Source: Allostella vacuolata
GTDB lineage: Bacteria > Pseudomonadota > Alphaproteobacteria > ATCC43930 > Allostellaceae
Direction of reading: 5' to 3'
DNA: 64,000 nucleotides
Assembly: GCA_006739055.1 (NCBI GenBank)
Contig: AP019702.1
Coordinates: 868,501-932,500 of the forward strand
This document shows positions 1-64,000 of this stretch, piece by piece. Made by a program: the position numbers and the translations under genes. The notes under the pieces were generated by a model. That model was not told the DNA's origin, did no database searches, and saw only the letters and a program-made list of their open reading frames with translations. Numbering within the stretch: position 1 is the first letter of the stretch; the number at the start of each line of letters is the position of its first letter.

Positions 1-237
1 GGCGGTCGCGAAGCGCGTTTCGGCCGCACCGGCCAGCCCCGGCGCGCGGCAGCGGATGTCGAAGCCAATCAGTTCGATCAATCCCAGCGCCATGCGCCAC
101 AGCCCAATGCGATCGAATATCGCAATCAACCATACACGCGGTCATCCGCCATGCAACCATCGGTACGGCGGGCCGACGCGAAAAAGGGCACCGCCTTGCG
201 GCGATGCCCCTTGCGGTCGCGCTGTTCTGGGCTCGTG
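1..237. other. Left edge, no confident gene
   Basis: I see no supported complete gene here. A short minus-strand frame with an ATG at 93-91 stays open to the window edge (31 codons), so it could be the first part of a leftward gene, but a second minus-strand frame is equally open and neither has a clear ribosome binding site. Confidence 0.3.
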
Positions 238-615
238 CTACATCCAGTAGGGCGGCACGCGGTAATAGTCGTGCACCTTCTTGCCCCAGGCCTGGTCGTC
301 GTAGTTGGGCGTCTCGGCCGCGTCATAGACCGGGGCGCCTTCGAGCGCGGTCTTGTCGAGGTCGACCACATACCCGCCCTGGCCGCGATGGTAGGTCAGC
401 ATGCTCCAGGGCAGGGGGTGGTACTTCTCGCCGATGCCGAGGAAGCCGCCGAAGGACATGACCGCGTAGGCGACCTTGCCGCTCGGCTTGTCGATCATCA
501 CCGTCTTGATGGAGCCGAGATGATCGCCCGACCGGTTGTAGACGGCCGTGCCTTCGACCCGATCGGCGGCGATGAGGGAGCCGTTGCCGACCTTCGAAAC
601 CACTTCTTCCTGCAT
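238..615 (-). CDS. PRC-barrel domain protein
   Basis: This 125-residue protein is a single PRC-barrel domain of the kind found in proteobacterial stress proteins and in photosynthetic reaction-centre H subunits. The barrel covers about residues 15-95: the pattern GTAVYN..GDHLGSI at 22-36, then the VMIDK strand and the [12 protein letters not shown] segment, are typical. The rest is a short acidic/aromatic tail ending in PPYWM. The start is fixed by GGAAGG just upstream of the ATG at 615-613; the frame can be extended further upstream but without a site. It lies in a group of small stress/envelope genes (DUF1328, CsbD). The exact function is unknown; a role in membrane or RNA-associated protein interaction is only family knowledge. 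Confidence 0.88.
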
Positions 616-837
616 GTCTCTTCCTTCCTGAATCCGGCCCCGGTCTCGATCGGGGAGTTGCTTGTTCCAACGCCGGCCGTCGCGCCGCGGTTCCGCGGGG
701 GGCCGGCCTGGGACCGCCGGCCGTCGGGAAGGGAACGGGCGCCGCGCGAGACGCGTTTGCCGGTGATCGACCTGGCCGCGACGCACCGGGGTGTGACGCA
801 TCGGGGGCGTCGGGCCGCCGCAGAAGGAACGAAACCC

Positions 838-1002
838 GTGCTCTACTACGCCCTCGTCTTCCTCGTCGTCGCGCTGATCGCGGGCCTGCTCGGATTCGGC
901 GGCGTGGCCGCGGTGTCGACGGACATCGCGCAGATCCTCTTCTTCATCTTCCTGGTCGGCTTCGTCATCACGCTGCTGATGCATGCGTTCCGGCGGCGCT
1001 AG
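838..1002 (+). CDS. DUF1328 small membrane protein
   Basis: A 54-residue, almost wholly hydrophobic protein with two predicted transmembrane segments (about 3-23 and 28-48) and a basic RRR end. It matches the DUF1328/YtjA family: [21 protein letters not shown] followed by the [11 protein letters not shown] helix. The start is a GTG at 838, with AGAAGGA about 9 nt upstream; no usable ATG lies in frame nearby. Members of the family are inner-membrane proteins of unknown function that often sit beside CsbD and PRC-barrel genes, as here, and are linked to general stress responses. GTG starts are common in this window. Confidence 0.88.
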
Positions 1003-1078
1003 CCGCGCCGGCCGCCGCCAGCGGGTCTCGGCGCGGGTTCGCCTGGAACGCGGCGGCGGCCGGCGGCGTTTCCCCGGC

Positions 1079-1252
1079 ATGCCGAACATGAATCCGAACG
1101 AACGGGAACAAGAGGCCGCGAGCGGCCACGACGTTACCCCCACCGAGGCCCGGCAGGGCACCGAAACCCATCGCGTGCGCTATGTCCTGGGCACGTCCCT
1201 GGCTGCAGCCGTGGTGGCGCTCGGCGTCGTGGTCGTGCTGTTCGTCCTGTAG
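1079..1252 (+). CDS. Small single-pass membrane protein
   Basis: A 57-residue protein with a polar N-terminal half, rich in Glu, Thr and His, then a basic HRVRYVLG segment and one strongly hydrophobic C-terminal helix (about residues 35-57). The charged part should stay in the cytoplasm with the C-terminus in the membrane. The ARQG....HRVRYVLG pattern before the helix recalls a short conserved alphaproteobacterial family of unknown function. A second ATG at 1088 is an equally good start; neither has a clear Shine-Dalgarno sequence. It is followed at once by a strong hairpin, which supports a real gene end. Confidence 0.65.
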   Translation: MPNMNPNEREQEAASGHDVTPTEARQGTETHRVRYVLGTSLAAAVVALGVVVVLFVL

Positions 1253-1285
1253 CGGCCGCGATCGCCGGCGCCCGCCGGCGCAAGA

Positions 1286-1316
1286 ACGGCCCCCGAGCGG
1301 ATGCTGCGGGGGCCGT
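1286..1316. terminator. Bidirectional hairpin terminator
   Basis: Perfect 10-bp arms (acggcccccg at 1286-1295 and cgggggccgt at 1307-1316) around an 11-nt loop. The hairpin lies between two converging genes ending at 1252 and 1349. The T-run is weak on either strand, as is usual in GC-rich genomes. Confidence 0.6.
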
Positions 1317-1348
1317 CTGGCGGTCAGGGCAACCGGGCGCCGGGTGGT

Positions 1349-1651
1349 TCAGGCCCCTCCGGTCTTGGTCGGCGCGCCCTCGTCGGGGGATTCGACCCCG
1401 AGCTTGGCCAGCGCGGCATGGACCTGGCGCAGCTGGTCGCCGGTCCGGTCCCCCGGCCCGGGCGCCATGTTCTCGTCGGCCGCCACCATGAGCAGGCGCA
1501 GGTCGACATCCCACTGCTTCAGAAGGGCCACCTTCTCGTCCTGGGAAAACTCGGTCGAGGCGACCACGGCCGCCGGGTGGCCGAAGAACTTGGCGACGTC
1601 GGCCGTCGCCTCCACGAACCGCTGCTTTTGTGGCGCGGTGGCTGGGGTCAT
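1349..1651 (-). CDS. Conserved small protein, unknown function
   Basis: A 100-residue soluble protein with no signal peptide or membrane segment. The central part (about 10-60) is helical and contains FFGHPAAVVASTEFS, then QDEKVALLKQWDVDLRLLMVAADENM, which looks like a conserved small alphaproteobacterial protein found near stress genes. I cannot assign a function. The ATG at 1651-1649 is preceded by GGGAG at good spacing, so the longer upstream extension of the frame is rejected. It shares the minus strand with the 23-residue peptide just upstream, and the two may be one transcript. Confidence 0.75.
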   Translation of the reverse strand: MTPATAPQKQRFVEATADVAKFFGHPAAVVASTEFSQDEKVALLKQWDVDLRLLMVAADENMAPGPGDRTGDQLRQVHAALAKLGVESPDEGAPTKTGGA

Positions 1652-1668
1652 CAGTGATCTCCCTTGGT

Positions 1669-1740
1669 TCAGGTGAAGAGCCAGATCAGGAAAATGATCG
1701 GCAAGGGAATGCCCAGCAGCCAAAGCAGTATCAACCGCAT
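1669..1740 (-). CDS. 23-residue membrane peptide
   Basis: A very short frame encoding 23 residues, MRLILLWLLGIP followed by a hydrophobic tail, long enough for a single membrane helix with one Pro kink. It is preceded by a near-consensus ribosome binding site, ACGGAGG, 5 nt before the ATG at 1740-1738, far better than most genes in the window. It ends 17 nt upstream of the 100-residue protein's start, so the two are probably co-transcribed. Function unknown; small hydrophobic stress peptides of this kind are easily missed by gene callers. Confidence 0.6.
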   Translation of the reverse strand: MRLILLWLLGIPLPIIFLIWLFT

Positions 1741-1885
1741 GATTCCTCCGTCGTTTCCCGCAGGGCGCATCCTGGTCCCGGCAAAACGCCAGGTGAAGAA
1801 ACCGGTTCCCCAATTTACTTTGGAACGCGCATCGGCGTCGGGAGGTTGATTGGGCATTGGATCCATTGAACGAAGGAGAACTCTG

Positions 1886-2089
1886 ATGAACTGGGATCAG
1901 ATCGCCGGCAACTGGAAGCAGGCCAAGGGCAAGGTCAAGGAGCAGTGGGGCAAGCTGACCGACGACCAGCTCGACGTGATCGACGGCAAGCGCGACCAGC
2001 TGGTCGGCCGCATCCAGGAGACCTACGGCATCGAGAAGGAACGGGCCGAAGAGGACGTGAAGGCGTGGGAGAGCCGCACCAAGTGGTAG
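1886..2089 (+). CDS. CsbD family stress protein
   Basis: A 67-residue hydrophilic protein of the CsbD family (YjbJ-like). The diagnostic pattern is present from residue 1: MNWDQIAGNWKQAKGKVKEQWG, then KLTDDQLDVIDGKRDQLVGRIQETYG and an acidic/basic end. CsbD proteins are abundant small general-stress proteins, predicted to form a helical bundle, with no known enzymatic activity. AAGGAGAA lies 6 nt before the ATG at 1886. It is the last member of the small stress-gene group and is followed by a hairpin at 2124-2155. Confidence 0.92.
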   Translation: MNWDQIAGNWKQAKGKVKEQWGKLTDDQLDVIDGKRDQLVGRIQETYGIEKERAEEDVKAWESRTKW

Positions 2090-2123
2090 GCGCCCGCCGC
2101 TAGGCGGTCGTCGGCATGGCAGA

Positions 2124-2155
2124 ACGGGGCCGGTCCCAGGCGGGGCCGGCCCCGT
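2124..2155 (+). terminator. Rho-independent terminator after CsbD gene
   Basis: Perfect 10-bp arms (acggggccgg at 2124-2133, ccggccccgt at 2146-2155) followed by TTCGTT, 35 nt after the CsbD stop codon. It separates the stress-gene group from the beta-oxidation gene that starts at 2228. Confidence 0.65.
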
Positions 2156-2227
2156 TTCGTTGCGCGGGTTTCGGCCGCTCGGCTAGGGTGCCCGCCCGCA
2201 GCCGAAGAACCGACCCCAGGAGGAACC

Positions 2228-4312
<2,085 letters not shown>

Positions 4313-4346
4313 GGCGGGGGCGTCGACAGGAGTGCGGGCCGACCGT

Positions 4347-4453
4347 CAGTGCGCCCCTCGACGAAGCTCGGGGTGAGGACGCTTTCTTGGTTCCACGGGC
4401 ATTCTTGCCAATGGAAACGCTCCTCATCCCGAGCGTAGTCGAGGGACGCTGCG
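4347..4453. repeat. REP-like imperfect palindrome
   Basis: Two 40-nt arms (4347-4386 and 4414-4453) form an imperfect inverted repeat around a 27-nt loop. The core CCTCGAC..AGCTCGGG(G/A)TGAGGA is read in opposite directions in the two arms. It fills the gap between the beta-oxidation gene and the 3' end of katA and could fold as a long hairpin that ends both transcripts. Dispersed palindromes with a similar core occur in many proteobacterial genomes. Confidence 0.7.
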
Positions 4454-4479
4454 ACCGACGTGCAGCGCCCCCCTCCCGG

Positions 4480-5946
4480 CTACTCCCCGGCCGCGGCCAG
4501 CTCTGCCGCCGACAGGCCCAGCCGCTGGGCGACGCCCGCCCCGTAGGCCGGGTCGGCGCGGTGGAAATGGCCGATCTGGCGCACCTTGATCGCCGTCGGC
4601 ACGGGCGCCATGGCGGCGGCCAGGTTGTCCATCAGGCGGCCCTGCTGCTCGGCCGTCATCAGGCGGAACAGGTTGCCGGCCTGGGTATAATCGTCATTGC
4701 CGTCGCGATGGTTCCAGCGCTGGCCGTCGCCCGAGATGCGCAGCGGCGGCTCGGCCACCGACGGGTCCTGGGCCGGGCCGCCCATGCTGTTCGGCTCGTA
4801 GTAGGCGTCGGGGTTGCCGCTGTCGTTCTGGAAGAACCGCATCGCCCCGTCCTTGTGGTAGTGGTGCACCGGCACGTGCGGGCGGTTGACCGGCAGCGCC
4901 TCGTAATGCGTGCCCAGCCGGTGGCGATGGGCGTCGGCATAGGAGAAGATGCGCGCCTGCAGCATCTTGTCCGGCGAGAAGCCGATCCCCGGCACCACGT
5001 TCGACGGCGACACGGCCAGCTGCTCGATCTCCGCGAAGTAGTTGTCGGGGTTGCGGTTCAGCTCCATGACGCCGACCGGGTGCAGCGGATAGTCGCCATG
5101 CGGCCAGACCTTGGTCAGGTCGAACGGGTTGTAGGGGGTGGTGTCCGCCTCCAGCTCCGGCATGATCTGGACGAAGACGTTCCAGCGCGGGAACTCGCCC
5201 TTCTCGATCGAGCCGAACAGGTCCTCCTGGTAGCTCTCGCGGGTCTGGCCGATCACCTCGGCGGCTTCGGCGTTGGTCAGGAAGCGGTGGCCCTGCTGGG
5301 TCTTGAAGTGGAACTTGACCCAGAAGCGCTCGCCCGCATCGTTCCAGAAGCTGAAGGTGTGGCTGCCGTACCCGTTCATGAAGCGCGGGCTGGGCGGCAG
5401 GCCGCGATCGGAGAACAGGATCGTCACCTGGTGCAGGCTCTCCGGCGACAGGGACCAGAAATCCCACATCGCGGTCGGCGAGCGCAGGTTGGTGCGCGGA
5501 TGGCGCTTCTGGGTGTGGATGAAGTCCGGGAACTTCAGCGGGTCGCGGACGAAGAAGACCGGCGTGTTGTTGCCGACCAGGTCCCAGTTGCCCTCCTCGG
5601 TGTAGAACTTGAGCGCGAAGCCGCGCACGTCGCGCTCGGCATCGGCCGCGCCCGCCTCGCCGGCGACGGTGGAGAAGCGCGCGATCATCGGCGTCGTCTT
5701 GCCGACCCCGGCGAAGAGCTTGGCCCGGGTGTAGCGGGTGATGTCATGGGTGACGGTGAAGGTGCCGTAGGCGCCCCAGCCCTTGGCATGCACCACGCGC
5801 TCGGCGATGCGCTCCCGGTTCTGGTGGGCCAGCTTCTCGATCAGCTGCCAGTCCTGGAGCAGGACGGGCCCGCGCGGTCCCGCCGTCAGCGAGTTCTGGT
5901 TGTCCGCGACGGGCGCGCCCGCCGTCGTGGTCAGGGTCTTGGACAT
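4480..5946 (-). CDS. katA: Catalase KatA
   Basis: A 488-residue monofunctional haem catalase of the small-subunit type, converting hydrogen peroxide to water and oxygen. All key residues are visible: distal His53 ([11 protein letters not shown]), Asn126 (VGNNTPVFF) and the proximal haem ligand Tyr336 ([14 protein letters not shown]), with spacings equal to those of classical catalases. No signal peptide, so cytoplasmic. The ATG at 5946-5944 has GAGGAGG upstream. The gene is divergent from oxyR across a 105-bp region with GATAA-type half sites, so peroxide induction by OxyR is the likely control. The 3' end runs into the REP-like palindrome. Confidence 0.97.
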
Positions 5947-5964
5947 CCCATCCTCCTCGTTCGC

Positions 5965-6035
5965 GATAATTCAGCATTGCCAGGATGGTTTTACCGGAAG
6001 CGGCTGTCCAATTATCTTCTCGGTGTCCCCGATAA
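5965..6035. promoter_or_regulatory. Candidate OxyR control region
   Basis: The katA-oxyR intergenic region has three GATAA/TTATC half sites: GATAA at 5965-5969, TTATC at 6012-6016 and GATAA at 6031-6035. The last two form an inverted pair 14 nt apart. OxyR recognises ATAG-type half sites over an extended region, so this is a plausible but imperfect operator; the assignment is inferred mostly from the gene order. Confidence 0.4.
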
Positions 6036-6051
6036 GGTTTTCTGATCGGCC

Positions 6052-6987
6052 ATGATCTCGCTGCGCCAGCTTCGCTACCTCCTGGCCCTGGCCGAGCATC
6101 GCCATTTCGGCCGCGCGGCCGAGGCGTGCCGGGTCACCCAGCCCGCCCTGTCGACCCAGATCCGCGAGCTGGAGACGTTCCTCGGCGTGACCCTGGTGGA
6201 ACGGCGGCCGGGCGGGGCCGAGGTGACGGAGGCGGGGGCGGAGATCGTCGGCCGGGCGACGCGGATCATCGCCGCCGTCCGCGACCTGGAGGATCATGCC
6301 CATCGCGCCCAGGGCCTGCTGGTGGGGCCGCTCACCATCGGCATCATCCCCTCGATCGCGCCCTACCTGCTGCCCATCTGCCTGCCGGAGCTGGGCCGGC
6401 GCTTCCCCCGGCTGCAGCCGCGCCTGCGCGAGACGCAGACCGCGCCCCTGCTGGCCGAGCTGGCGTCGGGGCTGGTCGATGTCGCCGTCCTCGCCCTGCC
6501 GGACGAGCGGCCGGAGCTGGAGGCCGTGGAGCTGTTCGCCGACCGCTTCCTGCTGGCCGCCGCCGCCGGCGAGGCGGCCGGGCTGCCGGCGCGGGTCGAG
6601 CCGTCGGCGATCGCCGCCGACCGGCTGCTGCTGCTGGAGGAGGGGCACTGCCTGCGCGACCAGGCGCTCGCCTATTGCCGGCGCATTCCGGCCGCCAACC
6701 TGGCGACGCTCGGCGCCACCAGCCTGACGACGGTGCTGCAGATGGTGGCGGCCGGCCACGGCGTGACGCTCCTGCCCGAGCTGGTGGTGCGGGCGGGGCT
6801 CGACGACCCGCGCATCGGCCTGCGCCGGTTCCGCGCGCCGGAGCCGCTGCGGCTGGTGTCGCTGGCCTGGCGCCCGACCTCGCCCCGGCACAAGGACTTC
6901 GCGGCCCTGGCGCAGCTGATCACGGCCTGCTGGCAGGGCGCGGCGCGCGACCCGGCTACCGCGGCGGGCGCACCAGCAGCCGGTTGA
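6052..6987 (+). CDS. oxyR: LysR-family peroxide sensor OxyR
   Basis: A 311-residue LysR-type regulator. The winged HTH is at about 2-60 (LRQLRYLLALAEHRHFGRAAEA and VTQPALSTQIRELE) and the effector domain at 90-295. It carries the two redox cysteines of OxyR, Cys200 and Cys209, in the pattern EEGHCLRDQALAYC, matching E. coli Cys199/Cys208. Oxidation to a disulphide should activate transcription. The neighbour katA, divergent, is the obvious target. The ATG is preceded by only a weak site. The 3' end overlaps the converging MFS gene by 32 bp. The last 20 residues (Ala/Gly/Pro-rich) are extra to the fold. Confidence 0.94.
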   Translation: MISLRQLRYLLALAEHRHFGRAAEACRVTQPALSTQIRELETFLGVTLVERRPGGAEVTEAGAEIVGRATRIIAAVRDLEDHAHRAQGLLVGPLTIGIIPSIAPYLLPICLPELGRRFPRLQPRLRETQTAPLLAELASGLVDVAVLALPDERPELEAVELFADRFLLAAAAGEAAGLPARVEPSAIAADRLLLLEEGHCLRDQALAYCRRIPAANLATLGATSLTTVLQMVAAGHGVTLLPELVVRAGLDDPRIGLRRFRAPEPLRLVSLAWRPTSPRHKDFAALAQLITACWQGAARDPATAAGAPAAG

Positions 6988-8137
6988 GCGCGAGCCCGGC
7001 CAGCCCGCAGGCGGCGACGGTGCCGGCCATCGGCAGCGCGGTGCCGTCGTGCAGCAGGCCGATCATCGCCGAGGCGATGGCGGCCAGGCCGAACTGCAGG
7101 GTGCCGAGCAGGGCCGACGCCACCCCGGCGTTGCGGCCATGGGGCGCCATCGCCAGCGCCGCGGCATTGGGCATGATGAAGCCCAGCGTCGCGACATAGA
7201 CGAAGATCGGCAGGAAGATGCCGAGAAAGCCGCCCCAGCCGGTCGCGACCGAAAGGACCAGGACGATGGCGGCCGCGCCCTGCACCAGCATGGCGAGGCG
7301 CAGCGCCCGCTCGTGGCTGCCGGCCGGCAGCAGCCGGCCGTTGACCTGGGCCGCCAGGACGAAGCCCAGCGCGTTCAGCCCGAACAGCCAGCCATAGTCC
7401 TGGCTGCGGATGCCGTGCAGGTCGATGAAGACGAAGGGCGACCCGGCGATGTAGGCGAACATCCCGGCCATCCCCAGCCCGCCGCCGGCGGCGTAGCCGA
7501 GATAGCGCCGGTCGACGATGATCCGGGCATAGTCCGCCAGCGCCCGGCCGAAGGCGAGCGGCCGGGACGGATCGGCCGGATGGGTCTCCGGCAGCCGGAA
7601 ATGCACTGCCGCCAGCGCCAGCACGGCATAGGCCGCCAGGAGCCAGAAGATCATGCTCCACCCGGCCCACAGCAGCACCAGCCCGCCGATCACCGGCGCC
7701 AGGATGGGCGCCAGGCCGGTCACCAGCATCAGCGAGGAATAGGCGCGGGCGGCGTCCTTGGGGTCGAACAGGTCGCGCACCATGGCGCGCGCGATGACCA
7801 TGCCGGAGCAGGCGCCCACCGCCTGGATGAAGCGCAGCACCGTCAGTGCCTCGGCCGAGGTGGCGAGCGCGCAGCCGATCGAGGCCAGGATGTAGAGGCC
7901 GAGGCCGAAATAGAGCGGCGGCTTGCGCCCGAAGCGGTCCGTCACCGGGCCGTAGCTCGACTGCCCCAGGGCGAAGCCGAGGAAGAACGCGGCCAGGGTG
8001 CGCTGCACCGCATCGGTCGAGGTGCCGAGCGCCACTTCCATCTGCGGGAAGGCCGGCAGGTACATGTCGATGGAGAGGGGAGCGAAGGCGGTCAGCGCGC
8101 CCAGGATGATCAGCAGCTCGGTTTTCGGAGGGCGCAT
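6956..8137 (-). CDS. Bcr/CflA-family MFS drug exporter
   Basis: A 393-residue inner-membrane transporter of the Bcr/CflA (DHA1) family with 12 predicted helices. The N-terminus has the typical LTAFAPLSIDMYLPAFPQM signature, followed by motif A (GPVTDRFGRKPPL) between helices 2 and 3 and RFIQAVGACSGMVIARAMVRD in helix 4/5. Proton-driven efflux of chloramphenicol-, bicyclomycin- or sulphonamide-like compounds is the family activity; the substrate here is unknown. It is divergent from the marR-emrAB operon and shares its control region at 8183-8202, so the MarR protein may control both. A longer upstream reading of the frame is not needed. Confidence 0.93.
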   Translation of the reverse strand: MRPPKTELLIILGALTAFAPLSIDMYLPAFPQMEVALGTSTDAVQRTLAAFFLGFALGQSSYGPVTDRFGRKPPLYFGLGLYILASIGCALATSAEALTVLRFIQAVGACSGMVIARAMVRDLFDPKDAARAYSSLMLVTGLAPILAPVIGGLVLLWAGWSMIFWLLAAYAVLALAAVHFRLPETHPADPSRPLAFGRALADYARIIVDRRYLGYAAGGGLGMAGMFAYIAGSPFVFIDLHGIRSQDYGWLFGLNALGFVLAAQVNGRLLPAGSHERALRLAMLVQGAAAIVLVLSVATGWGGFLGIFLPIFVYVATLGFIMPNAAALAMAPHGRNAGVASALLGTLQFGLAAIASAMIGLLHDGTALPMAGTVAACGLAGLALNRLLVRPPR

Positions 8138-8182
8138 CTTCCACCTTGCGTCGCGGAGGCGACGGCGACTAACGTGAGGAAG

Positions 8183-8202
8183 CTTATAATAAGTCTGATC
8201 AG
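8183..8202. promoter_or_regulatory. Palindromic operator over a -10 box
   Basis: Between the divergent MFS and marR genes lies CTTAT-A-ATAAG (8183-8193), a perfect palindrome around one base, which contains an exact TATAAT at 8185-8190 on the + strand and TATTAT on the - strand. A second palindrome, CTGATCAG, follows at 8195-8202. A MarR dimer bound here would block the -10 box in both directions. I find no good -35 box at 17 bp. Confidence 0.5.
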
Positions 8203-8223
8203 CCTTCGCTACGGGAGGAACGG

Positions 8224-8781
8224 CTGAATACCGAATTCGAGCGGCATCTCGGCTTCCTGCTGCACGATGTCGCGCGACTGCTGCGCAAGAGGTTCGACCG
8301 GCGGGCGCGTGCCCTCGGTCTCAGCCGGGCGCAATGGTCGGTCCTGGCCCATCTGTCGCGCAACGAGGGCATCCATCAGGGCGGGCTCGCCGACATCCTG
8401 GAGGTGGAGCCGATCACGCTCGCTCGCATGGTCGACCGGCTGGAGGCGGCCGGCCTCGTCGAACGGCGCCTCGATCCCGCCGACCGGCGGGTCAAGCGCC
8501 TGCACCTGACGCCGGCGGCCGCCCCGGTCCTGGAGCAGATGCGGACGGTGGGCTCCATCACCCGCGAGGAGGCGCTGGCCGGCATCGCGCCGGCCGAGCG
8601 CGAACGCATGATCGAAGCATTGACGACGATGAAGACGAACCTGCTGGGGCTGGAAGTGCCCTGCGACCCGTTCGAGCCGGATCCCGAGGCCATTCCCGAT
8701 CCGGCCAACGAAGATGATGGCGACGCAGACGGTGGCGACGAAGACGATGGCCGTGACGGGGCCGGCGATGCCCGACGGTAA
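8224..8781 (+). CDS. MarR-family repressor (probable CTG start)
   Basis: A 185-residue MarR-type regulator. The winged HTH covers about 35-105: LSRAQWSVLAHLSRNEGIHQGGLADILEVE, then the recognition helix PITLARMVDRLEAAGLVERR and the wing DPADRRVKRLHLT. The frame is closed by a TAA at 8170, and there is no ATG, GTG or TTG between that stop and the recognition helix, while GGGAGG sits 5 nt before the CTG at 8224; a CTG start therefore gives the only complete domain. The acidic tail (EDDGDADGGDEDDG) lies over the start of emrA. It probably represses its own operon and perhaps the divergent exporter. Confidence 0.85.
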   Translation: MNTEFERHLGFLLHDVARLLRKRFDRRARALGLSRAQWSVLAHLSRNEGIHQGGLADILEVEPITLARMVDRLEAAGLVERRLDPADRRVKRLHLTPAAAPVLEQMRTVGSITREEALAGIAPAERERMIEALTTMKTNLLGLEVPCDPFEPDPEAIPDPANEDDGDADGGDEDDGRDGAGDARR

Positions 8782-9958
8782 CAAGATGCCCGGCAAGCTG
8801 CCCGGGTCCGCCAGTGCCGAGCCGCCGCCGCCGGACCCGGCGATCGCCCGCCGCGCCCGCCAGCGCCGGCGCCGCCGGTTCCTGCTGCTGGTGGTGGTGC
8901 CGCTGCTGGTCGTGGGCGTCGCCGGCTACCTCTATCTGTCGGGCGGCCGCTACGTCGCCACCGACAACGCCTATGTCCGCGCCGACAAGGTGACCATCTC
9001 GACCGACGTGTCGGGCATGGTCGAGGCGGTGCTGGTGGCCGAGAACCAGCGCGTGCGCGCGGGCGAGGTGCTGTTCCGCCTCGACCCGGAGGCGTTCGCG
9101 CTGGCCGAGGCGGCGGCCGAGGCGCAGCTCGGCACCGTCCTGACGGAGCTCGCCACCCTCAAGGCCAACTATCGCCAGCGGATCGAGGAGATCCGCCTGG
9201 CCGACGCCGACGTCGCCTACCAGGACCGCGAGCTGCGCCGCCAGTCGGAACTGGGCCAGCGCGGGGTCGCGGCCGGCACCGTGCTCGACCAGGCGCGCAT
9301 CGCCTACCAGCGCGCGCGGCAGCGGGCCGCCGCCGCCCGGGAGGAGGCGGCGGCCGTCCTGGCCTCGCTCGGCGGCACGCTGGATGCCGACCCGGCCGAC
9401 CATCCGCGCGCGCGCCATGCCCGGGCGGAGCTCGACCGCGCCCGGCGCGAGCGGCGGCGGGCGACGGTGACGGCGCCGGCCGACGGGATCCTCGTCAATG
9501 TCGGGGCGCTGCAGCCGGGCGAATACCTGGAGGCCGGCAAGCCCGCCTTCACCCTGGTGCTCGCCGACCGCCTGTGGATCGACGCCAACCCCAAGGAAAC
9601 CGACCTGACCCATGTCCGGATCGGCAACCCGGCCGCGGTCACCGTCGATACCTATCCGGGCCGCGCCTGGAAGGGACGGGTGGAGAGCGTCAGCCCGGCG
9701 AGCGGGGCGGAGTTCGCGGTGCTGCCGCCGCAGAATGCCAGCGGCAACTGGATCAAGGTGGTGCAGCGCATCCCGATGCGGGTCGCGGTGGAACAGTCCG
9801 CGGATGGGCCGATGCTGCGCTCGGGCATGAGCGTGGTCGTCACCGTCGACACCGGCCGCGAGCGCACGCCGGCATCGGTGTGGGCGGACTTCCGCCGCTG
9901 GGTCGGGCTCGACCCGCCGCTCGGCGCGGGCGCCGCGCCGCGGGCGGGTCAGGGGTGA
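8768..9958 (+). CDS. emrA: EmrA-like membrane fusion protein
   Basis: A periplasmic adaptor (HlyD/EmrA family, 396 residues from this start) that links the EmrB exporter to an outer-membrane channel. After a basic cytoplasmic stretch there is one membrane helix (FLLLVVVPLLVVGVAGYLYL), then the first half of the biotinyl-lipoyl domain (TDNAYVRADKVTISTDVSGMV), a long helical hairpin rich in Ala/Glu/Arg, the second lipoyl half (VTAPADGILVN) and a beta-barrel part with PKETDL and WIKVVQRIPMRV, typical of EmrA. Starts at 8714 or 8717 are possible and give a longer overlap with marR; 8768 has a GGGG site and a 14-nt overlap. The next gene starts on its stop codon. Confidence 0.92.
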   Translation: MPDGNKMPGKLPGSASAEPPPPDPAIARRARQRRRRRFLLLVVVPLLVVGVAGYLYLSGGRYVATDNAYVRADKVTISTDVSGMVEAVLVAENQRVRAGEVLFRLDPEAFALAEAAAEAQLGTVLTELATLKANYRQRIEEIRLADADVAYQDRELRRQSELGQRGVAAGTVLDQARIAYQRARQRAAAAREEAAAVLASLGGTLDADPADHPRARHARAELDRARRERRRATVTAPADGILVNVGALQPGEYLEAGKPAFTLVLADRLWIDANPKETDLTHVRIGNPAAVTVDTYPGRAWKGRVESVSPASGAEFAVLPPQNASGNWIKVVQRIPMRVAVEQSADGPMLRSGMSVVVTVDTGRERTPASVWADFRRWVGLDPPLGAGAAPRAGQG

Positions 9959-11475
9959 GCATCGCCGAGCGATCCCCGCCGTCGGCGGCGGGCGGGCGGG
10001 CCGCCGTCACCGGCTGCGTGATGCTGGCGACCATCATGCAGGCGCTCGACACGACCATCGCCAACGTCGCCGTCCCCTACATGCAGGCGAGCCTCAACGC
10101 CTCGCTCGACCAGATCAACTGGGTGCTCACCTCCTACATCGTCGCCGCCGCGATCATGACGCCGCCGACCGGCTGGCTCGCCCGCCGCTTCGGCCGCAAG
10201 GAGGTGTTCATCGTCGCCGTCGCCGGCTTCACGGTCGCCTCGATCCTGTGCGGCGCGGCCCAGTCGCTGGAGCAGATGGTGGCCTTCCGCCTGCTCCAGG
10301 GGATGTTCGGGGCGCCGCTGGTGCCGCTGTCCCAGGCGGTCCTGCTCGACACCTACCCGCGCGAGCGCCACGGCGAGGCGATGGCGATCTGGGGCGTCGG
10401 CGTCATGGTCGGGCCGATCCTCGGGCCGACGCTCGGCGGCTGGCTGACCGAGCACTACCACTGGCGCTGGGTCTTCTACATCAACCTGCCGGTCGGCATC
10501 GTCACCCTGCTCGGGCTCGTCGCGTTCCTCGACCGGCCGGGGCGCGACCGGCGGCTGCGCATGGACTGGATGGGCTTCGGCCTGCTGTCCCTGGCGGTCG
10601 GCACCTTCCAGCTGATGCTCGACCGCGGCGAGCATCTCGACTGGTTCACTTCGACCGAGATCATCGCCGAGGCGATCATCGCCGGGCTGGCACTCTATCT
10701 CTTCCTCGTCCACGTCCTGACGGCCGAGCGCCCGTTCATCGACCTGTCGATCTTCCGCGACCGCAACTTCGCCTCCGGGGTGACGCTGATCTGCATCACC
10801 GCTTTCATCCTGTTCGGCTCGCTCGCCCTCCTCACCCCCTTCATGCAGACCCTGCTCGGCTATCCGGTGATGACCGCCGGCATGATCCTGGCGCCGCGCG
10901 GCATGGGGACGATGCTGGCCATGTTCCTGGTCGGGCGGCTGATCGGGCGGGTCGACATCCGCCTGCTGATGGCGCTCGGCTACGCGCTGCTGGCGCTGAC
11001 GCTCCACGACATGTCGGGCTTCACGCTGGAAGTGGCGTTCGAGCGCTTCCTCGTCTCGGGCTTCATCCAGGGCATGGGCTTTGGCTTCTGCTTCGTCCCC
11101 ATCAGCACCATCTCCTTCGCGACCCTGGCGCCGGAGCACCGCCCGCAGGGCACGTCGCTCTTCAGCCTGATGCGCAATGTCGGCGGCAGCGTCGGCATCT
11201 CGGTGGTGATCTTCCTGTTGGCGCGCGGCGGGCAGGCGGCCCGATCGGAGCTGGTGCCCCACCTGCATCCGCTGGCCCCGGCGATCCAGGCCCGTCCCCT
11301 GCCGGACGCCTGGAGCCTCGACACCGTGGAAGGCCTGGCCGCCCTCCAGGCGGAGGTGATGCGCCAGGCGCAGGCGATCGCCTATTTCTCCGACTTCCAG
11401 CTGCTGTCGATGATCGCCGCACTCGCCATTCCGGTCGTGTGCATGATCCGGCCGCCGCGCCGCCCCGGCGTATAA
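9955..11475 (+). CDS. emrB: EmrB-like MFS multidrug exporter (DHA2)
   Basis: A 506-residue 14-helix transporter of the DHA2 family, inner membrane, pumping drugs or hydrophobic acids with the proton gradient together with EmrA. Visible marks are MQALDTTIANVAVPYMQ in helix 1, motif A GWLARRFGRKEVF, and the helix-5 motif with GVGVMVGPILGPTLGGWL. The start is the GTG at 9955, whose last two bases overlap the emrA stop (GTGA), so translation is coupled. Two other genes in the window show the same GTGA possibility. It belongs to the marR-emrA-emrB operon. Confidence 0.94.
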   Translation: MSIAERSPPSAAGGRAAVTGCVMLATIMQALDTTIANVAVPYMQASLNASLDQINWVLTSYIVAAAIMTPPTGWLARRFGRKEVFIVAVAGFTVASILCGAAQSLEQMVAFRLLQGMFGAPLVPLSQAVLLDTYPRERHGEAMAIWGVGVMVGPILGPTLGGWLTEHYHWRWVFYINLPVGIVTLLGLVAFLDRPGRDRRLRMDWMGFGLLSLAVGTFQLMLDRGEHLDWFTSTEIIAEAIIAGLALYLFLVHVLTAERPFIDLSIFRDRNFASGVTLICITAFILFGSLALLTPFMQTLLGYPVMTAGMILAPRGMGTMLAMFLVGRLIGRVDIRLLMALGYALLALTLHDMSGFTLEVAFERFLVSGFIQGMGFGFCFVPISTISFATLAPEHRPQGTSLFSLMRNVGGSVGISVVIFLLARGGQAARSELVPHLHPLAPAIQARPLPDAWSLDTVEGLAALQAEVMRQAQAIAYFSDFQLLSMIAALAIPVVCMIRPPRRPGV

Positions 11476-11478
11476 GGG

Positions 11479-11961
11479 CTATGCCGGCGCGTTCGGCTTG
11501 TCCCGGCTCAGGATCAGGTGGATCTCGGCGATCAGCAGCCCGAACTTGCTGACGCGGACCTCCACCGTCGCCACGTTCGCGGTCTGGGGCTGCCAGGTCT
11601 CCTCGCAGGCCAGCCGCCAGGCCTGACCGCCCACCGCCACGTCGGCCAGGTAGTTCCAGCGCAGCCGGCCGTCCTTCCATTTCGCCTCGGCCTGGCCGAC
11701 GACATCGGCGGCCGTGCCGACATAGCCGGCTTCGGTCGGGCGGATGCGCCAGAGGCGCCGCTCCGGCGAGGATCCCTCGGGCTCCCAGCTCTGATCGAGC
11801 GTCAGGACGGTCCCGTCCCAGTCGCCGCGAAACGTCGCGCTCAGGCGCCGCTCGCCGCCGCCGCGATGGTCGACCAGGTGGCCCCAGCCGTGCAGCAACC
11901 CGTCGTAGAAAAGTTCCAGGCAATTTGGTCCGATTTGCATCGATCGGCGTACCGTTCCCAT
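11479..11961 (-). CDS. DUF3833-like protein
   Basis: A 160-residue protein resembling DUF3833: a beta-rich fold with FYDGLLHGWGHLVDHRG near the start, TFRGDWDGTVLTLDQSW, RRLWRIRPTEAGYVGTAADVVGQAEAKW and a C-terminal strand with VSKFGLLIAEIHLILSR. Most DUF3833 proteins are lipoproteins; here I see no signal peptide or lipobox, so it is probably cytoplasmic or the start is misplaced. A second ATG at 11940 would shorten it by seven residues; neither has a convincing ribosome site. Function unknown. It converges on emrB with only 3 nt between the stops. Confidence 0.75.
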   Translation of the reverse strand: MGTVRRSMQIGPNCLELFYDGLLHGWGHLVDHRGGGERRLSATFRGDWDGTVLTLDQSWEPEGSSPERRLWRIRPTEAGYVGTAADVVGQAEAKWKDGRLRWNYLADVAVGGQAWRLACEETWQPQTANVATVEVRVSKFGLLIAEIHLILSRDKPNAPA

Positions 11962-12018
11962 GTTTGGCCCATGATAGGCTAGTGACCGGGATCAAGGGGA
12001 TCCGATCGGGGGACAATA

Positions 12019-12435
12019 ATGACGCGGGGGCGATCCAGGGTCACGGCCGAGCAGGAGCAGGGGCGGATCCTGTTCGTCGACGACGAGCCGGACGTCGTGG
12101 AGCCCCTGGTCGAGATGGCGCGCGAACTGGGCTTTGCCGCGATGCTGCTGCAGGATGGCGCCGCCTTCGAGGCGACCCTGGCCGATTTCCGCCCGACCCA
12201 TGTCGTCGTCGATCTGGTGATGCCGCAGATCGACGGGATCGACGTCCTGCTGTCCCTGTCGCGCCTGGCAGCGCGGCCGCACATCATCGTCATGACCGGC
12301 TACCATTGGGGGGTCATGGAATCTGCGCGCATCCTGGCGGAAACCCATGCGCTGAGCGACCTGCAATGGCTGCGCAAGCCGGTCGACCTGGACCTGTTCG
12401 AGACCATGCTCCTGTCGCCGAAGGCCGGCGAATAG
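12019..12435 (+). CDS. Single-domain response regulator
   Basis: A 138-residue receiver domain without an output domain, CheY-like. Conserved residues are the acidic pair in VDDEPD (Asp21, Asp22), the phospho-acceptor Asp65 (VVVDLVMP), Thr93 (IIVMTGYH) and Lys120 (WLRKPVD). GGGGGA lies 6 nt before the ATG. Such proteins relay phosphate or bind targets directly. The hybrid histidine kinase at 14870-16339 on the other strand is a possible partner; the repeat protein lies between them. The link is by proximity only. Confidence 0.9.
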   Translation: MTRGRSRVTAEQEQGRILFVDDEPDVVEPLVEMARELGFAAMLLQDGAAFEATLADFRPTHVVVDLVMPQIDGIDVLLSLSRLAARPHIIVMTGYHWGVMESARILAETHALSDLQWLRKPVDLDLFETMLLSPKAGE

Positions 12436-12498
12436 CCCGTCGACGCGGCTGCGGCTTGTGGCCGGGCTTGTCCCATGGATAACGTTTGGCGGCAGTGG

Positions 12499-12522
12499 AA
12501 CTTATCCGATGCCGGATAAGTT
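12499..12522 (+). promoter_or_regulatory. Perfect inverted repeat before repeat-protein gene
   Basis: AACTTATCCG (12499-12508) and CGGATAAGTT (12513-12522) are perfect 10-bp arms around ATGC, ending 6 nt before the ATG at 12529. A third GGATAA lies upstream at 12477-12482. It may be a repressor operator, or an mRNA hairpin replacing the missing Shine-Dalgarno sequence. Confidence 0.6.
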
Positions 12523-12528
12523 GTCGTT

Positions 12529-14877
12529 ATGTCGAACATTATGGTCTTGGACATGGCTGTGCTACCGGGTGCGATAGTCGGGGAGCTTCTGGATCAACTG
12601 AACATTGCGCGTCGGCGCGTGGTCCTCGACGGGTTCGAGGCGCACGCGGGCGAGTGGTCCGACCGCTGGTCGGCCGGCGGCACCGGCCGCCGTCCGGGTC
12701 CCGGTGGCCCCGCTGGCGAGACCGAGGCCGAGGTGCTGGAGCGGGTCGCCGAAGAGATGACCGCGGACCGGCCCGGCCAGCCGACCGCCGCCGACGTGGT
12801 GCTGGCCGTGACCATGGCCATCCGGCGCGATCCCGAGAAGGCCGCCGTCATCGTCGACGCGATGCTGGTGGACCATCCCCGGATGGCGGTCGTCATCGTC
12901 GCGACGGCGTTGCGCATCTGCCCTGGCCTGCGCAAGCAGATCCTGGCCCAGGCCCGCCACCACAAGCCTTTTTCCCGGCATCCCTTCCTGCTCGGCATCC
13001 TGCTGGCCTTCGTCGCCAAGGTGCTGGGCGACCATTCGGCCGAGGCGGCCGAAAGCTTCGTCGACGCGGAAACCCCGGCCGACATCGTGGCCGCGCTCGG
13101 CCGGCACTACGCCGCGCGCGGCGGCGCCGACGGGGGCGATCGCGGCGCGGGCGGCAGCCGCGCGATCGGCGCCGGGCCCTACCTGGCGCCGGCCTTCGTC
13201 GCGACGGTGCTGGCGGCGGGGGAGGCGTGGTCGAGGGAGGTTGCGCCCGAGGCCGGCCAGCAGGCCGCACCCCAAGGCAGCCGCGTGCGTTCCGGGGCCC
13301 TGGCGGACGAGACCGAGGAACAAGGGCCGGCCGACCAGTCCAGCCGGATCGATGGCGATGCCGGCCGGGACCGGATCGAGCGCGCCGCCACGGACCCCAC
13401 TGCCGCCGGGCAACCGGCGGCCGGCGACGGCCCGGCCGGGATGGCCCCGCGCCCGGACGGTCCCGCCGCGGCCGTCGAGGATGCTGCCGCCGTTGCGCCG
13501 CGGGCGATGCTGGCGCCGGGCCAGGGCGACGGCCGCGTCCACTCCGAGCCGGCCGACGAGGCGCTGGCGACGGCTGCCGATGCAGCCGGACCGGCCGCGC
13601 CCGCCATCCCCACCTTGGCCGACGCCGCGGCGGCGATCCTCTTCGAGCGGCTGCTGCTGAAGCTGAACGCCCATGACGGCGAGGCGCTGGATGCGCCGAC
13701 GCTGCTGGCCGACCTGGCCGACGGGCTGGCCGGTGCCGCCCGGGCCGAACTGGCGCCATCCGACCCCACGCCGGCCCGGGAACCGGACGGGAGCGGCCCG
13801 TCGGCGGTCTCCGCACCCGCCGCATTCGCGCTGTGGGCGGACGACGAGGTGCCGGAGGGTCCATCGCCCGGTGGGGCGACGCAGGGCTCGACCGAACTGG
13901 GCCTGGATCTGGGCCTGGATCTGGGCCTGGAGCCGGGATTGGCCGGGATTGCCGGGTCGGGCGCGTTCGATCCGATGCCGGACGATGGGGCGCCGGCGGA
14001 AGCGGTCGGCGAATTCGCCGTGTGGATGCCGGACCTGGTGGATGCAGGCGTCCACGCGCAGGTCCAGCCGGACGGTGGGGCGGCGGCCGAGCTCGGCGCA
14101 GCTATGGCGGTTCCCGGCCTCGTGGAGGCGGCGGCCGTCGCGGAACTGGCGTTGCTCGACGACGATGCGCTGCTGGATACGAGCGTGCAGATGTCGGCCG
14201 CGATCCCGGACCTGGTCGCGGCGGCGGTCGCGGCGGACCTGGCGATCGGCGGCGAGGAGGGCCTGCTGGCGACGGAGGTGGACGCTTCGATAGAGGTCCC
14301 CGGACTCGTCGAGGCCGCGGCCGATGTGGATCTGGGACTGCTGGACGAGGACGGCCTGGTCGATACGAGCGTGCAGGCGCCGGTGGCGCTGCCGGACGGG
14401 ACCGGGGCGGCGGTCGCGGCGGACGTGGGTGTCGGCGGGGGTGGCCCGGCCGTGGCCGTGCAGGCCGCGGCCGAGATCGTCCCGGATGTGCCGGTCGTGG
14501 CGTCCGCCACCCTGCTCGACCCGGACACGGGCACCAGCGCGGACGTTGCGGTTGCGGTCCCCGGGGCGGCCGCGGTCGAAATCGCGACGGTGGTCGAACT
14601 GGAAGAGGGTCCGGCGGTTGAGGCGTCGGTCGCGGTCGACCCGGTCGCGTCGCTCGACCTTGTCGTGGGCGGCGATGCCGGCCTCGAGTTCGACCTCGAC
14701 CTGCTGCCGCAGGCGCCGCCGGTGCCCGTCGTCGAGGAGGTGGTGGACGTGGTCGAGACGCTGGCGGGCGGCCTGTTCGACAGTTCCCCGGCCGAGGACG
14801 ACCCGCCGCCGGCGCCATCGCCGCCGGTTCCGCCCGTGCAGTCGGTGCTCTATTCGCTGGGCGGCCTCTTCAGCTGA
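12529..14877 (+). CDS. Large acidic repeat protein, unknown function
   Basis: A 782-residue protein I do not recognise. Residues 1-200 look folded and helical, with a hydrophobic stretch at about 90-165 (VVIVATALRICPG, FLLGILLAFVAKVLG). Residues 200-480 are low-complexity, rich in Ala, Gly, Asp and Pro, with LGLDLGLDLGLE near 465. Residues 500-620 carry units of about 31 residues beginning (V/I/L/M)PDLV or VPGLV, then decayed copies. The end is acidic and Pro-rich with VLYSLGGLFS at the terminus. No classical signal peptide. There is no Shine-Dalgarno sequence; instead a palindrome ends 6 nt before the ATG. It lies between a receiver and a hybrid kinase. A surface or scaffold role is speculation. 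Confidence 0.75.
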   Translation: MSNIMVLDMAVLPGAIVGELLDQLNIARRRVVLDGFEAHAGEWSDRWSAGGTGRRPGPGGPAGETEAEVLERVAEEMTADRPGQPTAADVVLAVTMAIRRDPEKAAVIVDAMLVDHPRMAVVIVATALRICPGLRKQILAQARHHKPFSRHPFLLGILLAFVAKVLGDHSAEAAESFVDAETPADIVAALGRHYAARGGADGGDRGAGGSRAIGAGPYLAPAFVATVLAAGEAWSREVAPEAGQQAAPQGSRVRSGALADETEEQGPADQSSRIDGDAGRDRIERAATDPTAAGQPAAGDGPAGMAPRPDGPAAAVEDAAAVAPRAMLAPGQGDGRVHSEPADEALATAADAAGPAAPAIPTLADAAAAILFERLLLKLNAHDGEALDAPTLLADLADGLAGAARAELAPSDPTPAREPDGSGPSAVSAPAAFALWADDEVPEGPSPGGATQGSTELGLDLGLDLGLEPGLAGIAGSGAFDPMPDDGAPAEAVGEFAVWMPDLVDAGVHAQVQPDGGAAAELGAAMAVPGLVEAAAVAELALLDDDALLDTSVQMSAAIPDLVAAAVAADLAIGGEEGLLATEVDASIEVPGLVEAAADVDLGLLDEDGLVDTSVQAPVALPDGTGAAVAADVGVGGGGPAVAVQAAAEIVPDVPVVASATLLDPDTGTSADVAVAVPGAAAVEIATVVELEEGPAVEASVAVDPVASLDLVVGGDAGLEFDLDLLPQAPPVPVVEEVVDVVETLAGGLFDSSPAEDDPPPAPSPPVPPVQSVLYSLGGLFS
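14026..14481 (+). repeat. Degenerate 93-bp coding repeats
   Basis: Within the repeat protein, units begin at residues 500, 528, 559, 590 and 621. The last three intervals are exactly 31 codons. Alternate units are most alike: 528 and 590 share VPGLVEAAA and L(D/E)D.L(L/V)DTSVQ, while 559 and 621 share PD...AAVAAD, implying duplication of a 62-residue pair. Confidence 0.7.
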
Positions 14878-16339
14878 CGGGGCCGCGTCGCAGCATCTGC
14901 CCCACCACGGACAGGAAGCGCTGATCGTCGAACGGCTTGGCGATCACCGGCCGGCCGGCCAGCAGGAAGAACTGCTCCAGCTCCGGATTGGCGATGTCGC
15001 CGGTCATGAACAGGATCCGGCGCGCGCTGTCGGGGTCCGTCTGCTCCAGGCGCCGGAACAGCTCCGGCCCGTCCATCCCCGCCATGTGGATGTCGGTCAG
15101 CAAGAGGTCGTAGCGTCGCCGATCGATGCGGCGCAGCGCCTCCGCCCCGTCGCCCGCCAGATCGGCGGCATGGCCCTCCCGCCGCAGCAGCGACTGGATG
15201 TAGCGGGCGAGGGTGGTGTCGTCGTCGATCACCAGGATCGCGGCCCCGCCGGCCGGCCGCGGCATCGCCTGGGCGCCGTCGGCGCCCGCCACCCCTTCCG
15301 CGACCGGCAGCCGCACGGTGAACTCGGCCCCGCCCTGCGGCCGGTTGGCGGCGGTGATCCCGCCGCCCAGCTCCTTGACCTGGGTCACGCACAGCGACAG
15401 ACCGAGCCCGGTCCCCTTGCCCTCGGCCTTGGTGGTGAAGAAGGGCTGGAAGATGCGCTTCAGGATCGCGGCCGGAATGCCGGGACCGTTGTCGGCCACC
15501 CGCAGCACCAGCATGCGCGCATCGGCATCATGGACGAGTGCTACCGACAGCTGCCGCGGCTGCGGCATGTCGGCCAGCGCGTCGCAGGCGTTGGTCAGCA
15601 GGTTGACGACCACCTGCCCGAGCCCGGTGGCGTCGCCCACCACCGCCGGCAGCCCGTCCGGCAGGTCGGTGGCGAGTTCCACCCCGGCCTGTTCCATCCG
15701 GCCGCGCACCAACTCGATCGCGCGCGCGGTCACCTCGGCCATCGGCAGCGGCGTGCGCCGCACCGGCCGGCGGCGCGAGAGGTCCAGCAGGTTGGTGACG
15801 ATCCGCGCCGACTGCCGGGCCGCCTCGATCACCCGGTCCAGCCGCCCGAGATGCACCTGGTTGCGCACCGACCGGCGCAGGAGCTGGGTCTGCGACAGGA
15901 CGGTCGACAGCTGGTTGTTCAGCTCGTGGACGATGGAGGCGAGCAGCTGACCCAGGGCGGCGGCTCGCTCGGCCGCGGCATCGATCGCCTTCTCTTCGGT
16001 CCGGGCCGACAGCAGCAGGATCTGCCGGCGGCCGTGGCGGACGGCGCGCGCGGTGACGAGCACGATGCCGGTATCGGCGGAGGCGGGCAGCCGGAGGCGC
16101 ACGATGTCGCCATCGAGCGGGGCGGCGGCCAGCCGGGTGACGATCTCGTCCGGCCAGCGGGCGGGATCCGCGTCGTTGCCCAGCAGGGCGGTCCAGGCCG
16201 GGTTGCGGCGCAGCGCGCGCAGGAGCAGGTCGGTGACGGCCTGGGCATCGGGGGAATGGTCGAAGGCAAGGTCGGCCAGCTCGGCGGCCTGGCGACGCCG
16301 CTTCGTCTCGCGGGCAGCAGCATCGCTGGGCTGCGGCAT
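14870..16339 (-). CDS. Hybrid histidine kinase
   Basis: A 489-residue soluble sensor kinase with its own receiver. Residues 1-125 look like a PAS-type input domain. The HisKA box holds His138 (LASIVHELNNQLS), the ATPase domain has the N box (VVVNLLTNACDAL), G1 (VADNGPGIP) and G2 (GKGTGLGLSL), and the C-terminal receiver (365-489) has Asp416 (LLLTDIHMAGMDG) and Lys468 (VIAKPFD). There is no membrane segment, so the signal is cytoplasmic. The start at 16339 has GAGGGA upstream; a longer frame exists. The 3' end overlaps that of the repeat-protein gene by 8 bp. The nearby single-domain receiver may be the phosphate acceptor. Confidence 0.93.
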   Translation of the reverse strand: MPQPSDAAARETKRRRQAAELADLAFDHSPDAQAVTDLLLRALRRNPAWTALLGNDADPARWPDEIVTRLAAAPLDGDIVRLRLPASADTGIVLVTARAVRHGRRQILLLSARTEEKAIDAAAERAAALGQLLASIVHELNNQLSTVLSQTQLLRRSVRNQVHLGRLDRVIEAARQSARIVTNLLDLSRRRPVRRTPLPMAEVTARAIELVRGRMEQAGVELATDLPDGLPAVVGDATGLGQVVVNLLTNACDALADMPQPRQLSVALVHDADARMLVLRVADNGPGIPAAILKRIFQPFFTTKAEGKGTGLGLSLCVTQVKELGGGITAANRPQGGAEFTVRLPVAEGVAGADGAQAMPRPAGGAAILVIDDDTTLARYIQSLLRREGHAADLAGDGAEALRRIDRRRYDLLLTDIHMAGMDGPELFRRLEQTDPDSARRILFMTGDIANPELEQFFLLAGRPVIAKPFDDQRFLSVVGQMLRRGPVS

Positions 16340-16551
16340 CTGGGGTCGTCCCTCGCACCGGCCGGTGTCGTCGCCGGCTCCTATTGTCGCGCAGCCATGC
16401 CCGGTTCGTCGATGGATATCGGTCACACCGGGTGCGCGATCCAGCGCGACCGCTCAGGACGCAATGGTTGTCATGGGCAAAAGCCTAATGTTATGCAGTC
16501 GCCCAAGCGCCGGAGAGCGCTCCGGCCAATCCACCAGATCGGGAGAGCGAA

Positions 16552-17502
16552 ATGACCCTTCGGAAGAAGTCCCTGTTCCTTGCCGCCACCGTGGCGGCGT
16601 CGTTTGCCGTGCCCGCCGCCGCGGCCGATCTGAAGCTGATGACCGGCCCGCAGGGCGGCGTCTGGGTGCCGCTCGGCGGCCAGCTCAAGGACATGTGGGA
16701 GAAGGCGATTCCGGGCCTTTCGGTGCAGTCCCTGCCGGGCGCCGGCATCGCCAACATGCGCGGCATCGAGGAGAACAAGACCGACATCGGCTTCGGCAAC
16801 TCGATCTCGACGGTCGACGCGCTGGCGGGCAACGCGCCCTTCAACAAGCCGCACAACAGCATCTGCAACATCGCGACGCTCTATCCGCAATTCTACCAGC
16901 TGGTCACACCGACCGCCGCCGGCATCAAGTCGGTCAAGGACCTGAAGGGCAAGAGCATCACCACCCAGCCGCGCGGCAACACGGGCGAGCTGATCACCGC
17001 CCAGCTGCTGAAGGTGCACGGCCTGTCCTACAGCGACGTCAAGGTCAGCTTCGTCTCCTACACGGATTCGGTGACGCAGATGCAGGACGGCCATGCGGTC
17101 GCCTTCGGCCTCGGCACCGCGATCCCGGCCGGCTCGATCATGGACCTGGCCTCGGCCCGCGACATCACGCTGATGGACCTGTCGGACAGCCTGGAGGGCA
17201 TGAAGAAGCTCAACCCCGGCTATACGCTGGTGACGGTGCCGAAGGGCACCTACGCCAAGCAGGACACCGACGTGAAGGTGATCGGTTATGCGACCCACGT
17301 CGCCGCCGCCTGCAAGCTGCCGGCCGATCAGGTCTACACCATGACCAAGACGATGGCCGCCAACGTCCCGTCGATGGCGGCGGTGTACAAGGGCATGACC
17401 GGCCTGACGCCCAAGGTGATGGCCGAGGACATCGGCGTTCCCTTCCATCCGGGCGCGGCCAGGTTCTATGCCGAGGCCGGGATCACGGTGAAGACGCGCT
17501 GA
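16552..17502 (+). CDS. TAXI-family TRAP solute receptor
   Basis: A 316-residue periplasmic binding protein of the TAXI type of TRAP transporters. The signal peptide is residues 1-24 (basic RKKS, hydrophobic core, cleavage after AAA). The mature part starts DLKLMTGPQGGVWVPLGG, typical of TAXI receptors, with GAGIANMRGIEENKTDIGF and SVKDLKGKSITTQPRGNTGEL further on. The ligand is not evident; characterised TAXI members bind dicarboxylates or amino acids such as glutamate. GGGAGAG lies upstream of the ATG. The fused permease follows 62 nt later and forms the transporter with it. Confidence 0.93.
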   Translation: MTLRKKSLFLAATVAASFAVPAAAADLKLMTGPQGGVWVPLGGQLKDMWEKAIPGLSVQSLPGAGIANMRGIEENKTDIGFGNSISTVDALAGNAPFNKPHNSICNIATLYPQFYQLVTPTAAGIKSVKDLKGKSITTQPRGNTGELITAQLLKVHGLSYSDVKVSFVSYTDSVTQMQDGHAVAFGLGTAIPAGSIMDLASARDITLMDLSDSLEGMKKLNPGYTLVTVPKGTYAKQDTDVKVIGYATHVAAACKLPADQVYTMTKTMAANVPSMAAVYKGMTGLTPKVMAEDIGVPFHPGAARFYAEAGITVKTR

Positions 17503-17564
17503 TCCGCGGCCTCGCGAAACGCAAGGCCGGTATCTGACGACAGCAGCAGGTGGGATCGCGCGCC

Positions 17565-19436
17565 ATGAAACTGGACCTCAGCCACGGGGGGATCCTTCGG
17601 GTCGTCGGCATCGTGATCGGCGCCCTGATGGCGCTCTATCACATGTGGGCGATCGCCTTCGGCAGCCCGGAGGCGGTCTATTTCCGCGGCACCCACCTGC
17701 TGTTCGCGCTGGCGCTGGTGTTCCTGTTCTACGACCGCAGCGCCAGGCGGGCCGGCCAGCCGCCGGATGTCATCGACTATGGCCTGCTGGTGCTGGGCGC
17801 GGCACCCATCCTCTATCTCTTCCTCAACTACGACTATGTCGTAAACCGCATCTACTACATCGACGACCTGACCACGGCCGACATGGTCCTGGGCGCGATC
17901 CTGGTGGTGATCGTGCTGGAGGGCACGCGGCGGGTGCTCGGCTGGGCCTTGCCGATCACCGCGCTGGTCTTCCTCGCCTACGGCCTGTTCATCGCCCAGC
18001 TGGAGCCGATGCGGCTCATGGACCAGCTGTTCATGACCACCGAGGGGATCTTCGGCATCCCGCTGTCGGTGTCGGCCGCCTACGTCCTGATCTTCGTGCT
18101 GTTCGGCAGCTTCATGGAGCGTACCGGCACCGGGCAGCTCTTCATGGACTTCGCGATGTCGCTCACCGGGCATACGGCGGGCGGCCCCGGCAAGGTCTCG
18201 GTCGTCAGCTCCAGCCTGTTCGGCACCATCTCGGGCAGCGCCGTCGCCAACGTCATGGTCGACGGGCCGATCGCCATTCCGCTGATGAAGCGCACCGGCT
18301 TCCCGCCGCACTTCGCCGCGGGGGTGGAAGCGACGGCGTCGACCGGCGGCCAGATCATGCCGCCGATCATGGGCGCGGCCGCCTTCGTCATGGCCGAGTT
18401 CCTGGCGGTCAGCTACGGCCAGGTCATCCTGTGGGCGCTGATCCCCTCGATCCTCTACTACGTCGCCTGCTTCGGCGCGGTGCACTTCGAGGCCAAGCGC
18501 CGCGGCCTGGTCGGCCTGCCGCGGTCGGAGCTGCCGAAATTCTCGCGCGTCATGGCCGAACGCGGGCATCTGTTCATCCCGGTGGTGGCGATCCTGACCG
18601 TCATGTATTCCGGCTACAGCGCGCCGATGGCGGCCCTGGTCGGGACGCTCGCCTGTTTCCCGGTGGCGGCCCTGCGCGCCTCCACCCGCGGCAACGTCAC
18701 CATGCGGAACGTCCTGGAAGCGCTGGTCGACGGGGCCCGCAACGCCGTGCCGGTGGCGCTCGCCTGTGCCTGCGCCGGCATCATCATCGGCATCGTCATG
18801 CTCTCGGGCCTGGGCATCGTCTTCACCCAGCTGGTCGTCGGGATGGCGCAGAACTGGCTGCTGCTCGCCCTGCTGCTGACCATGGCCGCCGGCATCGTGC
18901 TGGGCATGGGCATGCCGACGACACCCGCCTACATCATCATGACCGCGCTGCTGGTGCCGGCGATCATCAAGCTGGGCGTGATCCCGCCGGCCGCCCACAT
19001 GTTCGCGCTCTACTTCGCGGTCCTGTCGGCGATCACCCCGCCCGTCGCGCTGGCCGTGTTCGCGGCCGCCGGCATCGCCAAGGCCGACATCTGGAAGAGC
19101 GGGCTGGCGGCGGTGAAGATCGGCGCCGCCGGCTTCATCGTGCCGTTCATGTTCGTGTTCGAGCCGGCCCTGCTGATGATCGGCGACTGGCCGTGGATCA
19201 TCTGGCGGTTCGCCTGCGCGGTGGCCGGCATCCTGCTGTTCGCGGGCGGCCTGCACGGATACTTCCTGACCTGGGCCTCGATGTGGCAGCGCATGCTGCT
19301 GGCCGGGGCGGGGTTCGCACTCGTCTTCCCCAGCGTCTGGTCCGACCTCGCGGGTGGAACGCTGGCTGTGGTGGTGCTCGGCAGCCAGTGGCTCGCGCGC
19401 CAGCGGGTCGCGGCCCCGGTCGCTGGGGGCCGCTGA
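17565..19436 (+). CDS. TRAP transporter fused permease
   Basis: A 623-residue inner-membrane protein in which the small (DctQ-like) and large (DctM-like) TRAP subunits are fused, the usual arrangement for TAXI systems. The N-terminal 150 residues hold about four helices; the large part carries the conserved SGSAVANVMVDGPIAIPLMKRTGF and ASTGGQIMPPIMGAAAFVMAEF segments and, near 465, GIVLGMGMPTTPAYIIMTALLVP. Transport is sodium- or proton-driven, together with the preceding receptor. A GTG at 17550 could add five residues; the ATG is preferred. The stop lies 17 bp from that of the converging hydrolase-like gene. Confidence 0.94.
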   Translation: MKLDLSHGGILRVVGIVIGALMALYHMWAIAFGSPEAVYFRGTHLLFALALVFLFYDRSARRAGQPPDVIDYGLLVLGAAPILYLFLNYDYVVNRIYYIDDLTTADMVLGAILVVIVLEGTRRVLGWALPITALVFLAYGLFIAQLEPMRLMDQLFMTTEGIFGIPLSVSAAYVLIFVLFGSFMERTGTGQLFMDFAMSLTGHTAGGPGKVSVVSSSLFGTISGSAVANVMVDGPIAIPLMKRTGFPPHFAAGVEATASTGGQIMPPIMGAAAFVMAEFLAVSYGQVILWALIPSILYYVACFGAVHFEAKRRGLVGLPRSELPKFSRVMAERGHLFIPVVAILTVMYSGYSAPMAALVGTLACFPVAALRASTRGNVTMRNVLEALVDGARNAVPVALACACAGIIIGIVMLSGLGIVFTQLVVGMAQNWLLLALLLTMAAGIVLGMGMPTTPAYIIMTALLVPAIIKLGVIPPAAHMFALYFAVLSAITPPVALAVFAAAGIAKADIWKSGLAAVKIGAAGFIVPFMFVFEPALLMIGDWPWIIWRFACAVAGILLFAGGLHGYFLTWASMWQRMLLAGAGFALVFPSVWSDLAGGTLAVVVLGSQWLARQRVAAPVAGGR

Positions 19437-19453
19437 CCCGGGCGCGGAGCGGC

Positions 19454-21460
19454 CTACAGCCGCACGTCGTGGAGCGGCCGCCCCCAGTCGGCGGCGGCCT
19501 TGACCGAGCGCTCGACGTCCTCTTCCAGCATCAGCCCGTCGGCGACGAGCTGGCGCGCGGCCGCCTCGATCGCCGCGGCATAGGCGGCCGGTGACGCGTA
19601 GCGGCCGCCGACCGACGGGCGCGGATCGCCGGTCGCCGCCCGCTCCTCGTCGGTGTCGGGGAAGGGGATGTAGCTGCCGGTGAACTCGTGCATGGCACCA
19701 TGGCCGAAGCCGCGGTCGCGGATGTTCCAGCCGGTGTAGGTGCCGAGCGGCGCCCCCACCATCGGCGCCCGCACGCCGGCCATGTCGTTGCCGTCGGCAT
19801 CGACCGCGGGCACCAGGGTCGGATAGCCCTCGGCCGCCAGCACCGTCGGCGGCTCCTGGTCGATGATGCCGTCGGCCGCACGCGGCCCGAAATCGAGCAG
19901 TGGGCAGGCATTGGCGGCGGTCGGCAGGGCGACGCCCGGGATCGCCGGGAAGCGGCGGCGCCATTCCTCGGCCGTCACCAGGGTGCCGTCGGCGCGCAAG
20001 GGGATGCGGCTTGCCGGCGGCGGCGTGCCGTCGGACGCCCAGCGGTCGAGCGCGTCCAGCATGGCGCGGAACAGCATCGAGGTCTGGACGATGTTGAGGT
20101 AGTTGCGGCAGATGCCCCGGGCCGGCCGCTGGATGTTGGGGTCGGCGAAATGCTGCGAGCTCGACCACAGATAGACCCGGACATTGTCCGGCTGGGCCAG
20201 GTCGTTGCCGTGGGCGTCGGTGTGCACCAGCGAACCGCGGCGCTGCCAGTACTCGATGGCGCTCTGGGTGTGCAGCACCAGCGGGTCCGTCTCCGGCCGC
20301 TTCAGGATCGCGTCCTCGCGGCCCGAGTGCGGGTCGACCGACTTCGCATAGGAGAAGGGGAAGCGGTCGGCCATGGTGGCGTGGTCTTCGTACTGCTGGC
20401 CGGCCGGCGACACGACCAGCGAGAAGCGGTGGTTCATCCACATCAGCCCGCCGCCGGAGACATGCGGCAGCACGCCTTCGAACACCTGCCGCCCCCGGGC
20501 GTCGGCGTTGAAGCCCTGGTAGAGGAAGTCGCGGATGCAGCGTCCGGTCTGCGACCGGCCCCAGGAATAGGCCTTGTCGATGCCGCCCGCGAGCGGGTTG
20601 GCCTCGCCCGGCTCGTGCTTCAGGAAGCTGACCAGGTCGCGCACGGCGACATGCCCCAGCCCGTGCACGCGCGGGTCGCGGGCGGTATAGACCAGCTCGT
20701 AGATCCAGCCCGGCTGGAAGCCGGCCGGCAGGTGGACATGGGTCTCCGACGGGATGATCGCCTGCTCGGCGCCCTGGTTGTCGAGCCCGCTGCCGCCCTC
20801 GACCCGGGCGAAGGCCCACTGGTCGGACGGGATCGCGATCCGCGCATCGCCCTGGTAGCGGCGCTTGGTCAAGGTCGCCTTGGCCGTGTCCAGCGAGACG
20901 GCCGGATAGGAGCGGGTCGAGGCGCGGCCGGACAGGGGCAGGAAGCTGGTGCCCGGCTTGTCGACGATCAGCTCGATGCGGACCGGCCCGGTGATCGGTG
21001 CGCCATTCTCGGTCGCGACCGGCACGTCGAGGATGAGGCGGCCGTTGCCGGGCAGCAGGTCGCCCTCCCACGCGCCCCAGACGACGGTGTAGCCGCGGCG
21101 GAAGAGGAAGCCGTTGCCGGCATGCGCCAGGGTCGCCGGGTCGTTGCTGGGCGGCGCATCGTTGAAGAACTGCAGCTCGCGCTTGTTGCCGCGGTTGCCG
21201 TAGCCGAAGAAGAGCCGGCGGTTGCCGCGGGCCATGTCGACCGGCTTCAGGATCATCACGTCGGCGGCGAACTCGACCAGCCCGTCCGCGTTGCGGGGCG
21301 CCTTGTCCAGGTCGACGATCCCGGCCTGGGCGGCGGCGGCCGGGTCGACCGCATAGTGGGCGCGGCCCGTCAGCTTCTCGTAGGCCCCGGCCTGGCCGAA
21401 CTCGGCGCCGCCGGCGAAGGGCGTGCGGCTATGGATGGCGATGCGCGTGCGGTTGGTCAT
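19454..21460 (-). CDS. Large alpha/beta-hydrolase-domain protein
   Basis: A 668-residue protein of the large 'alpha/beta hydrolase domain-containing' family. A nucleophile-elbow motif is visible at SWGRSQTGRCIRDFLYQGFN, about residue 290, and the family pattern GHVAVRDLVSFLKHEP precedes it. The N-terminal 200 residues form a beta-rich domain (FGYGNRGNKRELQFFN). No signal peptide is visible from the ATG at 21460. The substrate is unknown; esters or lactones are reasonable guesses for the fold. It converges with the TRAP transporter, so it may act on a compound that system imports, but the two are on opposite strands. The frame opens further upstream without support. Confidence 0.85.
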   Translation of the reverse strand: MTNRTRIAIHSRTPFAGGAEFGQAGAYEKLTGRAHYAVDPAAAAQAGIVDLDKAPRNADGLVEFAADVMILKPVDMARGNRRLFFGYGNRGNKRELQFFNDAPPSNDPATLAHAGNGFLFRRGYTVVWGAWEGDLLPGNGRLILDVPVATENGAPITGPVRIELIVDKPGTSFLPLSGRASTRSYPAVSLDTAKATLTKRRYQGDARIAIPSDQWAFARVEGGSGLDNQGAEQAIIPSETHVHLPAGFQPGWIYELVYTARDPRVHGLGHVAVRDLVSFLKHEPGEANPLAGGIDKAYSWGRSQTGRCIRDFLYQGFNADARGRQVFEGVLPHVSGGGLMWMNHRFSLVVSPAGQQYEDHATMADRFPFSYAKSVDPHSGREDAILKRPETDPLVLHTQSAIEYWQRRGSLVHTDAHGNDLAQPDNVRVYLWSSSQHFADPNIQRPARGICRNYLNIVQTSMLFRAMLDALDRWASDGTPPPASRIPLRADGTLVTAEEWRRRFPAIPGVALPTAANACPLLDFGPRAADGIIDQEPPTVLAAEGYPTLVPAVDADGNDMAGVRAPMVGAPLGTYTGWNIRDRGFGHGAMHEFTGSYIPFPDTDEERAATGDPRPSVGGRYASPAAYAAAIEAAARQLVADGLMLEEDVERSVKAAADWGRPLHDVRL

Positions 21461-21690
21461 GGCGATGGGCGTTCCTCGGGGTGCTCGGGCGTCGCGGGCC
21501 AGGCAGGCTGTACTAAAACCCACCAATCGTGCGAGCGCAGCGAGTGATCTTGCGCGTTCTATGGGATATGGTTTTGGTCACTTGCGACGCTAGGTCAGCC
21601 ATGGGAAGTGCTTTAGGCAACTCTTGAAAGCAGCCATCCCTACGGAGAAGCTCGCAGGTGCAGGTTGCGGACGTTGCGGTCGTCGACGGG

Positions 21691-22515
21691 TTATGCCGGC
21701 TTTCGGCACATGATCCTGACTGGCCGTGTCCTAGATTCCTCGATGTTTCGAGCAGCGTTCCGAATTTTTTCTGAAGCGGCAGGGCCCAGAATGATATGCA
21801 CGCCAAGCGGTGGGAGCGCGCCTTCGTCCATAAGCGAAATCATCTTCCTGTAGCCCTGAAGGTATTCTTCGCCGGTCCCAACCACCTCGACCTCCTGGAA
21901 TCCCGCAGCGCCAAGCGACGCGATGGTCCGTTCGGGCGGCAGGAGATATGCACCAGCGCCATCGTCAGACCATGGCACCGGATGATGCGGGGTTCCGGCT
22001 GCACCAAGGCCGTGTTCGGTCAGGGCGAAGAAGGCTCCCGGCCGCAGGACTCGGAAGGCTTCGGCAAAGAAGCGATCACGGTCGGCGACATTCATCGTGA
22101 CATGCTGGGCGTAGCCTCCGTCGAAGCTCTCGTCCTCATAGGGCAGCTTCTGGCCATCGCCGTGACGGATGGTCACGCAATCGAGCATTCCGGTCATCTC
22201 GGAGAGCTTGTTGCCTGCCTCGACGAACGGCACAGTGATGTCGATCCCTTCTACGTGACATCCGAACCGGTCTGCCAGATAGCGGGCTGGACCTCCGATT
22301 CCGCAGCCGATATCGACGATCCGATCGCCGGCCCTGATCGCCAGGCTGTCGGCCAGTTCCCTGGTAGCCGCGAACCCGCGGGCATGGATATGATCAACGG
22401 GCGCAAGCTGCTCGATCGTGACACTCCCGGTGGTAAGTCCGGAGGCCCTCATTGCGTCGAGGATGCGCTCAAAGATATCCGCAGCACCCCAGGGGCTTTC
22501 GATCGGATCGGTCAT
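21691..22515 (-). CDS. SAM-dependent methyltransferase
   Basis: A 274-residue class I methyltransferase. The SAM-binding motif I is VDIGCGIGGPARYLADRFG (about 68-86), with the acidic end of strand 2 in VEGIDIT and motif post-I DGQKLPYEDESFDGGYAQHV. The layout resembles small-molecule methyltransferases such as sarcosine/dimethylglycine or UbiE/sterol-type enzymes. The substrate is unknown. The sequence is visibly less GC-rich than its neighbours, as is the adjacent acetyltransferase, so this patch was probably acquired. The ATG at 22515-22513 is preceded by GGAGAAG. The acetyltransferase on the other strand starts 130 bp away, so they share a promoter region. Confidence 0.9.
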   Translation of the reverse strand: MTDPIESPWGAADIFERILDAMRASGLTTGSVTIEQLAPVDHIHARGFAATRELADSLAIRAGDRIVDIGCGIGGPARYLADRFGCHVEGIDITVPFVEAGNKLSEMTGMLDCVTIRHGDGQKLPYEDESFDGGYAQHVTMNVADRDRFFAEAFRVLRPGAFFALTEHGLGAAGTPHHPVPWSDDGAGAYLLPPERTIASLGAAGFQEVEVVGTGEEYLQGYRKMISLMDEGALPPLGVHIILGPAASEKIRNAARNIEESRTRPVRIMCRKPA

Positions 22516-22645
22516 GACCTGCTTCTCCTCTCATGGCGCCATGTCTAGCATGATTTTGCGGCCCTTCATTCCGGGATGAGCCGATGATGTGTTCCGTTGG
22601 CGCGCACCTTCCATCGCGCTGTTGTTCATCGACCGGGGGCTCGCC

Positions 22646-23440
22646 ATGTCAGGCTATTTTGGCACCGAGACGCAGAAGCGCTTGCAGGCGCGGGCCGACG
22701 CCAGCGTCAATTTCATCAACGCGACAGCCGGAGCATGCCAGACCGGCCGAACGATGGGATGCGACGATCCGGACCGGTTGGGATGGGAACGGATCAAGGA
22801 GTTTCTCGACCGTGATGGCGTTTGCGGCTTCCGCCTGATCCCGAAGGGCAAGGTGGACGAACTCAGGTCCCGGCTGACAATGTGGAACTGCCGCTTCGAT
22901 AGCTGGGACGTATTCCTCGCCGACCGCGCGAGTGCGCTGGCTGCCTCTGAAGAAATCCTTGCCCACGGCCTGCCAGACGGACTGACTGAACTGGACAGGC
23001 CAACCGACCCCGAAGGCGCACGCACGGTTGAGGTTCAGGCACTCATGAGTGCCGCCGGTGTCGTGCCTTTTTCGGGTTCGCTGCTGGTCGGTGCCTTTGG
23101 CCCGGCGACAACTGTTGCGATCGGAGACGACAATGGGACTGTCGTAGCGACTGCACATGGATATCTGCCGCACAACGCCCATAGCGCCTATCATCGCCAT
23201 GCGTGGGGCGGGCTCGTTGCGGTGGCGGAATCGCAGCGTGGCAAGGGCCTGGGCAACTACATCAACGCCCGGATGATCGTCAGCGTATTTCGCGATCTCG
23301 ACGCCACGCATGTCTACGAACTCGTCTCCGCGACGAATATCCCCTCACGGCGCATGGTCGAATCCTGCGGCCTTCATGCCGAACCAGCTCTCGTGTGCGG
23401 GATCGCAACGCCGAACGACAGCGCACGTTTAACGCGATAG
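22646..23440 (+). CDS. GNAT-family N-acetyltransferase
   Basis: A 264-residue protein with a C-terminal GNAT domain. The acetyl-CoA pyrophosphate loop is GGLVAVAESQRGKGLGNYINARMI (about 190-213), matching the V..x.RGkGlG motif, followed by VYELVSATNIPSRRMVESCGLH. The N-terminal 100 residues are unassigned. The start at 22646 has GGGGG upstream; a frame extension to 22589 lacks support. Its substrate is unknown. It is divergent from the methyltransferase, and together they form a small lower-GC patch ending at the transposase remnant. Confidence 0.87.
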   Translation: MSGYFGTETQKRLQARADASVNFINATAGACQTGRTMGCDDPDRLGWERIKEFLDRDGVCGFRLIPKGKVDELRSRLTMWNCRFDSWDVFLADRASALAASEEILAHGLPDGLTELDRPTDPEGARTVEVQALMSAAGVVPFSGSLLVGAFGPATTVAIGDDNGTVVATAHGYLPHNAHSAYHRHAWGGLVAVAESQRGKGLGNYINARMIVSVFRDLDATHVYELVSATNIPSRRMVESCGLHAEPALVCGIATPNDSARLTR

Positions 23441-23556
23441 GACCCACCATCATGTCTGGGCGGCAATACCTCTCAGAGCCCGTTTGGAGAAGGGTTGAGG
23501 GCTGGGCTGCGTCGTGATTCAAACTCGGGATGTGGACGCCAGCGAGCCGAGGCCGG

Positions 23557-23783
23557 ATGGCCAGGATCGAGCGCAAGACGAAGCGCTACCCGAGTGACCT
23601 GACGGACGAGGAGTGGTCGTCGATGGAGCCGCTGATGCCAGCGCGGCCGGCTCCGGCAGATCGACTTCCGCGAAGTGCTGAACGCCATCCGCTACGTGGT
23701 TCGGTCGGGCAGGCTCACCATGAGGGCCGGCCCCAGTGCCGGAGTCGTAGACAGCCAATCGGTCAAGGCGCCTTCGGCCAGCG
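23557..23783 (+). pseudogene. IS5-family transposase remnant
   Basis: A broken IS5-type transposase. The first frame reads MARIERKTKRYPSDLTDEEWSSMEPLMP, the usual N-terminus. Around 23630-23654 the reading shifts frame into RQIDFREVLNAIRYVVRSG, and then an internal deletion joins it directly to AGPSAGVVDSQSVKAPSA, skipping roughly 60 residues. The catalytic part downstream is gone. An element-end-like sequence, AGAGCCCGTTTGGAGA, lies at 23475-23490; I see no matching right end before hutU. No activity is expected. It marks a past insertion between the accessory patch and the hut operon. Confidence 0.85.
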
Positions 23784-23880
23784 AGCAACGCCGAGTCGAC
23801 GCGAGGCGACACTTCGCTTCGGCTCCACTTGGCCGGGGCTGCGGCCGACGGATGACATTTTGGCACAGCCTGGAGGGATA

Positions 23881-25569
<1,689 letters not shown>

Positions 25570-25580
25570 GAGTTTCTACC

Positions 25581-26384
25581 TCACGCCTGCCAGACGACCG
25601 GGAAGGCCGGGGAATCCATGGGCGCGCCGACCGCGGGCGCGCCCGTCTCGGGCGGCGGCGGCGACATGAAGCCCTCGCGCAGGACGTAGCGGGCGTCGTC
25701 GCCGGTCCAGCGCGCGGAGACCACCCGCCGGCGCACGCCGGTCGAGTTGCCGGGCGCGCCGTGCAGCGCCAGCCCGTGGAAGGCGATCAGGTCGCCCGGC
25801 TCGAGCGCCCAGCCGAGGATGCGGTAGCGGTCGCGCGCGCCCTCGATGTCGGGCACGGGCGTGAAGTTCTTCTGCTGGGCCGGGTGGTCGTTGCCGTCGG
25901 CGAAGCGCCGCGGCGTGTACCATTGCCCGGAGCGGTGGGAGCCGGCGACGAACTCCAGGCTGATCTCGCGCGCGACGGGATCGAGCGGAATCCACATGCT
26001 CATGATGTCGTGGCCGTCGACCACATAGTAAGGCTGGTCATGGTGCCAGGGGGTGCGCTCCTCGGTGCCCGGCTCCTTCACCAGCACATGCTCGTGGAAC
26101 AGGTTCACCTTGGCCGATCCCATCAGCCGGCCGGCGATCGCCGCCAGCGGCGAGTGGCGCAGCACCGCCTCGTATTCCGGGATGCGCTGCCAGTTGCAGT
26201 AGTCGCCGAAGAAGAGGCCGGGCTTGCCCTCGGGCGTGTAGCGCCGGCCGAACGGCCCCGGCTCCTGCAGGTTGCGCTCGATGCCGCGGGCCAGCTGGTC
26301 GCGCCAGTCGGCGTCCAGGACACCGCGCAGGCAGACGGCACCGTCCAGGCGGTAGGCTTCGATCTCGGCATCGCTCGGCATCAT
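25581..26384 (-). CDS. PhyH-family Fe(II)/2-oxoglutarate dioxygenase
   Basis: A 267-residue phytanoyl-CoA-dioxygenase-like protein. The metal-binding H.D motif is in WHHDQPYY (about 113-120, with His115 and Asp116), the distal His lies in HGLALHGA (203-209), and Arg219 or a neighbour would bind 2-oxoglutarate. Such enzymes hydroxylate small molecules with Fe(II), oxygen and 2-oxoglutarate. GGGAGA lies 8 nt before the ATG at 26384. It sits inside the hut operon between hutH and hutU, which is not the usual order, so its substrate may be histidine, urocanate or a related imidazole such as a betaine. That is inference; ectoine-type hydroxylases belong to the same superfamily. Confidence 0.9.
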   Translation of the reverse strand: MMPSDAEIEAYRLDGAVCLRGVLDADWRDQLARGIERNLQEPGPFGRRYTPEGKPGLFFGDYCNWQRIPEYEAVLRHSPLAAIAGRLMGSAKVNLFHEHVLVKEPGTEERTPWHHDQPYYVVDGHDIMSMWIPLDPVAREISLEFVAGSHRSGQWYTPRRFADGNDHPAQQKNFTPVPDIEGARDRYRILGWALEPGDLIAFHGLALHGAPGNSTGVRRRVVSARWTGDDARYVLREGFMSPPPPETGAPAVGAPMDSPAFPVVWQA

Positions 26385-26431
26385 CGGCAGGTCTCCCATC
26401 TTCGGTCGCGGCGGCGTCGGTCGCGGCGGCC

Positions 26432-27970
26432 TCAATCCAGGCGAACCGGGTCCCAGGCGGCGTCCGCCGCCCGCTCGATCGCCCCGCTCGTCACCAGGTC
26501 GCGGGCCATGGCAAGGTCGGGCGCCAGGAAGCGGTCGTCGTCGAGGTGCGGCACCAGCGCGCGCAGGGCCGCGCGGGCCCGCTCCAGCAGCGGGCTCGAC
26601 GTCAGCGGGGCGTGGAAATCGACCCCCTGGGCCGCGCACAGCAGCTCGATCCCGACGATGCCGGCGGCGTTCTCGGCCATCTCGTGCAGCCGGCGGGCGG
26701 CGTGGGTCGCCATCGACACATGGTCCTCCTGGTTGGCGGAGGTCGGCAGGCTGTCGATGCTGGCGGGTGCGGCCCGCTGCTTGTTCTCGGACGCGAGCGC
26801 GGCTGCCGTCACATGGACGATCATGAAGCCGGAATTGAGGCCCGCATGGCGGGTCAGGAACGAGGGCAGGCCGCTGATCGAGCCGTCGGTCAGCATCGCC
26901 ACCCGGCGCTCGGCCAGCGAGCCGATCTCGGCCACCGCGAGCGCCAGCTGGTCGGCGGCGAAGGCGACCGGCTCGGCGTGGAAGTTGCCGCCCGACAGCA
27001 CCTCGCCCGTGTCCGCGAACACCAGCGGGTTGTCGGACACGGCGTTGGCCTCGATCGCCAGGGTGGCGGCGGCGTGGCGCATCAGGTCGAGGCAGGCCCC
27101 CATCACCTGCGGCTGGCAGCGCAGGCAGTAGGGGTCCTGCACCTTGCCGCATTCCTTGTGGGATTCGCGGATGCCGCTGCCGGCGACCAGCGTGCGCAGG
27201 GCAGCCGCCACGTCGCGCTGCCCGGCATGGCCGCGCAGCGCGTGGATGCGCCGGTCGAAGGGCGTGTCGGAGCCGAGCGCGGCATCGAGCGACAGCCCGC
27301 CCGTCACCAGGGCGGACCGGAAGACCCGCTCGATCGCGAAGAGGCCGGCCAGGGCCAGCGCGGTCGAGACCTGGGTCCCGTTCAGCAGCGCCAGCCCCTC
27401 CTTGGGGCCGAGCAAGAGGGGCCGCAGGCGGGCCAGGGCCAGGGCGGATGCGGCCGGCATGGTCTCGCCCGCGACCCGGCACTGGCCGACACCGATCATG
27501 GCGGCGGCCATGTGGGCGAGTGGCGCCAGGTCGCCGGACGCGCCGACCGACCCCTGGGCCGGGATGACCGGCAGGATGTCGGCCGCCAGCATGGCTTCCA
27601 GGAACTGCACCGTCTCCCAGCGCACCCCGGACGCGCCGCGGGCCAGGCTCGCCATCTTCAGCGCCAGCACCAGGCGGACGACCGCGTCGGGCAGGGGCGC
27701 GCCGATCCCGGTCGCGTGCGACAGCACCAGGTTGCGCTGCAGGGTGGCGAGGTCGTCCGCCTCGATCCGGGCATGGGCCAGCTTGCCGAAGCCGGTGTTG
27801 ACGCCATAGACGGGGGCGCCCCGCGCGACGATCCGCGCCACGGCGTCGGCGCCGGCCGCCACCGCGGCATGGGCGGCCGGGTCCAGGCGGACCGGCGTCC
27901 GGTCGCGCAGGATGGCGCGCCACGCCGCCAGCTTCTGCCCCTCGACGCCGAGCGCGACGGTCATGCTCAT
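26432..27970 (-). CDS. hutH: Histidine ammonia-lyase
   Basis: A 512-residue enzyme of the aromatic amino acid lyase family, removing ammonia from L-histidine to give urocanate. The Ala144-Ser145-Gly146 triad that cyclises to the MIO cofactor is in [15 protein letters not shown]. Also visible are [12 protein letters not shown] (with the catalytic Tyr), [10 protein letters not shown] and [10 protein letters not shown]. The ATG at 27970 overlaps the hutI stop (ATGA), so the two are translationally coupled; a second ATG at 27964 is possible. No signal peptide. The phyH gene follows 47 bp downstream. Confidence 0.97.
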
Positions 27971-29178
27971 CTGCCACCCCACAGCCGCCGGTACAGCGGG
28001 TTGAAGGCGATGCGGTAGGCGAGCTCGCCCGGCCGCTCGATGTCCCAGATCGCCAGGTCGGCGCGCTTGCCGGCGGCGATCGTGCCGGCGTCGGCAGCGA
28101 TGCCGAGGGCGGCGGCCGCGTGCCGGGTCATGCCGGCCAGCGCCTCGGCCGGGGTCAGGGCGAAGAAGGTGCAGGCCATGTTCATGGCGAGCAGCGGCGA
28201 GTGCAACGGCGACGAGCCGGGGTTGAGGTCGGTCGAGACCGCGATCGCCACGCCGTGACGGCGCAATGCCTCGACCGGCGGCTTCCGCGTCTCGCGGATG
28301 AAGTAGTAGGCGCCGGGCAGCAGCACGGCGACCGTGCCGGCACGGGCCATGGCGGCGACGCCGTCCTCGTCCAGATGTTCCAGATGGTCGGCCGAGAGCG
28401 CGCCCATCGCCGCCGCCAGCGCCGCCCCGCCCTGGTCGGACAGCTGCTCGGCGTGCAGCTTGACCGGCAGGCCGCGGGCCCGCGCGGCATCGAACACCCG
28501 TGCGGTCTGCGCCCGGGTGAAGCCGATGCGGTCGCAGAAGGCGTCGACGGCGTCGGCCAGCCCCTCGGCCGCGACCGCGTCCAGGATCGGCCCGCAGCAG
28601 AGGTCGATATAGCCGTCCGGGTCGCCGGCGAATTCCGGCGGCAGGGCATGGGCGGCGAGCAGGGTGGTGCGGATGCCGACCGGCCGTTCGCGCCCCAGGC
28701 GGCGGGCGGCGCGCAGCATCTTCACCTCGTCCTCGACCGACAGGCCGTAGCCCGACTTGATCTCGACCGTCGTCGCGCCCTCGGCGATCAGCGCGTCGAG
28801 ACGGGGCAGGGCGGTGGCGACGAGCAGGGCCTCGTCGGCGGCGCGGGTCGCCCGCACGGTCGACAGGATCCCGCCGCCGGCCTGGGCCAGCGCCTCGTAG
28901 GAGGCGCCCTCCAGCCGCAGCTCGAACTCGTGGGCGCGGTTGCCGGCATGGACGAGGTGGGTGTGGCAGTCGACCAGGCCGGGCGTCACCCAGCGGCCAT
29001 CGAGGCCGATGCGTTCGACGGCGTCCAGCCCGCCCGGCAGGTCGCGCATCGGGCCGACCCAGGCGATCCGGTCGCCCGCGATCGCGATCGCGCCGCTGCC
29101 TGCCACGGTGCCGTAGGCATCGGCCCCCGGCTCCATGGTGGCGATCCGCGCATCGACCAGGATGCGATCCACCGGCAT
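27967..29178 (-). CDS. hutI: Imidazolonepropionase
   Basis: A 403-residue amidohydrolase, third step of histidine breakdown: 4-imidazolone-5-propionate to N-formimino-L-glutamate. Zinc ligands His72 and His74 lie in [16 protein letters not shown], typical of HutI; further on are EIKSGYGLS, the metal His of [11 protein letters not shown] and [10 protein letters not shown] with the catalytic Asp. The ATG at 29178 has GAGGAGG about 11 nt upstream. It is the first gene of the leftward hut operon and is divergent from hutF, with 77 bp between them. The next gene, hutH, starts on its stop codon. Confidence 0.97.
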
Positions 29179-29255
29179 GACGGCCCAACGCCTCCTCGCC
29201 CAACCCCCTCCGTCGACTGTACGATAATCCCCTGCACGGAGCGACGACCCGCACG

Positions 29256-30623
29256 ATGAAGACGTACCATTTTTCCCAGGCGCTGCTGCCGGACGGCTGG
29301 GCCCGCGACGTTCGCATCGCCGTCGACGGCGATGGCTGGATCGCGGCCGTCCAGGCCGGAACCCCCGCGGCGGGGGCGGAGGCCCATGCCGGCATCGCCC
29401 TGCCGGGCCTGCCCAACCTGCACAGCCACGCCTTTCAGCGCGGCATGGCCGGGCTGGCGGAACGACGGGGCACGATGGAGGGAAACTTCTGGGGCTGGCG
29501 GGACGTGATGTACCGCTTCCTGGCCGTGCTCGACCCCGACGACGTGTCGGCGATCGCGGCCCAGGCCTATGTCGAGATGGTCGAGAGCGGCTTCACCGCC
29601 GTGGCGGAGTTCCACTATCTCCACCATGCGCCGGACGGCCGCCCCTATTCCGACATTGCCGAGATGGCGGGCGCGATCGGCCGGGCGGCGGCGGAAAGCG
29701 GCATCGGGCTGACCCACCTGCCGGTCTTCTACGGCTTCGGCCGCTTCGGCGGCGGCCCGACCGATCCGGGCCAGCGCCGCTTCGTGACCGGCCCCGACGA
29801 CTTCGCGCGGCTCGTCGAGGCGTCGGGCTGGGCACTGCGCGGCCTGCCCGACGCCCAGGTCGGCATCGCGCCCCATTCGGTGCGCGCGGTCACCGCGGCG
29901 ACCCTGAATGCGGTGGTGGCCGCGGCCGGCCCGGTGCCGGTGCACATCCACGTGGCCGAGCAGCAGCGGGAGGTCGACGAGTGCCTGGCCTGGTGCGGCC
30001 GGCGGCCGGTCGATTGGCTCCATGACGAAGCCGCGGTCGACCAGCGCTGGTGCCTCGTCCATGCGACCCAGGTGACGGCGGCCGAGGTCGCGCGCATGGC
30101 CGCCTCGGGCGCGGTGGTCGGCCTCTGCCCGATCACCGAGGCCAATCTCGGCGACGGCATCTTTCCCCTGCCGCCGTTCCTGGAGGGCGGCGGGCGCTTT
30201 GGCCTCGGCAGCGACAGCAACGTGCGCATCGACGCGGCCGAGGAGATGCGGCTGCTGGAATATGGGCAGCGGCTGCGCGACCAGGCCCGCAACATCGTCG
30301 CCGGCGGCGAGGGACAGTCGACCGGGCGCGCCCTCTATGATCGCGCCCTCGATGGCGGCGCGCGGGCGCTGGGGCGGCGGATCGGGGCGCTGGCCGTCGG
30401 GCGCCGCGCCGACATCGTGCTGCTGGACGCCGAACACCCGGCGCTGGGCGGCCGGACGGGCGATCACCTGCTGGACGGCTGGATCTTCGCGGCCGACGGA
30501 CGGGCCGTCAGCCGGGTCTGGGTCGGCGGCCGGCCGGTCGTCGTCGAGGGGCGGCATGTCTCTCGCGAGACGGTGCGGCGGCGCTTCGCGGCGACCATCG
30601 GCCGCCTGCTCGCCGCGCAGTAG
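29256..30623 (+). CDS. hutF: Formimidoylglutamate deiminase
   Basis: A 455-residue amidohydrolase that deaminates N-formimino-L-glutamate to N-formyl-L-glutamate, the route that needs a HutG deformylase afterwards. Metal ligands His56 and His58 are in [13 protein letters not shown], with [19 protein letters not shown] and [20 protein letters not shown] typical of HutF. No hutG or hutC regulator is visible in the window, so these lie elsewhere. It is divergent from hutI; an extended -10-like sequence (TGTACGATAAT) lies about 30 nt before the ATG. It converges on the bactofilin gene. Confidence 0.95.
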
Positions 30624-30683
30624 GCCGGGGCCCGAAGCCGGAGAACCGGGCGTACCCGGCCGTCCGGATCGGGAACCGGCTGC

Positions 30684-31100
30684 TCAGACAGGCAGGCCGG
30701 AACGGCCGCGATAGGCGTCGGCAGGGGTCGAGACCGCGCTGCCGGCCGGCGTCGCCAGGGCCGCGGGGGCGCCCAGCGACTCGATGCGCCCGGTCAACCG
30801 GCCGCCGTCCGCGACCTCCAGGCGGCCGTAACGGATCTCTCCGTCGATCTGGCCGGTCTCATGGACGATCAGGCGCTGCGTCGCCCGGACCTCACCCTCG
30901 AAGCGGCCGCGGATCTCGGCCGTCTCGCACTCGATCGCGCCTTCGACCCGGCCGCTGATGTCGAGGACGAAGGACTTGCAGGTGGTTTGCAGGCGTGCCT
31001 TGCCGGCGACATAGATCCGGCTGCAGCGTTCGATCGTCGCGGCGATTTCCACGCCCTCGCCGACCGAAAGGTAGCTGTCGTTCGTCGGTCCTGCAGTCAC
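30684..31100 (-). CDS. Bactofilin (polymer-forming cytoskeletal protein)
   Basis: A 138-residue bactofilin. The core (about 10-110) is a repetitive beta-helix: VGEGVEIAATIERCSRIYVAGKARL, DISGRVEGAIECETAEIRGRFEGEV, LIVHETGQIDGEIRYGRLEV, each turn with the hydrophobic/Gly pattern of the family. Bactofilins polymerise without nucleotide into membrane-linked filaments that position cell-wall enzymes. The tail is Ala/Pro-rich and disordered. The start is a GTG at 31100 with GAGGAG upstream. No M23 peptidase is beside it, unlike many bactofilin loci; the next gene upstream is the Na/Pi-type transporter. Confidence 0.9.
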   Translation of the reverse strand: MTAGPTNDSYLSVGEGVEIAATIERCSRIYVAGKARLQTTCKSFVLDISGRVEGAIECETAEIRGRFEGEVRATQRLIVHETGQIDGEIRYGRLEVADGGRLTGRIESLGAPAALATPAGSAVSTPADAYRGRSGLPV

Positions 31101-31215
31101 TCGACCCGCTCCTCTTGCTCTTGCCGCTCAGATGTCCTCGACGGGCCGGTTCCGGCTCGGATGCGGAGGTTATCAGAACGCCCCCGGGGATGGGAAACTT
31201 CCCGCGCCGGGTGGC

Positions 31216-32841
31216 TCAATTTCCCGCCGCCGCGGATGGGCTCCCGTCGTCGCGGTAGGGGGATCCGGGCTCGTCCGTCAGGAGGAGGTAGCGGCGTATC
31301 AGCCAGATGATGCGTTCGAAGGCGATGCAGCTGTCGAACAGGGTGCGCGCGCCTTCGGCGTCGGCGGCCTGCCGGGACATCACCGCCAACCGGATCTGCT
31401 CCGTCACCGGGGTGCGGTCGGAGGTCAGCTCCAGGACCTGGAGCCGGTCCTCGGCATCGCCGGACTGGCAGGCGGAGCCGAACAGGTCGAGGAGCATGTG
31501 GGCGCTTTCGACCATCATCTCCATCGGCTGGACGACCTCGGAGTCGCTGCCCGAGCGCGCAGCGTTCGCCGCCAGGCCGCGGATCAGCGGATGCATCGCC
31601 ATTGCCAGGTTGTGAAGCCGTCGCAGCGACCCGACGCGCCGCCGCACCGCCTCGTCGTTGGTCTGGCCGCTGAGCGCATCGAGGAATTCCGCCAGGGCTC
31701 GGCCGATGGCGGCGCCGTCCCGGCGCGGCATCGTCTCGGCCGGCCTGTCCTGGCGGACCTCATCGAGTTCGGCGGAAAGGCCGGCCATGATGTCGAGATG
31801 TTCCTTGAAGGCCAGCTCGGTCGCCGTCGCCGGGTCGTTGAGCGCCTCGCGGCTGATGTAGCGCGGCTCGTTCGGATCGTCCCGGGTCCGCCTCTGGACC
31901 ATGTGCGTCAGCCGGGCGGAGATCGGCCCCTCGAAGGCCATCGACACGGCGTAGGCCGCCGTCTGCATGATCAGGTACGCGGTGGCGACCAGGTAGGGGG
32001 CGTTGGCCGGGTCGATGCCGGCGAAGAGGCCGGGCGACACGGCCAGCGTCACCAGCAGGGCGATGATGGCCAGCACCGACCCGATGAACTTCAGGATGGC
32101 CTGATAGTAGCCGAGCGCCCGGCCCATCGGCGACACGCCCGACGTCAGCGCGGCGACGTTCGCGGCCGACGTCAGGTTGGCACCGATGACCGCGGCGATC
32201 GCCTCGACCGGACCGAGCACGCCGGACTGGGCCAGCAAGGCGACGACGACGGCGACCGTCTTGGCCGTCTGCAGCACGGGGACCAGGGCCGCCCCGACCA
32301 CGAAGGCCGCCACCGGCATGCCCGACAGCAGCCCGAAGATCGCCTGCAACTCGGGGTCGCCGCGAAGCCCGACCGCGCCCTGTCCGATCAGGTCGAGGCC
32401 GAACAGGATCAGGGTCAGCGCCAGGAGCGCACCGATCGGGGCGCGATGGCGGGGCGACTGGTCGAACTTCAGATAGTAGAGGACGCCGCAGACGCCGGCC
32501 GCGAACAGGACCTCGAGGTGGAGGTCGACGGCCGCCAGATAGACCAGCAGCGACGTGCCGATATTGGCGCAGGCGATGAGCGGAAACGCCTCGCGGATCG
32601 ACAGGATGTGCGCGGTGGCGAGGCCGGTCGCGGCCGCCGTCACCGCGTTCGTGCTCTGGGTCGCGATCCCGGCGCTCGTCCCGACGAGCATCATCAGCGA
32701 GCGGCGCCGGGCGACCCGGGCGGCGAACAGGCGCACCCGGTTGCCGGCGGTGTCCTTGAGATGCGTCGACAGGAGCCGCATCCCGATGAAGAACAGGCCG
32801 AGCCCGCCGAAGATATCGAGGGCGATCCGGAGTTTTTCCAT
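31216..32841 (-). CDS. Na/Pi-cotransporter family protein
   Basis: A 541-residue membrane protein of the Na/Pi-cotransporter (NptA/YjbB-like) family. The N-terminal 330 residues hold two inverted sets of helices with the repeated motif positions TQSTNAVTAAATG (about 60) and QTAKTVAVVVAL (about 192); the usual family motif is QSSSA, so these are altered. Residues 350-530 form a PhoU-like helical cytoplasmic domain. Related proteins export or take up phosphate with sodium. The adjacent PstS-like protein suggests a phosphate role, but the altered motif leaves the substrate open. The ribosome site is weak. Confidence 0.88.
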   Translation of the reverse strand: MEKLRIALDIFGGLGLFFIGMRLLSTHLKDTAGNRVRLFAARVARRRSLMMLVGTSAGIATQSTNAVTAAATGLATAHILSIREAFPLIACANIGTSLLVYLAAVDLHLEVLFAAGVCGVLYYLKFDQSPRHRAPIGALLALTLILFGLDLIGQGAVGLRGDPELQAIFGLLSGMPVAAFVVGAALVPVLQTAKTVAVVVALLAQSGVLGPVEAIAAVIGANLTSAANVAALTSGVSPMGRALGYYQAILKFIGSVLAIIALLVTLAVSPGLFAGIDPANAPYLVATAYLIMQTAAYAVSMAFEGPISARLTHMVQRRTRDDPNEPRYISREALNDPATATELAFKEHLDIMAGLSAELDEVRQDRPAETMPRRDGAAIGRALAEFLDALSGQTNDEAVRRRVGSLRRLHNLAMAMHPLIRGLAANAARSGSDSEVVQPMEMMVESAHMLLDLFGSACQSGDAEDRLQVLELTSDRTPVTEQIRLAVMSRQAADAEGARTLFDSCIAFERIIWLIRRYLLLTDEPGSPYRDDGSPSAAAGN

Positions 32842-32891
32842 GACGCGAGTGGTTCGCCGGTCGCCTCGCGAGTGGTGCCCGGATCAGCCGG

Positions 32892-33701
32892 TCAGCGGCG
32901 TGCGTCCGACTTCGCGGCCTTGATTTCCGTATGGGCCATGTCCCGCACGCGGCGATCGACGCGCTGGATCGCGCGCATCAGGGCGCTCGCTTCTTCGCCG
33001 AGTGCGGTCTCCGTCGGCGTGATCGAGAACTGCGCCTTGGGCAGCGGCAGCAGCGCGAGCTTCAGCTCCGACACCTGCATCCCGCCGCCATTGTTGATCG
33101 CGACGACGCTGGACACGATGCCGCGCTGCAACTCGGCGAACAGGCCCGAATTGGCCTGTCGATGGAGGTCCATCTGCTCGTCGAGATAGTCGATGTCGGC
33201 TTCCGACAGTTCCCGGACCATGCCGAACTTGAACGACAGGCCGGGAATGACGCCGACCACGTTCTCGATCTCCTTCAGCTTGTAGCCGGCGAGGCCCAGG
33301 AGCTTGAAGAGGTGGGCCGCCTGCTCGGGGTTCTCGCGGGCGAGGTCGTGGGCCGAGGGCGGGGCCACATACTCGATCGCCGACATGGTGACGCCGGCCG
33401 TCCATTGCACGGCGACCCGCGCGGCCGTCCAGACCTTGCCCAGCGTCTTCGGGCGGTCGCGGATCAGGTCGACCGCGGCGTTCGGGTCGGGCTTGTCGGC
33501 CACGGCTGCCGGCGGCGGGGCGGGCCGCGCCGGGGCCATCTCGGCCGCGCCGCTCGGCACCGAGCCGCTGGGCGCGGCGGCGCCCGGGACGGGGGTGGTC
33601 TGCCCGAGGGCGGCGGGCGCGAAGGGGGCCGGGGCGAGGCCGCCGAGGGCCGCCGCGCAGGCCAATGCTGCAATCCGTCGACGCATCGGATGAATCCTCA
33701 T
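32892..33701 (-). CDS. Secreted or periplasmic protein, unknown function
   Basis: A 269-residue protein I do not recognise. It has a signal peptide (RRRIAALACAAALGGLAPAPFAPAALGQ, cut near residue 33), a Pro/Ala-rich linker to about 70, and a folded domain at 75-255 with TAGVTMSAIEYVAPPSAHD, LLGLAGYKLKEIENVVGVIPGLSFKFGM and a basic C-terminus. Its ATG overlaps the stop codon of the PstS-like gene (ATGA), so the two are translationally coupled and probably work together; an ATG at 33686 with AGGA upstream is an alternative start. The Na/Pi-type transporter follows. Confidence 0.8.
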   Translation of the reverse strand: MRIHPMRRRIAALACAAALGGLAPAPFAPAALGQTTPVPGAAAPSGSVPSGAAEMAPARPAPPPAAVADKPDPNAAVDLIRDRPKTLGKVWTAARVAVQWTAGVTMSAIEYVAPPSAHDLARENPEQAAHLFKLLGLAGYKLKEIENVVGVIPGLSFKFGMVRELSEADIDYLDEQMDLHRQANSGLFAELQRGIVSSVVAINNGGGMQVSELKLALLPLPKAQFSITPTETALGEEASALMRAIQRVDRRVRDMAHTEIKAAKSDARR

Positions 33702-34783
33702 CGTTCCATGATGGCAAGGCGCAGCGCCTGACTGCGGTTGTCGGCCCGGCGGTCGTCCGGCAGGGGCACGACCCCTTCGACGGTCAGGTAGCCATCCGGG
33801 CCGATCGTCCGCTCGCGGGTCAGCTCGGTGATCAGTTCGCGCAGGCCGGCGACGGGGCCGTGGCCGCGGAAGTCCTTCACATGGGCCTTCTTCACATAGA
33901 CGAAGAGCGGCCGGTTGAAGGGATAGGTGCGCGTTGCGACCGTGGTCGGCGAGGGCAGCACCCCGTCGAGCGGCAGGATCTTGACGATGTCCGCCATGGC
34001 CTCGGCCATGTTGAAGGGCACGACCGCGATGGTGCCGGGCGGGGCGTCGGTCATGGCGAGCCGGATCGCCTGGTCGTAGGGCACGCCGACCTCGACCAGC
34101 GTGCCGTCGTCCCGCAGCGTCACGCACTGGCGGACGCGGGATTCGGCCGAGAAGATCGCCCGGATCTGGGGGATGCCGCGGCAGGCGCCCTGGAGGAAGC
34201 GGTCCTGGAAGAAGCCGCGCGAGCCGAGGCCCGGCGCAGGGATCACCAGCCGGATCGGCGTGTCGGGCAGCGTCTCGTCGATGTCGCGCCAGCGCTTGCT
34301 GCTGTTGGTCAGGAACTCGTCGCCGTCCGGCACGTCGCGGGCGATCGCCTGGTAGAGCTGGAGCAGGGACAGGTCGTAGTCGGCATCCTGCCGGCGGGTG
34401 GTCAGCACCAGGGTGTTGAAGCCGAGCTGGATCTCCACGATCGCTTCGACGCCGTTCTGGACGCAGCGCTCGAACTCGGTGTTGCGCATGCGGCGCGACA
34501 TGGCCACGACGCTGGCACTGTCGGGGGCGGCCGAGCGGCAGAACTCGGCCAGCCCGCGCTCCGTGCCGCGATAGTTCTGCTTGGGCGGCACGATCACGGC
34601 CGCGGTCACCAGCCGCTCGAAGACGGTCTGCAGGAAGGGGGAAACGAAGGTCGAGCCGACCGCCTTGATCGGTTCGCTGGCCTGGGCCGGGATCGGGCCC
34701 CAGGCGACGGCAGCGCCGCCCAGGCCGATGGCGATCGCCAACAGGCGCCCCACAAACGACGGTCGCTGGCCGCTGCGAATCAT
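33698..34783 (-). CDS. PstS-like phosphate-binding protein
   Basis: A 361-residue periplasmic protein with a signal peptide in residues 1-36 (cut after AQA) and a PBP-like domain of the PstS family: IKAVGSTFVSPFLQTVFERL resembles the phosphate-loop start of PstS, with NYRGTERGLAEFC and AMSRRMRNTEFE further on. The start at 34783 is chosen because a run of seven G lies just upstream; the frame extends to 34822. There are no PstCAB genes nearby. It heads a short operon with the unknown secreted protein and perhaps the Na/Pi-type transporter, so it could be a phosphate-binding or sensing part rather than an ABC receptor. Confidence 0.82.
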   Translation of the reverse strand: MIRSGQRPSFVGRLLAIAIGLGGAAVAWGPIPAQASEPIKAVGSTFVSPFLQTVFERLVTAAVIVPPKQNYRGTERGLAEFCRSAAPDSASVVAMSRRMRNTEFERCVQNGVEAIVEIQLGFNTLVLTTRRQDADYDLSLLQLYQAIARDVPDGDEFLTNSSKRWRDIDETLPDTPIRLVIPAPGLGSRGFFQDRFLQGACRGIPQIRAIFSAESRVRQCVTLRDDGTLVEVGVPYDQAIRLAMTDAPPGTIAVVPFNMAEAMADIVKILPLDGVLPSPTTVATRTYPFNRPLFVYVKKAHVKDFRGHGPVAGLRELITELTRERTIGPDGYLTVEGVVPLPDDRRADNRSQALRLAIMER

Positions 34784-34900
34784 GGACCCCCCCTGCGCCA
34801 CCGTCCACCAATGGACGGTCAATAGCCCTGTAGGGCGAACCTAGCAGTTTTCGTGCGCCTGATCTTCATCGATGTTTCGGCTTGTGCGCCGATCCAGGGA

Positions 34901-35674
34901 TCACACGCCGAGCATTGCCGTCTCGAAGCGATAGGGGTCGTTCATCAGTTCCCGGCCCGGCGCCTCCAGCACCATCCTCCCGACCCGCAGCACGCAGCCG
35001 CGGTCGGCGACGGACAGCACCGCGGCGTTCTGCTCCGCGATCAGCACCGCGGTGCCCGATCCGGCGATCCAGGTCAGCCGCTCCAGCAGGTCGAACACGA
35101 CGTTGGGCGCCAGGCCCAGGGTCGGCTCGTCCAGCAGCAGGAGCCGCGGCAGGTTCATCAGCGCGCGGCCGATGGACAGCATCTGCTGCTGGCCGCCCGA
35201 GAGCTGCCAGGCCAGCGTGCGGTCGCGCGTGGCGAGCTGCGGGAACAGCTCGTAGACGGACGCGATCCGCTCGGCCCGCGTCCGGGCGTCGGCCCGGCAG
35301 ACGGCCAGCAGGTTGTCGCGCACGCTCATCCCGGCGAACACGCGGCGCCCCTCGGGCGCCAGGCCGATGCCGAGGCGCGCCCGCTGCTCGGCCGGCAGCC
35401 GCTCGATGGCGGTGCCGCCCAGCGCGATGCTGCCGGCGGCGACCGGCAGCAACCCGATGATCGCCTGGATCAGGCTGGATTTCCCGGCCCCGTTGACGCC
35501 CAGCAGCGCCACCACCGAGCCGGCCTCGATCCGCAGGTCCAGTCCATCGACGACCTTGCCCGATCCGCGCGCGACGCTGACGCCGGACAGGGCCAGCAGG
35601 GGCGGTGGCGACGGCTCGGCCGCGGCGGGCGGGACCAGCAGGTCGGGCGGCTGCTGACCGGTGGGGTCGGTCAT
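34901..35674 (-). CDS. livF: Branched-chain-type ABC ATPase LivF
   Basis: A 257-residue ABC ATPase of the LivF type, the second ATP-binding subunit of branched-chain amino acid-like importers. After a disordered Pro-rich 25-residue leader it has Walker A GVNGAGKSS (59-67), signature LSGGQQQ (158-164) and Walker B LLLLDEP (178-184), with the LivF-typical PEGRRVFAGMSVRDNL. The ATG at 35674 overlaps the stop of the permease-ATPase fusion gene (ATGA). It is the last gene of the four-gene import operon. Confidence 0.94.
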   Translation of the reverse strand: MTDPTGQQPPDLLVPPAAAEPSPPPLLALSGVSVARGSGKVVDGLDLRIEAGSVVALLGVNGAGKSSLIQAIIGLLPVAAGSIALGGTAIERLPAEQRARLGIGLAPEGRRVFAGMSVRDNLLAVCRADARTRAERIASVYELFPQLATRDRTLAWQLSGGQQQMLSIGRALMNLPRLLLLDEPTLGLAPNVVFDLLERLTWIAGSGTAVLIAEQNAAVLSVADRGCVLRVGRMVLEAPGRELMNDPYRFETAMLGV

Positions 35675-37479
35675 CGCGCTCCCTCCGGCGGGCGGTAGGC
35701 GGGGTTTCCCGGGCCGATGTAGGCGGCGATCACCGCGGGGTCGCGGCGGACCTGATCGGGGGTGCCGATCGCCACGACCCGGCCCTGGTCGAGGCAGGCG
35801 ACGCGGTCGGCGAGGCGCAGCAGGAAGCCCAGATTGTGGTCGACGATGATCATGGCCAGACCGCGTGTCTTCAGCACCCGCAGCCGCTCGGCCAGGTAGG
35901 TCTGCTCGGGCTCCGACAGCCCCGCCGCGGGCTCGTCGAGCAGCACCATCTCCGGGTTGCGGGCCAGCGCGCGGGCCAGTTCGAGGCGGCGCTGCGCCCC
36001 GGGCGGCAGGGAACCCGCGGTGCGCAGCACCTCGCCCCCCAGCCCGAGCGCGTCGAGGATGGCGACCGCCTCCGAGCGGGCGCGGCGCAGGCGCCGTTCG
36101 GAACCGATCGCCAGCAGGGTGCCGAACAGGCCGCCCGGCAGGTCGCCGATCCGCGCGACCGCGACATTGTCGAGCACCGAGAGGGCGGGATGCAGGTGGA
36201 CGGTCTGGAAGGTCCGGGCGACGCCGCGGGCGGCGACCTTGGCCGGCGCCCGTCCCGTCATGTCCTCGCCCGAGACGATGACCCGGCCTTCGTCGGGGAC
36301 GACCAGCCCGGTCACCACGTTGACCAGGGTCGACTTGCCGGACCCGTTCGGCCCGATCAGCCCGAAGATCTCGCCGCGCGGCACCTTGAGGGTGACGTTC
36401 TCCAGCGCCACGACGCCGCCGAAGTTCTTCGACACCCGCTCCAGGTTCAGCACCGGGCGGGTGGTGGCCAGGAGCGAGCGGCCGGGCGCGCGCAGCGTCG
36501 GCAGCTTCTGGGTGAAGCGGCGGCGGCCGAACCAGCGGGCGCGCAGCGCCTCCATCGTGCCGATGATGCCCTCGGGGAAGAACAGGATGGCGGCGAGCAG
36601 CAGGGCGCCGAAGGCGAGCAGGCGATACCCCTCGAGCGCGTGGAACAGCTCGGGCGCCAGGACGACCAGGAACGCGCCGGCGATGGCGCCCGAGGTGCGG
36701 GCGATGCCGCCGACCACGCAGATGACGAGGCAGCGCACCATGATGTCGAAGTCGAGCACTTCGGGCGAGACGACGCCGATCGAATGGACCTGCAGCGCGC
36801 CCGCCAGCCCGGCCAGGCCGGCGCTGGCGAGAAAGGCCCAGAAGCGCAGCCGCGCCGCCGGGATGCCGGCGGCGATCGCGGCGTAGGGATCGGTCCGCAC
36901 CACGTCGAAGGCGAGGCCGAGCAGGCTGCCGCGCACCTGGTAGAGGGCGAGCCCGGCCAGGCCGACCAGCGCCCAGACGGTGGCCATGCCGGTCCAGCCG
37001 TCCAGCTCGATCCCGGCCACCATCAGCGTGCGGATGCCGGCCAGCCCGTTCGAGCCGCCGGTCAGGTCGACGCAGCCGATCGCCAGGACCAGCAGCACCT
37101 GGGCGATGCCGAGCGTCGCCAGGGCGAAATAGTGGGTCGACAGGCGCAGCACCGGTGCGGCGACCACGGCCGCGAACAGGACCGCCGCCAGGATGGCCGC
37201 GGGAAGGGTCAGGCTGCCGGTCCAGTCCCACTGCAGGGTCGCCAGCGCCGCGACATAGGCGCCGATGCCGAAGAACGCGCCCTGGGCCAGCGAGAAGGCC
37301 CCGGCCAGGCCGAAGATGAACTGGTAGCCGATGCCGAGCAGGGCATAGATCGCCACCTGCGTCAGCAGGCGGATGGCATAGGGCGCCTCGAGCGGCAGCA
37401 TGAAGGCGATCAGGGCGCCGGCCGCGAAGATCAGCGGCAGGCGGATCCCGTCGGCGAACCAGAAGACGAGCCGGGTCAC
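35671..37479 (-). CDS. LivM-LivG fusion: permease plus ABC ATPase
   Basis: A 602-residue protein joining two normally separate subunits. Residues 1-310 are a LivM-type permease (GIGYQFIFGLAGAFSLAQGAFFGIGAYVAA, then RTDPYAAIAAGIPAARLRFWAF). Residues 345-600 are a LivG-type ATPase with Walker A GPNGSGKST (376-384), LivG-specific GVARTFQTVHLHP and Walker B MVLLDEPAAGL. The signature motif is SLPPGAQRRLE rather than the usual LSYGQQRRLE, a change in a residue set normally needed for ATP hydrolysis. Its ATG overlaps the livH stop and livF starts on its own stop. Inner-membrane importer; the substrate is not evident. Confidence 0.94.
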   Translation of the reverse strand: MTRLVFWFADGIRLPLIFAAGALIAFMLPLEAPYAIRLLTQVAIYALLGIGYQFIFGLAGAFSLAQGAFFGIGAYVAALATLQWDWTGSLTLPAAILAAVLFAAVVAAPVLRLSTHYFALATLGIAQVLLVLAIGCVDLTGGSNGLAGIRTLMVAGIELDGWTGMATVWALVGLAGLALYQVRGSLLGLAFDVVRTDPYAAIAAGIPAARLRFWAFLASAGLAGLAGALQVHSIGVVSPEVLDFDIMVRCLVICVVGGIARTSGAIAGAFLVVLAPELFHALEGYRLLAFGALLLAAILFFPEGIIGTMEALRARWFGRRRFTQKLPTLRAPGRSLLATTRPVLNLERVSKNFGGVVALENVTLKVPRGEIFGLIGPNGSGKSTLVNVVTGLVVPDEGRVIVSGEDMTGRAPAKVAARGVARTFQTVHLHPALSVLDNVAVARIGDLPGGLFGTLLAIGSERRLRRARSEAVAILDALGLGGEVLRTAGSLPPGAQRRLELARALARNPEMVLLDEPAAGLSEPEQTYLAERLRVLKTRGLAMIIVDHNLGFLLRLADRVACLDQGRVVAIGTPDQVRRDPAVIAAYIGPGNPAYRPPEGAR

Positions 37480-38351
37480 GCCCGTCGCCCCACGGCTTCG
37501 CCGAGGATCCCCGTCGGCCGCAGCAGCAGCACCGCCAGCAGCGCGACGTAGAGCAGGGCGTCGGCGGCGAGGTGGCCGGCGAGCGAGGCGACGAAGGATT
37601 CGAAGAGCGCGATCAGCAGGGCCCCCAGCACCGCGCCCCAGACCCGGCCCCAGCCGCCGATGACCACCGCGATATAGGCCTTCAGCATGTAGTTGGCGCC
37701 GTCCGCCGGGCTGAGGAAGAACTGGTTGGCGACCAGCAGGCCGGCCGCGCCCGCCAGCGCGCCTGCCAGGGCGAAGGCGACGACGATCAGCCGCACCACC
37801 GGAATGCCCGAGGCGCGGGCGATCTCCGGGTCCTGGGCGCTTGCCCGCAGGCGGCGGCCGAGCTGGGTGCGCTCCAGCAGCAGGTGCATCAGGGCGACCA
37901 GCACCGCCGCGGTCGCGATCATCGACAGGGACTGCCAGCCGATCGCCATCTCCCCCAGACGGGTCGAGCCGGCGGCGACCAGGGCCGAGGCGGTCGCCGG
38001 CTCCGGGCCGGACAGGGCCAGCACCGCGTTCTGGACGATGATGCCGAAGGCGATGGTCGAGATGAAGACGGCGGTCGGCGGCCGGGTGCGCAGCGGCAGG
38101 TACGCCGCCAGCGACAGGAGGAGGCCGAGCGCGGCGGTGCCCAGCATCACGAGCGGCAGCAGCGCCACCCCCGGCAGGTCGATCAGCGGCGACAGCGCCA
38201 CCGCCAGGAAGCCGCCGGCCACCACCATCTCGCCCTGCGCGAAATTGACCGCGTTGGTGGCGTTGAGGACGAGGACGAAGCCGAGCGCGACCAGCGCATA
38301 GGTCGAGCCCAGCGACAGGGCCGACAGGATCAATTGCAGGAGATCCGTCAT
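37476..38351 (-). CDS. livH: Branched-chain-type ABC permease LivH
   Basis: A 291-residue inner-membrane permease of the LivH type with about eight helices. Family marks are LGSTYALVALGFVLVLNATNAVNFAQGEMVVAGGF at the N-terminus, TQLGRRLRASAQDPEIARASGIPV in the cytoplasmic loop that contacts the ATPases, and GWGRVWGAVLGALLIALFE. The stop overlaps the start of the fused permease-ATPase gene by 4 bp. The binding-protein gene lies 52 bp upstream in the same operon. Confidence 0.95.
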   Translation of the reverse strand: MTDLLQLILSALSLGSTYALVALGFVLVLNATNAVNFAQGEMVVAGGFLAVALSPLIDLPGVALLPLVMLGTAALGLLLSLAAYLPLRTRPPTAVFISTIAFGIIVQNAVLALSGPEPATASALVAAGSTRLGEMAIGWQSLSMIATAAVLVALMHLLLERTQLGRRLRASAQDPEIARASGIPVVRLIVVAFALAGALAGAAGLLVANQFFLSPADGANYMLKAYIAVVIGGWGRVWGAVLGALLIALFESFVASLAGHLAADALLYVALLAVLLLRPTGILGEAVGRRA

Positions 38352-38403
38352 GGCCCGGGCCGGACGGCTGGGTTGCGCTCCGGAATTGTCGGTGCCGGCA
38401 TGC

Positions 38404-39546
38404 TCATCCGTTCTTCAGGACATCGACATAGCGTCGGACGACTCGCGGCGTGCGATCGCGGCCGTCGTAGCAGAGGATGACGGCATCGTGCGCCATGTTT
38501 CCGCGACCGTCGGAGCGATAGGCCATCGCCAGCCCCTCGTAAACCTCGCTCGCCAGCCGCCGGCGTACCTCCGCGCCCGACGCCGCGCCGGCCCGCACCG
38601 CGCGCAGCACCATGGACACGCCGTCGTACTGGGCAAGCGCGAAGGCGTCCGGCTCGGTGCGGAAGCGGGCGCGGTAGTCGGCGACCCAGCGGTCCATGGC
38701 CGGGCTGCCGCCCGAGATCGGCGACGCGCCGCTCTCGGCGCATACCCCCGACAGTTCGGCCGGCTCCAGCAGGGCGGCCGTCGCCGGCTGGTGCATGGCC
38801 GATCCGGCGACGATCGGCAGCCCGAGGCCGAGGGCGGCCGCCTGGCGGATCAGGCGGGCGGTCGGCTCGGCGTGGAGCTGCAGCACCAGCACGTCCGGGC
38901 GGGCGGCGCGCAGCTTGGTCAGGACCGGCGCCATGTCGCGCACGGCCGGCGCCAGGGCCTCCTCGAAGACCACCTCGGCGCCGAGGCCGGCGAAGGCGGC
39001 CAGCAGGTGGCGGCGGCCGCTCTGGCCGTAGGCGGTCGTCTGGTGGACCAGCGCCACCCGGCGGCGCCCCAACTCTTCCACGGTGTAGCGGGCCTGGGCG
39101 GTCTTGACCACCGCGTCCCCGGGGAAGAAGCGGAAGACCCAGGGGTTGCCGCGCTCGGTGATCTCGGCCGTGCCGGACACGGTGACGAGCGGGACGCCGG
39201 CCTCGGCGGCGGCCGGCAGCAGGGCCAGCATCTGGGTGCCCAGCATCGGGGCGACGAGCGCGGTCGGCGGGCCCGTGCGCAGGATGCGGGCGAAGGCGTT
39301 GACCGCGCCCTCCGGCGAGGTGCCGGTGTCGACGGTCTCGCTGCGGATGACGATCGACGGGTGATGGTGGAAGGCGAGCAGCGCGCCGTTGCGCTGGCTT
39401 GCCCCCTCGAGCGCCAGGAAGCCGGTCAGGGGCGCCAGGACCGGGATGGTCGCGGCACTCTCCGCCCGCGCCGCCGCGATCCCGCCGGCCGATGCCGCCA
39501 GGGCCAGCATCGCCGCGAGAATCGTCCGGAACAGGAAAGTGTGCAT
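38404..39546 (-). CDS. Periplasmic binding protein, LivJ/K type
   Basis: A 380-residue type 1 periplasmic binding protein with a signal peptide (residues 1-28, cut after ARA). The mature protein starts with IPVLAPLTGFLALEGASQRNGALLAF, the usual beginning of branched-chain amino acid receptors, and includes VSGTAEITERGNPWVFRFFPGD and ALVHQTTAYGQSGRRHLLAAF. The ligand is unknown: such systems also carry amides, urea or aromatic acids. It heads the operon with livH, the livM-livG fusion and livF. A 14-bp perfect palindrome lies 89 bp upstream of the ATG. Confidence 0.92.
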   Translation of the reverse strand: MHTFLFRTILAAMLALAASAGGIAAARAESAATIPVLAPLTGFLALEGASQRNGALLAFHHHPSIVIRSETVDTGTSPEGAVNAFARILRTGPPTALVAPMLGTQMLALLPAAAEAGVPLVTVSGTAEITERGNPWVFRFFPGDAVVKTAQARYTVEELGRRRVALVHQTTAYGQSGRRHLLAAFAGLGAEVVFEEALAPAVRDMAPVLTKLRAARPDVLVLQLHAEPTARLIRQAAALGLGLPIVAGSAMHQPATAALLEPAELSGVCAESGASPISGGSPAMDRWVADYRARFRTEPDAFALAQYDGVSMVLRAVRAGAASGAEVRRRLASEVYEGLAMAYRSDGRGNMAHDAVILCYDGRDRTPRVVRRYVDVLKNG

Positions 39547-39634
39547 CGTTCGTGCTGGGCGGCGCGTTCGGGGGCGAGAGTGGGGGGCGTGGCGCATCCC
39601 TGTCAATCGGGCTGGCTTCGCGCGTGACGGGGAT

Positions 39635-39648
39635 GTGACGGCCGTCAC
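39635..39648. promoter_or_regulatory. 14-bp perfect palindrome, candidate operator
   Basis: GTGACGGCCGTCAC is a perfect palindrome in the 275-bp gap between the binding-protein gene (start 39546) and the acyl-CoA dehydrogenase gene (stop 39822). Its place upstream of the import operon fits a repressor or activator site; the regulator is unknown. The rest of the gap is C-rich and I see nothing else in it. Confidence 0.4.
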
Positions 39649-39821
39649 TGCGCGCCTTTCCGGATCGCGGCATAAATCGCGCATACCCCGCCCCCCAGCG
39701 GGATCGCGGCCGGGGTCCCCCAACCCCCGTCGCACCACTCCGTCACCCTCCTCCCCAGACGGAGTCGTCGCCCCGCGGAGCCGTTCCCCCCGGCCCCCCG
39801 CGGGGCGAAGCCTTTCCCGAT

Positions 39822-41612
39822 CTACAGCCAGTCGACCTCGAAGCCCGTGACGGCGTCGCCGCCGGTGGTCAGCGTGCGCAGCCGGGCATCGGCGACCGGC
39901 ATCTCGTGGGCAGCATAGAACCGGGCGGTCGCGATCTTGGCCTGGTGGAAGGCGGGGTTCTCGCCGGCCGCCAGTGCCTGCGCCGCCGCCCGGGCGGACC
40001 TGGCCATCAGCCACCCGCCGGCGACCGTTCCCAGGATCTGCAGGTAGGGGACGGCGCCCGCGGCCGCCCGCTGCGGATGGGTGCGCTGCTGCTCCACCAT
40101 CCAGGCGGTTGCCGTCTCCAGCGTGTCGATACCGGCCGTGACCGGGCCCGAGATGTCGTCCGTCGCGCCGTCCAGGTCGGTCCGCATGCGGGCGATGAGC
40201 GTCCTGGCGGCAAGGCCGCCGTCGCGGCCGAGCTTGCGGAACAGCAGGTCGTTCGCCTGGATGCCGTTGGTGCCCTCGTAGATGGGCGCGATGCGGGCAT
40301 CGCGCAGGTGCTGGGCCGCGCCGGATTCCTCGACGAAGCCGATGCCGCCATGGACCTGGATCCCGGTCGACGCGACCTCGACGCCGAGATCGGTCGACCA
40401 GGCCTTGACCACCGGGATCATCAGGTCGACGAAGGCCTGGTGCTGCTTGCGCGCCTCCTCGTCGGGGTGGCGCAGCGCCTGGTCGAGCGCGCCCGCGACC
40501 ACGTAGGCCAGCGCGCGGCTCGCCTCGGCCCGGGCCCGCATCGACAGCAGCATGCGGCGCACATCGGGGTGCCGGGCGATCGGGGCCGGGGCTGGGTCGG
40601 CCGCGCCGATCTCGCGGCTCTGCACCCGGGAGAGCGCGTAGGACCGGGCCAGCTGGTAGGCGCGCTCGGCGATCGCGACCCCCTCCAGCCCGACCGACAG
40701 GCGGGCGTTGTTCATCATCGTGAACATGTATTCGAGGCCGCGATTCTCGGCCCCGACGCGGAAGCCGACGGCCCCGCCGTCCTCCCGGCCCAGGCCCGCG
40801 TCGCCGAACGACAGGACGCAGGTGGGGCTGGCATGGATGCCGAGCTTGTGCTCCAGCGAGACGGTGCGGACGTCGTTGCGCGCGCCCGGGCGGCCGTCGG
40901 TGTCGAGCAGCTGGCGCGGCACGATGAAGAGCGAGATGCCGCGCGACCCGGCCGGCGCGTCCGGGGTGCGGGCCAGGACCATGTGGATGATGTTCTCGGC
41001 CAGGTCGTGGTCGCCCCAGGTGATGAAGATCTTCTGCCCGGTGATGCGATAGGTGCCGTCGCCGGCCGGCACCGCGCGGGTGCGGATCAGGCCCAGGTCC
41101 GAGCCGGCATGGGGCTCGGTCAGGTTCATGGTCCCGGTCCAGGTGCCGGCGATCATGTCCGGCAGGTAGGCCGCCTTCTGCTCCGGCGAGGCGTGGTGCG
41201 ACAGCAGCTCGATGGCGCCCTGGGTCAGCAGCGGGCAGAGCGAGAAGGCCATGTTGGCCGATGCCCACATCTCCCCGACCGCGGTGCCGACCAGCCAGGG
41301 CAACCCCTGGCCGCCATGCCCGGGGTCGAACGGCAGGCTGTTCCAGCCGGCCTCGACGAAGGCGTGGTAGGCGTCGCGGAAGCCTGCCGGCGTGCGCACC
41401 AGCCCGTTCTCCAGGCGCGAGCCCTCCTGGTCGCCCACGCGGTTGAGCGGGGCCAGGACGCCGGCGGCGAAGCGCGCCGCCTCGTCCAGGATCTGGTCGA
41501 CCAGTTCGGGATCGGCGCCTTCGGCACCCGGCAGGCGGGCCACGTCGGACAGGCCGGCCAGGTGCCGCAGCACGAACCGCATGTCGGCGACCGGGGCGGA
41601 ATAGGCGCTCAT
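39822..41612 (-). CDS. Acyl-CoA dehydrogenase, long form
   Basis: A 596-residue FAD-dependent acyl-CoA dehydrogenase of the long subgroup that includes 3-methylmercaptopropionyl-CoA dehydrogenase (DmdC). Family segments are TEPHAGSDLGLIRTRA, KIFITWGDHDLAENI, MMNNARLSVGLEGVAIAERAYQ and the catalytic-Glu region APIYEGTNGIQANDLLFRK, followed by an extra C-terminal helical domain of about 120 residues. It introduces a trans-2 double bond in an acyl-CoA; chain specificity is not readable. GAGGGAG precedes the ATG. It follows the FAD-linked dehydrogenase gene by 16 bp, so the two form an operon. Confidence 0.94.
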   Translation of the reverse strand: MSAYSAPVADMRFVLRHLAGLSDVARLPGAEGADPELVDQILDEAARFAAGVLAPLNRVGDQEGSRLENGLVRTPAGFRDAYHAFVEAGWNSLPFDPGHGGQGLPWLVGTAVGEMWASANMAFSLCPLLTQGAIELLSHHASPEQKAAYLPDMIAGTWTGTMNLTEPHAGSDLGLIRTRAVPAGDGTYRITGQKIFITWGDHDLAENIIHMVLARTPDAPAGSRGISLFIVPRQLLDTDGRPGARNDVRTVSLEHKLGIHASPTCVLSFGDAGLGREDGGAVGFRVGAENRGLEYMFTMMNNARLSVGLEGVAIAERAYQLARSYALSRVQSREIGAADPAPAPIARHPDVRRMLLSMRARAEASRALAYVVAGALDQALRHPDEEARKQHQAFVDLMIPVVKAWSTDLGVEVASTGIQVHGGIGFVEESGAAQHLRDARIAPIYEGTNGIQANDLLFRKLGRDGGLAARTLIARMRTDLDGATDDISGPVTAGIDTLETATAWMVEQQRTHPQRAAAGAVPYLQILGTVAGGWLMARSARAAAQALAAGENPAFHQAKIATARFYAAHEMPVADARLRTLTTGGDAVTGFEVDWL

Positions 41613-41628
41613 CGCCGGGGCTCCCTCA

Positions 41629-43059
41629 TCAGATGACCTTGCCTGGGTTCATGATCCCGGCCGGGTCGAGCGCGCGCTTCACCCGGCGCATCAGGTCGAG
41701 TTCGAGCCCGCTCTTGAAGTCGGGCAGCACGTCGCGCTTCAGCCGGCCGATGCCGTGCTCGGCCGAGATGCTGCCGTTCATGCCGGCCACGACGCGGTGG
41801 ACGATCTCGTTGAACTCCGCCCAGCGCGCCAGGTAGGCCTTGGTGTCCGCGCCCACCGGCTGGCTCAGGTTGAAGTGGATGTTGCCGTCGCCGATATGGC
41901 CGAAGGCGACGACGCGGATGCCGGGCAGCCGCTCCTCCACCTGCCGGGTCGCCTCGTCCAGGAAGTCGCCGACCAGCGACACCGGCACCGCGATGTCGTG
42001 CTTGATGCTGCCGCCCTCGTGCTTCTGGGATTCGACGATGCCCTCGCGGATGCGCCACAGCTGGGTCGCCTGCTGGGCGGATGCCGCGACCGTGCCGTCC
42101 AGCACCAGCCCCTGCTCCATCGCCGTCTCCAGGAAGCGGTCCATGGTCTGGCCGATGTCGCCGTCGGGCACGCTCGACGACATTTCCATCAGGACGTAGT
42201 GGGAATAGGGGCGCTCCAGCGGGTCGACCACGCCCGGCACGTGCCGGGCCGAGAACTCCAGGCCGATGCGCGGGATCAGCTCGAACGCGGTCAGCTGGTC
42301 GCCCGAGGCGCCGCGGGCCAGCGCGAACAGCTCCAGGGCCTGGCGGTGGCCGGGCAGGGCGACGAAGGCGGTCTTGATGTCGCGCGGCTTGGGAAAGAGC
42401 TTCAGGACGGCGGCGGTGATGATGCCGAGCGTGCCCTCGCCGCCGATGAAGAGATGCTTCAGGTCGTAGCCGGTATTGTCCTTGCGCAGGCCGCGCAGCC
42501 CGTTCCACACCTGCCCGTCGGGCAGCACCACCTCCAGCCCCAGTACCAGGTCGCGGGCGTTGCCGTAGCGCAGCACCTGGATGCCGCCGGCATTGGTCGA
42601 CAGGTTGCCGCCGATCTGGCAGCTGCCCTCCGCCCCCAGGCTGAGCGGGAAGAGACGGTCGTTGCGGTCGGCCTCGGCCTGGACCGCGGCCAGGATCACG
42701 CCCGCCTCGACGGTGATGGTGTAGTTGATGGCGTCGACGGCGCGGACCCGGTTCATCCGCCCGAGCGACAGGACGATCGCCCCGCCGGTCTCGAACGGCA
42801 CCGAGCCGCCGCACAGGCCGGTGTTGCCGCCCTGGGGCACGATGGCGATGCCGTTGGCCGCGCAGATGCGCACGATCGCCGCCACCTCCTCGGTCGAGGC
42901 GGGCCGGACCACGGCCGGCGCCCGGCCGACGAACAGCCCGCGCTCGTCCTTCAGGAACGGCGCCATGTCGGCCGGATCGTCGATCCACCCCTTGGGGCCG
43001 ACGATGGCGCGGATGGCGTCCAGGGCGTCGGGCGGTACCGGCTTCGGCATGACGGTCAT
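41629..43059 (-). CDS. FAD-linked D-2-hydroxyacid dehydrogenase
   Basis: A 476-residue flavoprotein of the GlcD/D-lactate/D-2-hydroxyglutarate dehydrogenase family. The FAD-binding PCMH domain (about 40-220) has PQGGNTGLCGGSVP and SLGAEGSCQIGGNLSTNAGG; the C-terminal domain has the metal-binding FGHIGDGNIHFN and SAEHGIGRLKRD near the end, typical of D-lactate or D-2-hydroxyglutarate oxidation. The acceptor would be an electron-transfer flavoprotein, quinone or cytochrome. The start at 43059 has GGAG six bases upstream; the longer frame to 43530 lies over the Sua5 gene and is rejected. Its partner in the operon is the acyl-CoA dehydrogenase. Confidence 0.94.
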   Translation of the reverse strand: MTVMPKPVPPDALDAIRAIVGPKGWIDDPADMAPFLKDERGLFVGRAPAVVRPASTEEVAAIVRICAANGIAIVPQGGNTGLCGGSVPFETGGAIVLSLGRMNRVRAVDAINYTITVEAGVILAAVQAEADRNDRLFPLSLGAEGSCQIGGNLSTNAGGIQVLRYGNARDLVLGLEVVLPDGQVWNGLRGLRKDNTGYDLKHLFIGGEGTLGIITAAVLKLFPKPRDIKTAFVALPGHRQALELFALARGASGDQLTAFELIPRIGLEFSARHVPGVVDPLERPYSHYVLMEMSSSVPDGDIGQTMDRFLETAMEQGLVLDGTVAASAQQATQLWRIREGIVESQKHEGGSIKHDIAVPVSLVGDFLDEATRQVEERLPGIRVVAFGHIGDGNIHFNLSQPVGADTKAYLARWAEFNEIVHRVVAGMNGSISAEHGIGRLKRDVLPDFKSGLELDLMRRVKRALDPAGIMNPGKVI

Positions 43060-43108
43060 CGAGGGTCTCCAGGCTTGGGCCGGCGGCAATCTAGTGGAAT
43101 TGCGCGGC

Positions 43109-44134
43109 CTAGTCGAACGCGGCGGCCCCGCCCTCGGCCCCTTCGCCGTCGCGCGGGGCGGCGGCCCGGCGCAGCCGGTCGTTGATCGCCTCGCCCAGCC
43201 CCGTCTCCGGGATCGGCTGGACGGCGATCGCCCGCACCTCCGGCCGGTCCAGCGCCCGCAGGTGGGCGAAGAGGTTGGCGGCTGCCTCCGCCAGGTCGCC
43301 CGCGGCGCTGAGCTGGCGGGTGATGGCCGCACCCGCCGGCTGGTCGGGCCCGAAGGCGAGCAGCGCCTCGTCCGCGCCGACCGTGGTCGCGCCGAGCCGC
43401 ACCGGCCGGGCGGGGGCATAGTGGCTGAGGAGCTGGCCCGGCGAAGCGGGCCGGGCCGGCTGGCCGGCCGGGGCCGCGGGGCGGAGATCGACGCCGAGGG
43501 CGGCCTCCAGCTCCGCCCGCGCCAGGCCACCCGGCCGGAGCAGGGCCGGAACCGGGCCGGACAGGTCGAGCACGGTCGATTCGACGCCGACCCGGCAGTC
43601 GCCGCCGTCGAGGATCAGGGCGACGGCGGCGCCCAGCCCGTCGGCGACGTGCCGCGCGGTGGTCGGGCTGATCCGGCCCGAGGGGTTGGCGCTCGGTCCT
43701 GCGACCGGCCGGCCGAACGCCTCCAGCAGGGCCAGCGCGACCGGGTGGGCCGGGATGCGGACGGCGACGGTATCGAGCCCGGCCGTTGCCAGCAGCGACA
43801 CGCCGCCCGCGCCCGCTCGCCGGGACAGGATCAGGGTCAGCGGCCCCGGCCAGAAGCGGGCGGCGATCCGCGCCGCCCGCGCGTCGAGCCGGGCGATGCG
43901 ATCGGCCGCCTCGAGGCCGTGGACATGGGCGATCAGCGGATTGAAGCGCGGCCGGCCCTTGGCCTGGAAGATCCGGGCGACGGCCGCGTCGCTGGTGGCG
44001 TCGCCACCCAGCCCGTAGACGGTCTCGGTCGGGAAGCCGACCAGCTCGCCCGCCGCCAGCAGGCGGGCGGCCTGGGCGATGGCGGCGGGCTCGGGCTCTC
44101 GGATGGTGGCGGGACGGGCGGTCATGGCCGGCAT
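43109..44134 (-). CDS. L-threonylcarbamoyladenylate synthase (Sua5 type)
   Basis: A 341-residue Sua5-type enzyme, making threonylcarbamoyl-AMP from threonine, bicarbonate and ATP for the t6A modification of tRNAs that read ANN codons. The N-terminal YrdC domain (about 10-210) has GFPTETVYGLGGDA at 33-46, KGRPRFNPLIAHV, and PVAGPSANPSGRISPT. The C-terminal Sua5 domain follows, with a conserved PGQLLSHYAPARPVRL linker. The length fits Sua5 rather than the short TsaC form. The ATG at 44134 is preceded by GGGGGA. It is divergent from the GtrII-like gene. Confidence 0.95.
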   Translation of the reverse strand: MPAMTARPATIREPEPAAIAQAARLLAAGELVGFPTETVYGLGGDATSDAAVARIFQAKGRPRFNPLIAHVHGLEAADRIARLDARAARIAARFWPGPLTLILSRRAGAGGVSLLATAGLDTVAVRIPAHPVALALLEAFGRPVAGPSANPSGRISPTTARHVADGLGAAVALILDGGDCRVGVESTVLDLSGPVPALLRPGGLARAELEAALGVDLRPAAPAGQPARPASPGQLLSHYAPARPVRLGATTVGADEALLAFGPDQPAGAAITRQLSAAGDLAEAAANLFAHLRALDRPEVRAIAVQPIPETGLGEAINDRLRRAAAPRDGEGAEGGAAAFD

Positions 44135-44277
44135 GGTTTCCCCCTTCCATGGTGCGTCGGCAAGTGCGGTTGACGGAATCGCCGGGCTTTGGCACTGCTG
44201 CCGCGAAGGGCTGCCGGGGCGGATTGGGTCTCGATCGGCGGATTCCTGTCGCATTCCCTGTGGCTGGAGTAGCCCCC

Positions 44278-45792
44278 TTGGCCGTGCCGCCCCCGACCAG
44301 TACCCCGACCAGTACCCCCTCCGCGTTGCCGCTGACCCTGCCGTTCCTGGCCGCGGCGGCGTTCCTGCTGCTGCTCGTGCATGCCCCGCTGTCCGGAGCC
44401 TGCTACGGCTTCGTCGACGACTATGTGCTGGTGGATGCCGGCCGGCCGCTGCCCGACTGGTCGATGCTGGCCTGGATCGCCCGCGACGGCCGGCCGCTCT
44501 ACGGCCTCCTGCTCAACATCGTCATGGCGCCGCTCGGCGACGTCTGCGACCTGCGCTTCGTGCGCCTGCTCTGCGTCCTGCTGGAGGCCGGGATCGCCAC
44601 CCAGATCTTCGCGCTCGCCCGCCGCCATGGCTGGCCGGTGGCGACGGCCGGCGCCCTGGCCCTGCTGGTGGCGGCCCTGCCGGGCTTCGCGGTGGCGGCC
44701 GCCTGGGCGACGCTGGTGGGGCCGCTGGCGGCGATCTCGCTCGGCCTGGCGGCCGCCTGGTTCGCCGTGCCGGCCGCCGGCGAGCGGGCAGGGACGGGGC
44801 GGCTGGCCGCGGCCGCGTGCCTGCTGGCCGCCGCCCTGTCCATCTACCAGCCGGGGGCGATGGCATTCTTCCCCGGCATCGCCGTCGCGCTGGCCCGCCG
44901 CCCGCTCCAGGCGGCCACCCTGCGCGACCAGGTGCTGCCGGCGGCGATCGTCTTCGTCGCGGTGGTGGCCGCCTATGCGCTCTTCTACCTGGCGCTGCCG
45001 CTCCTCATGCCGTGGCCGGGCTTGGGCGGGCCGCGTTCGTCGCGGGCGGTGCTGGCGCTCGACCCCTGGGGAAAGCTCGTCTGGTTCCTGGGCGTGCCGC
45101 TGCGCCAGGCGCTCAACCTGTTCAACCTCGACCCGGTGCCGAAGTTCGGGCTGATGGTGATGGCGCTGGTGGCGCTGGGCACGCTCCTGCGCCAGCGTCA
45201 TGCCGGCCGGGCGGCGCTGGCGCTGGCGGCCCAGGCGGGGCTGGTGGCCCTGGCTTACCTGCCGAACCTGGCGGTGGCCGAAAGCTGGCCGGCCCTGCGC
45301 ACCAGCCTGGCGATGGCGGTGACGGTGGCGGTGCTGGCCGCCGCCGCCGTGGTGGCGATCGCCGAGCGCATCCCCGGCCGCCCCGGCGCGGCGCTGGGCG
45401 CCATCCTGCTGGCGGCGGCGGCCGGCTACGGCTTCGCCGTCTCCGGCCCGGCGATCGACCGCACCCTGGTGCGCCTGCAGCGCGCGGAATGGCAGATCGT
45501 CTCGGACGGGGTGCGGGCGGCGGGCCGCGGGCAGCCCATCAACCTGGTCCCAGCCGCCGAGCTGCCGCAATGCGCCCCGTGGCGCCAGTTCGACGAGCTG
45601 GGCCTGCCCTCGACGCTGCGCCCCTGGGCGGCCGAGGCGATGGTCCGGCACGCCTGGCGGCTCGTGCATGGCGAGGCGCCGCCGCCCCGGTTCCATTTTT
45701 CCGGCCCTGGCGCTCCCCCGCCGCCGGCCGGCGCCGCCACCATCGACATGCCCGGCGGACTGGCGGCGGGGGGCCTGGGCATCTGCGAGTAG
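44278..45792 (+). CDS. GtrII-like polytopic membrane protein
   Basis: A roughly 504-residue membrane protein with 10-12 predicted helices, resembling the GtrII glucosyltransferase family that moves sugars from lipid carriers onto surface polysaccharides. The first periplasmic loop has GFVDDYVLVDAGRPLPDW with the acidic pair expected at the active site of GT-C type enzymes, then ARDGRPLYGLLLNI. The C-terminal 90 residues are a soluble domain. The start is uncertain: TTG at 44278 after GGCTGGAG, or GTG at 44284; the frame opens as far as 44149. A 12-bp tandem duplication (44291-44314) encodes TPTST repeats at the N-terminus. The substrate is unknown. Confidence 0.75.
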   Translation: MAVPPPTSTPTSTPSALPLTLPFLAAAAFLLLLVHAPLSGACYGFVDDYVLVDAGRPLPDWSMLAWIARDGRPLYGLLLNIVMAPLGDVCDLRFVRLLCVLLEAGIATQIFALARRHGWPVATAGALALLVAALPGFAVAAAWATLVGPLAAISLGLAAAWFAVPAAGERAGTGRLAAAACLLAAALSIYQPGAMAFFPGIAVALARRPLQAATLRDQVLPAAIVFVAVVAAYALFYLALPLLMPWPGLGGPRSSRAVLALDPWGKLVWFLGVPLRQALNLFNLDPVPKFGLMVMALVALGTLLRQRHAGRAALALAAQAGLVALAYLPNLAVAESWPALRTSLAMAVTVAVLAAAAVVAIAERIPGRPGAALGAILLAAAAGYGFAVSGPAIDRTLVRLQRAEWQIVSDGVRAAGRGQPINLVPAAELPQCAPWRQFDELGLPSTLRPWAAEAMVRHAWRLVHGEAPPPRFHFSGPGAPPPPAGAATIDMPGGLAAGGLGICE

Positions 45793-45795
45793 CCG

Positions 45796-48297
45796 TCAGG
45801 CGAACAGGTCCAGGTCGGCGGCCTGCAGGCCGGTGAAGCCCGCCAGCAGGATGGTGCCGCCGCCGAACGCGGCCAGATCGATGGTGGTATCGAAGCCGTT
45901 GTCGGCGACGTGGGCCGCCAGCTCGGCGAACGAGTCCAGCCCCGTGCCATAGCCCGATATCGCCAGGCGGTCGCCCTGGTCGCGATTGAAATCGAGCACC
46001 AGGTCGTCGCCGAACGCGCCCGAGAACACGAAGCGGTCGCCGCCGGCGCCACCCGTCAGGGTGTCGTCGCCGGCATCGCCCCACAGCGTGTCGGCGCCGG
46101 CGCCGCCATACAGCTCGTCGTGGCCCGCATCGCCGTGCAGCGCGTCGTTGCCGCCGCGGCCATAGACGATGTCGTCGCCGTTCCCGCCATGCAGGGAATC
46201 CGCGAAGCCGGCCGGGAAAGCGGCAAGGGCAGGGCCGTTCTGCAGGACCGCGTCATCGCCCCCGTCGACCACGTCGTCGCCGTCGCCGCCGAAGATCGTG
46301 TCCGTCCCGGTGCCGCCGTCGAGGAAGTCGTTGCCGCCCATCCCGACCAGCAGGTCGCCGCCCGCCAGCCCGTCGATGACGTTGCTGCCGTCGTTGCCGA
46401 CGATCCAGTTGGCCAGGCCGTTGCCGGTGCCGGCGATGTGGTGGGTGGCCCCGCCCAGCAGGGCCAGATTCTCCACATGGGCGCCCAGCGTATAGTCGAT
46501 CAGGCTGAATACGCCGTCGATGCCCTGGTCGGCGGCCTCCTGGACGATGTCGGCCTTGGCGTCGACGACGTAGATGTCGTTGCCGCCTTCGCCCGCCATC
46601 ACGTCGCCGCCGGTGCCGCCGTCCAGCCAGTCGTCGCCGCTGCCGCCGAACAGGCGATCTTCGCCGGCATCGCCCAGCAGCCGGTCGTCGCCGCCGCGGC
46701 CGTACAGCGTGTCGTTGCCCTTGCCGCCATAGAGCAGGTCGTCGGTCCCTGCGGGCGGCGGGGTGCGGTCATCGATCCGGAAGTCGTCGATCCGGAGATC
46801 GTCGATGCCGCGGTCGGGGTCGGGCCGCGGGACGTCGCCGCGGCTGCTGGCGGCGGCCTCTTCCCCGATGACGATCCCGCCGCCGCCGCCGCCGCCATCC
46901 AGCACGTCGTCGCCCTCGCCGCCCAGCAGGGTGTCGTTGCCGCTGCCGCCGTCGATGGAATCGCGGCCGGCGGCGCCATTGACGAAGTCGTTGCCGTCCC
47001 GGCCTTCCAGCCGGTTGGCGTCGCCGTTGCCGATGATCTGGTTGGCGAGCGCGTTGCCGAAGCCGTTGATGACGGTCGCCGACTGGGCCAGGTGCAGGTT
47101 CTCGAAATGGTTGCCCAGGGTGCGGGTGACGGTCGTGATCACCGTGTCGATGCCCCCGCCGGCACCCTCGTGCAGGGAATCGTGCAGCGAATCGACCATG
47201 TAGGTGTCGTTGCCGAGGCCGCCCGAGATGGTGTCGCGGCCGGCACCGCCGCTCATCCAGTCGTCGCCGTCGCCGCCCTCGATCAGGTCGTCGCCGCCGA
47301 AGCCGTTGATCGTATCGTCGCCGCCGCGGCCGGCGATCTCGTTGTCGGCGGCGTTGCCGGTGATGGTATCGTTGCCGTCGCCGCCCTCGGCGAACTCGAT
47401 CGTGACGCCGTGGGCAATGCTGAAGCCGCCGGCCACGTCCTGGACCCGCGACAGGTAGCCACCGGCGTCGGGGCCGTTCAGGGGGGCCGCGCGCAGGTCG
47501 ATGTTGGCGGCGCTCGGCCCGGAATGGCGGATGATGTCGGTGCCGCCCGTGTCCCAGATCGCCCGCCAGTAGGTGCCGTCGCCCTCGACCGCCGGAAGCG
47601 TATAGGTGTCGTGGCCGGCGTTCGCCGTCGGGTTGGCGCCGTAGACATGCTGCAGGGCCGCGATGTCGAGGCCCATGGGCGAGCCGGCGTAGCCCCATCC
47701 CAGGTCCGAGGTCGGCGGATCCGGCGCCCAGAACTGCGAATGGTCGCGGTAGGACATGATGGTGTAGATGCCGTTGTTCTGCCCGTCGTCGCCGAGGTCC
47801 ATCGGCTCGACGACACCCGGGAAGGGCTGGCCGTTCAGTCCGCCGCCCCCGAACGGATGGCCGAGCCCCAGGCCGTGGCCAACCTCGTGCAGGACGGTCG
47901 CGAAGGCGTAGCCGCCGACCTGCAGGTGCCAGGGCGTCCAGCGCGACCAATCGAGGGGGAACTGCCCGACGGACTGGTCGTCGGCCGGATCGGGGTACTC
48001 GAAGCGCGCGGTCGCCTCGATCTCCTCCATGGTGTTCATCCGCAGGACGAAGTTGGCATCGCCCGGCGCATCGACTTCCTCGAACTGGAGGGCGATGTAC
48101 TCCTCGTAGATGTCGAGCGCGTTGCGGAGCGCGTCCTTGGCCGCGTCCAGCCACTCGTCCGACGGCAGGGTGCCGTCATCGAAGTAGAAGGTTACCGGGT
48201 GGTCGTCGTTCCACTTGAGGTCGAGGACGAGCGTGTCGATGAAGTCGTTGCCCGTCGGGTCGACCACGCCCGCGGATGCCGTTGCCATGTCTGCCAT
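45796..48297 (-). CDS. Serralysin-type RTX metalloprotease
   Basis: An 833-residue secreted protease. The M10 catalytic domain (about 20-225) has the zinc motif HEVGHGLGLGHP (His137, Glu138, His141, His147) and the Met-turn IMSY at 180-183. It is followed by some 500 residues of calcium-binding RTX repeats (GGxGxDxUx), in blocks separated by hydrophobic beta-rich linkers such as TLGAHVENLALLG. There is no N-terminal signal peptide and the end is acidic/hydrophobic, as expected for a type I secretion substrate (C-terminal signal). The start at 48297 has GGAGAGG. No type I secretion genes or inhibitor are next to it. It converges on the GtrII-like gene with 3 bp between. Confidence 0.95.
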   Translation of the reverse strand: MADMATASAGVVDPTGNDFIDTLVLDLKWNDDHPVTFYFDDGTLPSDEWLDAAKDALRNALDIYEEYIALQFEEVDAPGDANFVLRMNTMEEIEATARFEYPDPADDQSVGQFPLDWSRWTPWHLQVGGYAFATVLHEVGHGLGLGHPFGGGGLNGQPFPGVVEPMDLGDDGQNNGIYTIMSYRDHSQFWAPDPPTSDLGWGYAGSPMGLDIAALQHVYGANPTANAGHDTYTLPAVEGDGTYWRAIWDTGGTDIIRHSGPSAANIDLRAAPLNGPDAGGYLSRVQDVAGGFSIAHGVTIEFAEGGDGNDTITGNAADNEIAGRGGDDTINGFGGDDLIEGGDGDDWMSGGAGRDTISGGLGNDTYMVDSLHDSLHEGAGGGIDTVITTVTRTLGNHFENLHLAQSATVINGFGNALANQIIGNGDANRLEGRDGNDFVNGAAGRDSIDGGSGNDTLLGGEGDDVLDGGGGGGGIVIGEEAAASSRGDVPRPDPDRGIDDLRIDDFRIDDRTPPPAGTDDLLYGGKGNDTLYGRGGDDRLLGDAGEDRLFGGSGDDWLDGGTGGDVMAGEGGNDIYVVDAKADIVQEAADQGIDGVFSLIDYTLGAHVENLALLGGATHHIAGTGNGLANWIVGNDGSNVIDGLAGGDLLVGMGGNDFLDGGTGTDTIFGGDGDDVVDGGDDAVLQNGPALAAFPAGFADSLHGGNGDDIVYGRGGNDALHGDAGHDELYGGAGADTLWGDAGDDTLTGGAGGDRFVFSGAFGDDLVLDFNRDQGDRLAISGYGTGLDSFAELAAHVADNGFDTTIDLAAFGGGTILLAGFTGLQAADLDLFA

Positions 48298-48378
48298 GGG
48301 ACCGTCCTCTCCCGTTCGTGCGGTTCGTTCGCTTTGCCTGCGTCGCACGAGCGGGAGTGGTGGTTCATGACAGAATAT

Positions 48379-49905
48379 TCAGGCCGGCTTCGCCCCCGGC
48401 ACCCCGTTCTCGACCACGAAGCTCGCCAGCGGGCGGACCGCGGAGTCGGGCTCGAAGGCGTCGTCGACCGCCATCAGGTCGGCGCGCGCGCTGTCCCGGG
48501 CCAGGGTCATCGCCACGTAGCCGCGCTTGTCGCCGCGGGCGTAGCGGATGTGCGGGTTCTCGGCCAGGCCGGTGCGGATGGCGGTGTCGCTCGGCCCTTG
48601 CGAGGTGATCGAGGTGCCGACGATCTCGCTCGCCAGCGTGGCCGAGGACGGGTCGGCGAAATCCCGCTTCAGGTCGGCGACCCAGAAGGCGTGGACGTCG
48701 CCGCTGATGACGACCGGGTTGGACGGCCGGTGCCGCTCGATCGCCCCCAGCAGGCGGGCGCGGGCGGCCGGGTGCCCGTCCCAGCCGTCCATCCAGAAGG
48801 ACTGGCCCTCGCCCGCCTTGCGGTCCAGCTCGGCCATCAGCGTCTGCTGGGCAAGGATGGTCCAGCGGCCCCCGGCCTCGCCGAGGCGCCGGTCGAGCCA
48901 GGCTTCCTGGTCGGCGCCCAGCATGGTGCGGGCGGCATCCGTGCGCTCCAGGCAGCCGGGCCGCTCCGGAGCATTGTTCCTGGCCATGCCGCAGGGCGGG
49001 TGCGAACGGTACTGCCGGTCGTCGAGCAGCGTCAGGTCGAGCATGTCGCCGAAGCGGTAGTGCTCGTGGATGCGCATGTCCGCCCCTTGCGGGCGCGCGG
49101 CCATGGGCAGCGGCATGTGCTCCCAGTAGGCCTGGTAGGCGGCGGCGCGGATGCGCCGGAACTGGCCGGGATCCTCCGTGCGCGGCGAGCGGTCGCCCGT
49201 GTAGTCGTTGGCGACCTCGTGGTCGTCCCAGATGGCGACCCAGGGCGCGATGCGATGGGCGGCCGCCAGGTCCGGGTCGCTCTTGTAGAGCGCCCAGCGG
49301 TCGCGGAACTCCCACAGCTCGGTCGGGATCGCGCCCGGGTGGCGGCGGACGTGCCGGCGGCCCCAGGACATCTCGTAGATGTAGTCGCCCAGATGCACGA
49401 CGAGGTCGAGGTCCTGGCCGGCCATGTGGCGATAGGCCGAGAAGTAGCCGTGTTCGTACATCTGGCAGGAGGCGAAGGCGAAGCGGAAGCGCTCGACCGC
49501 CGCCCCCGGTGCCGGCGCGGTGCGGGTGCGCCCGACCGGGCTCTCGGCCCCCAGGGCGCGGAACCGGTACCAGTAGGTGCGCCCCGGCGCCAGGCCGGCC
49601 GGCTCGGCATGGACCGTGTGGCCATGCGCCGGGATGGCGGTGAAGGTGCCGCGGGCGGCGATGCGCCGGAAGCGCTCGTCCTCGGCCAGTTCCCAGTCCA
49701 CCTCGACCGGGGCGTCGGGCATGCCGCCGCCGTCCAGCGGCTGCGGCGCAAGGCGCGTCCACAGCACCAGCCGGTCGGGCCGCGGGCAGCCCGATGCTAC
49801 GCCGAGCGCGAAGGGGTCGGCCGATTGCGCCCGGCCGTGCCGCAGCACCGCGAGCGGACCGAGCACGGCGGCCCCCAGCAGGAGGCCGCGTCGGGTCAGG
49901 CGCAT
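48379..49905 (-). CDS. phoD: PhoD-family alkaline phosphatase/phosphodiesterase
   Basis: A 508-residue Tat-exported phosphatase. The N-terminus has a twin-arginine signal (LTRRGLLLGAAVLGPLAVL), then the Ig-like PhoD N domain and the metallophosphatase core with FASCQMYEHGYFSAYRHM, VHLGDYIYEMSWG, IWDDHEVANDYTGD and VVISGDVHAFWV, carrying the metal ligands. PhoD enzymes use calcium and iron and cleave phosphomono- and diesters, including glycerophosphate polymers. GGAGG precedes the ATG. It starts 4 bp after the ugpQ gene and is thus the last gene of the glycerophosphodiester operon, which fits an extracellular role in releasing substrates for that uptake system. Confidence 0.95.
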   Translation of the reverse strand: MRLTRRGLLLGAAVLGPLAVLRHGRAQSADPFALGVASGCPRPDRLVLWTRLAPQPLDGGGMPDAPVEVDWELAEDERFRRIAARGTFTAIPAHGHTVHAEPAGLAPGRTYWYRFRALGAESPVGRTRTAPAPGAAVERFRFAFASCQMYEHGYFSAYRHMAGQDLDLVVHLGDYIYEMSWGRRHVRRHPGAIPTELWEFRDRWALYKSDPDLAAAHRIAPWVAIWDDHEVANDYTGDRSPRTEDPGQFRRIRAAAYQAYWEHMPLPMAARPQGADMRIHEHYRFGDMLDLTLLDDRQYRSHPPCGMARNNAPERPGCLERTDAARTMLGADQEAWLDRRLGEAGGRWTILAQQTLMAELDRKAGEGQSFWMDGWDGHPAARARLLGAIERHRPSNPVVISGDVHAFWVADLKRDFADPSSATLASEIVGTSITSQGPSDTAIRTGLAENPHIRYARGDKRGYVAMTLARDSARADLMAVDDAFEPDSAVRPLASFVVENGVPGAKPA

Positions 49906-49909
49906 GGAA

Positions 49910-50650
49910 TCATCCTCCGTCCCGTTCGAGGATCGCCAGGTCTGGCCGGTCGGTGGTGATCTGGCGGATCGGCTGGCCCATCCAGTGGGCGATCTCGTCG
50001 GCCGTGTTGGCCATCCACACGCCGAGCCGGTCGCCGCCGATGCGGCGGAGGAAGAACTCCGGGTCGACCTCCATCAGCGCCACGTGGACGGCCATGGCGC
50101 AGCCCTCCATGGCGAGGAAGCGGTCCAGCATCGGGCCGACGCCGCCCATCATCTCGGCCGAGCGGCGGTCGACCGAGGCCAGGATGCCGGCCCTGGGGTC
50201 GATGGCGCGGATCGTCTCCAGCACCTCGGGCGCGAAGCTGGTGAAGAGCGTGCGCTCCATCAGGCAGAGGCGGCGGGTGATGTCGACCACCTTCTGCTCC
50301 AGCCCGGCATAGGGCCGGCCCAGCGCGTCGGTCTTGATCTCCAGCTGGATCTCGTAGCCGGTCGGCCGGAAGACCTCGAGCACGGCCTCCAGGGTCGGCA
50401 CCGTGTCGCCGCGGCCGTCGCGCAGCCGGATCTGGCCCAGCTCGGCGACCGTGCGGTCGACCACCAGGCCGCTGGCGTCGGTGGTGCGGTCGAGCGTGGC
50501 GTCGTGGATGACGACCACGCCGCCGTCGCGGGTGCCGTGCACGTCGAACTCGACGGCGTCGGCGGCCAGTGCGGCGGTGCGGCGGAAGCCGGACAGCCCG
50601 TTCTCGGCCCACAGGTTCCGGGCTCCGCGGTGGGCGACGATCATGACCAT
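49910..50650 (-). CDS. ugpQ: Glycerophosphodiester phosphodiesterase
   Basis: A 246-residue cytoplasmic enzyme that cleaves glycerophosphodiesters into glycerol phosphate and an alcohol. The GDPD motif is complete: His7-Arg8 (IVAHRGARN), Glu16-Asn17, Glu34 and Asp36 (VEFDVHGTRDGG) and His49 (VVIHDATLDRTT), with the catalytic Glu-Lys of QLEIKTD further on. No signal peptide, so it acts on imported substrate, like UgpQ. It lies 12 bp after ugpE and 4 bp before phoD in the same operon. Confidence 0.95.
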   Translation of the reverse strand: MVMIVAHRGARNLWAENGLSGFRRTAALAADAVEFDVHGTRDGGVVVIHDATLDRTTDASGLVVDRTVAELGQIRLRDGRGDTVPTLEAVLEVFRPTGYEIQLEIKTDALGRPYAGLEQKVVDITRRLCLMERTLFTSFAPEVLETIRAIDPRAGILASVDRRSAEMMGGVGPMLDRFLAMEGCAMAVHVALMEVDPEFFLRRIGGDRLGVWMANTADEIAHWMGQPIRQITTDRPDLAILERDGG

Positions 50651-50662
50651 GGGCAGGCGTTC

Positions 50663-51583
50663 CTATTTCGAGCTGTCAACCAGGCCCTTCACCAGCCAGC
50701 GCTGGAGGGCGACGACGACCACGACCGGCGGCAGCATGGTGATCAGCGCCGCGTTCATGGCGATGTTCCAGGCCGGCTCCATGTCCGAGCGCGGGATCAG
50801 GTGCTTCAGGCCGATGACCGCGGTCGCCATGTTCTTGTCGGTCGTGAAGAGCAGCGGCCAGAGATACTGGTTCCAGCCGTGCAGGAAGAGGATGATCGCC
50901 AGCGCCACCATGTTGGAGGTCGAGAGCGGCAGCAAGATGGAGCGGAAGAAGCGCCAGGGCGAGGCGCCGTCGATGCGTGCCGCCTCGCACAGCTCGTCCG
51001 GGATGGTCAGGAAGAACTGGCGGAAAAGGAAGGTGGCGGTGGCCGAGGCGATCAGCGGCAGGATCAGGCCGCTGTAGGTGTCGACCATGTTCCATTGCAG
51101 GGCGATCTCGATCCGGTTGCCGGTGATGGCGTGCCACCAGCCGGCCAGGTCCAGCTCGTCCACCACCCATTGCAGCGGCAGGGCGGCGTTGGCGACCGAT
51201 TCGAAGGTCGGCACGATGCGCACCTCGACCGGCAGCATCAGCGAGGCGAAGATCAGCCAGAAGGCGGTCATCCGCCAGCGGAAGCGGAAATAGGCGAGCG
51301 CGAAGGCCGACAGCATCGAGACCGCGATCTTGCCGACCGTGATGCCGACCGCGACGATCGCCGAGTTGACGAAGAGCCGGGCGAAGTTGCCCCTGGTCCA
51401 GGCGGCTTCGGCATTGACCAGGAACTGGTCGCCCGGCACCCAGGGCAGTGGCACCTGCTGCACCTCCTGGATCGTCAGCGAGCCGGCGACGAAGGCGAAG
51501 TAGATCGGCATGCAGACGATCGCGGCACCCAGCACCAGGATGGCGTGGCAGGCGAGGTCGAGGACGGGGGTGCGCTCGATCAT
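50663..51583 (-). CDS. ugpE: Glycerol-phosphate ABC permease UgpE
   Basis: A 306-residue inner-membrane permease of the MalG/UgpE type with six helices. The cytoplasmic EAA loop, ELCEAARIDGASPWRFFRSILLPLS, contacts the ATPase. YLWPLLFTTDKNMATAVIGLKHLI is typical of UgpE. The gene starts 3 bp after the ugpA stop. Together with UgpA and UgpB it should import sn-glycerol-3-phosphate or glycerophosphodiesters. The ATPase UgpC is not encoded here. Confidence 0.94.
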   Translation of the reverse strand: MIERTPVLDLACHAILVLGAAIVCMPIYFAFVAGSLTIQEVQQVPLPWVPGDQFLVNAEAAWTRGNFARLFVNSAIVAVGITVGKIAVSMLSAFALAYFRFRWRMTAFWLIFASLMLPVEVRIVPTFESVANAALPLQWVVDELDLAGWWHAITGNRIEIALQWNMVDTYSGLILPLIASATATFLFRQFFLTIPDELCEAARIDGASPWRFFRSILLPLSTSNMVALAIILFLHGWNQYLWPLLFTTDKNMATAVIGLKHLIPRSDMEPAWNIAMNAALITMLPPVVVVVALQRWLVKGLVDSSK

Positions 51584-51586
51584 GGC

Positions 51587-52498
51587 TCACACGTCATAGT
51601 TCACCTTGCGCTCGACATAGCGGAACTGCAGCAGCGTCAGGGTGAGGGCGGACAGCATCAGGATGACCGACTGGGCGGCCGACGAGCCGAGGTCGAGATT
51701 GACGAAGCCGTCCTGGTAGACCTTGTAGACCAGGATGTTGGTGGCGCCGGCCGGCCCGCCGCGGGTGACCGCGTCGATGATCGCGAAGGTGTCGAAGAAG
51801 CCGTAGACGAAGTTCATCACCGTCAGGAAGAAGATCGTCGGGCTGATCATCGGCAGGGCGATGAGGAAGAAGCGGCGCAGCGGCCCGGCGCCGTCGACGG
51901 CGGCCGCCTCCAGCAGCGACGGCGGCAGGGCCAGCAGGGCCGCCACCAGGAAGATGTAGTCGTAGCAGATGTGCTTCCAGGTCGCGGCGAGCGTGACCAG
52001 GATCAGCGCGTCGGCCGCATTCAGGTTGGGGTCCCAGCCGATGCCGATCGTGTGCAGGGCGTGCGCGATCGGGCCGACGGCGGGGTTGAACAGGAACGCC
52101 CACAGGATGCCGGCGATGGCCGGCGCGATCGCGTAGGGCAGCAGCAGGACCATCTTGTAGGTGCCGCGCAGGCGGATCACCCGGTCGGTCGCGAATGCCA
52201 GCACGCCCGCGATCGCCAGTGTCAGGATGCTCTGGGCGAGCGTGAACCACACCGTCACCCAGATCGACTCGTGGTACTCCGCGCTGCGGAAGAGCGCGGT
52301 GAAATTGTCGAACCAGACGAACTGGACGCGGGCGCCGAACGGGTCCGCGAGCAGGAACGACTGCGCCAGCGCCCGGATCGAGGGGATGAAGAAGAAGAGC
52401 AGGAGGATGGCGAGTTGCGGCAGCAGCAGCAGGGCTGCGACCCGCGGCTCCACGAAGTGGGCGCGCTTCAGGCCAGACTCCCGGCGGCTGCCGGCCAT
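51587..52498 (-). CDS. ugpA: Glycerol-phosphate ABC permease UgpA
   Basis: A 303-residue inner-membrane permease of the MalF/UgpA type with six helices. It has LPYAIAPAIAGILWAFLFNPAVGPIA in the middle, the EAA loop SLLEAAAVDGAGPLRRFFLIALPMISP and VYKVYQDGFVNLDLGSSAAQSVILM at the end, all typical of UgpA. It is the second transporter gene of the operon, 69 bp after ugpB, and overlaps nothing. It pairs with UgpE to form the membrane channel. Confidence 0.94.
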   Translation of the reverse strand: MAGSRRESGLKRAHFVEPRVAALLLLPQLAILLLFFFIPSIRALAQSFLLADPFGARVQFVWFDNFTALFRSAEYHESIWVTVWFTLAQSILTLAIAGVLAFATDRVIRLRGTYKMVLLLPYAIAPAIAGILWAFLFNPAVGPIAHALHTIGIGWDPNLNAADALILVTLAATWKHICYDYIFLVAALLALPPSLLEAAAVDGAGPLRRFFLIALPMISPTIFFLTVMNFVYGFFDTFAIIDAVTRGGPAGATNILVYKVYQDGFVNLDLGSSAAQSVILMLSALTLTLLQFRYVERKVNYDV

Positions 52499-52567
52499 GA
52501 TGGGGATTCCCGGATGCGGATGGTGGCCGGGGCGACGCTGGGGGCCGCCCCGGCCGGTCCAAGAGGG

Positions 52568-53884
52568 TCAGTACTTGCCCTGATTCAGCTTCTCGAACTG
52601 GCGCAGGATCTCGTTGCCGCGCCGGACGGAATCGTCCAGCGCCTGCTGCGGCTGCTTCTTGCCGGTCATCACCGCCTCCATCTCCTGGCGCAGCGCGAAG
52701 GTGGTCTGGGTGAAGTTGCCGAAGCGGAAGCCCATCGAATTCTCGGTCGGCGTGCCGCGGCCGAGCTGCAGGACGGCGATCTCGCGGGTCGGGTTCTGGG
52801 TGTAGTAGCCCTCGTCCCTGGCCATCTTGTAGGCGGCATTGGTCAGCGGCACGTAGCCCGTCACCTTGTGCCACCAGACCTGCGTCCTGGGGCTGGCCAG
52901 GTGGTTGAAGAAGGCGGCCACGCCCGCATACTCCTCGGCCTTGTGGCCCTTCAGCACCCAGATGGTGGCGCCGCCGATGGTGCTGTTGCGCGGGGTGGCG
53001 ACGTCGGCCTCGTGAGGCAGGAAAGTGGCGCTCCACGGGATGGTCGCGTTGCGCTCCATCGCCCCATGGTCGGCGGTCGAGGAGATGTAGGTCGCGCACT
53101 TGCCCGAGGCGAACAGCTGCTGCGGGCTGAGGCCGGTGCCGGCCAGCTGCAGCACGCCGTCGTCGAGCCACTTCTTCAGGCGGGTCACCTGGCCCACCAC
53201 CTTCGTCTTGTTGTAGACGAACTCGGTGTCGATGCCCTCGAAGCCGTTCGACCGGGTGGCGAAGGGCTGGTCGTTGATGGCGCTGTAGTTCTCGATCAGG
53301 CTCCAGAAATAGTCGTTGGCGAGCGCGGTGCCGCACTCGGCCGCGCCCTTGGCCTTGATCGCGTAGAGCTGCTTCTCGAACTCCTGCCAGGTGGCGGCCG
53401 GCTTCTCGAAGCCGGCCTTGGCGAACTGGTCCTTGTTGTACCAGAGGATCGGCGTCGAGGAGTTGAAGGGCATCGTCATCAGGTTGCCCTTGTAGGTGTA
53501 GAAACCGGCCACCGGCTTGATGAAGTCCGACCAGTCGACGTCGTACTTCTGCTCCTTCATGAGCTGGTGGACGGGCACGACCGCGTCCGAAAGCAGCATG
53601 GTCATGAAGCCGCGCTCGTAGATCTGCACCAGGTGGGGATGGCGCTTGGCCCGATAGGCGGCGATGGTGCCGTTGATGACCTCGTCGTAGTTGCCCTTGT
53701 TGACGGCGACCACGGTGTACTTGTCCTGGGCCTCGTTGAAGCCTTTGACCAGCTCGTTGACCCGCTCGCCCAGCACGCCGCCCATGGCGTGCCACCATTG
53801 CACCTCGACCCGCTGGGCCGATGCGGGGGCGGCGGCGAGGCCGAGCAGGACTCCGCCCAGCAGCAGATTGCGTCCGAAGGTCAT
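52568..53884 (-). CDS. ugpB: Glycerol-phosphate ABC binding protein UgpB
   Basis: A 438-residue periplasmic receptor. The signal peptide is residues 1-23 (FGRNLLLGGVLLGLAAAPASAQ). The mature protein begins VEVQWWHAMGGVLGERVNELVKGFNEAQDKYTVV, the standard start of UgpB, with MPFNSSTPILWYNKDQFAKAG and STIGGATIWVLKGHK. E. coli UgpB binds sn-glycerol-3-phosphate and glycerophosphodiesters. GGGAGGA precedes the ATG at 53884. It lies 25 bp downstream of the glycerol-1-phosphate-dehydrogenase-like gene and probably shares its transcript. Confidence 0.95.
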   Translation of the reverse strand: MTFGRNLLLGGVLLGLAAAPASAQRVEVQWWHAMGGVLGERVNELVKGFNEAQDKYTVVAVNKGNYDEVINGTIAAYRAKRHPHLVQIYERGFMTMLLSDAVVPVHQLMKEQKYDVDWSDFIKPVAGFYTYKGNLMTMPFNSSTPILWYNKDQFAKAGFEKPAATWQEFEKQLYAIKAKGAAECGTALANDYFWSLIENYSAINDQPFATRSNGFEGIDTEFVYNKTKVVGQVTRLKKWLDDGVLQLAGTGLSPQQLFASGKCATYISSTADHGAMERNATIPWSATFLPHEADVATPRNSTIGGATIWVLKGHKAEEYAGVAAFFNHLASPRTQVWWHKVTGYVPLTNAAYKMARDEGYYTQNPTREIAVLQLGRGTPTENSMGFRFGNFTQTTFALRQEMEAVMTGKKQPQQALDDSVRRGNEILRQFEKLNQGKY

Positions 53885-53909
53885 CTTCCGTCCTCCCAGG
53901 GTGGTTTCT

Positions 53910-55265
53910 TCAGCCGGTCCCGGCCTGCGCGCCCCAGAAGCCATTGGGGGCGAACAGGGAATCGACCGCCTCGTCGAGCCGGCCCAGGTCGGCCAGCAGG
54001 TCGAGCAGCGTGTAGCGCCGGCGGATCAGCCGGGCGCGGCGATAGTCGGCGGCGAGCTTGGCGGCGGTGACGCCGATCTGGCCGGGCCTGGCCGGTGCGC
54101 CGGCGGCGGCGAGCCAGCCCTGCATCCGGGCCGCCGCTGGCAGGCGGGCCGCCAGCCGCCGGCGCAGGTCGGGCCACACCGCGCCCAGCCGCTCCAGCCG
54201 CTGCCGCAGCCGCTCGGGCGAGGGCCGCTTGGCGGCCATCTCGGCGGCGGCGCTGGCGGCCATGCCGGGGTCGGGAAAGGCGGCGGCGACCAGGGTCGCC
54301 TCGTCGGCGGCGGACATCTGCCGCGCCAGGCCCCGTGCCGCGTCGAAATCGGGCCGGGCCAGCAGCCATTCGTAGAGGGCGAGCATGGCGACGCAGCCGA
54401 TGCCGACGCAGGCCCCGTGCGAGACCGGCTCGCCCGCATGGGCGAGCCCCTCCATCTCCCACAGGTGGGCGAACTGGTGGTCGCTGCCGCTGGCCGGGCG
54501 CGAGGTGCCGTGCGCCTGCATGGCGAAGCCGGTGATCAGGAGGCCCTGCATCAGGCCGCGTAGCGCCGCCGGCTCGCGCCGCGGCAGGCCGTCCGGCCGG
54601 CCCAGCATCGCCAGCAGGTCGTCCTGCACCAGGGCGAAGGGGCCGGGCGCGATCGCCTCCTCGCCGAGCGCATCGGCCAGGATCCAGTCGGCGCCGGCGA
54701 CGATCTTGCCGGCGAGGTCGCCATAGCCCCAGGCGGACATGCGGGCGGGGGCGGCGGCGATGACGTCGAGGTCGGCCAGCACGGCGACCGGCGGCGGGCA
54801 GGGCAGGGTGCGCTTGAAGTCGCCGTCGAGCAGGGCCGCGCCGGAGGCGGCATAGCCATCCATCGAGGCGGCGGTGGCGACGACGGCATAGGGGGTGCCG
54901 GCCAGCTCGGCCGCGCGCTTGACGAGGTCGTTGACGACGCCCGCGCCGACCGCGACCGGGACGGCGCGCTCCGAGCGGATGCGGGCCGCGATCTCCTCGG
55001 TATGGGCAACCCGCGGCTTGAGGCGCGGCCGGCCCGGCAGGATCAGGCTGCCATGGGCGATGCCGGCCGCCGCCAGGATCGCCGCCGCGGCCCGGCCCGC
55101 CGCCGCATGGGTGTTCTCGTCGGCCACCAGCAGGATCGGTCCGTCGGGCAGGTGGCGGCGCAGCAGCCCGGGCAGGGCGTCCGATGCGCCGCGCTCCAGC
55201 ACCACCTCGCGCGTGACCGATGCCCCCCGCACCGCCCGCTCCAGACTGTCAGCGGATCCGTCCAT
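53910..55265 (-). CDS. sn-Glycerol-1-phosphate dehydrogenase-like protein
   Basis: A 451-residue enzyme of the iron-containing/GldA-like dehydrogenase fold, closest to sn-glycerol-1-phosphate dehydrogenase (archaeal EgsA, bacterial AraM). NAD(P)-binding VAVGAGVVNDL at 104-114 and ATAASMDGYAASGA at 130-143; metal ligands Asp183 (GYGDLAGK), His263 (SGSDHQFAH) and His283 (SHG) are all present. Such enzymes interconvert dihydroxyacetone phosphate and sn-glycerol-1-phosphate. The ATG at 55265 follows GGAGAGG. It is the first gene of an operon with ugpBAE, ugpQ and phoD, pointing to breakdown of an imported glycerol phosphate rather than lipid synthesis. The stereospecificity is inferred from family only. 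Confidence 0.88.
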   Translation of the reverse strand: MDGSADSLERAVRGASVTREVVLERGASDALPGLLRRHLPDGPILLVADENTHAAAGRAAAAILAAAGIAHGSLILPGRPRLKPRVAHTEEIAARIRSERAVPVAVGAGVVNDLVKRAAELAGTPYAVVATAASMDGYAASGAALLDGDFKRTLPCPPPVAVLADLDVIAAAPARMSAWGYGDLAGKIVAGADWILADALGEEAIAPGPFALVQDDLLAMLGRPDGLPRREPAALRGLMQGLLITGFAMQAHGTSRPASGSDHQFAHLWEMEGLAHAGEPVSHGACVGIGCVAMLALYEWLLARPDFDAARGLARQMSAADEATLVAAAFPDPGMAASAAAEMAAKRPSPERLRQRLERLGAVWPDLRRRLAARLPAAARMQGWLAAAGAPARPGQIGVTAAKLAADYRRARLIRRRYTLLDLLADLGRLDEAVDSLFAPNGFWGAQAGTG

Positions 55266-55308
55266 GCCTCTCCAGCCGCATCTCCGACGCCCGCGAGGGT
55301 TACCATGG

Positions 55309-55349
55309 TTCGCGAACATTTGTATAGGATAGGATACTTATGTTGCGAA
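55309..55349. promoter_or_regulatory. Imperfect inverted repeat, candidate SorC site
   Basis: TTCGCGAACATTTGTAT (55309-55325) faces ATACTTATGTTGCGAA (55334-55349). Read in the same direction both arms give TTCGC-AACAT--GTAT. The AACATAAGT core of the right arm recurs in the perfect palindrome at 55409-55426, so both are probably bound by the adjacent SorC regulator. This copy lies just upstream of the leftward operon (ATG at 55265). Confidence 0.6.
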
Positions 55350-55372
55350 GCGATGACGTTCGCGGAGCCGGC

Positions 55373-55426
55373 TTGACAGGCCGGCTGGCCGGGAACATTA
55401 TTTCATCCTACGAACATAAGTTCGTA
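55373..55426 (+). promoter_or_regulatory. Promoter and operator of the sorC-kinase operon
   Basis: A perfect -35 box TTGACA (55373-55378) and CATTAT (55396-55401) are 17 bp apart, the ideal spacing. The -35 box lies in the loop of a perfect 7-bp hairpin (AGCCGGC 55366-55372, GCCGGCT 55380-55386). Eight bases after the -10 box is TACGAAC-ATAA-GTTCGTA (55409-55426), a perfect palindrome over the expected transcription start, 18 nt before the regulator's GTG: a good position for autorepression. Confidence 0.7.
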
Positions 55427-55443
55427 TCCGATCGGCGGGGGCT

Positions 55444-56415
55444 GTGGTGGAAGACGAGATCGGTCTCGCGACGCGGGCCGCCTGGATGCATTTCGCGGGC
55501 GGCCTGACCCAGTCCGAGGTGGCCGAGCGCCTCGGCATCACCCGGCTCAAGGCCCACCGGCTGGTCGCGCGCGCCGCCCGCGACGGGCTGGTCCGCGTCT
55601 TCATCGACGGCGAGATCGCCGAGTGTGCGCAGATGGAGGGCGTCCTGTCTGCCGCGCACGGGCTGGACTTCTGCCGCGTCGTGCCGGTGCTGGACGACGA
55701 CCCGCTGCCGCTGAAGGCGCTCGGCATCGTCGGCGCCCAGTATCTGAAGGGCGTGCTGGAGCGCGACGAGGACACGCTGATCGGCGTCGGGCACGGGCGC
55801 ACGCTGGCGTCCTGCGCCGACCACCTGATCCGCATGGCGGTGAAGCGGACCCGCTTCGTGTCGCTTCTGGGCGGCCTGACCCGCAAATTCTCCGCCAACC
55901 CGCACGACGTCATCCATCGCCTCGCCGACCGCACCGGCGCGGAGGCCTATGTCCTGCCGGTCCCGTTCATCGCGAACTCGGTCGAGGACCGGGCCGTCCT
56001 GCTGGCCCAGCGCGGCGTGTCGGAAGTGTTCGACCTCGCCCGGCGCGCCAGCCTGCTCTTCGTCAGCATCGGGGCGGTCGAGACCCAGGCCTCGCTGATC
56101 GCCACCGGCATGATCGAGCGCGGCGACATGGAGCGGGTGCGGCGCGACGGCGGCTGCGGCGAGATCCTCGGCTGGTTCTTCGACCGCGCCGGGCGGCCGG
56201 TCGACACCGAGGTCAGCCGGCGCATCCTGTCGCTCGACCTGGACGACCTGCGCCGCGGCCGCATCGTCGCGATCGCCGGCGGCGTCGCCAAGGTGGAGGC
56301 GATCGCCTCCATCCTGGCCAGCGGCCTGCTCAAGGGCCTGATCGTCGACGAGCGGACCGCCCGCATCCTGGTCGAGCGCCTGGACCGGCCGCAAGGTACG
56401 GCTGCCCGCCGCTGA
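55444..56415 (+). CDS. SorC-family sugar/polyol-responsive regulator
   Basis: A 323-residue SorC-family transcription factor, resembling the erythritol regulator EryD. The HTH is at about 20-50 (GGLTQSEVAERLGITRLKAHRLVARAARDG). The sugar-phosphate-binding domain follows, with TLIGVGHGRTLASCADHL, VSLLGGLTRKFSANPHDV and VAIAGGVAKVEAIASILASGLLKGLIVDERTA. The start is GTG at 55444 (or the next codon) after a G-run. It heads the rightward operon, and operator-like palindromes lie upstream of both divergent operons, so it probably controls both; the inducer would be a phosphorylated intermediate. Confidence 0.92.
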   Translation: MVEDEIGLATRAAWMHFAGGLTQSEVAERLGITRLKAHRLVARAARDGLVRVFIDGEIAECAQMEGVLSAAHGLDFCRVVPVLDDDPLPLKALGIVGAQYLKGVLERDEDTLIGVGHGRTLASCADHLIRMAVKRTRFVSLLGGLTRKFSANPHDVIHRLADRTGAEAYVLPVPFIANSVEDRAVLLAQRGVSEVFDLARRASLLFVSIGAVETQASLIATGMIERGDMERVRRDGGCGEILGWFFDRAGRPVDTEVSRRILSLDLDDLRRGRIVAIAGGVAKVEAIASILASGLLKGLIVDERTARILVERLDRPQGTAARR

Positions 56416-56416
56416 C

Positions 56417-58033
56417 ATGGCCGCCGCTGACATGCCCGCCGCCGAGATCGCTGTCGCGGAAACATCCGGGCCGATCCTCATCGGCGTCGATGCCGGTACC
56501 TCCGTCATCAAGGCCGTCGCCTTCACGCCGGACGGCCTGCCGGTCGCCGTGACCTCGGTCCCGAACTGCTGGCAGAAGTCGGCCGGCGGCGCTGCCGAGC
56601 AGGACCTGGCGGCGACCTGGGCCGCGACCGCCCGGACCCTGCGGGCCATGGCCGATCGAGTGCCGGACCTGTCGCGGCGACTGGCCGGCATCGCCGTCAC
56701 CGGGCAGGGCGACGGTACCTGGCTGGTGGATGCGGCGGGCGAACCGGTCGGGCCGGCGATGCTGTGGCTCGACGCCCGTGCCGGGCGGATCGCCGGCGAG
56801 CTGCGCCGGGGCCCGGCCGACGCCGCGCGCTTCGCCGCCACCGGCACCGGGCTCGCCGCTTGCCAGCAGGGGCCGCAACTCGCCTGGCTCGGCCGCCACC
56901 AGCCCGAACGCCTGGCCGCCGCGGCGACGGCCTTCCACTGCAAGGACTGGCTCTATCTCAGGCTGACCGGCCGGCGGGCGACCGACCCGTCCGAGGCCAC
57001 GCTCAGCTTCGGCGATTTCCGCACCCGCGCCTACAGCGCGACGGTGCTGGATGCCCTCGGCCTGGCCCCGCAGCGCCGGCTGCTGCCGGGGATCGTCGAC
57101 GGCACCATCGAGCATGCCGGCCTCTCGGCCGATGCCGCGCGGGCGACCGGGCTGCCGGCGGGGACGCCGGTGGTGCTGGGCTATATCGACATCGTCTGCT
57201 CGGCCCTGGGGGCCGGGCTCTACGACCCCGACGAAGGGGTCGGCACCAGCATCGTCGGCTCGACCGGCATGCACATGCGCCGGGTCGACGGGGCCGACCG
57301 CGTCGCGCTGTCGTCCGACCGGACCGGCTACACGATCGCCTTTCCGGTGCCCGGCACCTATGCCCAGATGCAGTCGAACCTGGCGGCAACCTTGAACATC
57401 GACTGGGTGCTCGACCTGATCGGCGGCGTCCTGGCGGCCGAGGGCATCCGGCGCGACCGCGCCGACCTGCTGGCCGGCATCGACCGGCTGCTGGAGACGA
57501 CGGCCCCGGGCACCCTGCTTTTCCATCCCTACATCGCCGACGGCGGCGAGCGCGGCCCGTTCGTCGATGTCGGTGCCAGCGCCGCCTTCTTCGGCCTGTC
57601 GGTCCGGCACGGCCATGCCGACCTGGTGCGCGCGGTGTTCGAGGGCCTGGCCTTCGCCGCGCGCGACTGCTACGCGGCGATGGGGCCGCTGCCGCGCGAG
57701 GTGCGCATGTCGGGCGGGGCGGCGCGCAGCCGGGTCCTGCGCGGGATGCTCGCCGCCGCCCTCGATGCGCCGGTCCGCGTCAGCACGCGCGCGGAGGCCG
57801 GTGCGGCGGGCGCGGCCATGATCGCCGCGGTCTGCCTCGGCATCCATCGCGACATGGAGGAATGCGCCGCCCGCTGGGTGCGACCCCATCTCGGCCCTCC
57901 GCTGGCGCCCGACGCCGGACTGGTCGCGGCCTACCGCCGCCTGTTCCCGGCCTACCAGGAGGCGCGGCGGGCGATGCCGCCCGTGTGGCGCCGCCTTGCC
58001 ACGGCCGAGGCGGAACGCGGCGGCCATGCCTAG
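56417..58033 (+). CDS. EryA-like FGGY-family polyol kinase
   Basis: A 538-residue FGGY kinase most like erythritol kinase EryA. The N-terminal ATPase fold has IGVDAGTSVIKAVAF (Asp25), then VTGQGDGTWLVD and PAMLWLDARAG, the EryA-type version of the substrate region, CKDWLYLRLTGRRATDPSEATLSFGDFRTR, and GTSIVGSTGMHMR. The C-terminal half has FHPYIADGGERGPFVD and MSGGAARSRVLRGMLA. It should phosphorylate a polyol or ketose with ATP. It starts one base after the regulator stop; a 15-bp duplication across this junction gives a second ATG at 56432. The substrate is not proven. Confidence 0.9.
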   Translation: MAAADMPAAEIAVAETSGPILIGVDAGTSVIKAVAFTPDGLPVAVTSVPNCWQKSAGGAAEQDLAATWAATARTLRAMADRVPDLSRRLAGIAVTGQGDGTWLVDAAGEPVGPAMLWLDARAGRIAGELRRGPADAARFAATGTGLAACQQGPQLAWLGRHQPERLAAAATAFHCKDWLYLRLTGRRATDPSEATLSFGDFRTRAYSATVLDALGLAPQRRLLPGIVDGTIEHAGLSADAARATGLPAGTPVVLGYIDIVCSALGAGLYDPDEGVGTSIVGSTGMHMRRVDGADRVALSSDRTGYTIAFPVPGTYAQMQSNLAATLNIDWVLDLIGGVLAAEGIRRDRADLLAGIDRLLETTAPGTLLFHPYIADGGERGPFVDVGASAAFFGLSVRHGHADLVRAVFEGLAFAARDCYAAMGPLPREVRMSGGAARSRVLRGMLAAALDAPVRVSTRAEAGAAGAAMIAAVCLGIHRDMEECAARWVRPHLGPPLAPDAGLVAAYRRLFPAYQEARRAMPPVWRRLATAEAERGGHA

Positions 58034-59081
58034 CGCCGACATCCGGGCGACCGTCGCCATCGTCGGCGACCGCTTCATGGAGGCGCGGGCCTTCCGGTCG
58101 GCGCTGGCGGCGGCCTGCGGCGACGGGCTGGCGACGCGGGCCGTCGACCTGGCCTGGCCGGACGTGCCGATGCGCAACGCCGAGCCGGGCTCGGCCCTGG
58201 CGGGCCTGCGGGAATATCTGGGCGAGCCGGCCGAGATCGTCGACTTCGTCGGCGACGCGGAGATCCTGGTGACCCACCTGGCGCCGCTTTCCGACGCGAT
58301 GATGGGGGCGCTGCCGGCCCTGCGCCTGGTCGCGGTGTCGCGCGGCGGGCCGGTCAACATCGACTTGGCCTCGGCCCGCCGGCGCGGGGTGCGGGTGGTC
58401 AACGTGCCCGGCCGCAACGCCAGCGCGGTGGCGGAATTCACGATCGGCGCCATCCTGGCCGAGACCCGGCTGATCCGCGCCGGGCACGAGAGCCTGCGCC
58501 GCGGCGAATGGCGCGGCGACCTCTACCGCGCCGACGTGACCGGCCGCGAGCTGTCGGAGCTGACGGTCGGCATCGTCGGCTATGGCGAGGTCGGGACGCG
58601 CGTGGTGCGCCTGCTGCGCGCGTTCGGCTGCCGCACCCTGGTGGCCGATCCCTATGCGCGCCTGTCGAACGCGGACCGCGCGGCCGGGGTCGAACTGGTC
58701 CTGCTGGACGAGCTGCTGGCCGGGTCGGACGTCGTCTCGCTGCACGCCCGGGTGACGCCGGAGACGACGGGGATGATGGACGCCGCCCGCTTCGCGCGGA
58801 TGCGCCCGGGTGCGATCTTCGTCAACACCGCGCGCGGTCCCCTGGTCGACTACGACGCCCTGCACGACGCGCTCGTCTCGGGCCACCTGCGCGGCGCGAT
58901 GCTGGAGACGTTCGGCATCGAGCCGCCGCCGGCCGACTGGCCGCTGCTCAAGCTGCCCAACGTGACGCTCACCCCGCACATCGCCGGCGCCTCGCTGCGC
59001 ACCGTCGCCTATGCCGCCGCCCGGGTGGCCGACGAGGTGCGCCGCTACCTGGCCGGCGAGCCGCCCCTGCAACCCTGCTGA
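58026..59081 (+). CDS. D-isomer-specific 2-hydroxyacid dehydrogenase
   Basis: A 351-residue NAD-dependent dehydrogenase of the SerA/2-hydroxyacid family. The Rossmann motif VGIVGYGEVGTRVVRLL starts at 181; catalytic residues are Arg270 (FVNTARGPLVD), a Glu in LETFGIEPPP (Glu294 or Glu299) and His318 (TPHIAGAS). It oxidises a 2-hydroxyacid or reduces a 2-oxoacid. The start overlaps the kinase stop by 8 bp, so the two are coupled. In this operon it might handle a tetronate or glycolate-like product, but the substrate cannot be read from the sequence. Confidence 0.9.
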   Translation: MPSADIRATVAIVGDRFMEARAFRSALAAACGDGLATRAVDLAWPDVPMRNAEPGSALAGLREYLGEPAEIVDFVGDAEILVTHLAPLSDAMMGALPALRLVAVSRGGPVNIDLASARRRGVRVVNVPGRNASAVAEFTIGAILAETRLIRAGHESLRRGEWRGDLYRADVTGRELSELTVGIVGYGEVGTRVVRLLRAFGCRTLVADPYARLSNADRAAGVELVLLDELLAGSDVVSLHARVTPETTGMMDAARFARMRPGAIFVNTARGPLVDYDALHDALVSGHLRGAMLETFGIEPPPADWPLLKLPNVTLTPHIAGASLRTVAYAAARVADEVRRYLAGEPPLQPC

Positions 59082-59096
59082 CACCGGAGAGATTTC

Positions 59097-59765
59097 ATGG
59101 ATTCCGAAGAGCGCGCCCTGCGCCAGGCGATCATCGACAAGTGCGTGTGGATGAATGCCTCGGGCTTCAACCAGGGCACGTCCGGCAACATCTCGGCGCG
59201 CTGGGGCGACCGCATGCTGATCACCCCCAGCGCCACCCCCTACGAGCAGCTGGCGCCGGAGGCGATCGCCGCCATGCCGCTGGCCGACGAGACCGGTGCC
59301 TGGGACGGCCCGCTGAAGCCGTCGACCGAATGGCGCTTCCACCGCGACATCCTGCGCGCCCGGCCGGATGCCGGCGCCGTCGTCCACACCCATTCGACCT
59401 TCGCCACCGTGCTCGCGATCGCGCGCCGGGAGATCCCCTCGTGCCACTACATGATCGCGGCCTTCGGCGGCGACGAGATCCGCTGCGCGGACTATGCGAC
59501 CTACGGCACGGCCGAGCTGTCGGCCAACGCGCTGAAGGCGCTGGACGGGCGCAACGGCTGCCTGCTCGCCAACCACGGCATGATCGCGATCGGCAGCAAC
59601 CTCGACAAGGCGATGTGGCTGGCGGTCGAACTGGAGACGATCGCCAAGCAATACTATCATGCCTTGCTGCTGGACGGCGGGCCGGTGCTGCTGTCGGCCG
59701 GGCAGATCGCCGACACCCGCCGCAGCTTCGCCACCTACGGGCTGCAGGACCGCAAGTCGGCGTGA
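59097..59765 (+). CDS. FucA-like class II aldolase
   Basis: A 222-residue zinc-dependent aldolase of the class II aldolase/adducin family. The zinc and catalytic set is complete with spacing equal to L-fuculose-1-phosphate aldolase: Glu78 (PSTEWRFH), His97 and His99 (VVHTHSTFA), His160 (LANHGMIA); the phosphate loop is GTSGNISAR (27-35). It would split a ketose 1-phosphate into dihydroxyacetone phosphate and an aldehyde, or decarboxylate in an OtnC-like way. GGAGAG precedes the ATG. Six bases after its stop the GlpD-type gene starts. Confidence 0.92.
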   Translation: MDSEERALRQAIIDKCVWMNASGFNQGTSGNISARWGDRMLITPSATPYEQLAPEAIAAMPLADETGAWDGPLKPSTEWRFHRDILRARPDAGAVVHTHSTFATVLAIARREIPSCHYMIAAFGGDEIRCADYATYGTAELSANALKALDGRNGCLLANHGMIAIGSNLDKAMWLAVELETIAKQYYHALLLDGGPVLLSAGQIADTRRSFATYGLQDRKSA

Positions 59766-59770
59766 GCGCG

Positions 59771-61270
59771 ATGCCCGCGGTGTCGGATACGGTCGACCTG
59801 CTGGTGGTGGGCGGCGGGGTCAACGGCGCCGGCATCGCCCGCGACGCCGCCGGCCGCGGCCTGTCGGTCGTCCTGTGCGAGAAGGACGACCTCGGCCAGG
59901 GGACCAGCTCGCGCTCCGGCAAGCTGGTCCATGGCGGCCTGCGCTACCTGGAATATTACGAGTTCCGCCTGGTGCGCGAGGCGCTGATCGAGCGCGAGGT
60001 GCTGCTGGCGGCCGCCCCGCACATCATCTGGCCGATGCGCTTCGTGCTGCCGCACGCGGCGTCCGCCCGGCCGGCCTGGCTGGTGCGGCTCGGGCTCCTC
60101 CTCTACGACCATCTGGGCGGCCGCAAGCGCCTGCCCGGCACCCGCACCCTCGACCTGCGCCGCGCGCCCGAGGGCCGGGCGCTGGCCGACCCGCCGCGCA
60201 TCGGCTTCGAGTATTCCGACTGCTGGGTCGACGACGCGCGCCTCGTCGTCCTCAATGCGATCGACGCCGCCGAGCGGGGCGCGCAGATCCTGTCCCGCAC
60301 CGCCTGCATCTCCGCCCGGCGCGAGGGCGGGCTGTGGCGGGCGGAGCTGGAAGGGCCGGGCGGGCGCCGCGGGGTGACGGCGCGGGTGCTGGTCAATGCC
60401 GCCGGACCCTGGGTCAAGGACGTGATCGGCCGCGTCGCCGGGCTGAACTCCGCCCGCAACGTCCGGCTGGTCAAGGGCAGCCACATCGTCGTGCCCAAGT
60501 TCTGGGACGGCCCGCACGCCTTCCTGCTCCAGAACCACGACCGCCGGGTGATCTTCGTCAACCCCTACGAGGGCGACCTGTGCCTGATCGGCACCACCGA
60601 CATCCCGCATGAGGGCCCGGCCGAAACGGTGGCGATCGACGCGCGCGAGATCGATTATCTTCTGGACGTGGTGAATCGCTATTTCCGCCGCGGCCTGTCC
60701 CGCGCCGACATCGTCCACGCCTATTCCGGCGTGCGCCCGCTCTATGACGATGCGGCGGAGAACCCGAGCGCGGTCACCCGCGACTATGTCTTCGACCTCG
60801 ATGCCCCGGCGGGCGGGGCACCGCTGCTGTCGGCCTTCGGCGGCAAGATCACCACCTTCCGCAAGCTGTCGGAGCATGCGCTGCGCACCCTGGAGCCCTT
60901 CTTTCCCAGCCTCCGGCCGGCCTGGACCGCGGGCGCACCGCTACCGGGTGGCGACATGGAAGATGCCGATTTCGACCGCTTCCTGGCGGGCTTCCGCGCC
61001 GCCCGGCCGTGGCTGCCGGCGGACCTGTCGCTCCACCTGGCCCGGCTCTACGGCACCCGCGCCGGCCGCGTGCTGGGCGATGCCGGCGCGAGGGCCGATC
61101 TCGGCCGGCACTTCGGCGGCCTTCTCTACGAGCGCGAGGCCCGCTACCTGATGGCGCACGAATGGGCCCAGGCAGCCGACGACATCCTCGACCGACGCAC
61201 CAAGCACGGGCTGCACCTAACGCCGGCCGAGCGCGGCGCGTTCACGGCATGGATGGCCGGCGCGCCGTGA
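59771..61270 (+). CDS. glpD: GlpD-type FAD glycerol-3-phosphate dehydrogenase
   Basis: A 499-residue FAD-dependent dehydrogenase of the GlpD family, which also includes erythritol-phosphate dehydrogenase EryB. FAD binding: DLLVVGGGVNGAGIARDAAGRGLSVVLCEKDDLGQGTSSRSGKLVHGGLRYLE (residues 8-61, summarised by GGGVNGAG and SSRSGKLVHGG). Also VKGSHIVVPKF, IGTTDIPHEG and SGVRPLYDD before the C-terminal helical domain. It passes electrons to quinone at the membrane. A GTG at 59762, overlapping the aldolase stop (GTGA), could add three residues. Its place in a polyol operon, not beside glpK, leaves glycerol-3-phosphate or a tetritol phosphate as substrate. Confidence 0.92.
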   Translation: MPAVSDTVDLLVVGGGVNGAGIARDAAGRGLSVVLCEKDDLGQGTSSRSGKLVHGGLRYLEYYEFRLVREALIEREVLLAAAPHIIWPMRFVLPHAASARPAWLVRLGLLLYDHLGGRKRLPGTRTLDLRRAPEGRALADPPRIGFEYSDCWVDDARLVVLNAIDAAERGAQILSRTACISARREGGLWRAELEGPGGRRGVTARVLVNAAGPWVKDVIGRVAGLNSARNVRLVKGSHIVVPKFWDGPHAFLLQNHDRRVIFVNPYEGDLCLIGTTDIPHEGPAETVAIDAREIDYLLDVVNRYFRRGLSRADIVHAYSGVRPLYDDAAENPSAVTRDYVFDLDAPAGGAPLLSAFGGKITTFRKLSEHALRTLEPFFPSLRPAWTAGAPLPGGDMEDADFDRFLAGFRAARPWLPADLSLHLARLYGTRAGRVLGDAGARADLGRHFGGLLYEREARYLMAHEWAQAADDILDRRTKHGLHLTPAERGAFTAWMAGAP

Positions 61271-62718
61271 CGGGCGCGCTCTGGCTCGGCATCGACGTCG
61301 GCACCTCCTCGGTCAAGGCGGTGCTGGCGGATGATGGCGACCGGGTGGTGGCCGACGCCTCGGCGCCGCTTGCGGTCAACCGGCCGCGGCCGCTGTGGTC
61401 CGAGCAGGACCCGGACGCCTGGTGGCGGGCGACGGCGGCGGCCCTCGACCGGCTCGCCGCGGCGCATCCGGCGGACATGGGCCGGGTCGGGGCGATCGGC
61501 CTGTCCGGCCAGATGCTGGGCGTGGCGGCCCTCGACGGCCAGGGCCGGGCGATCCGCCCGGCGATCCTGTGGAACGACGGGCGCGCGGCGGCCGAGGGGC
61601 ATGCGCTGGAGGCCGCGGTGCCGGGCTTCGCCCGGATCACCGGCAGCCGGCCGATGCCGGGCTTCCCGGCCGCCAAGCTGCGCTGGCTGGCGAAGCATGA
61701 GCCCCGGGTGCTGGAGCAGGCGCGCCACATCCTGCTGCCCAAGGATTACGTCCGCTGGCGCCTGTCGGGCGAGGTGGCGTCGGACCGGGCCGACGCGTCG
61801 GCCACTTTGCTGATGGATACCGCGGCCGGCACCTGGCACCCGGCCATCCTGGACGCCTGCGGCATCCGGGCCGACCAGCTGCCGCGCCTGGTCGAGAGCG
61901 CCGAACCAGCCGGGCGCCTGCGGCCGGAGCTGGCCCGGCGCTGGTCGCTGCCGCCCCGCCTGCCGATCGCGGGCGGCGGCGGCGACAACATGTGCGGGGG
62001 GGTCGGCGCGGGCATCGTCGCGGATGGCGGCGCCTTCGTCAGCCTCGGCACCTCCGGGGTCTACTTCATCGCCAACCGCGGCTTCCAGTCGTCGGTCGGG
62101 CAGGGGATGCACACCCATCGCCACGCCGTGCCGGGCCTCTTCTGCCAGCAGGCGGTGATCCTGAGCGCCGCCGCCGCCCTGGCCTGGGTGGCGGACATAG
62201 TGGGCGCGCCCGATGTCGGCCAGCTGGCCGCCGCGGTCGAGGCGGCCCGCCTGGCGCCGGCGGACACGCCCGTCTTCACCCCGTACCTGGCCGGCGAGCG
62301 CACGCCGCACGACGATCCCGGCCTGCTCGCCGCCTTCTCCGGCCTGTCCTTTGCGACCGGCCGGCTGCACCTCGTCCAGGCGGTGCTGGAGGGCGTGGCC
62401 CTGGCGCTCGCCGACTGCCAGGACGCGCTCGCGGCGACCGGGGCGCCGCTCGCCGGGCCGCTGGTCCTGGTCGGCGGCGGGGCGCGCAGCCGGCTGTGGG
62501 CCGACCTGGTGGCGGCGGCGACCGGACGGCCCATCCTGGTCTCCGTGAATGCTGCCGTCGGCCCGGCGCTGGGCGCGGCGCGGCTGGCGCGCGCGAGCTG
62601 CGGTGGGGATCTGGTCGGGGGGGCGCCCGCCACCCTCTACGCGGGCGACCCGGACCCCGCCCTGGCCGATGCGCTGGCCGCGAAGCGGGTCCGCTACCAG
62701 GCCCATCCGCGCCGCTGA
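61267..62718 (+). CDS. xylB: Xylulokinase-like FGGY kinase
   Basis: A 483-residue FGGY kinase close in length and sequence to xylulokinase: LWLGIDVGTSSVKAVLAD at the N-terminus, IGLSGQMLGVAALD, RPAILWNDGRAAAE, HILLPKDYVRWRLSGE and, in the second domain, GGGGDNMCGGVGAG with the catalytic Asp and LVLVGGGARSRLWADL. It phosphorylates a ketose such as D-xylulose. The start is placed at GTG 61267, overlapping the upstream stop as GTGA and giving the family length; an ATG at 61249 would add six residues. It is the second kinase of the operon, unlike the first in subfamily, so the two probably act on different substrates. Confidence 0.9.
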   Translation: MTGALWLGIDVGTSSVKAVLADDGDRVVADASAPLAVNRPRPLWSEQDPDAWWRATAAALDRLAAAHPADMGRVGAIGLSGQMLGVAALDGQGRAIRPAILWNDGRAAAEGHALEAAVPGFARITGSRPMPGFPAAKLRWLAKHEPRVLEQARHILLPKDYVRWRLSGEVASDRADASATLLMDTAAGTWHPAILDACGIRADQLPRLVESAEPAGRLRPELARRWSLPPRLPIAGGGGDNMCGGVGAGIVADGGAFVSLGTSGVYFIANRGFQSSVGQGMHTHRHAVPGLFCQQAVILSAAAALAWVADIVGAPDVGQLAAAVEAARLAPADTPVFTPYLAGERTPHDDPGLLAAFSGLSFATGRLHLVQAVLEGVALALADCQDALAATGAPLAGPLVLVGGGARSRLWADLVAAATGRPILVSVNAAVGPALGAARLARASCGGDLVGGAPATLYAGDPDPALADALAAKRVRYQAHPRR

Positions 62719-62810
62719 CGGGGGCGGGAAAGCGCCTGCGTGCAACCGCCGCCGGGCGGAGTATGATCTGCGGCATTCCGTCCCCCCGCCCCGTTCCCGG
62801 GAGCCCTCCC

Positions 62811-63833
62811 TTGCCGCTCGCCCTTTCCATCCTCGATCAGTCGATCGCGGCCGCCGGCCGGCCGCAGGGCCAGGCGATCCGCGACACCATCGCGCTCGCC
62901 CGCCATTGCGAGGCGCTCGGCTATGCCCGCTTCTGGGTGTCCGAGCACCACAACCACCCGACCATCGTCGGCTCCGCGCCGGAGATCCTGATCGCCGCCA
63001 TTGCCGCCACCACGACGCGCATCCGCGTCGGCAGCGCCGGGGTGATGCTGCCGCACTATTCGCCCTACAAGGTGGCCGAGCAGTTCCGCGTGCTGGACGC
63101 GATCGCGCCGGGCCGCATCGACATCGGCCTCGGCCGGGCGCCGGGGTCGGACGGGCGCACCGCCTTCGCGCTCAACCCGCTCGCCAACGAGCGGCCGGAC
63201 CAGTTCCCAAGCGACGTGCGCGACCTGCTGGCCTGGCTGGCGGCCGAGCCCCTGCCGGAGAACCATCCCTTCCGCGTCGTCCAGGCCTATCCCCAGGGCG
63301 AGACGGTGCCCGAGATGTGGATCCTCGGCAGCTCTGACTTCGGGGCCCGGGTCGCGGCCCATTTCGGCCTGCCCTACAGCTTCGCCTGGTTCTTCACCGA
63401 CGGGCAGGGTGGCCAGCAGGCGCTCGACATCTATCGCGCCACCTACCGGCCGAGCCCGCGCCATCCGGAGCCGAAGGCCGGCATCTGCGTCTGGGCGCTG
63501 GCGGCCGACACGGAGGCCGAGGCGCAGCGCCATTTCTCGTCCCGGGCCAAGTGGCGGCTGTTCCGCGACCGCGGCATCTACGGGCCGCTCGAGGTGCCGG
63601 ACGAAGCGGCCGCCCATCCCTTCACCGAGCCCGAGCGGATGCGGATCGAGCAGATGCGGCGCGACGCCTTCGTCGGCACCGCGCCCGTGGTGGCCGGGCG
63701 CATCCGCGAGCTGGCCGCCCGCCTCGACCTCCAGGAGATGGCGATCGTCACCTGGGCCCATGACGAGGCGGTGCGCCACCGCAGCTACGAACTGCTCGCC
63801 CGCGAGCTCCTGCCGGCCCCGACCGCTGCCTGA
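62811..63833 (+). CDS. LLM-class flavin-dependent oxidoreductase
   Basis: A 340-residue luciferase-like monooxygenase of the LLM class, group 1 type: LALSILDQSIAAAG at the start, ARFWVSEHHNHPTIVGSAPEILIAAIAATTTRIRVGSAGVMLPHYSPYKVAEQFRVLDAIAPGRIDIGLGRAPGSD is the family core (summarised by SEHHN, GSAGVMLPHYSP and GLGRAPG). It uses FMN or reduced flavin; the substrate is unknown. The start is TTG at 62811 with GGGAG eight bases upstream; an ATG at 62763 is an alternative. It is 92 bp after the xylB gene, so its membership of the polyol operon is doubtful. Confidence 0.9.
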   Translation: MPLALSILDQSIAAAGRPQGQAIRDTIALARHCEALGYARFWVSEHHNHPTIVGSAPEILIAAIAATTTRIRVGSAGVMLPHYSPYKVAEQFRVLDAIAPGRIDIGLGRAPGSDGRTAFALNPLANERPDQFPSDVRDLLAWLAAEPLPENHPFRVVQAYPQGETVPEMWILGSSDFGARVAAHFGLPYSFAWFFTDGQGGQQALDIYRATYRPSPRHPEPKAGICVWALAADTEAEAQRHFSSRAKWRLFRDRGIYGPLEVPDEAAAHPFTEPERMRIEQMRRDAFVGTAPVVAGRIRELAARLDLQEMAIVTWAHDEAVRHRSYELLARELLPAPTAA

Positions 63834-63890
63834 CCCGCGCCGCCTGACCCGAATCCCACCGAACCCAACCGAATCCTGGGGCCCGCTCCA

Positions 63891-64000
63891 ATGCGCATCG
63901 AGATCCTCTGCACCGGCGACGAAGTCCTCACCGGGAAGATCATCAACAGCAACTTCAGCTACATGAGCCAGAAGCTGGAGGATTTCGGCCTCCAGGTCGT
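63891..64000 (+). CDS. CinA-type molybdopterin-binding-fold protein, partial
   Basis: The first 36 codons of a gene that runs off the window. MRIEILCTGDEVLTGKIINS followed by NFSYMSQKLEDFG is the standard N-terminus of the CinA/competence-damage protein family (molybdopterin-binding fold; nicotinamide mononucleotide deamidase or ADP-ribose pyrophosphatase activity in known members). The ATG at 63891 follows a weak GGGG site. The domain content beyond the edge cannot be judged. Confidence 0.8.
   Translation, partial: MRIEILCTGDEVLTGKIINSNFSYMSQKLEDFGLQV

Follow-up and report, generated by a model that had tools for sequence, protein, structure and literature searches.

Why should a gene related to those of glycerol-1-phosphate dehydrogenases (G1PDHs) lie in one operon with an exported phosphodiesterase, a Ugp-type importer and a glycerophosphodiester phosphodiesterase (GDPD)? 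This arrangement occurs in a stretch of 64,000 nucleotides from Allostella vacuolata, here called the window. sn-Glycerol-1-phosphate (G1P) is the backbone of archaeal lipids and, according to the excerpts available from PMC7086022, is also carried by lipoteichoic acid and the phosphatidylglycerol headgroup. That bacteria can grow on G1P has already been reported: Phaeobacter sp. MED193 uses it as carbon source and its UgpB binds the compound (PMC12718374, PNAS, December 2025, in excerpt). A figure legend in the same excerpts mentions racemic G1P, and therefore the growth data may not concern the pure enantiomer. An enzyme oxidising G1P is not named in these excerpts, nor was one found in searches of open-licence PMC papers. 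The locus described here offers candidates for that enzyme, for a regulator and for a transporter clade, the last with an altered pocket, and thereby opens the fate of G1P phosphodiesters to direct tests.

Two divergent operons and their shared upstream region

The first-pass annotation had described a unit of six tightly spaced genes ending at position 55265. All six ORFs and their families were confirmed, with gaps of 4, 12, 3, 69 and 25 bp from PhoD to AraM. However, the unit extends past 55265, because a divergent operon starting at 55444 is conserved alongside it within the genus. The features are the following:

48379..49905, minus strand, PhoD-family exported phosphatase/phosphodiesterase (Pfam PhoD 352 bits, PhoD_N 108 bits)
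49910..50650, minus strand, GDPD-family phosphodiesterase (Pfam GDPD 95.8 bits, above the cut-off of 23.6)
50663..51583, minus strand, UgpE-like ABC permease (NCBIfam UgpE 347.7 bits, above the cut-off of 297)
51587..52498, minus strand, UgpA-like ABC permease (NCBIfam UgpA 316.9 bits, below the cut-off of 335)
52568..53884, minus strand, UgpB-like substrate-binding protein from a distinct UgpB clade (NCBIfam UgpB, PRK10974, 386 bits, below the cut-off of 411)
53910..55265, minus strand, AraM/G1PDH-like dehydrogenase, 451 aa (Pfam Fe-ADH_2, PF13685, 101 bits, cut-off 28)
55266..55443, no strand, divergent promoter region of 178 bp with repeated ATGTTC / GAACAT half-sites, candidate SorC operators
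55444..56415, plus strand, SorC/DeoR-type sugar-binding regulator (Pfam Sugar-bind 225 bits)
56417..58033, plus strand, FGGY carbohydrate kinase 1 (Pfam FGGY_N 138.6 bits, FGGY_C 95.2 bits)
57996..59081, plus strand, D-2-hydroxyacid dehydrogenase family (Pfam 2-Hacid_dh_C 187 bits)
59097..59765, plus strand, class II (fuculose-1-phosphate type) aldolase family (Pfam Aldolase_II 180 bits)
59771..61270, plus strand, GlpD, FAD-dependent sn-glycerol-3-phosphate dehydrogenase (NCBIfam PRK13369 816 bits, above the cut-off of 352)
61264..62718, plus strand, FGGY kinase 2, xylulokinase-like (NCBIfam XylB, TIGR01312, 451 bits, above the cut-off of 380)

The AraM start at 55265 matches that of the congener G001, and for the UgpB-like protein we chose the start at 53884, downstream of the AraM stop. 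The N-terminus of PhoD bears a twin-arginine-like signal (TRRGLLLGAAV, read by eye), and the protein scored 492 bits with NCBIfam AlkPhosPhoDBac, under the cut-off of 1000. No signal peptide was seen by eye in the GDPD, which is presumed to be cytoplasmic; this protein, one of five GDPD matches in the genome, carries the motif HRGARNLW..EN common to the Ugp-linked clade.

The plus-strand operon, including its confident GlpD, had been overlooked in the first-pass annotation. The top NCBIfam matches of FGGY kinase 1 (XylB, 228 bits, cut-off 380) and of the aldolase (PRK08087, 212.5 bits, cut-off 264) were under their cut-offs. FGGY kinase 2 was kept out of the xylulokinase class despite its TIGR01312 score, because Leu replaces the His of the GQMHG motif, which we take to be an active-site residue of xylulokinase. 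Its matches of >40% identity in other AraM loci have Leu too, apart from two: the L015 kinase has Tyr and the second L056 kinase His. Several of the half-sites between the operons, which may be SorC operators, were retained in two congeners, one of which (G003) misses parts of some.

The dehydrogenase and the binding protein

The dehydrogenase retains the motifs TxxSxDG, SRPxSGxxH and HG, as in B. subtilis AraM (9h4x) and the archaeal structures 5fb3 and 4rfl, and alignment with verified G1PDHs showed that the Asp and His of these motifs, presumably metal ligands, are conserved together with SRPxSG. Its AlphaFold model (pLDDT 94.6) had 9h4x as top PDB match in Foldseek (E 9.9e-22), followed by the clostridial 3ce9 and archaeal G1PDHs. 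Thus the G1PDH-like enzyme of the earlier reading held up, the Fe-ADH_2-type fold and active-site motifs being the same as those of the Ni-dependent B. subtilis G1PDH and archaeal EgsA. Identity to B. subtilis AraM was 27% in the structural alignment. With the NCBIfam G1PDH equivalog PRK00843 the protein scored 135 bits (cut-off 413), and a 288-residue segment of the B. subtilis protein used as control was also under this cut-off (187.5 bits); on its sequence the dehydrogenase was filed as AraM/G1PDH-like and not as a PRK00843 equivalog. In the AraM tree, which omits L049 (same contig as L018), all 24 Ugp-linked rows fell inside one clade of 28 rows (SH-aLRT 99), with three changes of the Ugp-linkage label compared with a shuffled mean of 21.6; the other four members of the clade lack the special UgpB.

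The three transport genes had been read as a UgpBAE importer, and the families stand, but UgpB and UgpA were under their equivalog cut-offs and Pfam/NCBIfam annotation of the twelve genes at 48379-62718 found no gene for the UgpC ATPase. The UgpB-like protein retains seven of the nine ligand residues of Phaeobacter UgpB, among them the four that contact phosphate, whereas Trp188 and Arg393 are replaced (Trp188, Trp191 (clamp) and Arg393 follow Phaeobacter UgpB numbering). We therefore call it UgpB-like only, both on account of these residues and of its PRK10974 score. Trp188 was lost in 25/25 AraM-linked rows and Arg393 in all 24 rows reaching that site, and the UgpB tree, which excludes L049 and the truncated L033, placed the UgpB-like proteins in a clade of 28 rows with support of 100/100. 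The lost glycerol contacts argue against a plain Ugp system for glycerol-3-phosphate (G3P) or G1P.

A UgpC sits in a separate cassette of this genome (L024), and two other UgpBs, both above the family cut-off, are present, one of them together with UgpC. Among the 22 loci where AraM adjoins the special UgpB, a long UgpC match of >50% identity was found in L048 alone and partial matches (45-47% identity) in L046 and L031; RbsA-type matches (24-30% identity) were regarded as ABC ATPases of a generic kind and left out of the counts. Compared with UgpBAEC/UgpQ, the window has in common the UgpBAE homologues with a GDPD and the four phosphate contacts, and differs in the loss of Trp188 and Arg393, in the missing UgpC and in the presence of SorC, AraM and PhoD. 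The G1P uptake protein of Phaeobacter (UgpB/GpxB) likewise ties the UgpB family to G1P use; however, it has both Trp, and a figure legend of PMC12718374 names UgpB, C, A and E, the excerpts showing neither a dehydrogenase nor a GDPD linked to them.

Recurrence of the gene order

The congener G001 has all twelve genes with the six-gene order kept, and G003 has ten genes and the start of the GDPD in the same order up to its contig end. A third congener, one of the four genomes of the genus, lacks AraM and its UgpB, yet other UgpBs are retained. The gene order, whose search in other genomes had been proposed with the earlier reading, recurs widely: AraM adjoins the special UgpB in 22/80 AraM loci, one of them G003 again, and, taken with the congeners, the order is kept beyond chance. 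Outside the genus, AraM, the special UgpB and a SorC were found together in 21 loci, 19 of which have UgpBAE and GDPD, while in the other two the contigs end first. The 22 linked loci contain SorC (22/22), UgpA (21/22), UgpE (20/22) and GDPD (20/22), the gaps being at contig ends, and PhoD in just 10/22. In 289 class-level genomes, AraM (at least 55% identity) and the special UgpB co-occurred in the same three and were adjacent in all of them. L036 and genome G226, whose contigs both have a length of 33255, were counted as one genome. The carriers are other Proteobacteria as well, among them Variovorax, Microvirga and Reyranella, each represented by named isolates.

The window SorC shares only 31-34% identity with the SorCs of the outside-genus loci, and therefore need not be the same regulator. 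Relatives of the window AraM adjoin other ABC transporters without GDPD; a GDPD gene lies ~6 kb or less from AraM in three loci with other transporters (L050, L060 and L103). An SDR gene downstream of AraM in the sister-clade loci L053 and L056 looked unrelated, and so did MatE, Ada/AlkA and aldo-keto reductase genes among the minority of flanking genes that were annotated.

Proposed pathway and alternative substrates

As the best explanation of the whole, held with about even confidence, we infer that the locus serves the substrate-induced catabolism of a phosphodiester that contains glycerol or a polyol. Phosphodiesters of larger size, or polymers, would first be trimmed by exported PhoD outside the cytoplasm, the UgpB-like protein and UgpAE would import the diester with an ATPase supplied from elsewhere, such as the UgpC of the standard ugp cassette, and the GDPD would cleave it in the cytoplasm. 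AraM would then oxidise the freed polyol phosphate with NAD(P)+, most likely G1P to dihydroxyacetone phosphate. In this genus, GlpD could handle the other glycerol phosphate enantiomer, and the two FGGY kinases, the aldolase and the 2-hydroxyacid dehydrogenase could process the alcohol half; the 178-bp region between the two operons is probably where SorC governs both. Nine of the 22 linked loci gave no FGGY match, and window-type GlpD, aldolase and hydroxyacid dehydrogenase gave zero matches in the linked loci outside the genus (flanks partly annotated in both cases), which makes it plausible that the GDPD product is itself the substrate of AraM.

The gene families thus support the route first proposed from external glycerophosphodiesters to central metabolism as a coherent one. 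Its reading as G1P salvage was supported in part, by this route, the AraM motifs and fold and the recurring order, whereas the pocket and the AraM-less operons suggest another polyol. G1P would be the leading substrate of AraM, at close to an even chance, with a longer polyol phosphate as the main rival. According to the latter, a real possibility that we place clearly short of even, AraM would oxidise a C4-C5 compound such as erythritol, arabinitol or ribitol phosphate, G1P being at most a side substrate; it would come from GDPD cleavage of a polyol phosphodiester (e.g. a teichoic-acid fragment) or from the linked FGGY kinase, and the ketose phosphate would enter the pentose phosphate pathway or be cleaved by the class II aldolase. 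The missing glycerol contacts of the pocket fit this, and so do five genomes with the same special UgpB, a GDPD and a SorC but without AraM, in which we found a HAD phosphatase (4/5), an FGGY pentulose kinase (3/5), a Zn-dependent alcohol dehydrogenase (2/5) and a mannitol/arabinitol dehydrogenase-like gene (1/5). These genes speak for a polyol phosphodiester that is larger or of another kind; what is imported is probably a polyol phosphodiester, and its polyol may be one of C5 or C6. A sister AraM clade, which adjoins other CUT1 transporters without GDPD and is frequently accompanied by the same FGGY kinase of Leu type, also favours the longer substrate, as does RpiB near AraM in 12/80 loci, mostly of Actinomycetota. 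However, the AraM motifs and predicted fold agree with verified G1PDHs, nine linked loci gave no FGGY match, and the HAD phosphatase of the AraM-less loci would suit G1P too, a compound that GlpD is not expected to use.

A standard Ugp system that answers phosphate starvation by taking up G3P and its diesters, with AraM as a passenger, is very unlikely. The UgpAE, GDPD and PhoD families are those expected of one, but the genome already has its two other UgpBs, the UgpB-like protein, whose pocket residues are altered, forms a clade of its own and is accompanied by AraM in the class-level sample, and the regulator is of the SorC sugar type. A biosynthetic AraM, making G1P from dihydroxyacetone phosphate that would go into an ether lipid of archaeal type or some other product, with the ugp linkage incidental, would follow the B. 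subtilis enzyme, which provides G1P for such a lipid (PMC5059525 and PMC13400652, both in excerpt); this seems highly improbable given the tight and repeated linkage to an importer, a GDPD and a SorC regulator. The excerpts of PMC5059525 place the Bacillus gene in an 'Ara operon', whereas the window AraM is linked to an importer and phosphodiesterases and is probably oxidative.

Within the G1P reading, we consider unlikely a full mirror image of the Glp/Ugp pathway, in which the binding protein, a GDPD of stereospecificity opposite to GlpQ, an FGGY kinase forming sn-G1P from glycerol and AraM yielding dihydroxyacetone phosphate would draw on lipoteichoic acid, phosphatidylglycerol headgroups or archaeal lipids. 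The Bacillus PhoD/GlpQ pair of teichoic acid turnover likewise joins PhoD to a GDPD-type enzyme and acts on glycerol phosphate polymers; in contrast, GlpQ is sn-3 specific, and the window GDPD lacks a visible signal and is linked to an importer (Bacillus data from the excerpts of PMC7086022). The rhizobial loci L015 and L016 resemble the window in that SorC and an AraM-like gene diverge and that GlpD and an FGGY kinase are present, and they also have a HAD gene; neither GDPD nor the special UgpB was found there, and their AraM-like proteins (32-33% identity) have Asn for the presumed metal-binding Asp and SHPGSM or SNHGSM for SRPASG.

Organisation of the locus

The positions of the six genes described in the first-pass annotation were borne out; all six share the minus strand and are separated by 3-69 bp, and comparison with the congener G001 placed the start of the AraM-like gene at 55265. 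That observation is enlarged here by a divergent operon on the plus strand, 178 bp from the AraM-like gene, which had not been included.

Genes of the two operons
48379-49905, minus strand, PhoD
49910-50650, minus strand, GDPD
50663-51583, minus strand, UgpE
51587-52498, minus strand, UgpA
52568-53884, minus strand, UgpB-like binding protein (special UgpB)
53910-55265, minus strand, AraM-like dehydrogenase
55444-62718, plus strand, in order: SorC regulator, FGGY kinase 1, 2-hydroxyacid dehydrogenase, class II aldolase, GlpD, FGGY kinase 2

GlpD was a confident sn-glycerol-3-phosphate (G3P) dehydrogenase (816 bits vs a cut-off of 352). G001 had 12 of 12 genes of both operons (identities of 78-96%), and the congener G003 had ten genes and the start of GDPD, where its contig stops. 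In G002, the fourth genome of the genus, neither an AraM match nor the special UgpB (best match 46%) was found; other UgpBs were present. Several ATGTTC/GAACAT half-sites in the intergenic region, common to the window and two congeners with parts of some lost in G003, are candidate SorC operators. The minus-strand gene adjoining PhoD (45796-48348) encodes a large protein. A metalloprotease-like motif, HEVGHGLGLGH, and numerous repeats of the GGxGxD type were seen in it by eye, and it looks like a secreted serralysin-type protease.

Recurrence of the gene order

In a class-level sample of 289 genomes not chosen by AraM, window genome included, AraM-like matches occurred in 15 genomes at E<=1e-30 and in three at >=55% identity (the window genome plus G226 and G107, the latter two from one family and G226 apparently being the genome of locus L036). 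The special UgpB was detected at E<=1e-150 in the same three genomes, adjacent to AraM in all three. A phylum-level sample of 398 genomes had AraM at E<=1e-80 in 2 and the special UgpB in 7.

An AraM-alignment scan with one genome per species gave at least 582 relatives; the counts in this paragraph refer to the best 80 of them. The search of other genomes for the same gene order, proposed in the first-pass annotation, showed that it recurs, a UgpB >60% identical following AraM directly at 22 of the 80 loci, in carriers including Reyranella, Vineibacter, Microvirga, Variovorax and Rhodospirillales; one locus (L049) is G003 again, so that 21 remain. SorC was present in all 22, UgpA in 21, UgpE and GDPD in 20 each (the contigs of L028 and L033 stop before these genes), PhoD in 10 and FGGY kinase 2, at >50% identity, in 11. 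The common core was AraM-UgpBAE-GDPD with a divergent SorC, and PhoD and FGGY kinase 2 were frequent extras. GlpD, aldolase, hydroxyacid dehydrogenase and FGGY kinase 1 were found in the congener only, and no FGGY match of any kind was found in nine of the 22, some contigs being short. Identity between the SorC of the window and its counterparts at the other 21 loci was no more than 31-34%, suggesting that the regulator and accessory half may have been exchanged in this genus.

The surroundings of a distant AraM-like gene at L128, in genome G070, include FGGY kinases, CUT1-type genes, a class II aldolase sharing 63% identity with that of the window and a SorC sharing 49%; the added half of the window may derive from a locus of this type. 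On two Rubrobacter plasmids, L013 and L014, AraM-like genes (a pair of them in L013) are accompanied by FGGY kinase, DHA kinase-family, RpiB, HAD-IIA and GlpD-type genes, which may form a polyol pathway.

The dehydrogenase and the binding protein

The AraM-like protein contains an Fe-ADH_2 domain and shares the TxxSxDG, SRPxSGxxH and HG motifs with B. subtilis AraM (9h4x) and the archaeal 5fb3 and 4rfl. Its AlphaFold model (pLDDT 94.6, 30-row alignment) predicted a fold closest to 9h4x (E 9.9e-22, TM 0.75/0.85), then to 3ce9 and then to archaeal G1PDHs. Its score against the NCBIfam G1PDH equivalog (135 bits) was below the cut-off of 413, which also excludes a verified bacterial enzyme, because a segment of 288 residues from B. 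subtilis AraM, used as a control, reached only 187.5 bits. B. subtilis AraM is reported to provide sn-glycerol-1-phosphate (G1P) for ether lipid (PMC5059525, PMC13400652). Two rhizobial homologues (L015 and L016) have SHPGSM or SNHGSM at the position of SRPASG, and Asn at that of the Asp presumed to bind the metal; their annotation as sn-glycerol-1-phosphate dehydrogenase may be wrong.

In a 91-row AraM tree, where the archaeal and 9h4x rows were long or partial and unsure in placement, 24 of 24 Ugp-linked rows fell inside one 28-row clade (SH-aLRT 99). Its unlinked members adjoined GDPD and another CUT1-type transporter (L050), a CUT1-type transporter together with a gene of the exonuclease/endonuclease/phosphatase family (L034) or another CUT1-type transporter (L037); at the locus of the fourth, L051, neither GDPD nor a CUT1-type transporter was found.

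Of the ligand residues reported for Phaeobacter UgpB (PMC12718374), Tyr64, Glu88, Ser143 and Trp191 were kept in 25 of 25 AraM-linked rows (two from one contig) and Ser266, Gly303 and Tyr342 in all 24 rows long enough; Trp188 was replaced by Asn, Gly or Thr (25/25) and Arg393 by Thr or Met (24/24 long enough). The standard UgpB of the window genome (L024) kept all nine. Seven residues kept and two replaced suggest that phosphate binding was retained and glycerol contacts loosened, and the changed pocket would suit a larger or different ligand. In a further paralogue of this genome (L025, 7625-8872), above the UgpB cut-off, both Trp are retained, Glu88 is replaced by Gly and Arg393 by Asn; its ligand may be a different one.

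Loci without AraM and the probable substrate

The first-pass annotation had interpreted the operon as a possible route for G1P salvage. The recurring gene order and the G1PDH motifs and fold support this in part; the simple G1P story was weakened by five loci (L134-L138) that retain UgpB, UgpAE, GDPD and SorC and have likewise lost Trp188 and Arg393, and in whose 19.5-19.9 kb of sequence no AraM match was found. They are the strongest evidence against it.

Enzyme genes at the five loci
HAD-IA phosphatase: L135, L136, L137, L138
FGGY pentulose kinase: L134, L135, L137
Zn-ADH: L134, L138
SDR: L134
Mannitol/arabinitol dehydrogenase-like gene: L138

In the UgpB tree the binding proteins formed a single 28-row clade (100/100 support), on which the AraM label amounted to three changes. 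Because the five loci hold other enzymes instead, we place the G1P reading at an even chance and no higher, a longer polyol phosphate being its main rival; a phosphatase would also be a sensible route for handling G1P. According to PMC12718374, UgpB and GpxB have similar affinity for G1P and G3P, and G1P supports growth of Phaeobacter sp. MED193, racemic G1P being named in one figure legend; when its main text was searched by term, 'dehydrogenase' occurred only for biosynthetic enzymes and in references. M. tuberculosis UgpB is described as binding glycerophosphocholine and further glycerophosphodiesters (PMC8603345), and PMC7086022 gives LTA as composed of G1P, GlpQ as sn-3 specific and PhoD as an endo-acting teichoicase. 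The locus combines known families in a conserved arrangement; neither its description nor a publication tying AraM to Ugp catabolism was found among open-licence PMC papers.

At L134, the alignment of a PhoD homologue (5289-6649) was in six short pieces, indicating a broken gene or poor assembly.

The FGGY kinase 2 of the window is xylulokinase-like, with Leu replacing the active-site His of GQMHG. The same Leu was present in the other FGGY kinase 2 matches of >40% identity in AraM loci, Ugp-linked and sister clade (best 80 of at least 582 relatives), except for Tyr in L015 and His in the second kinase of L056, which suggests a distinct substrate for the Leu type.
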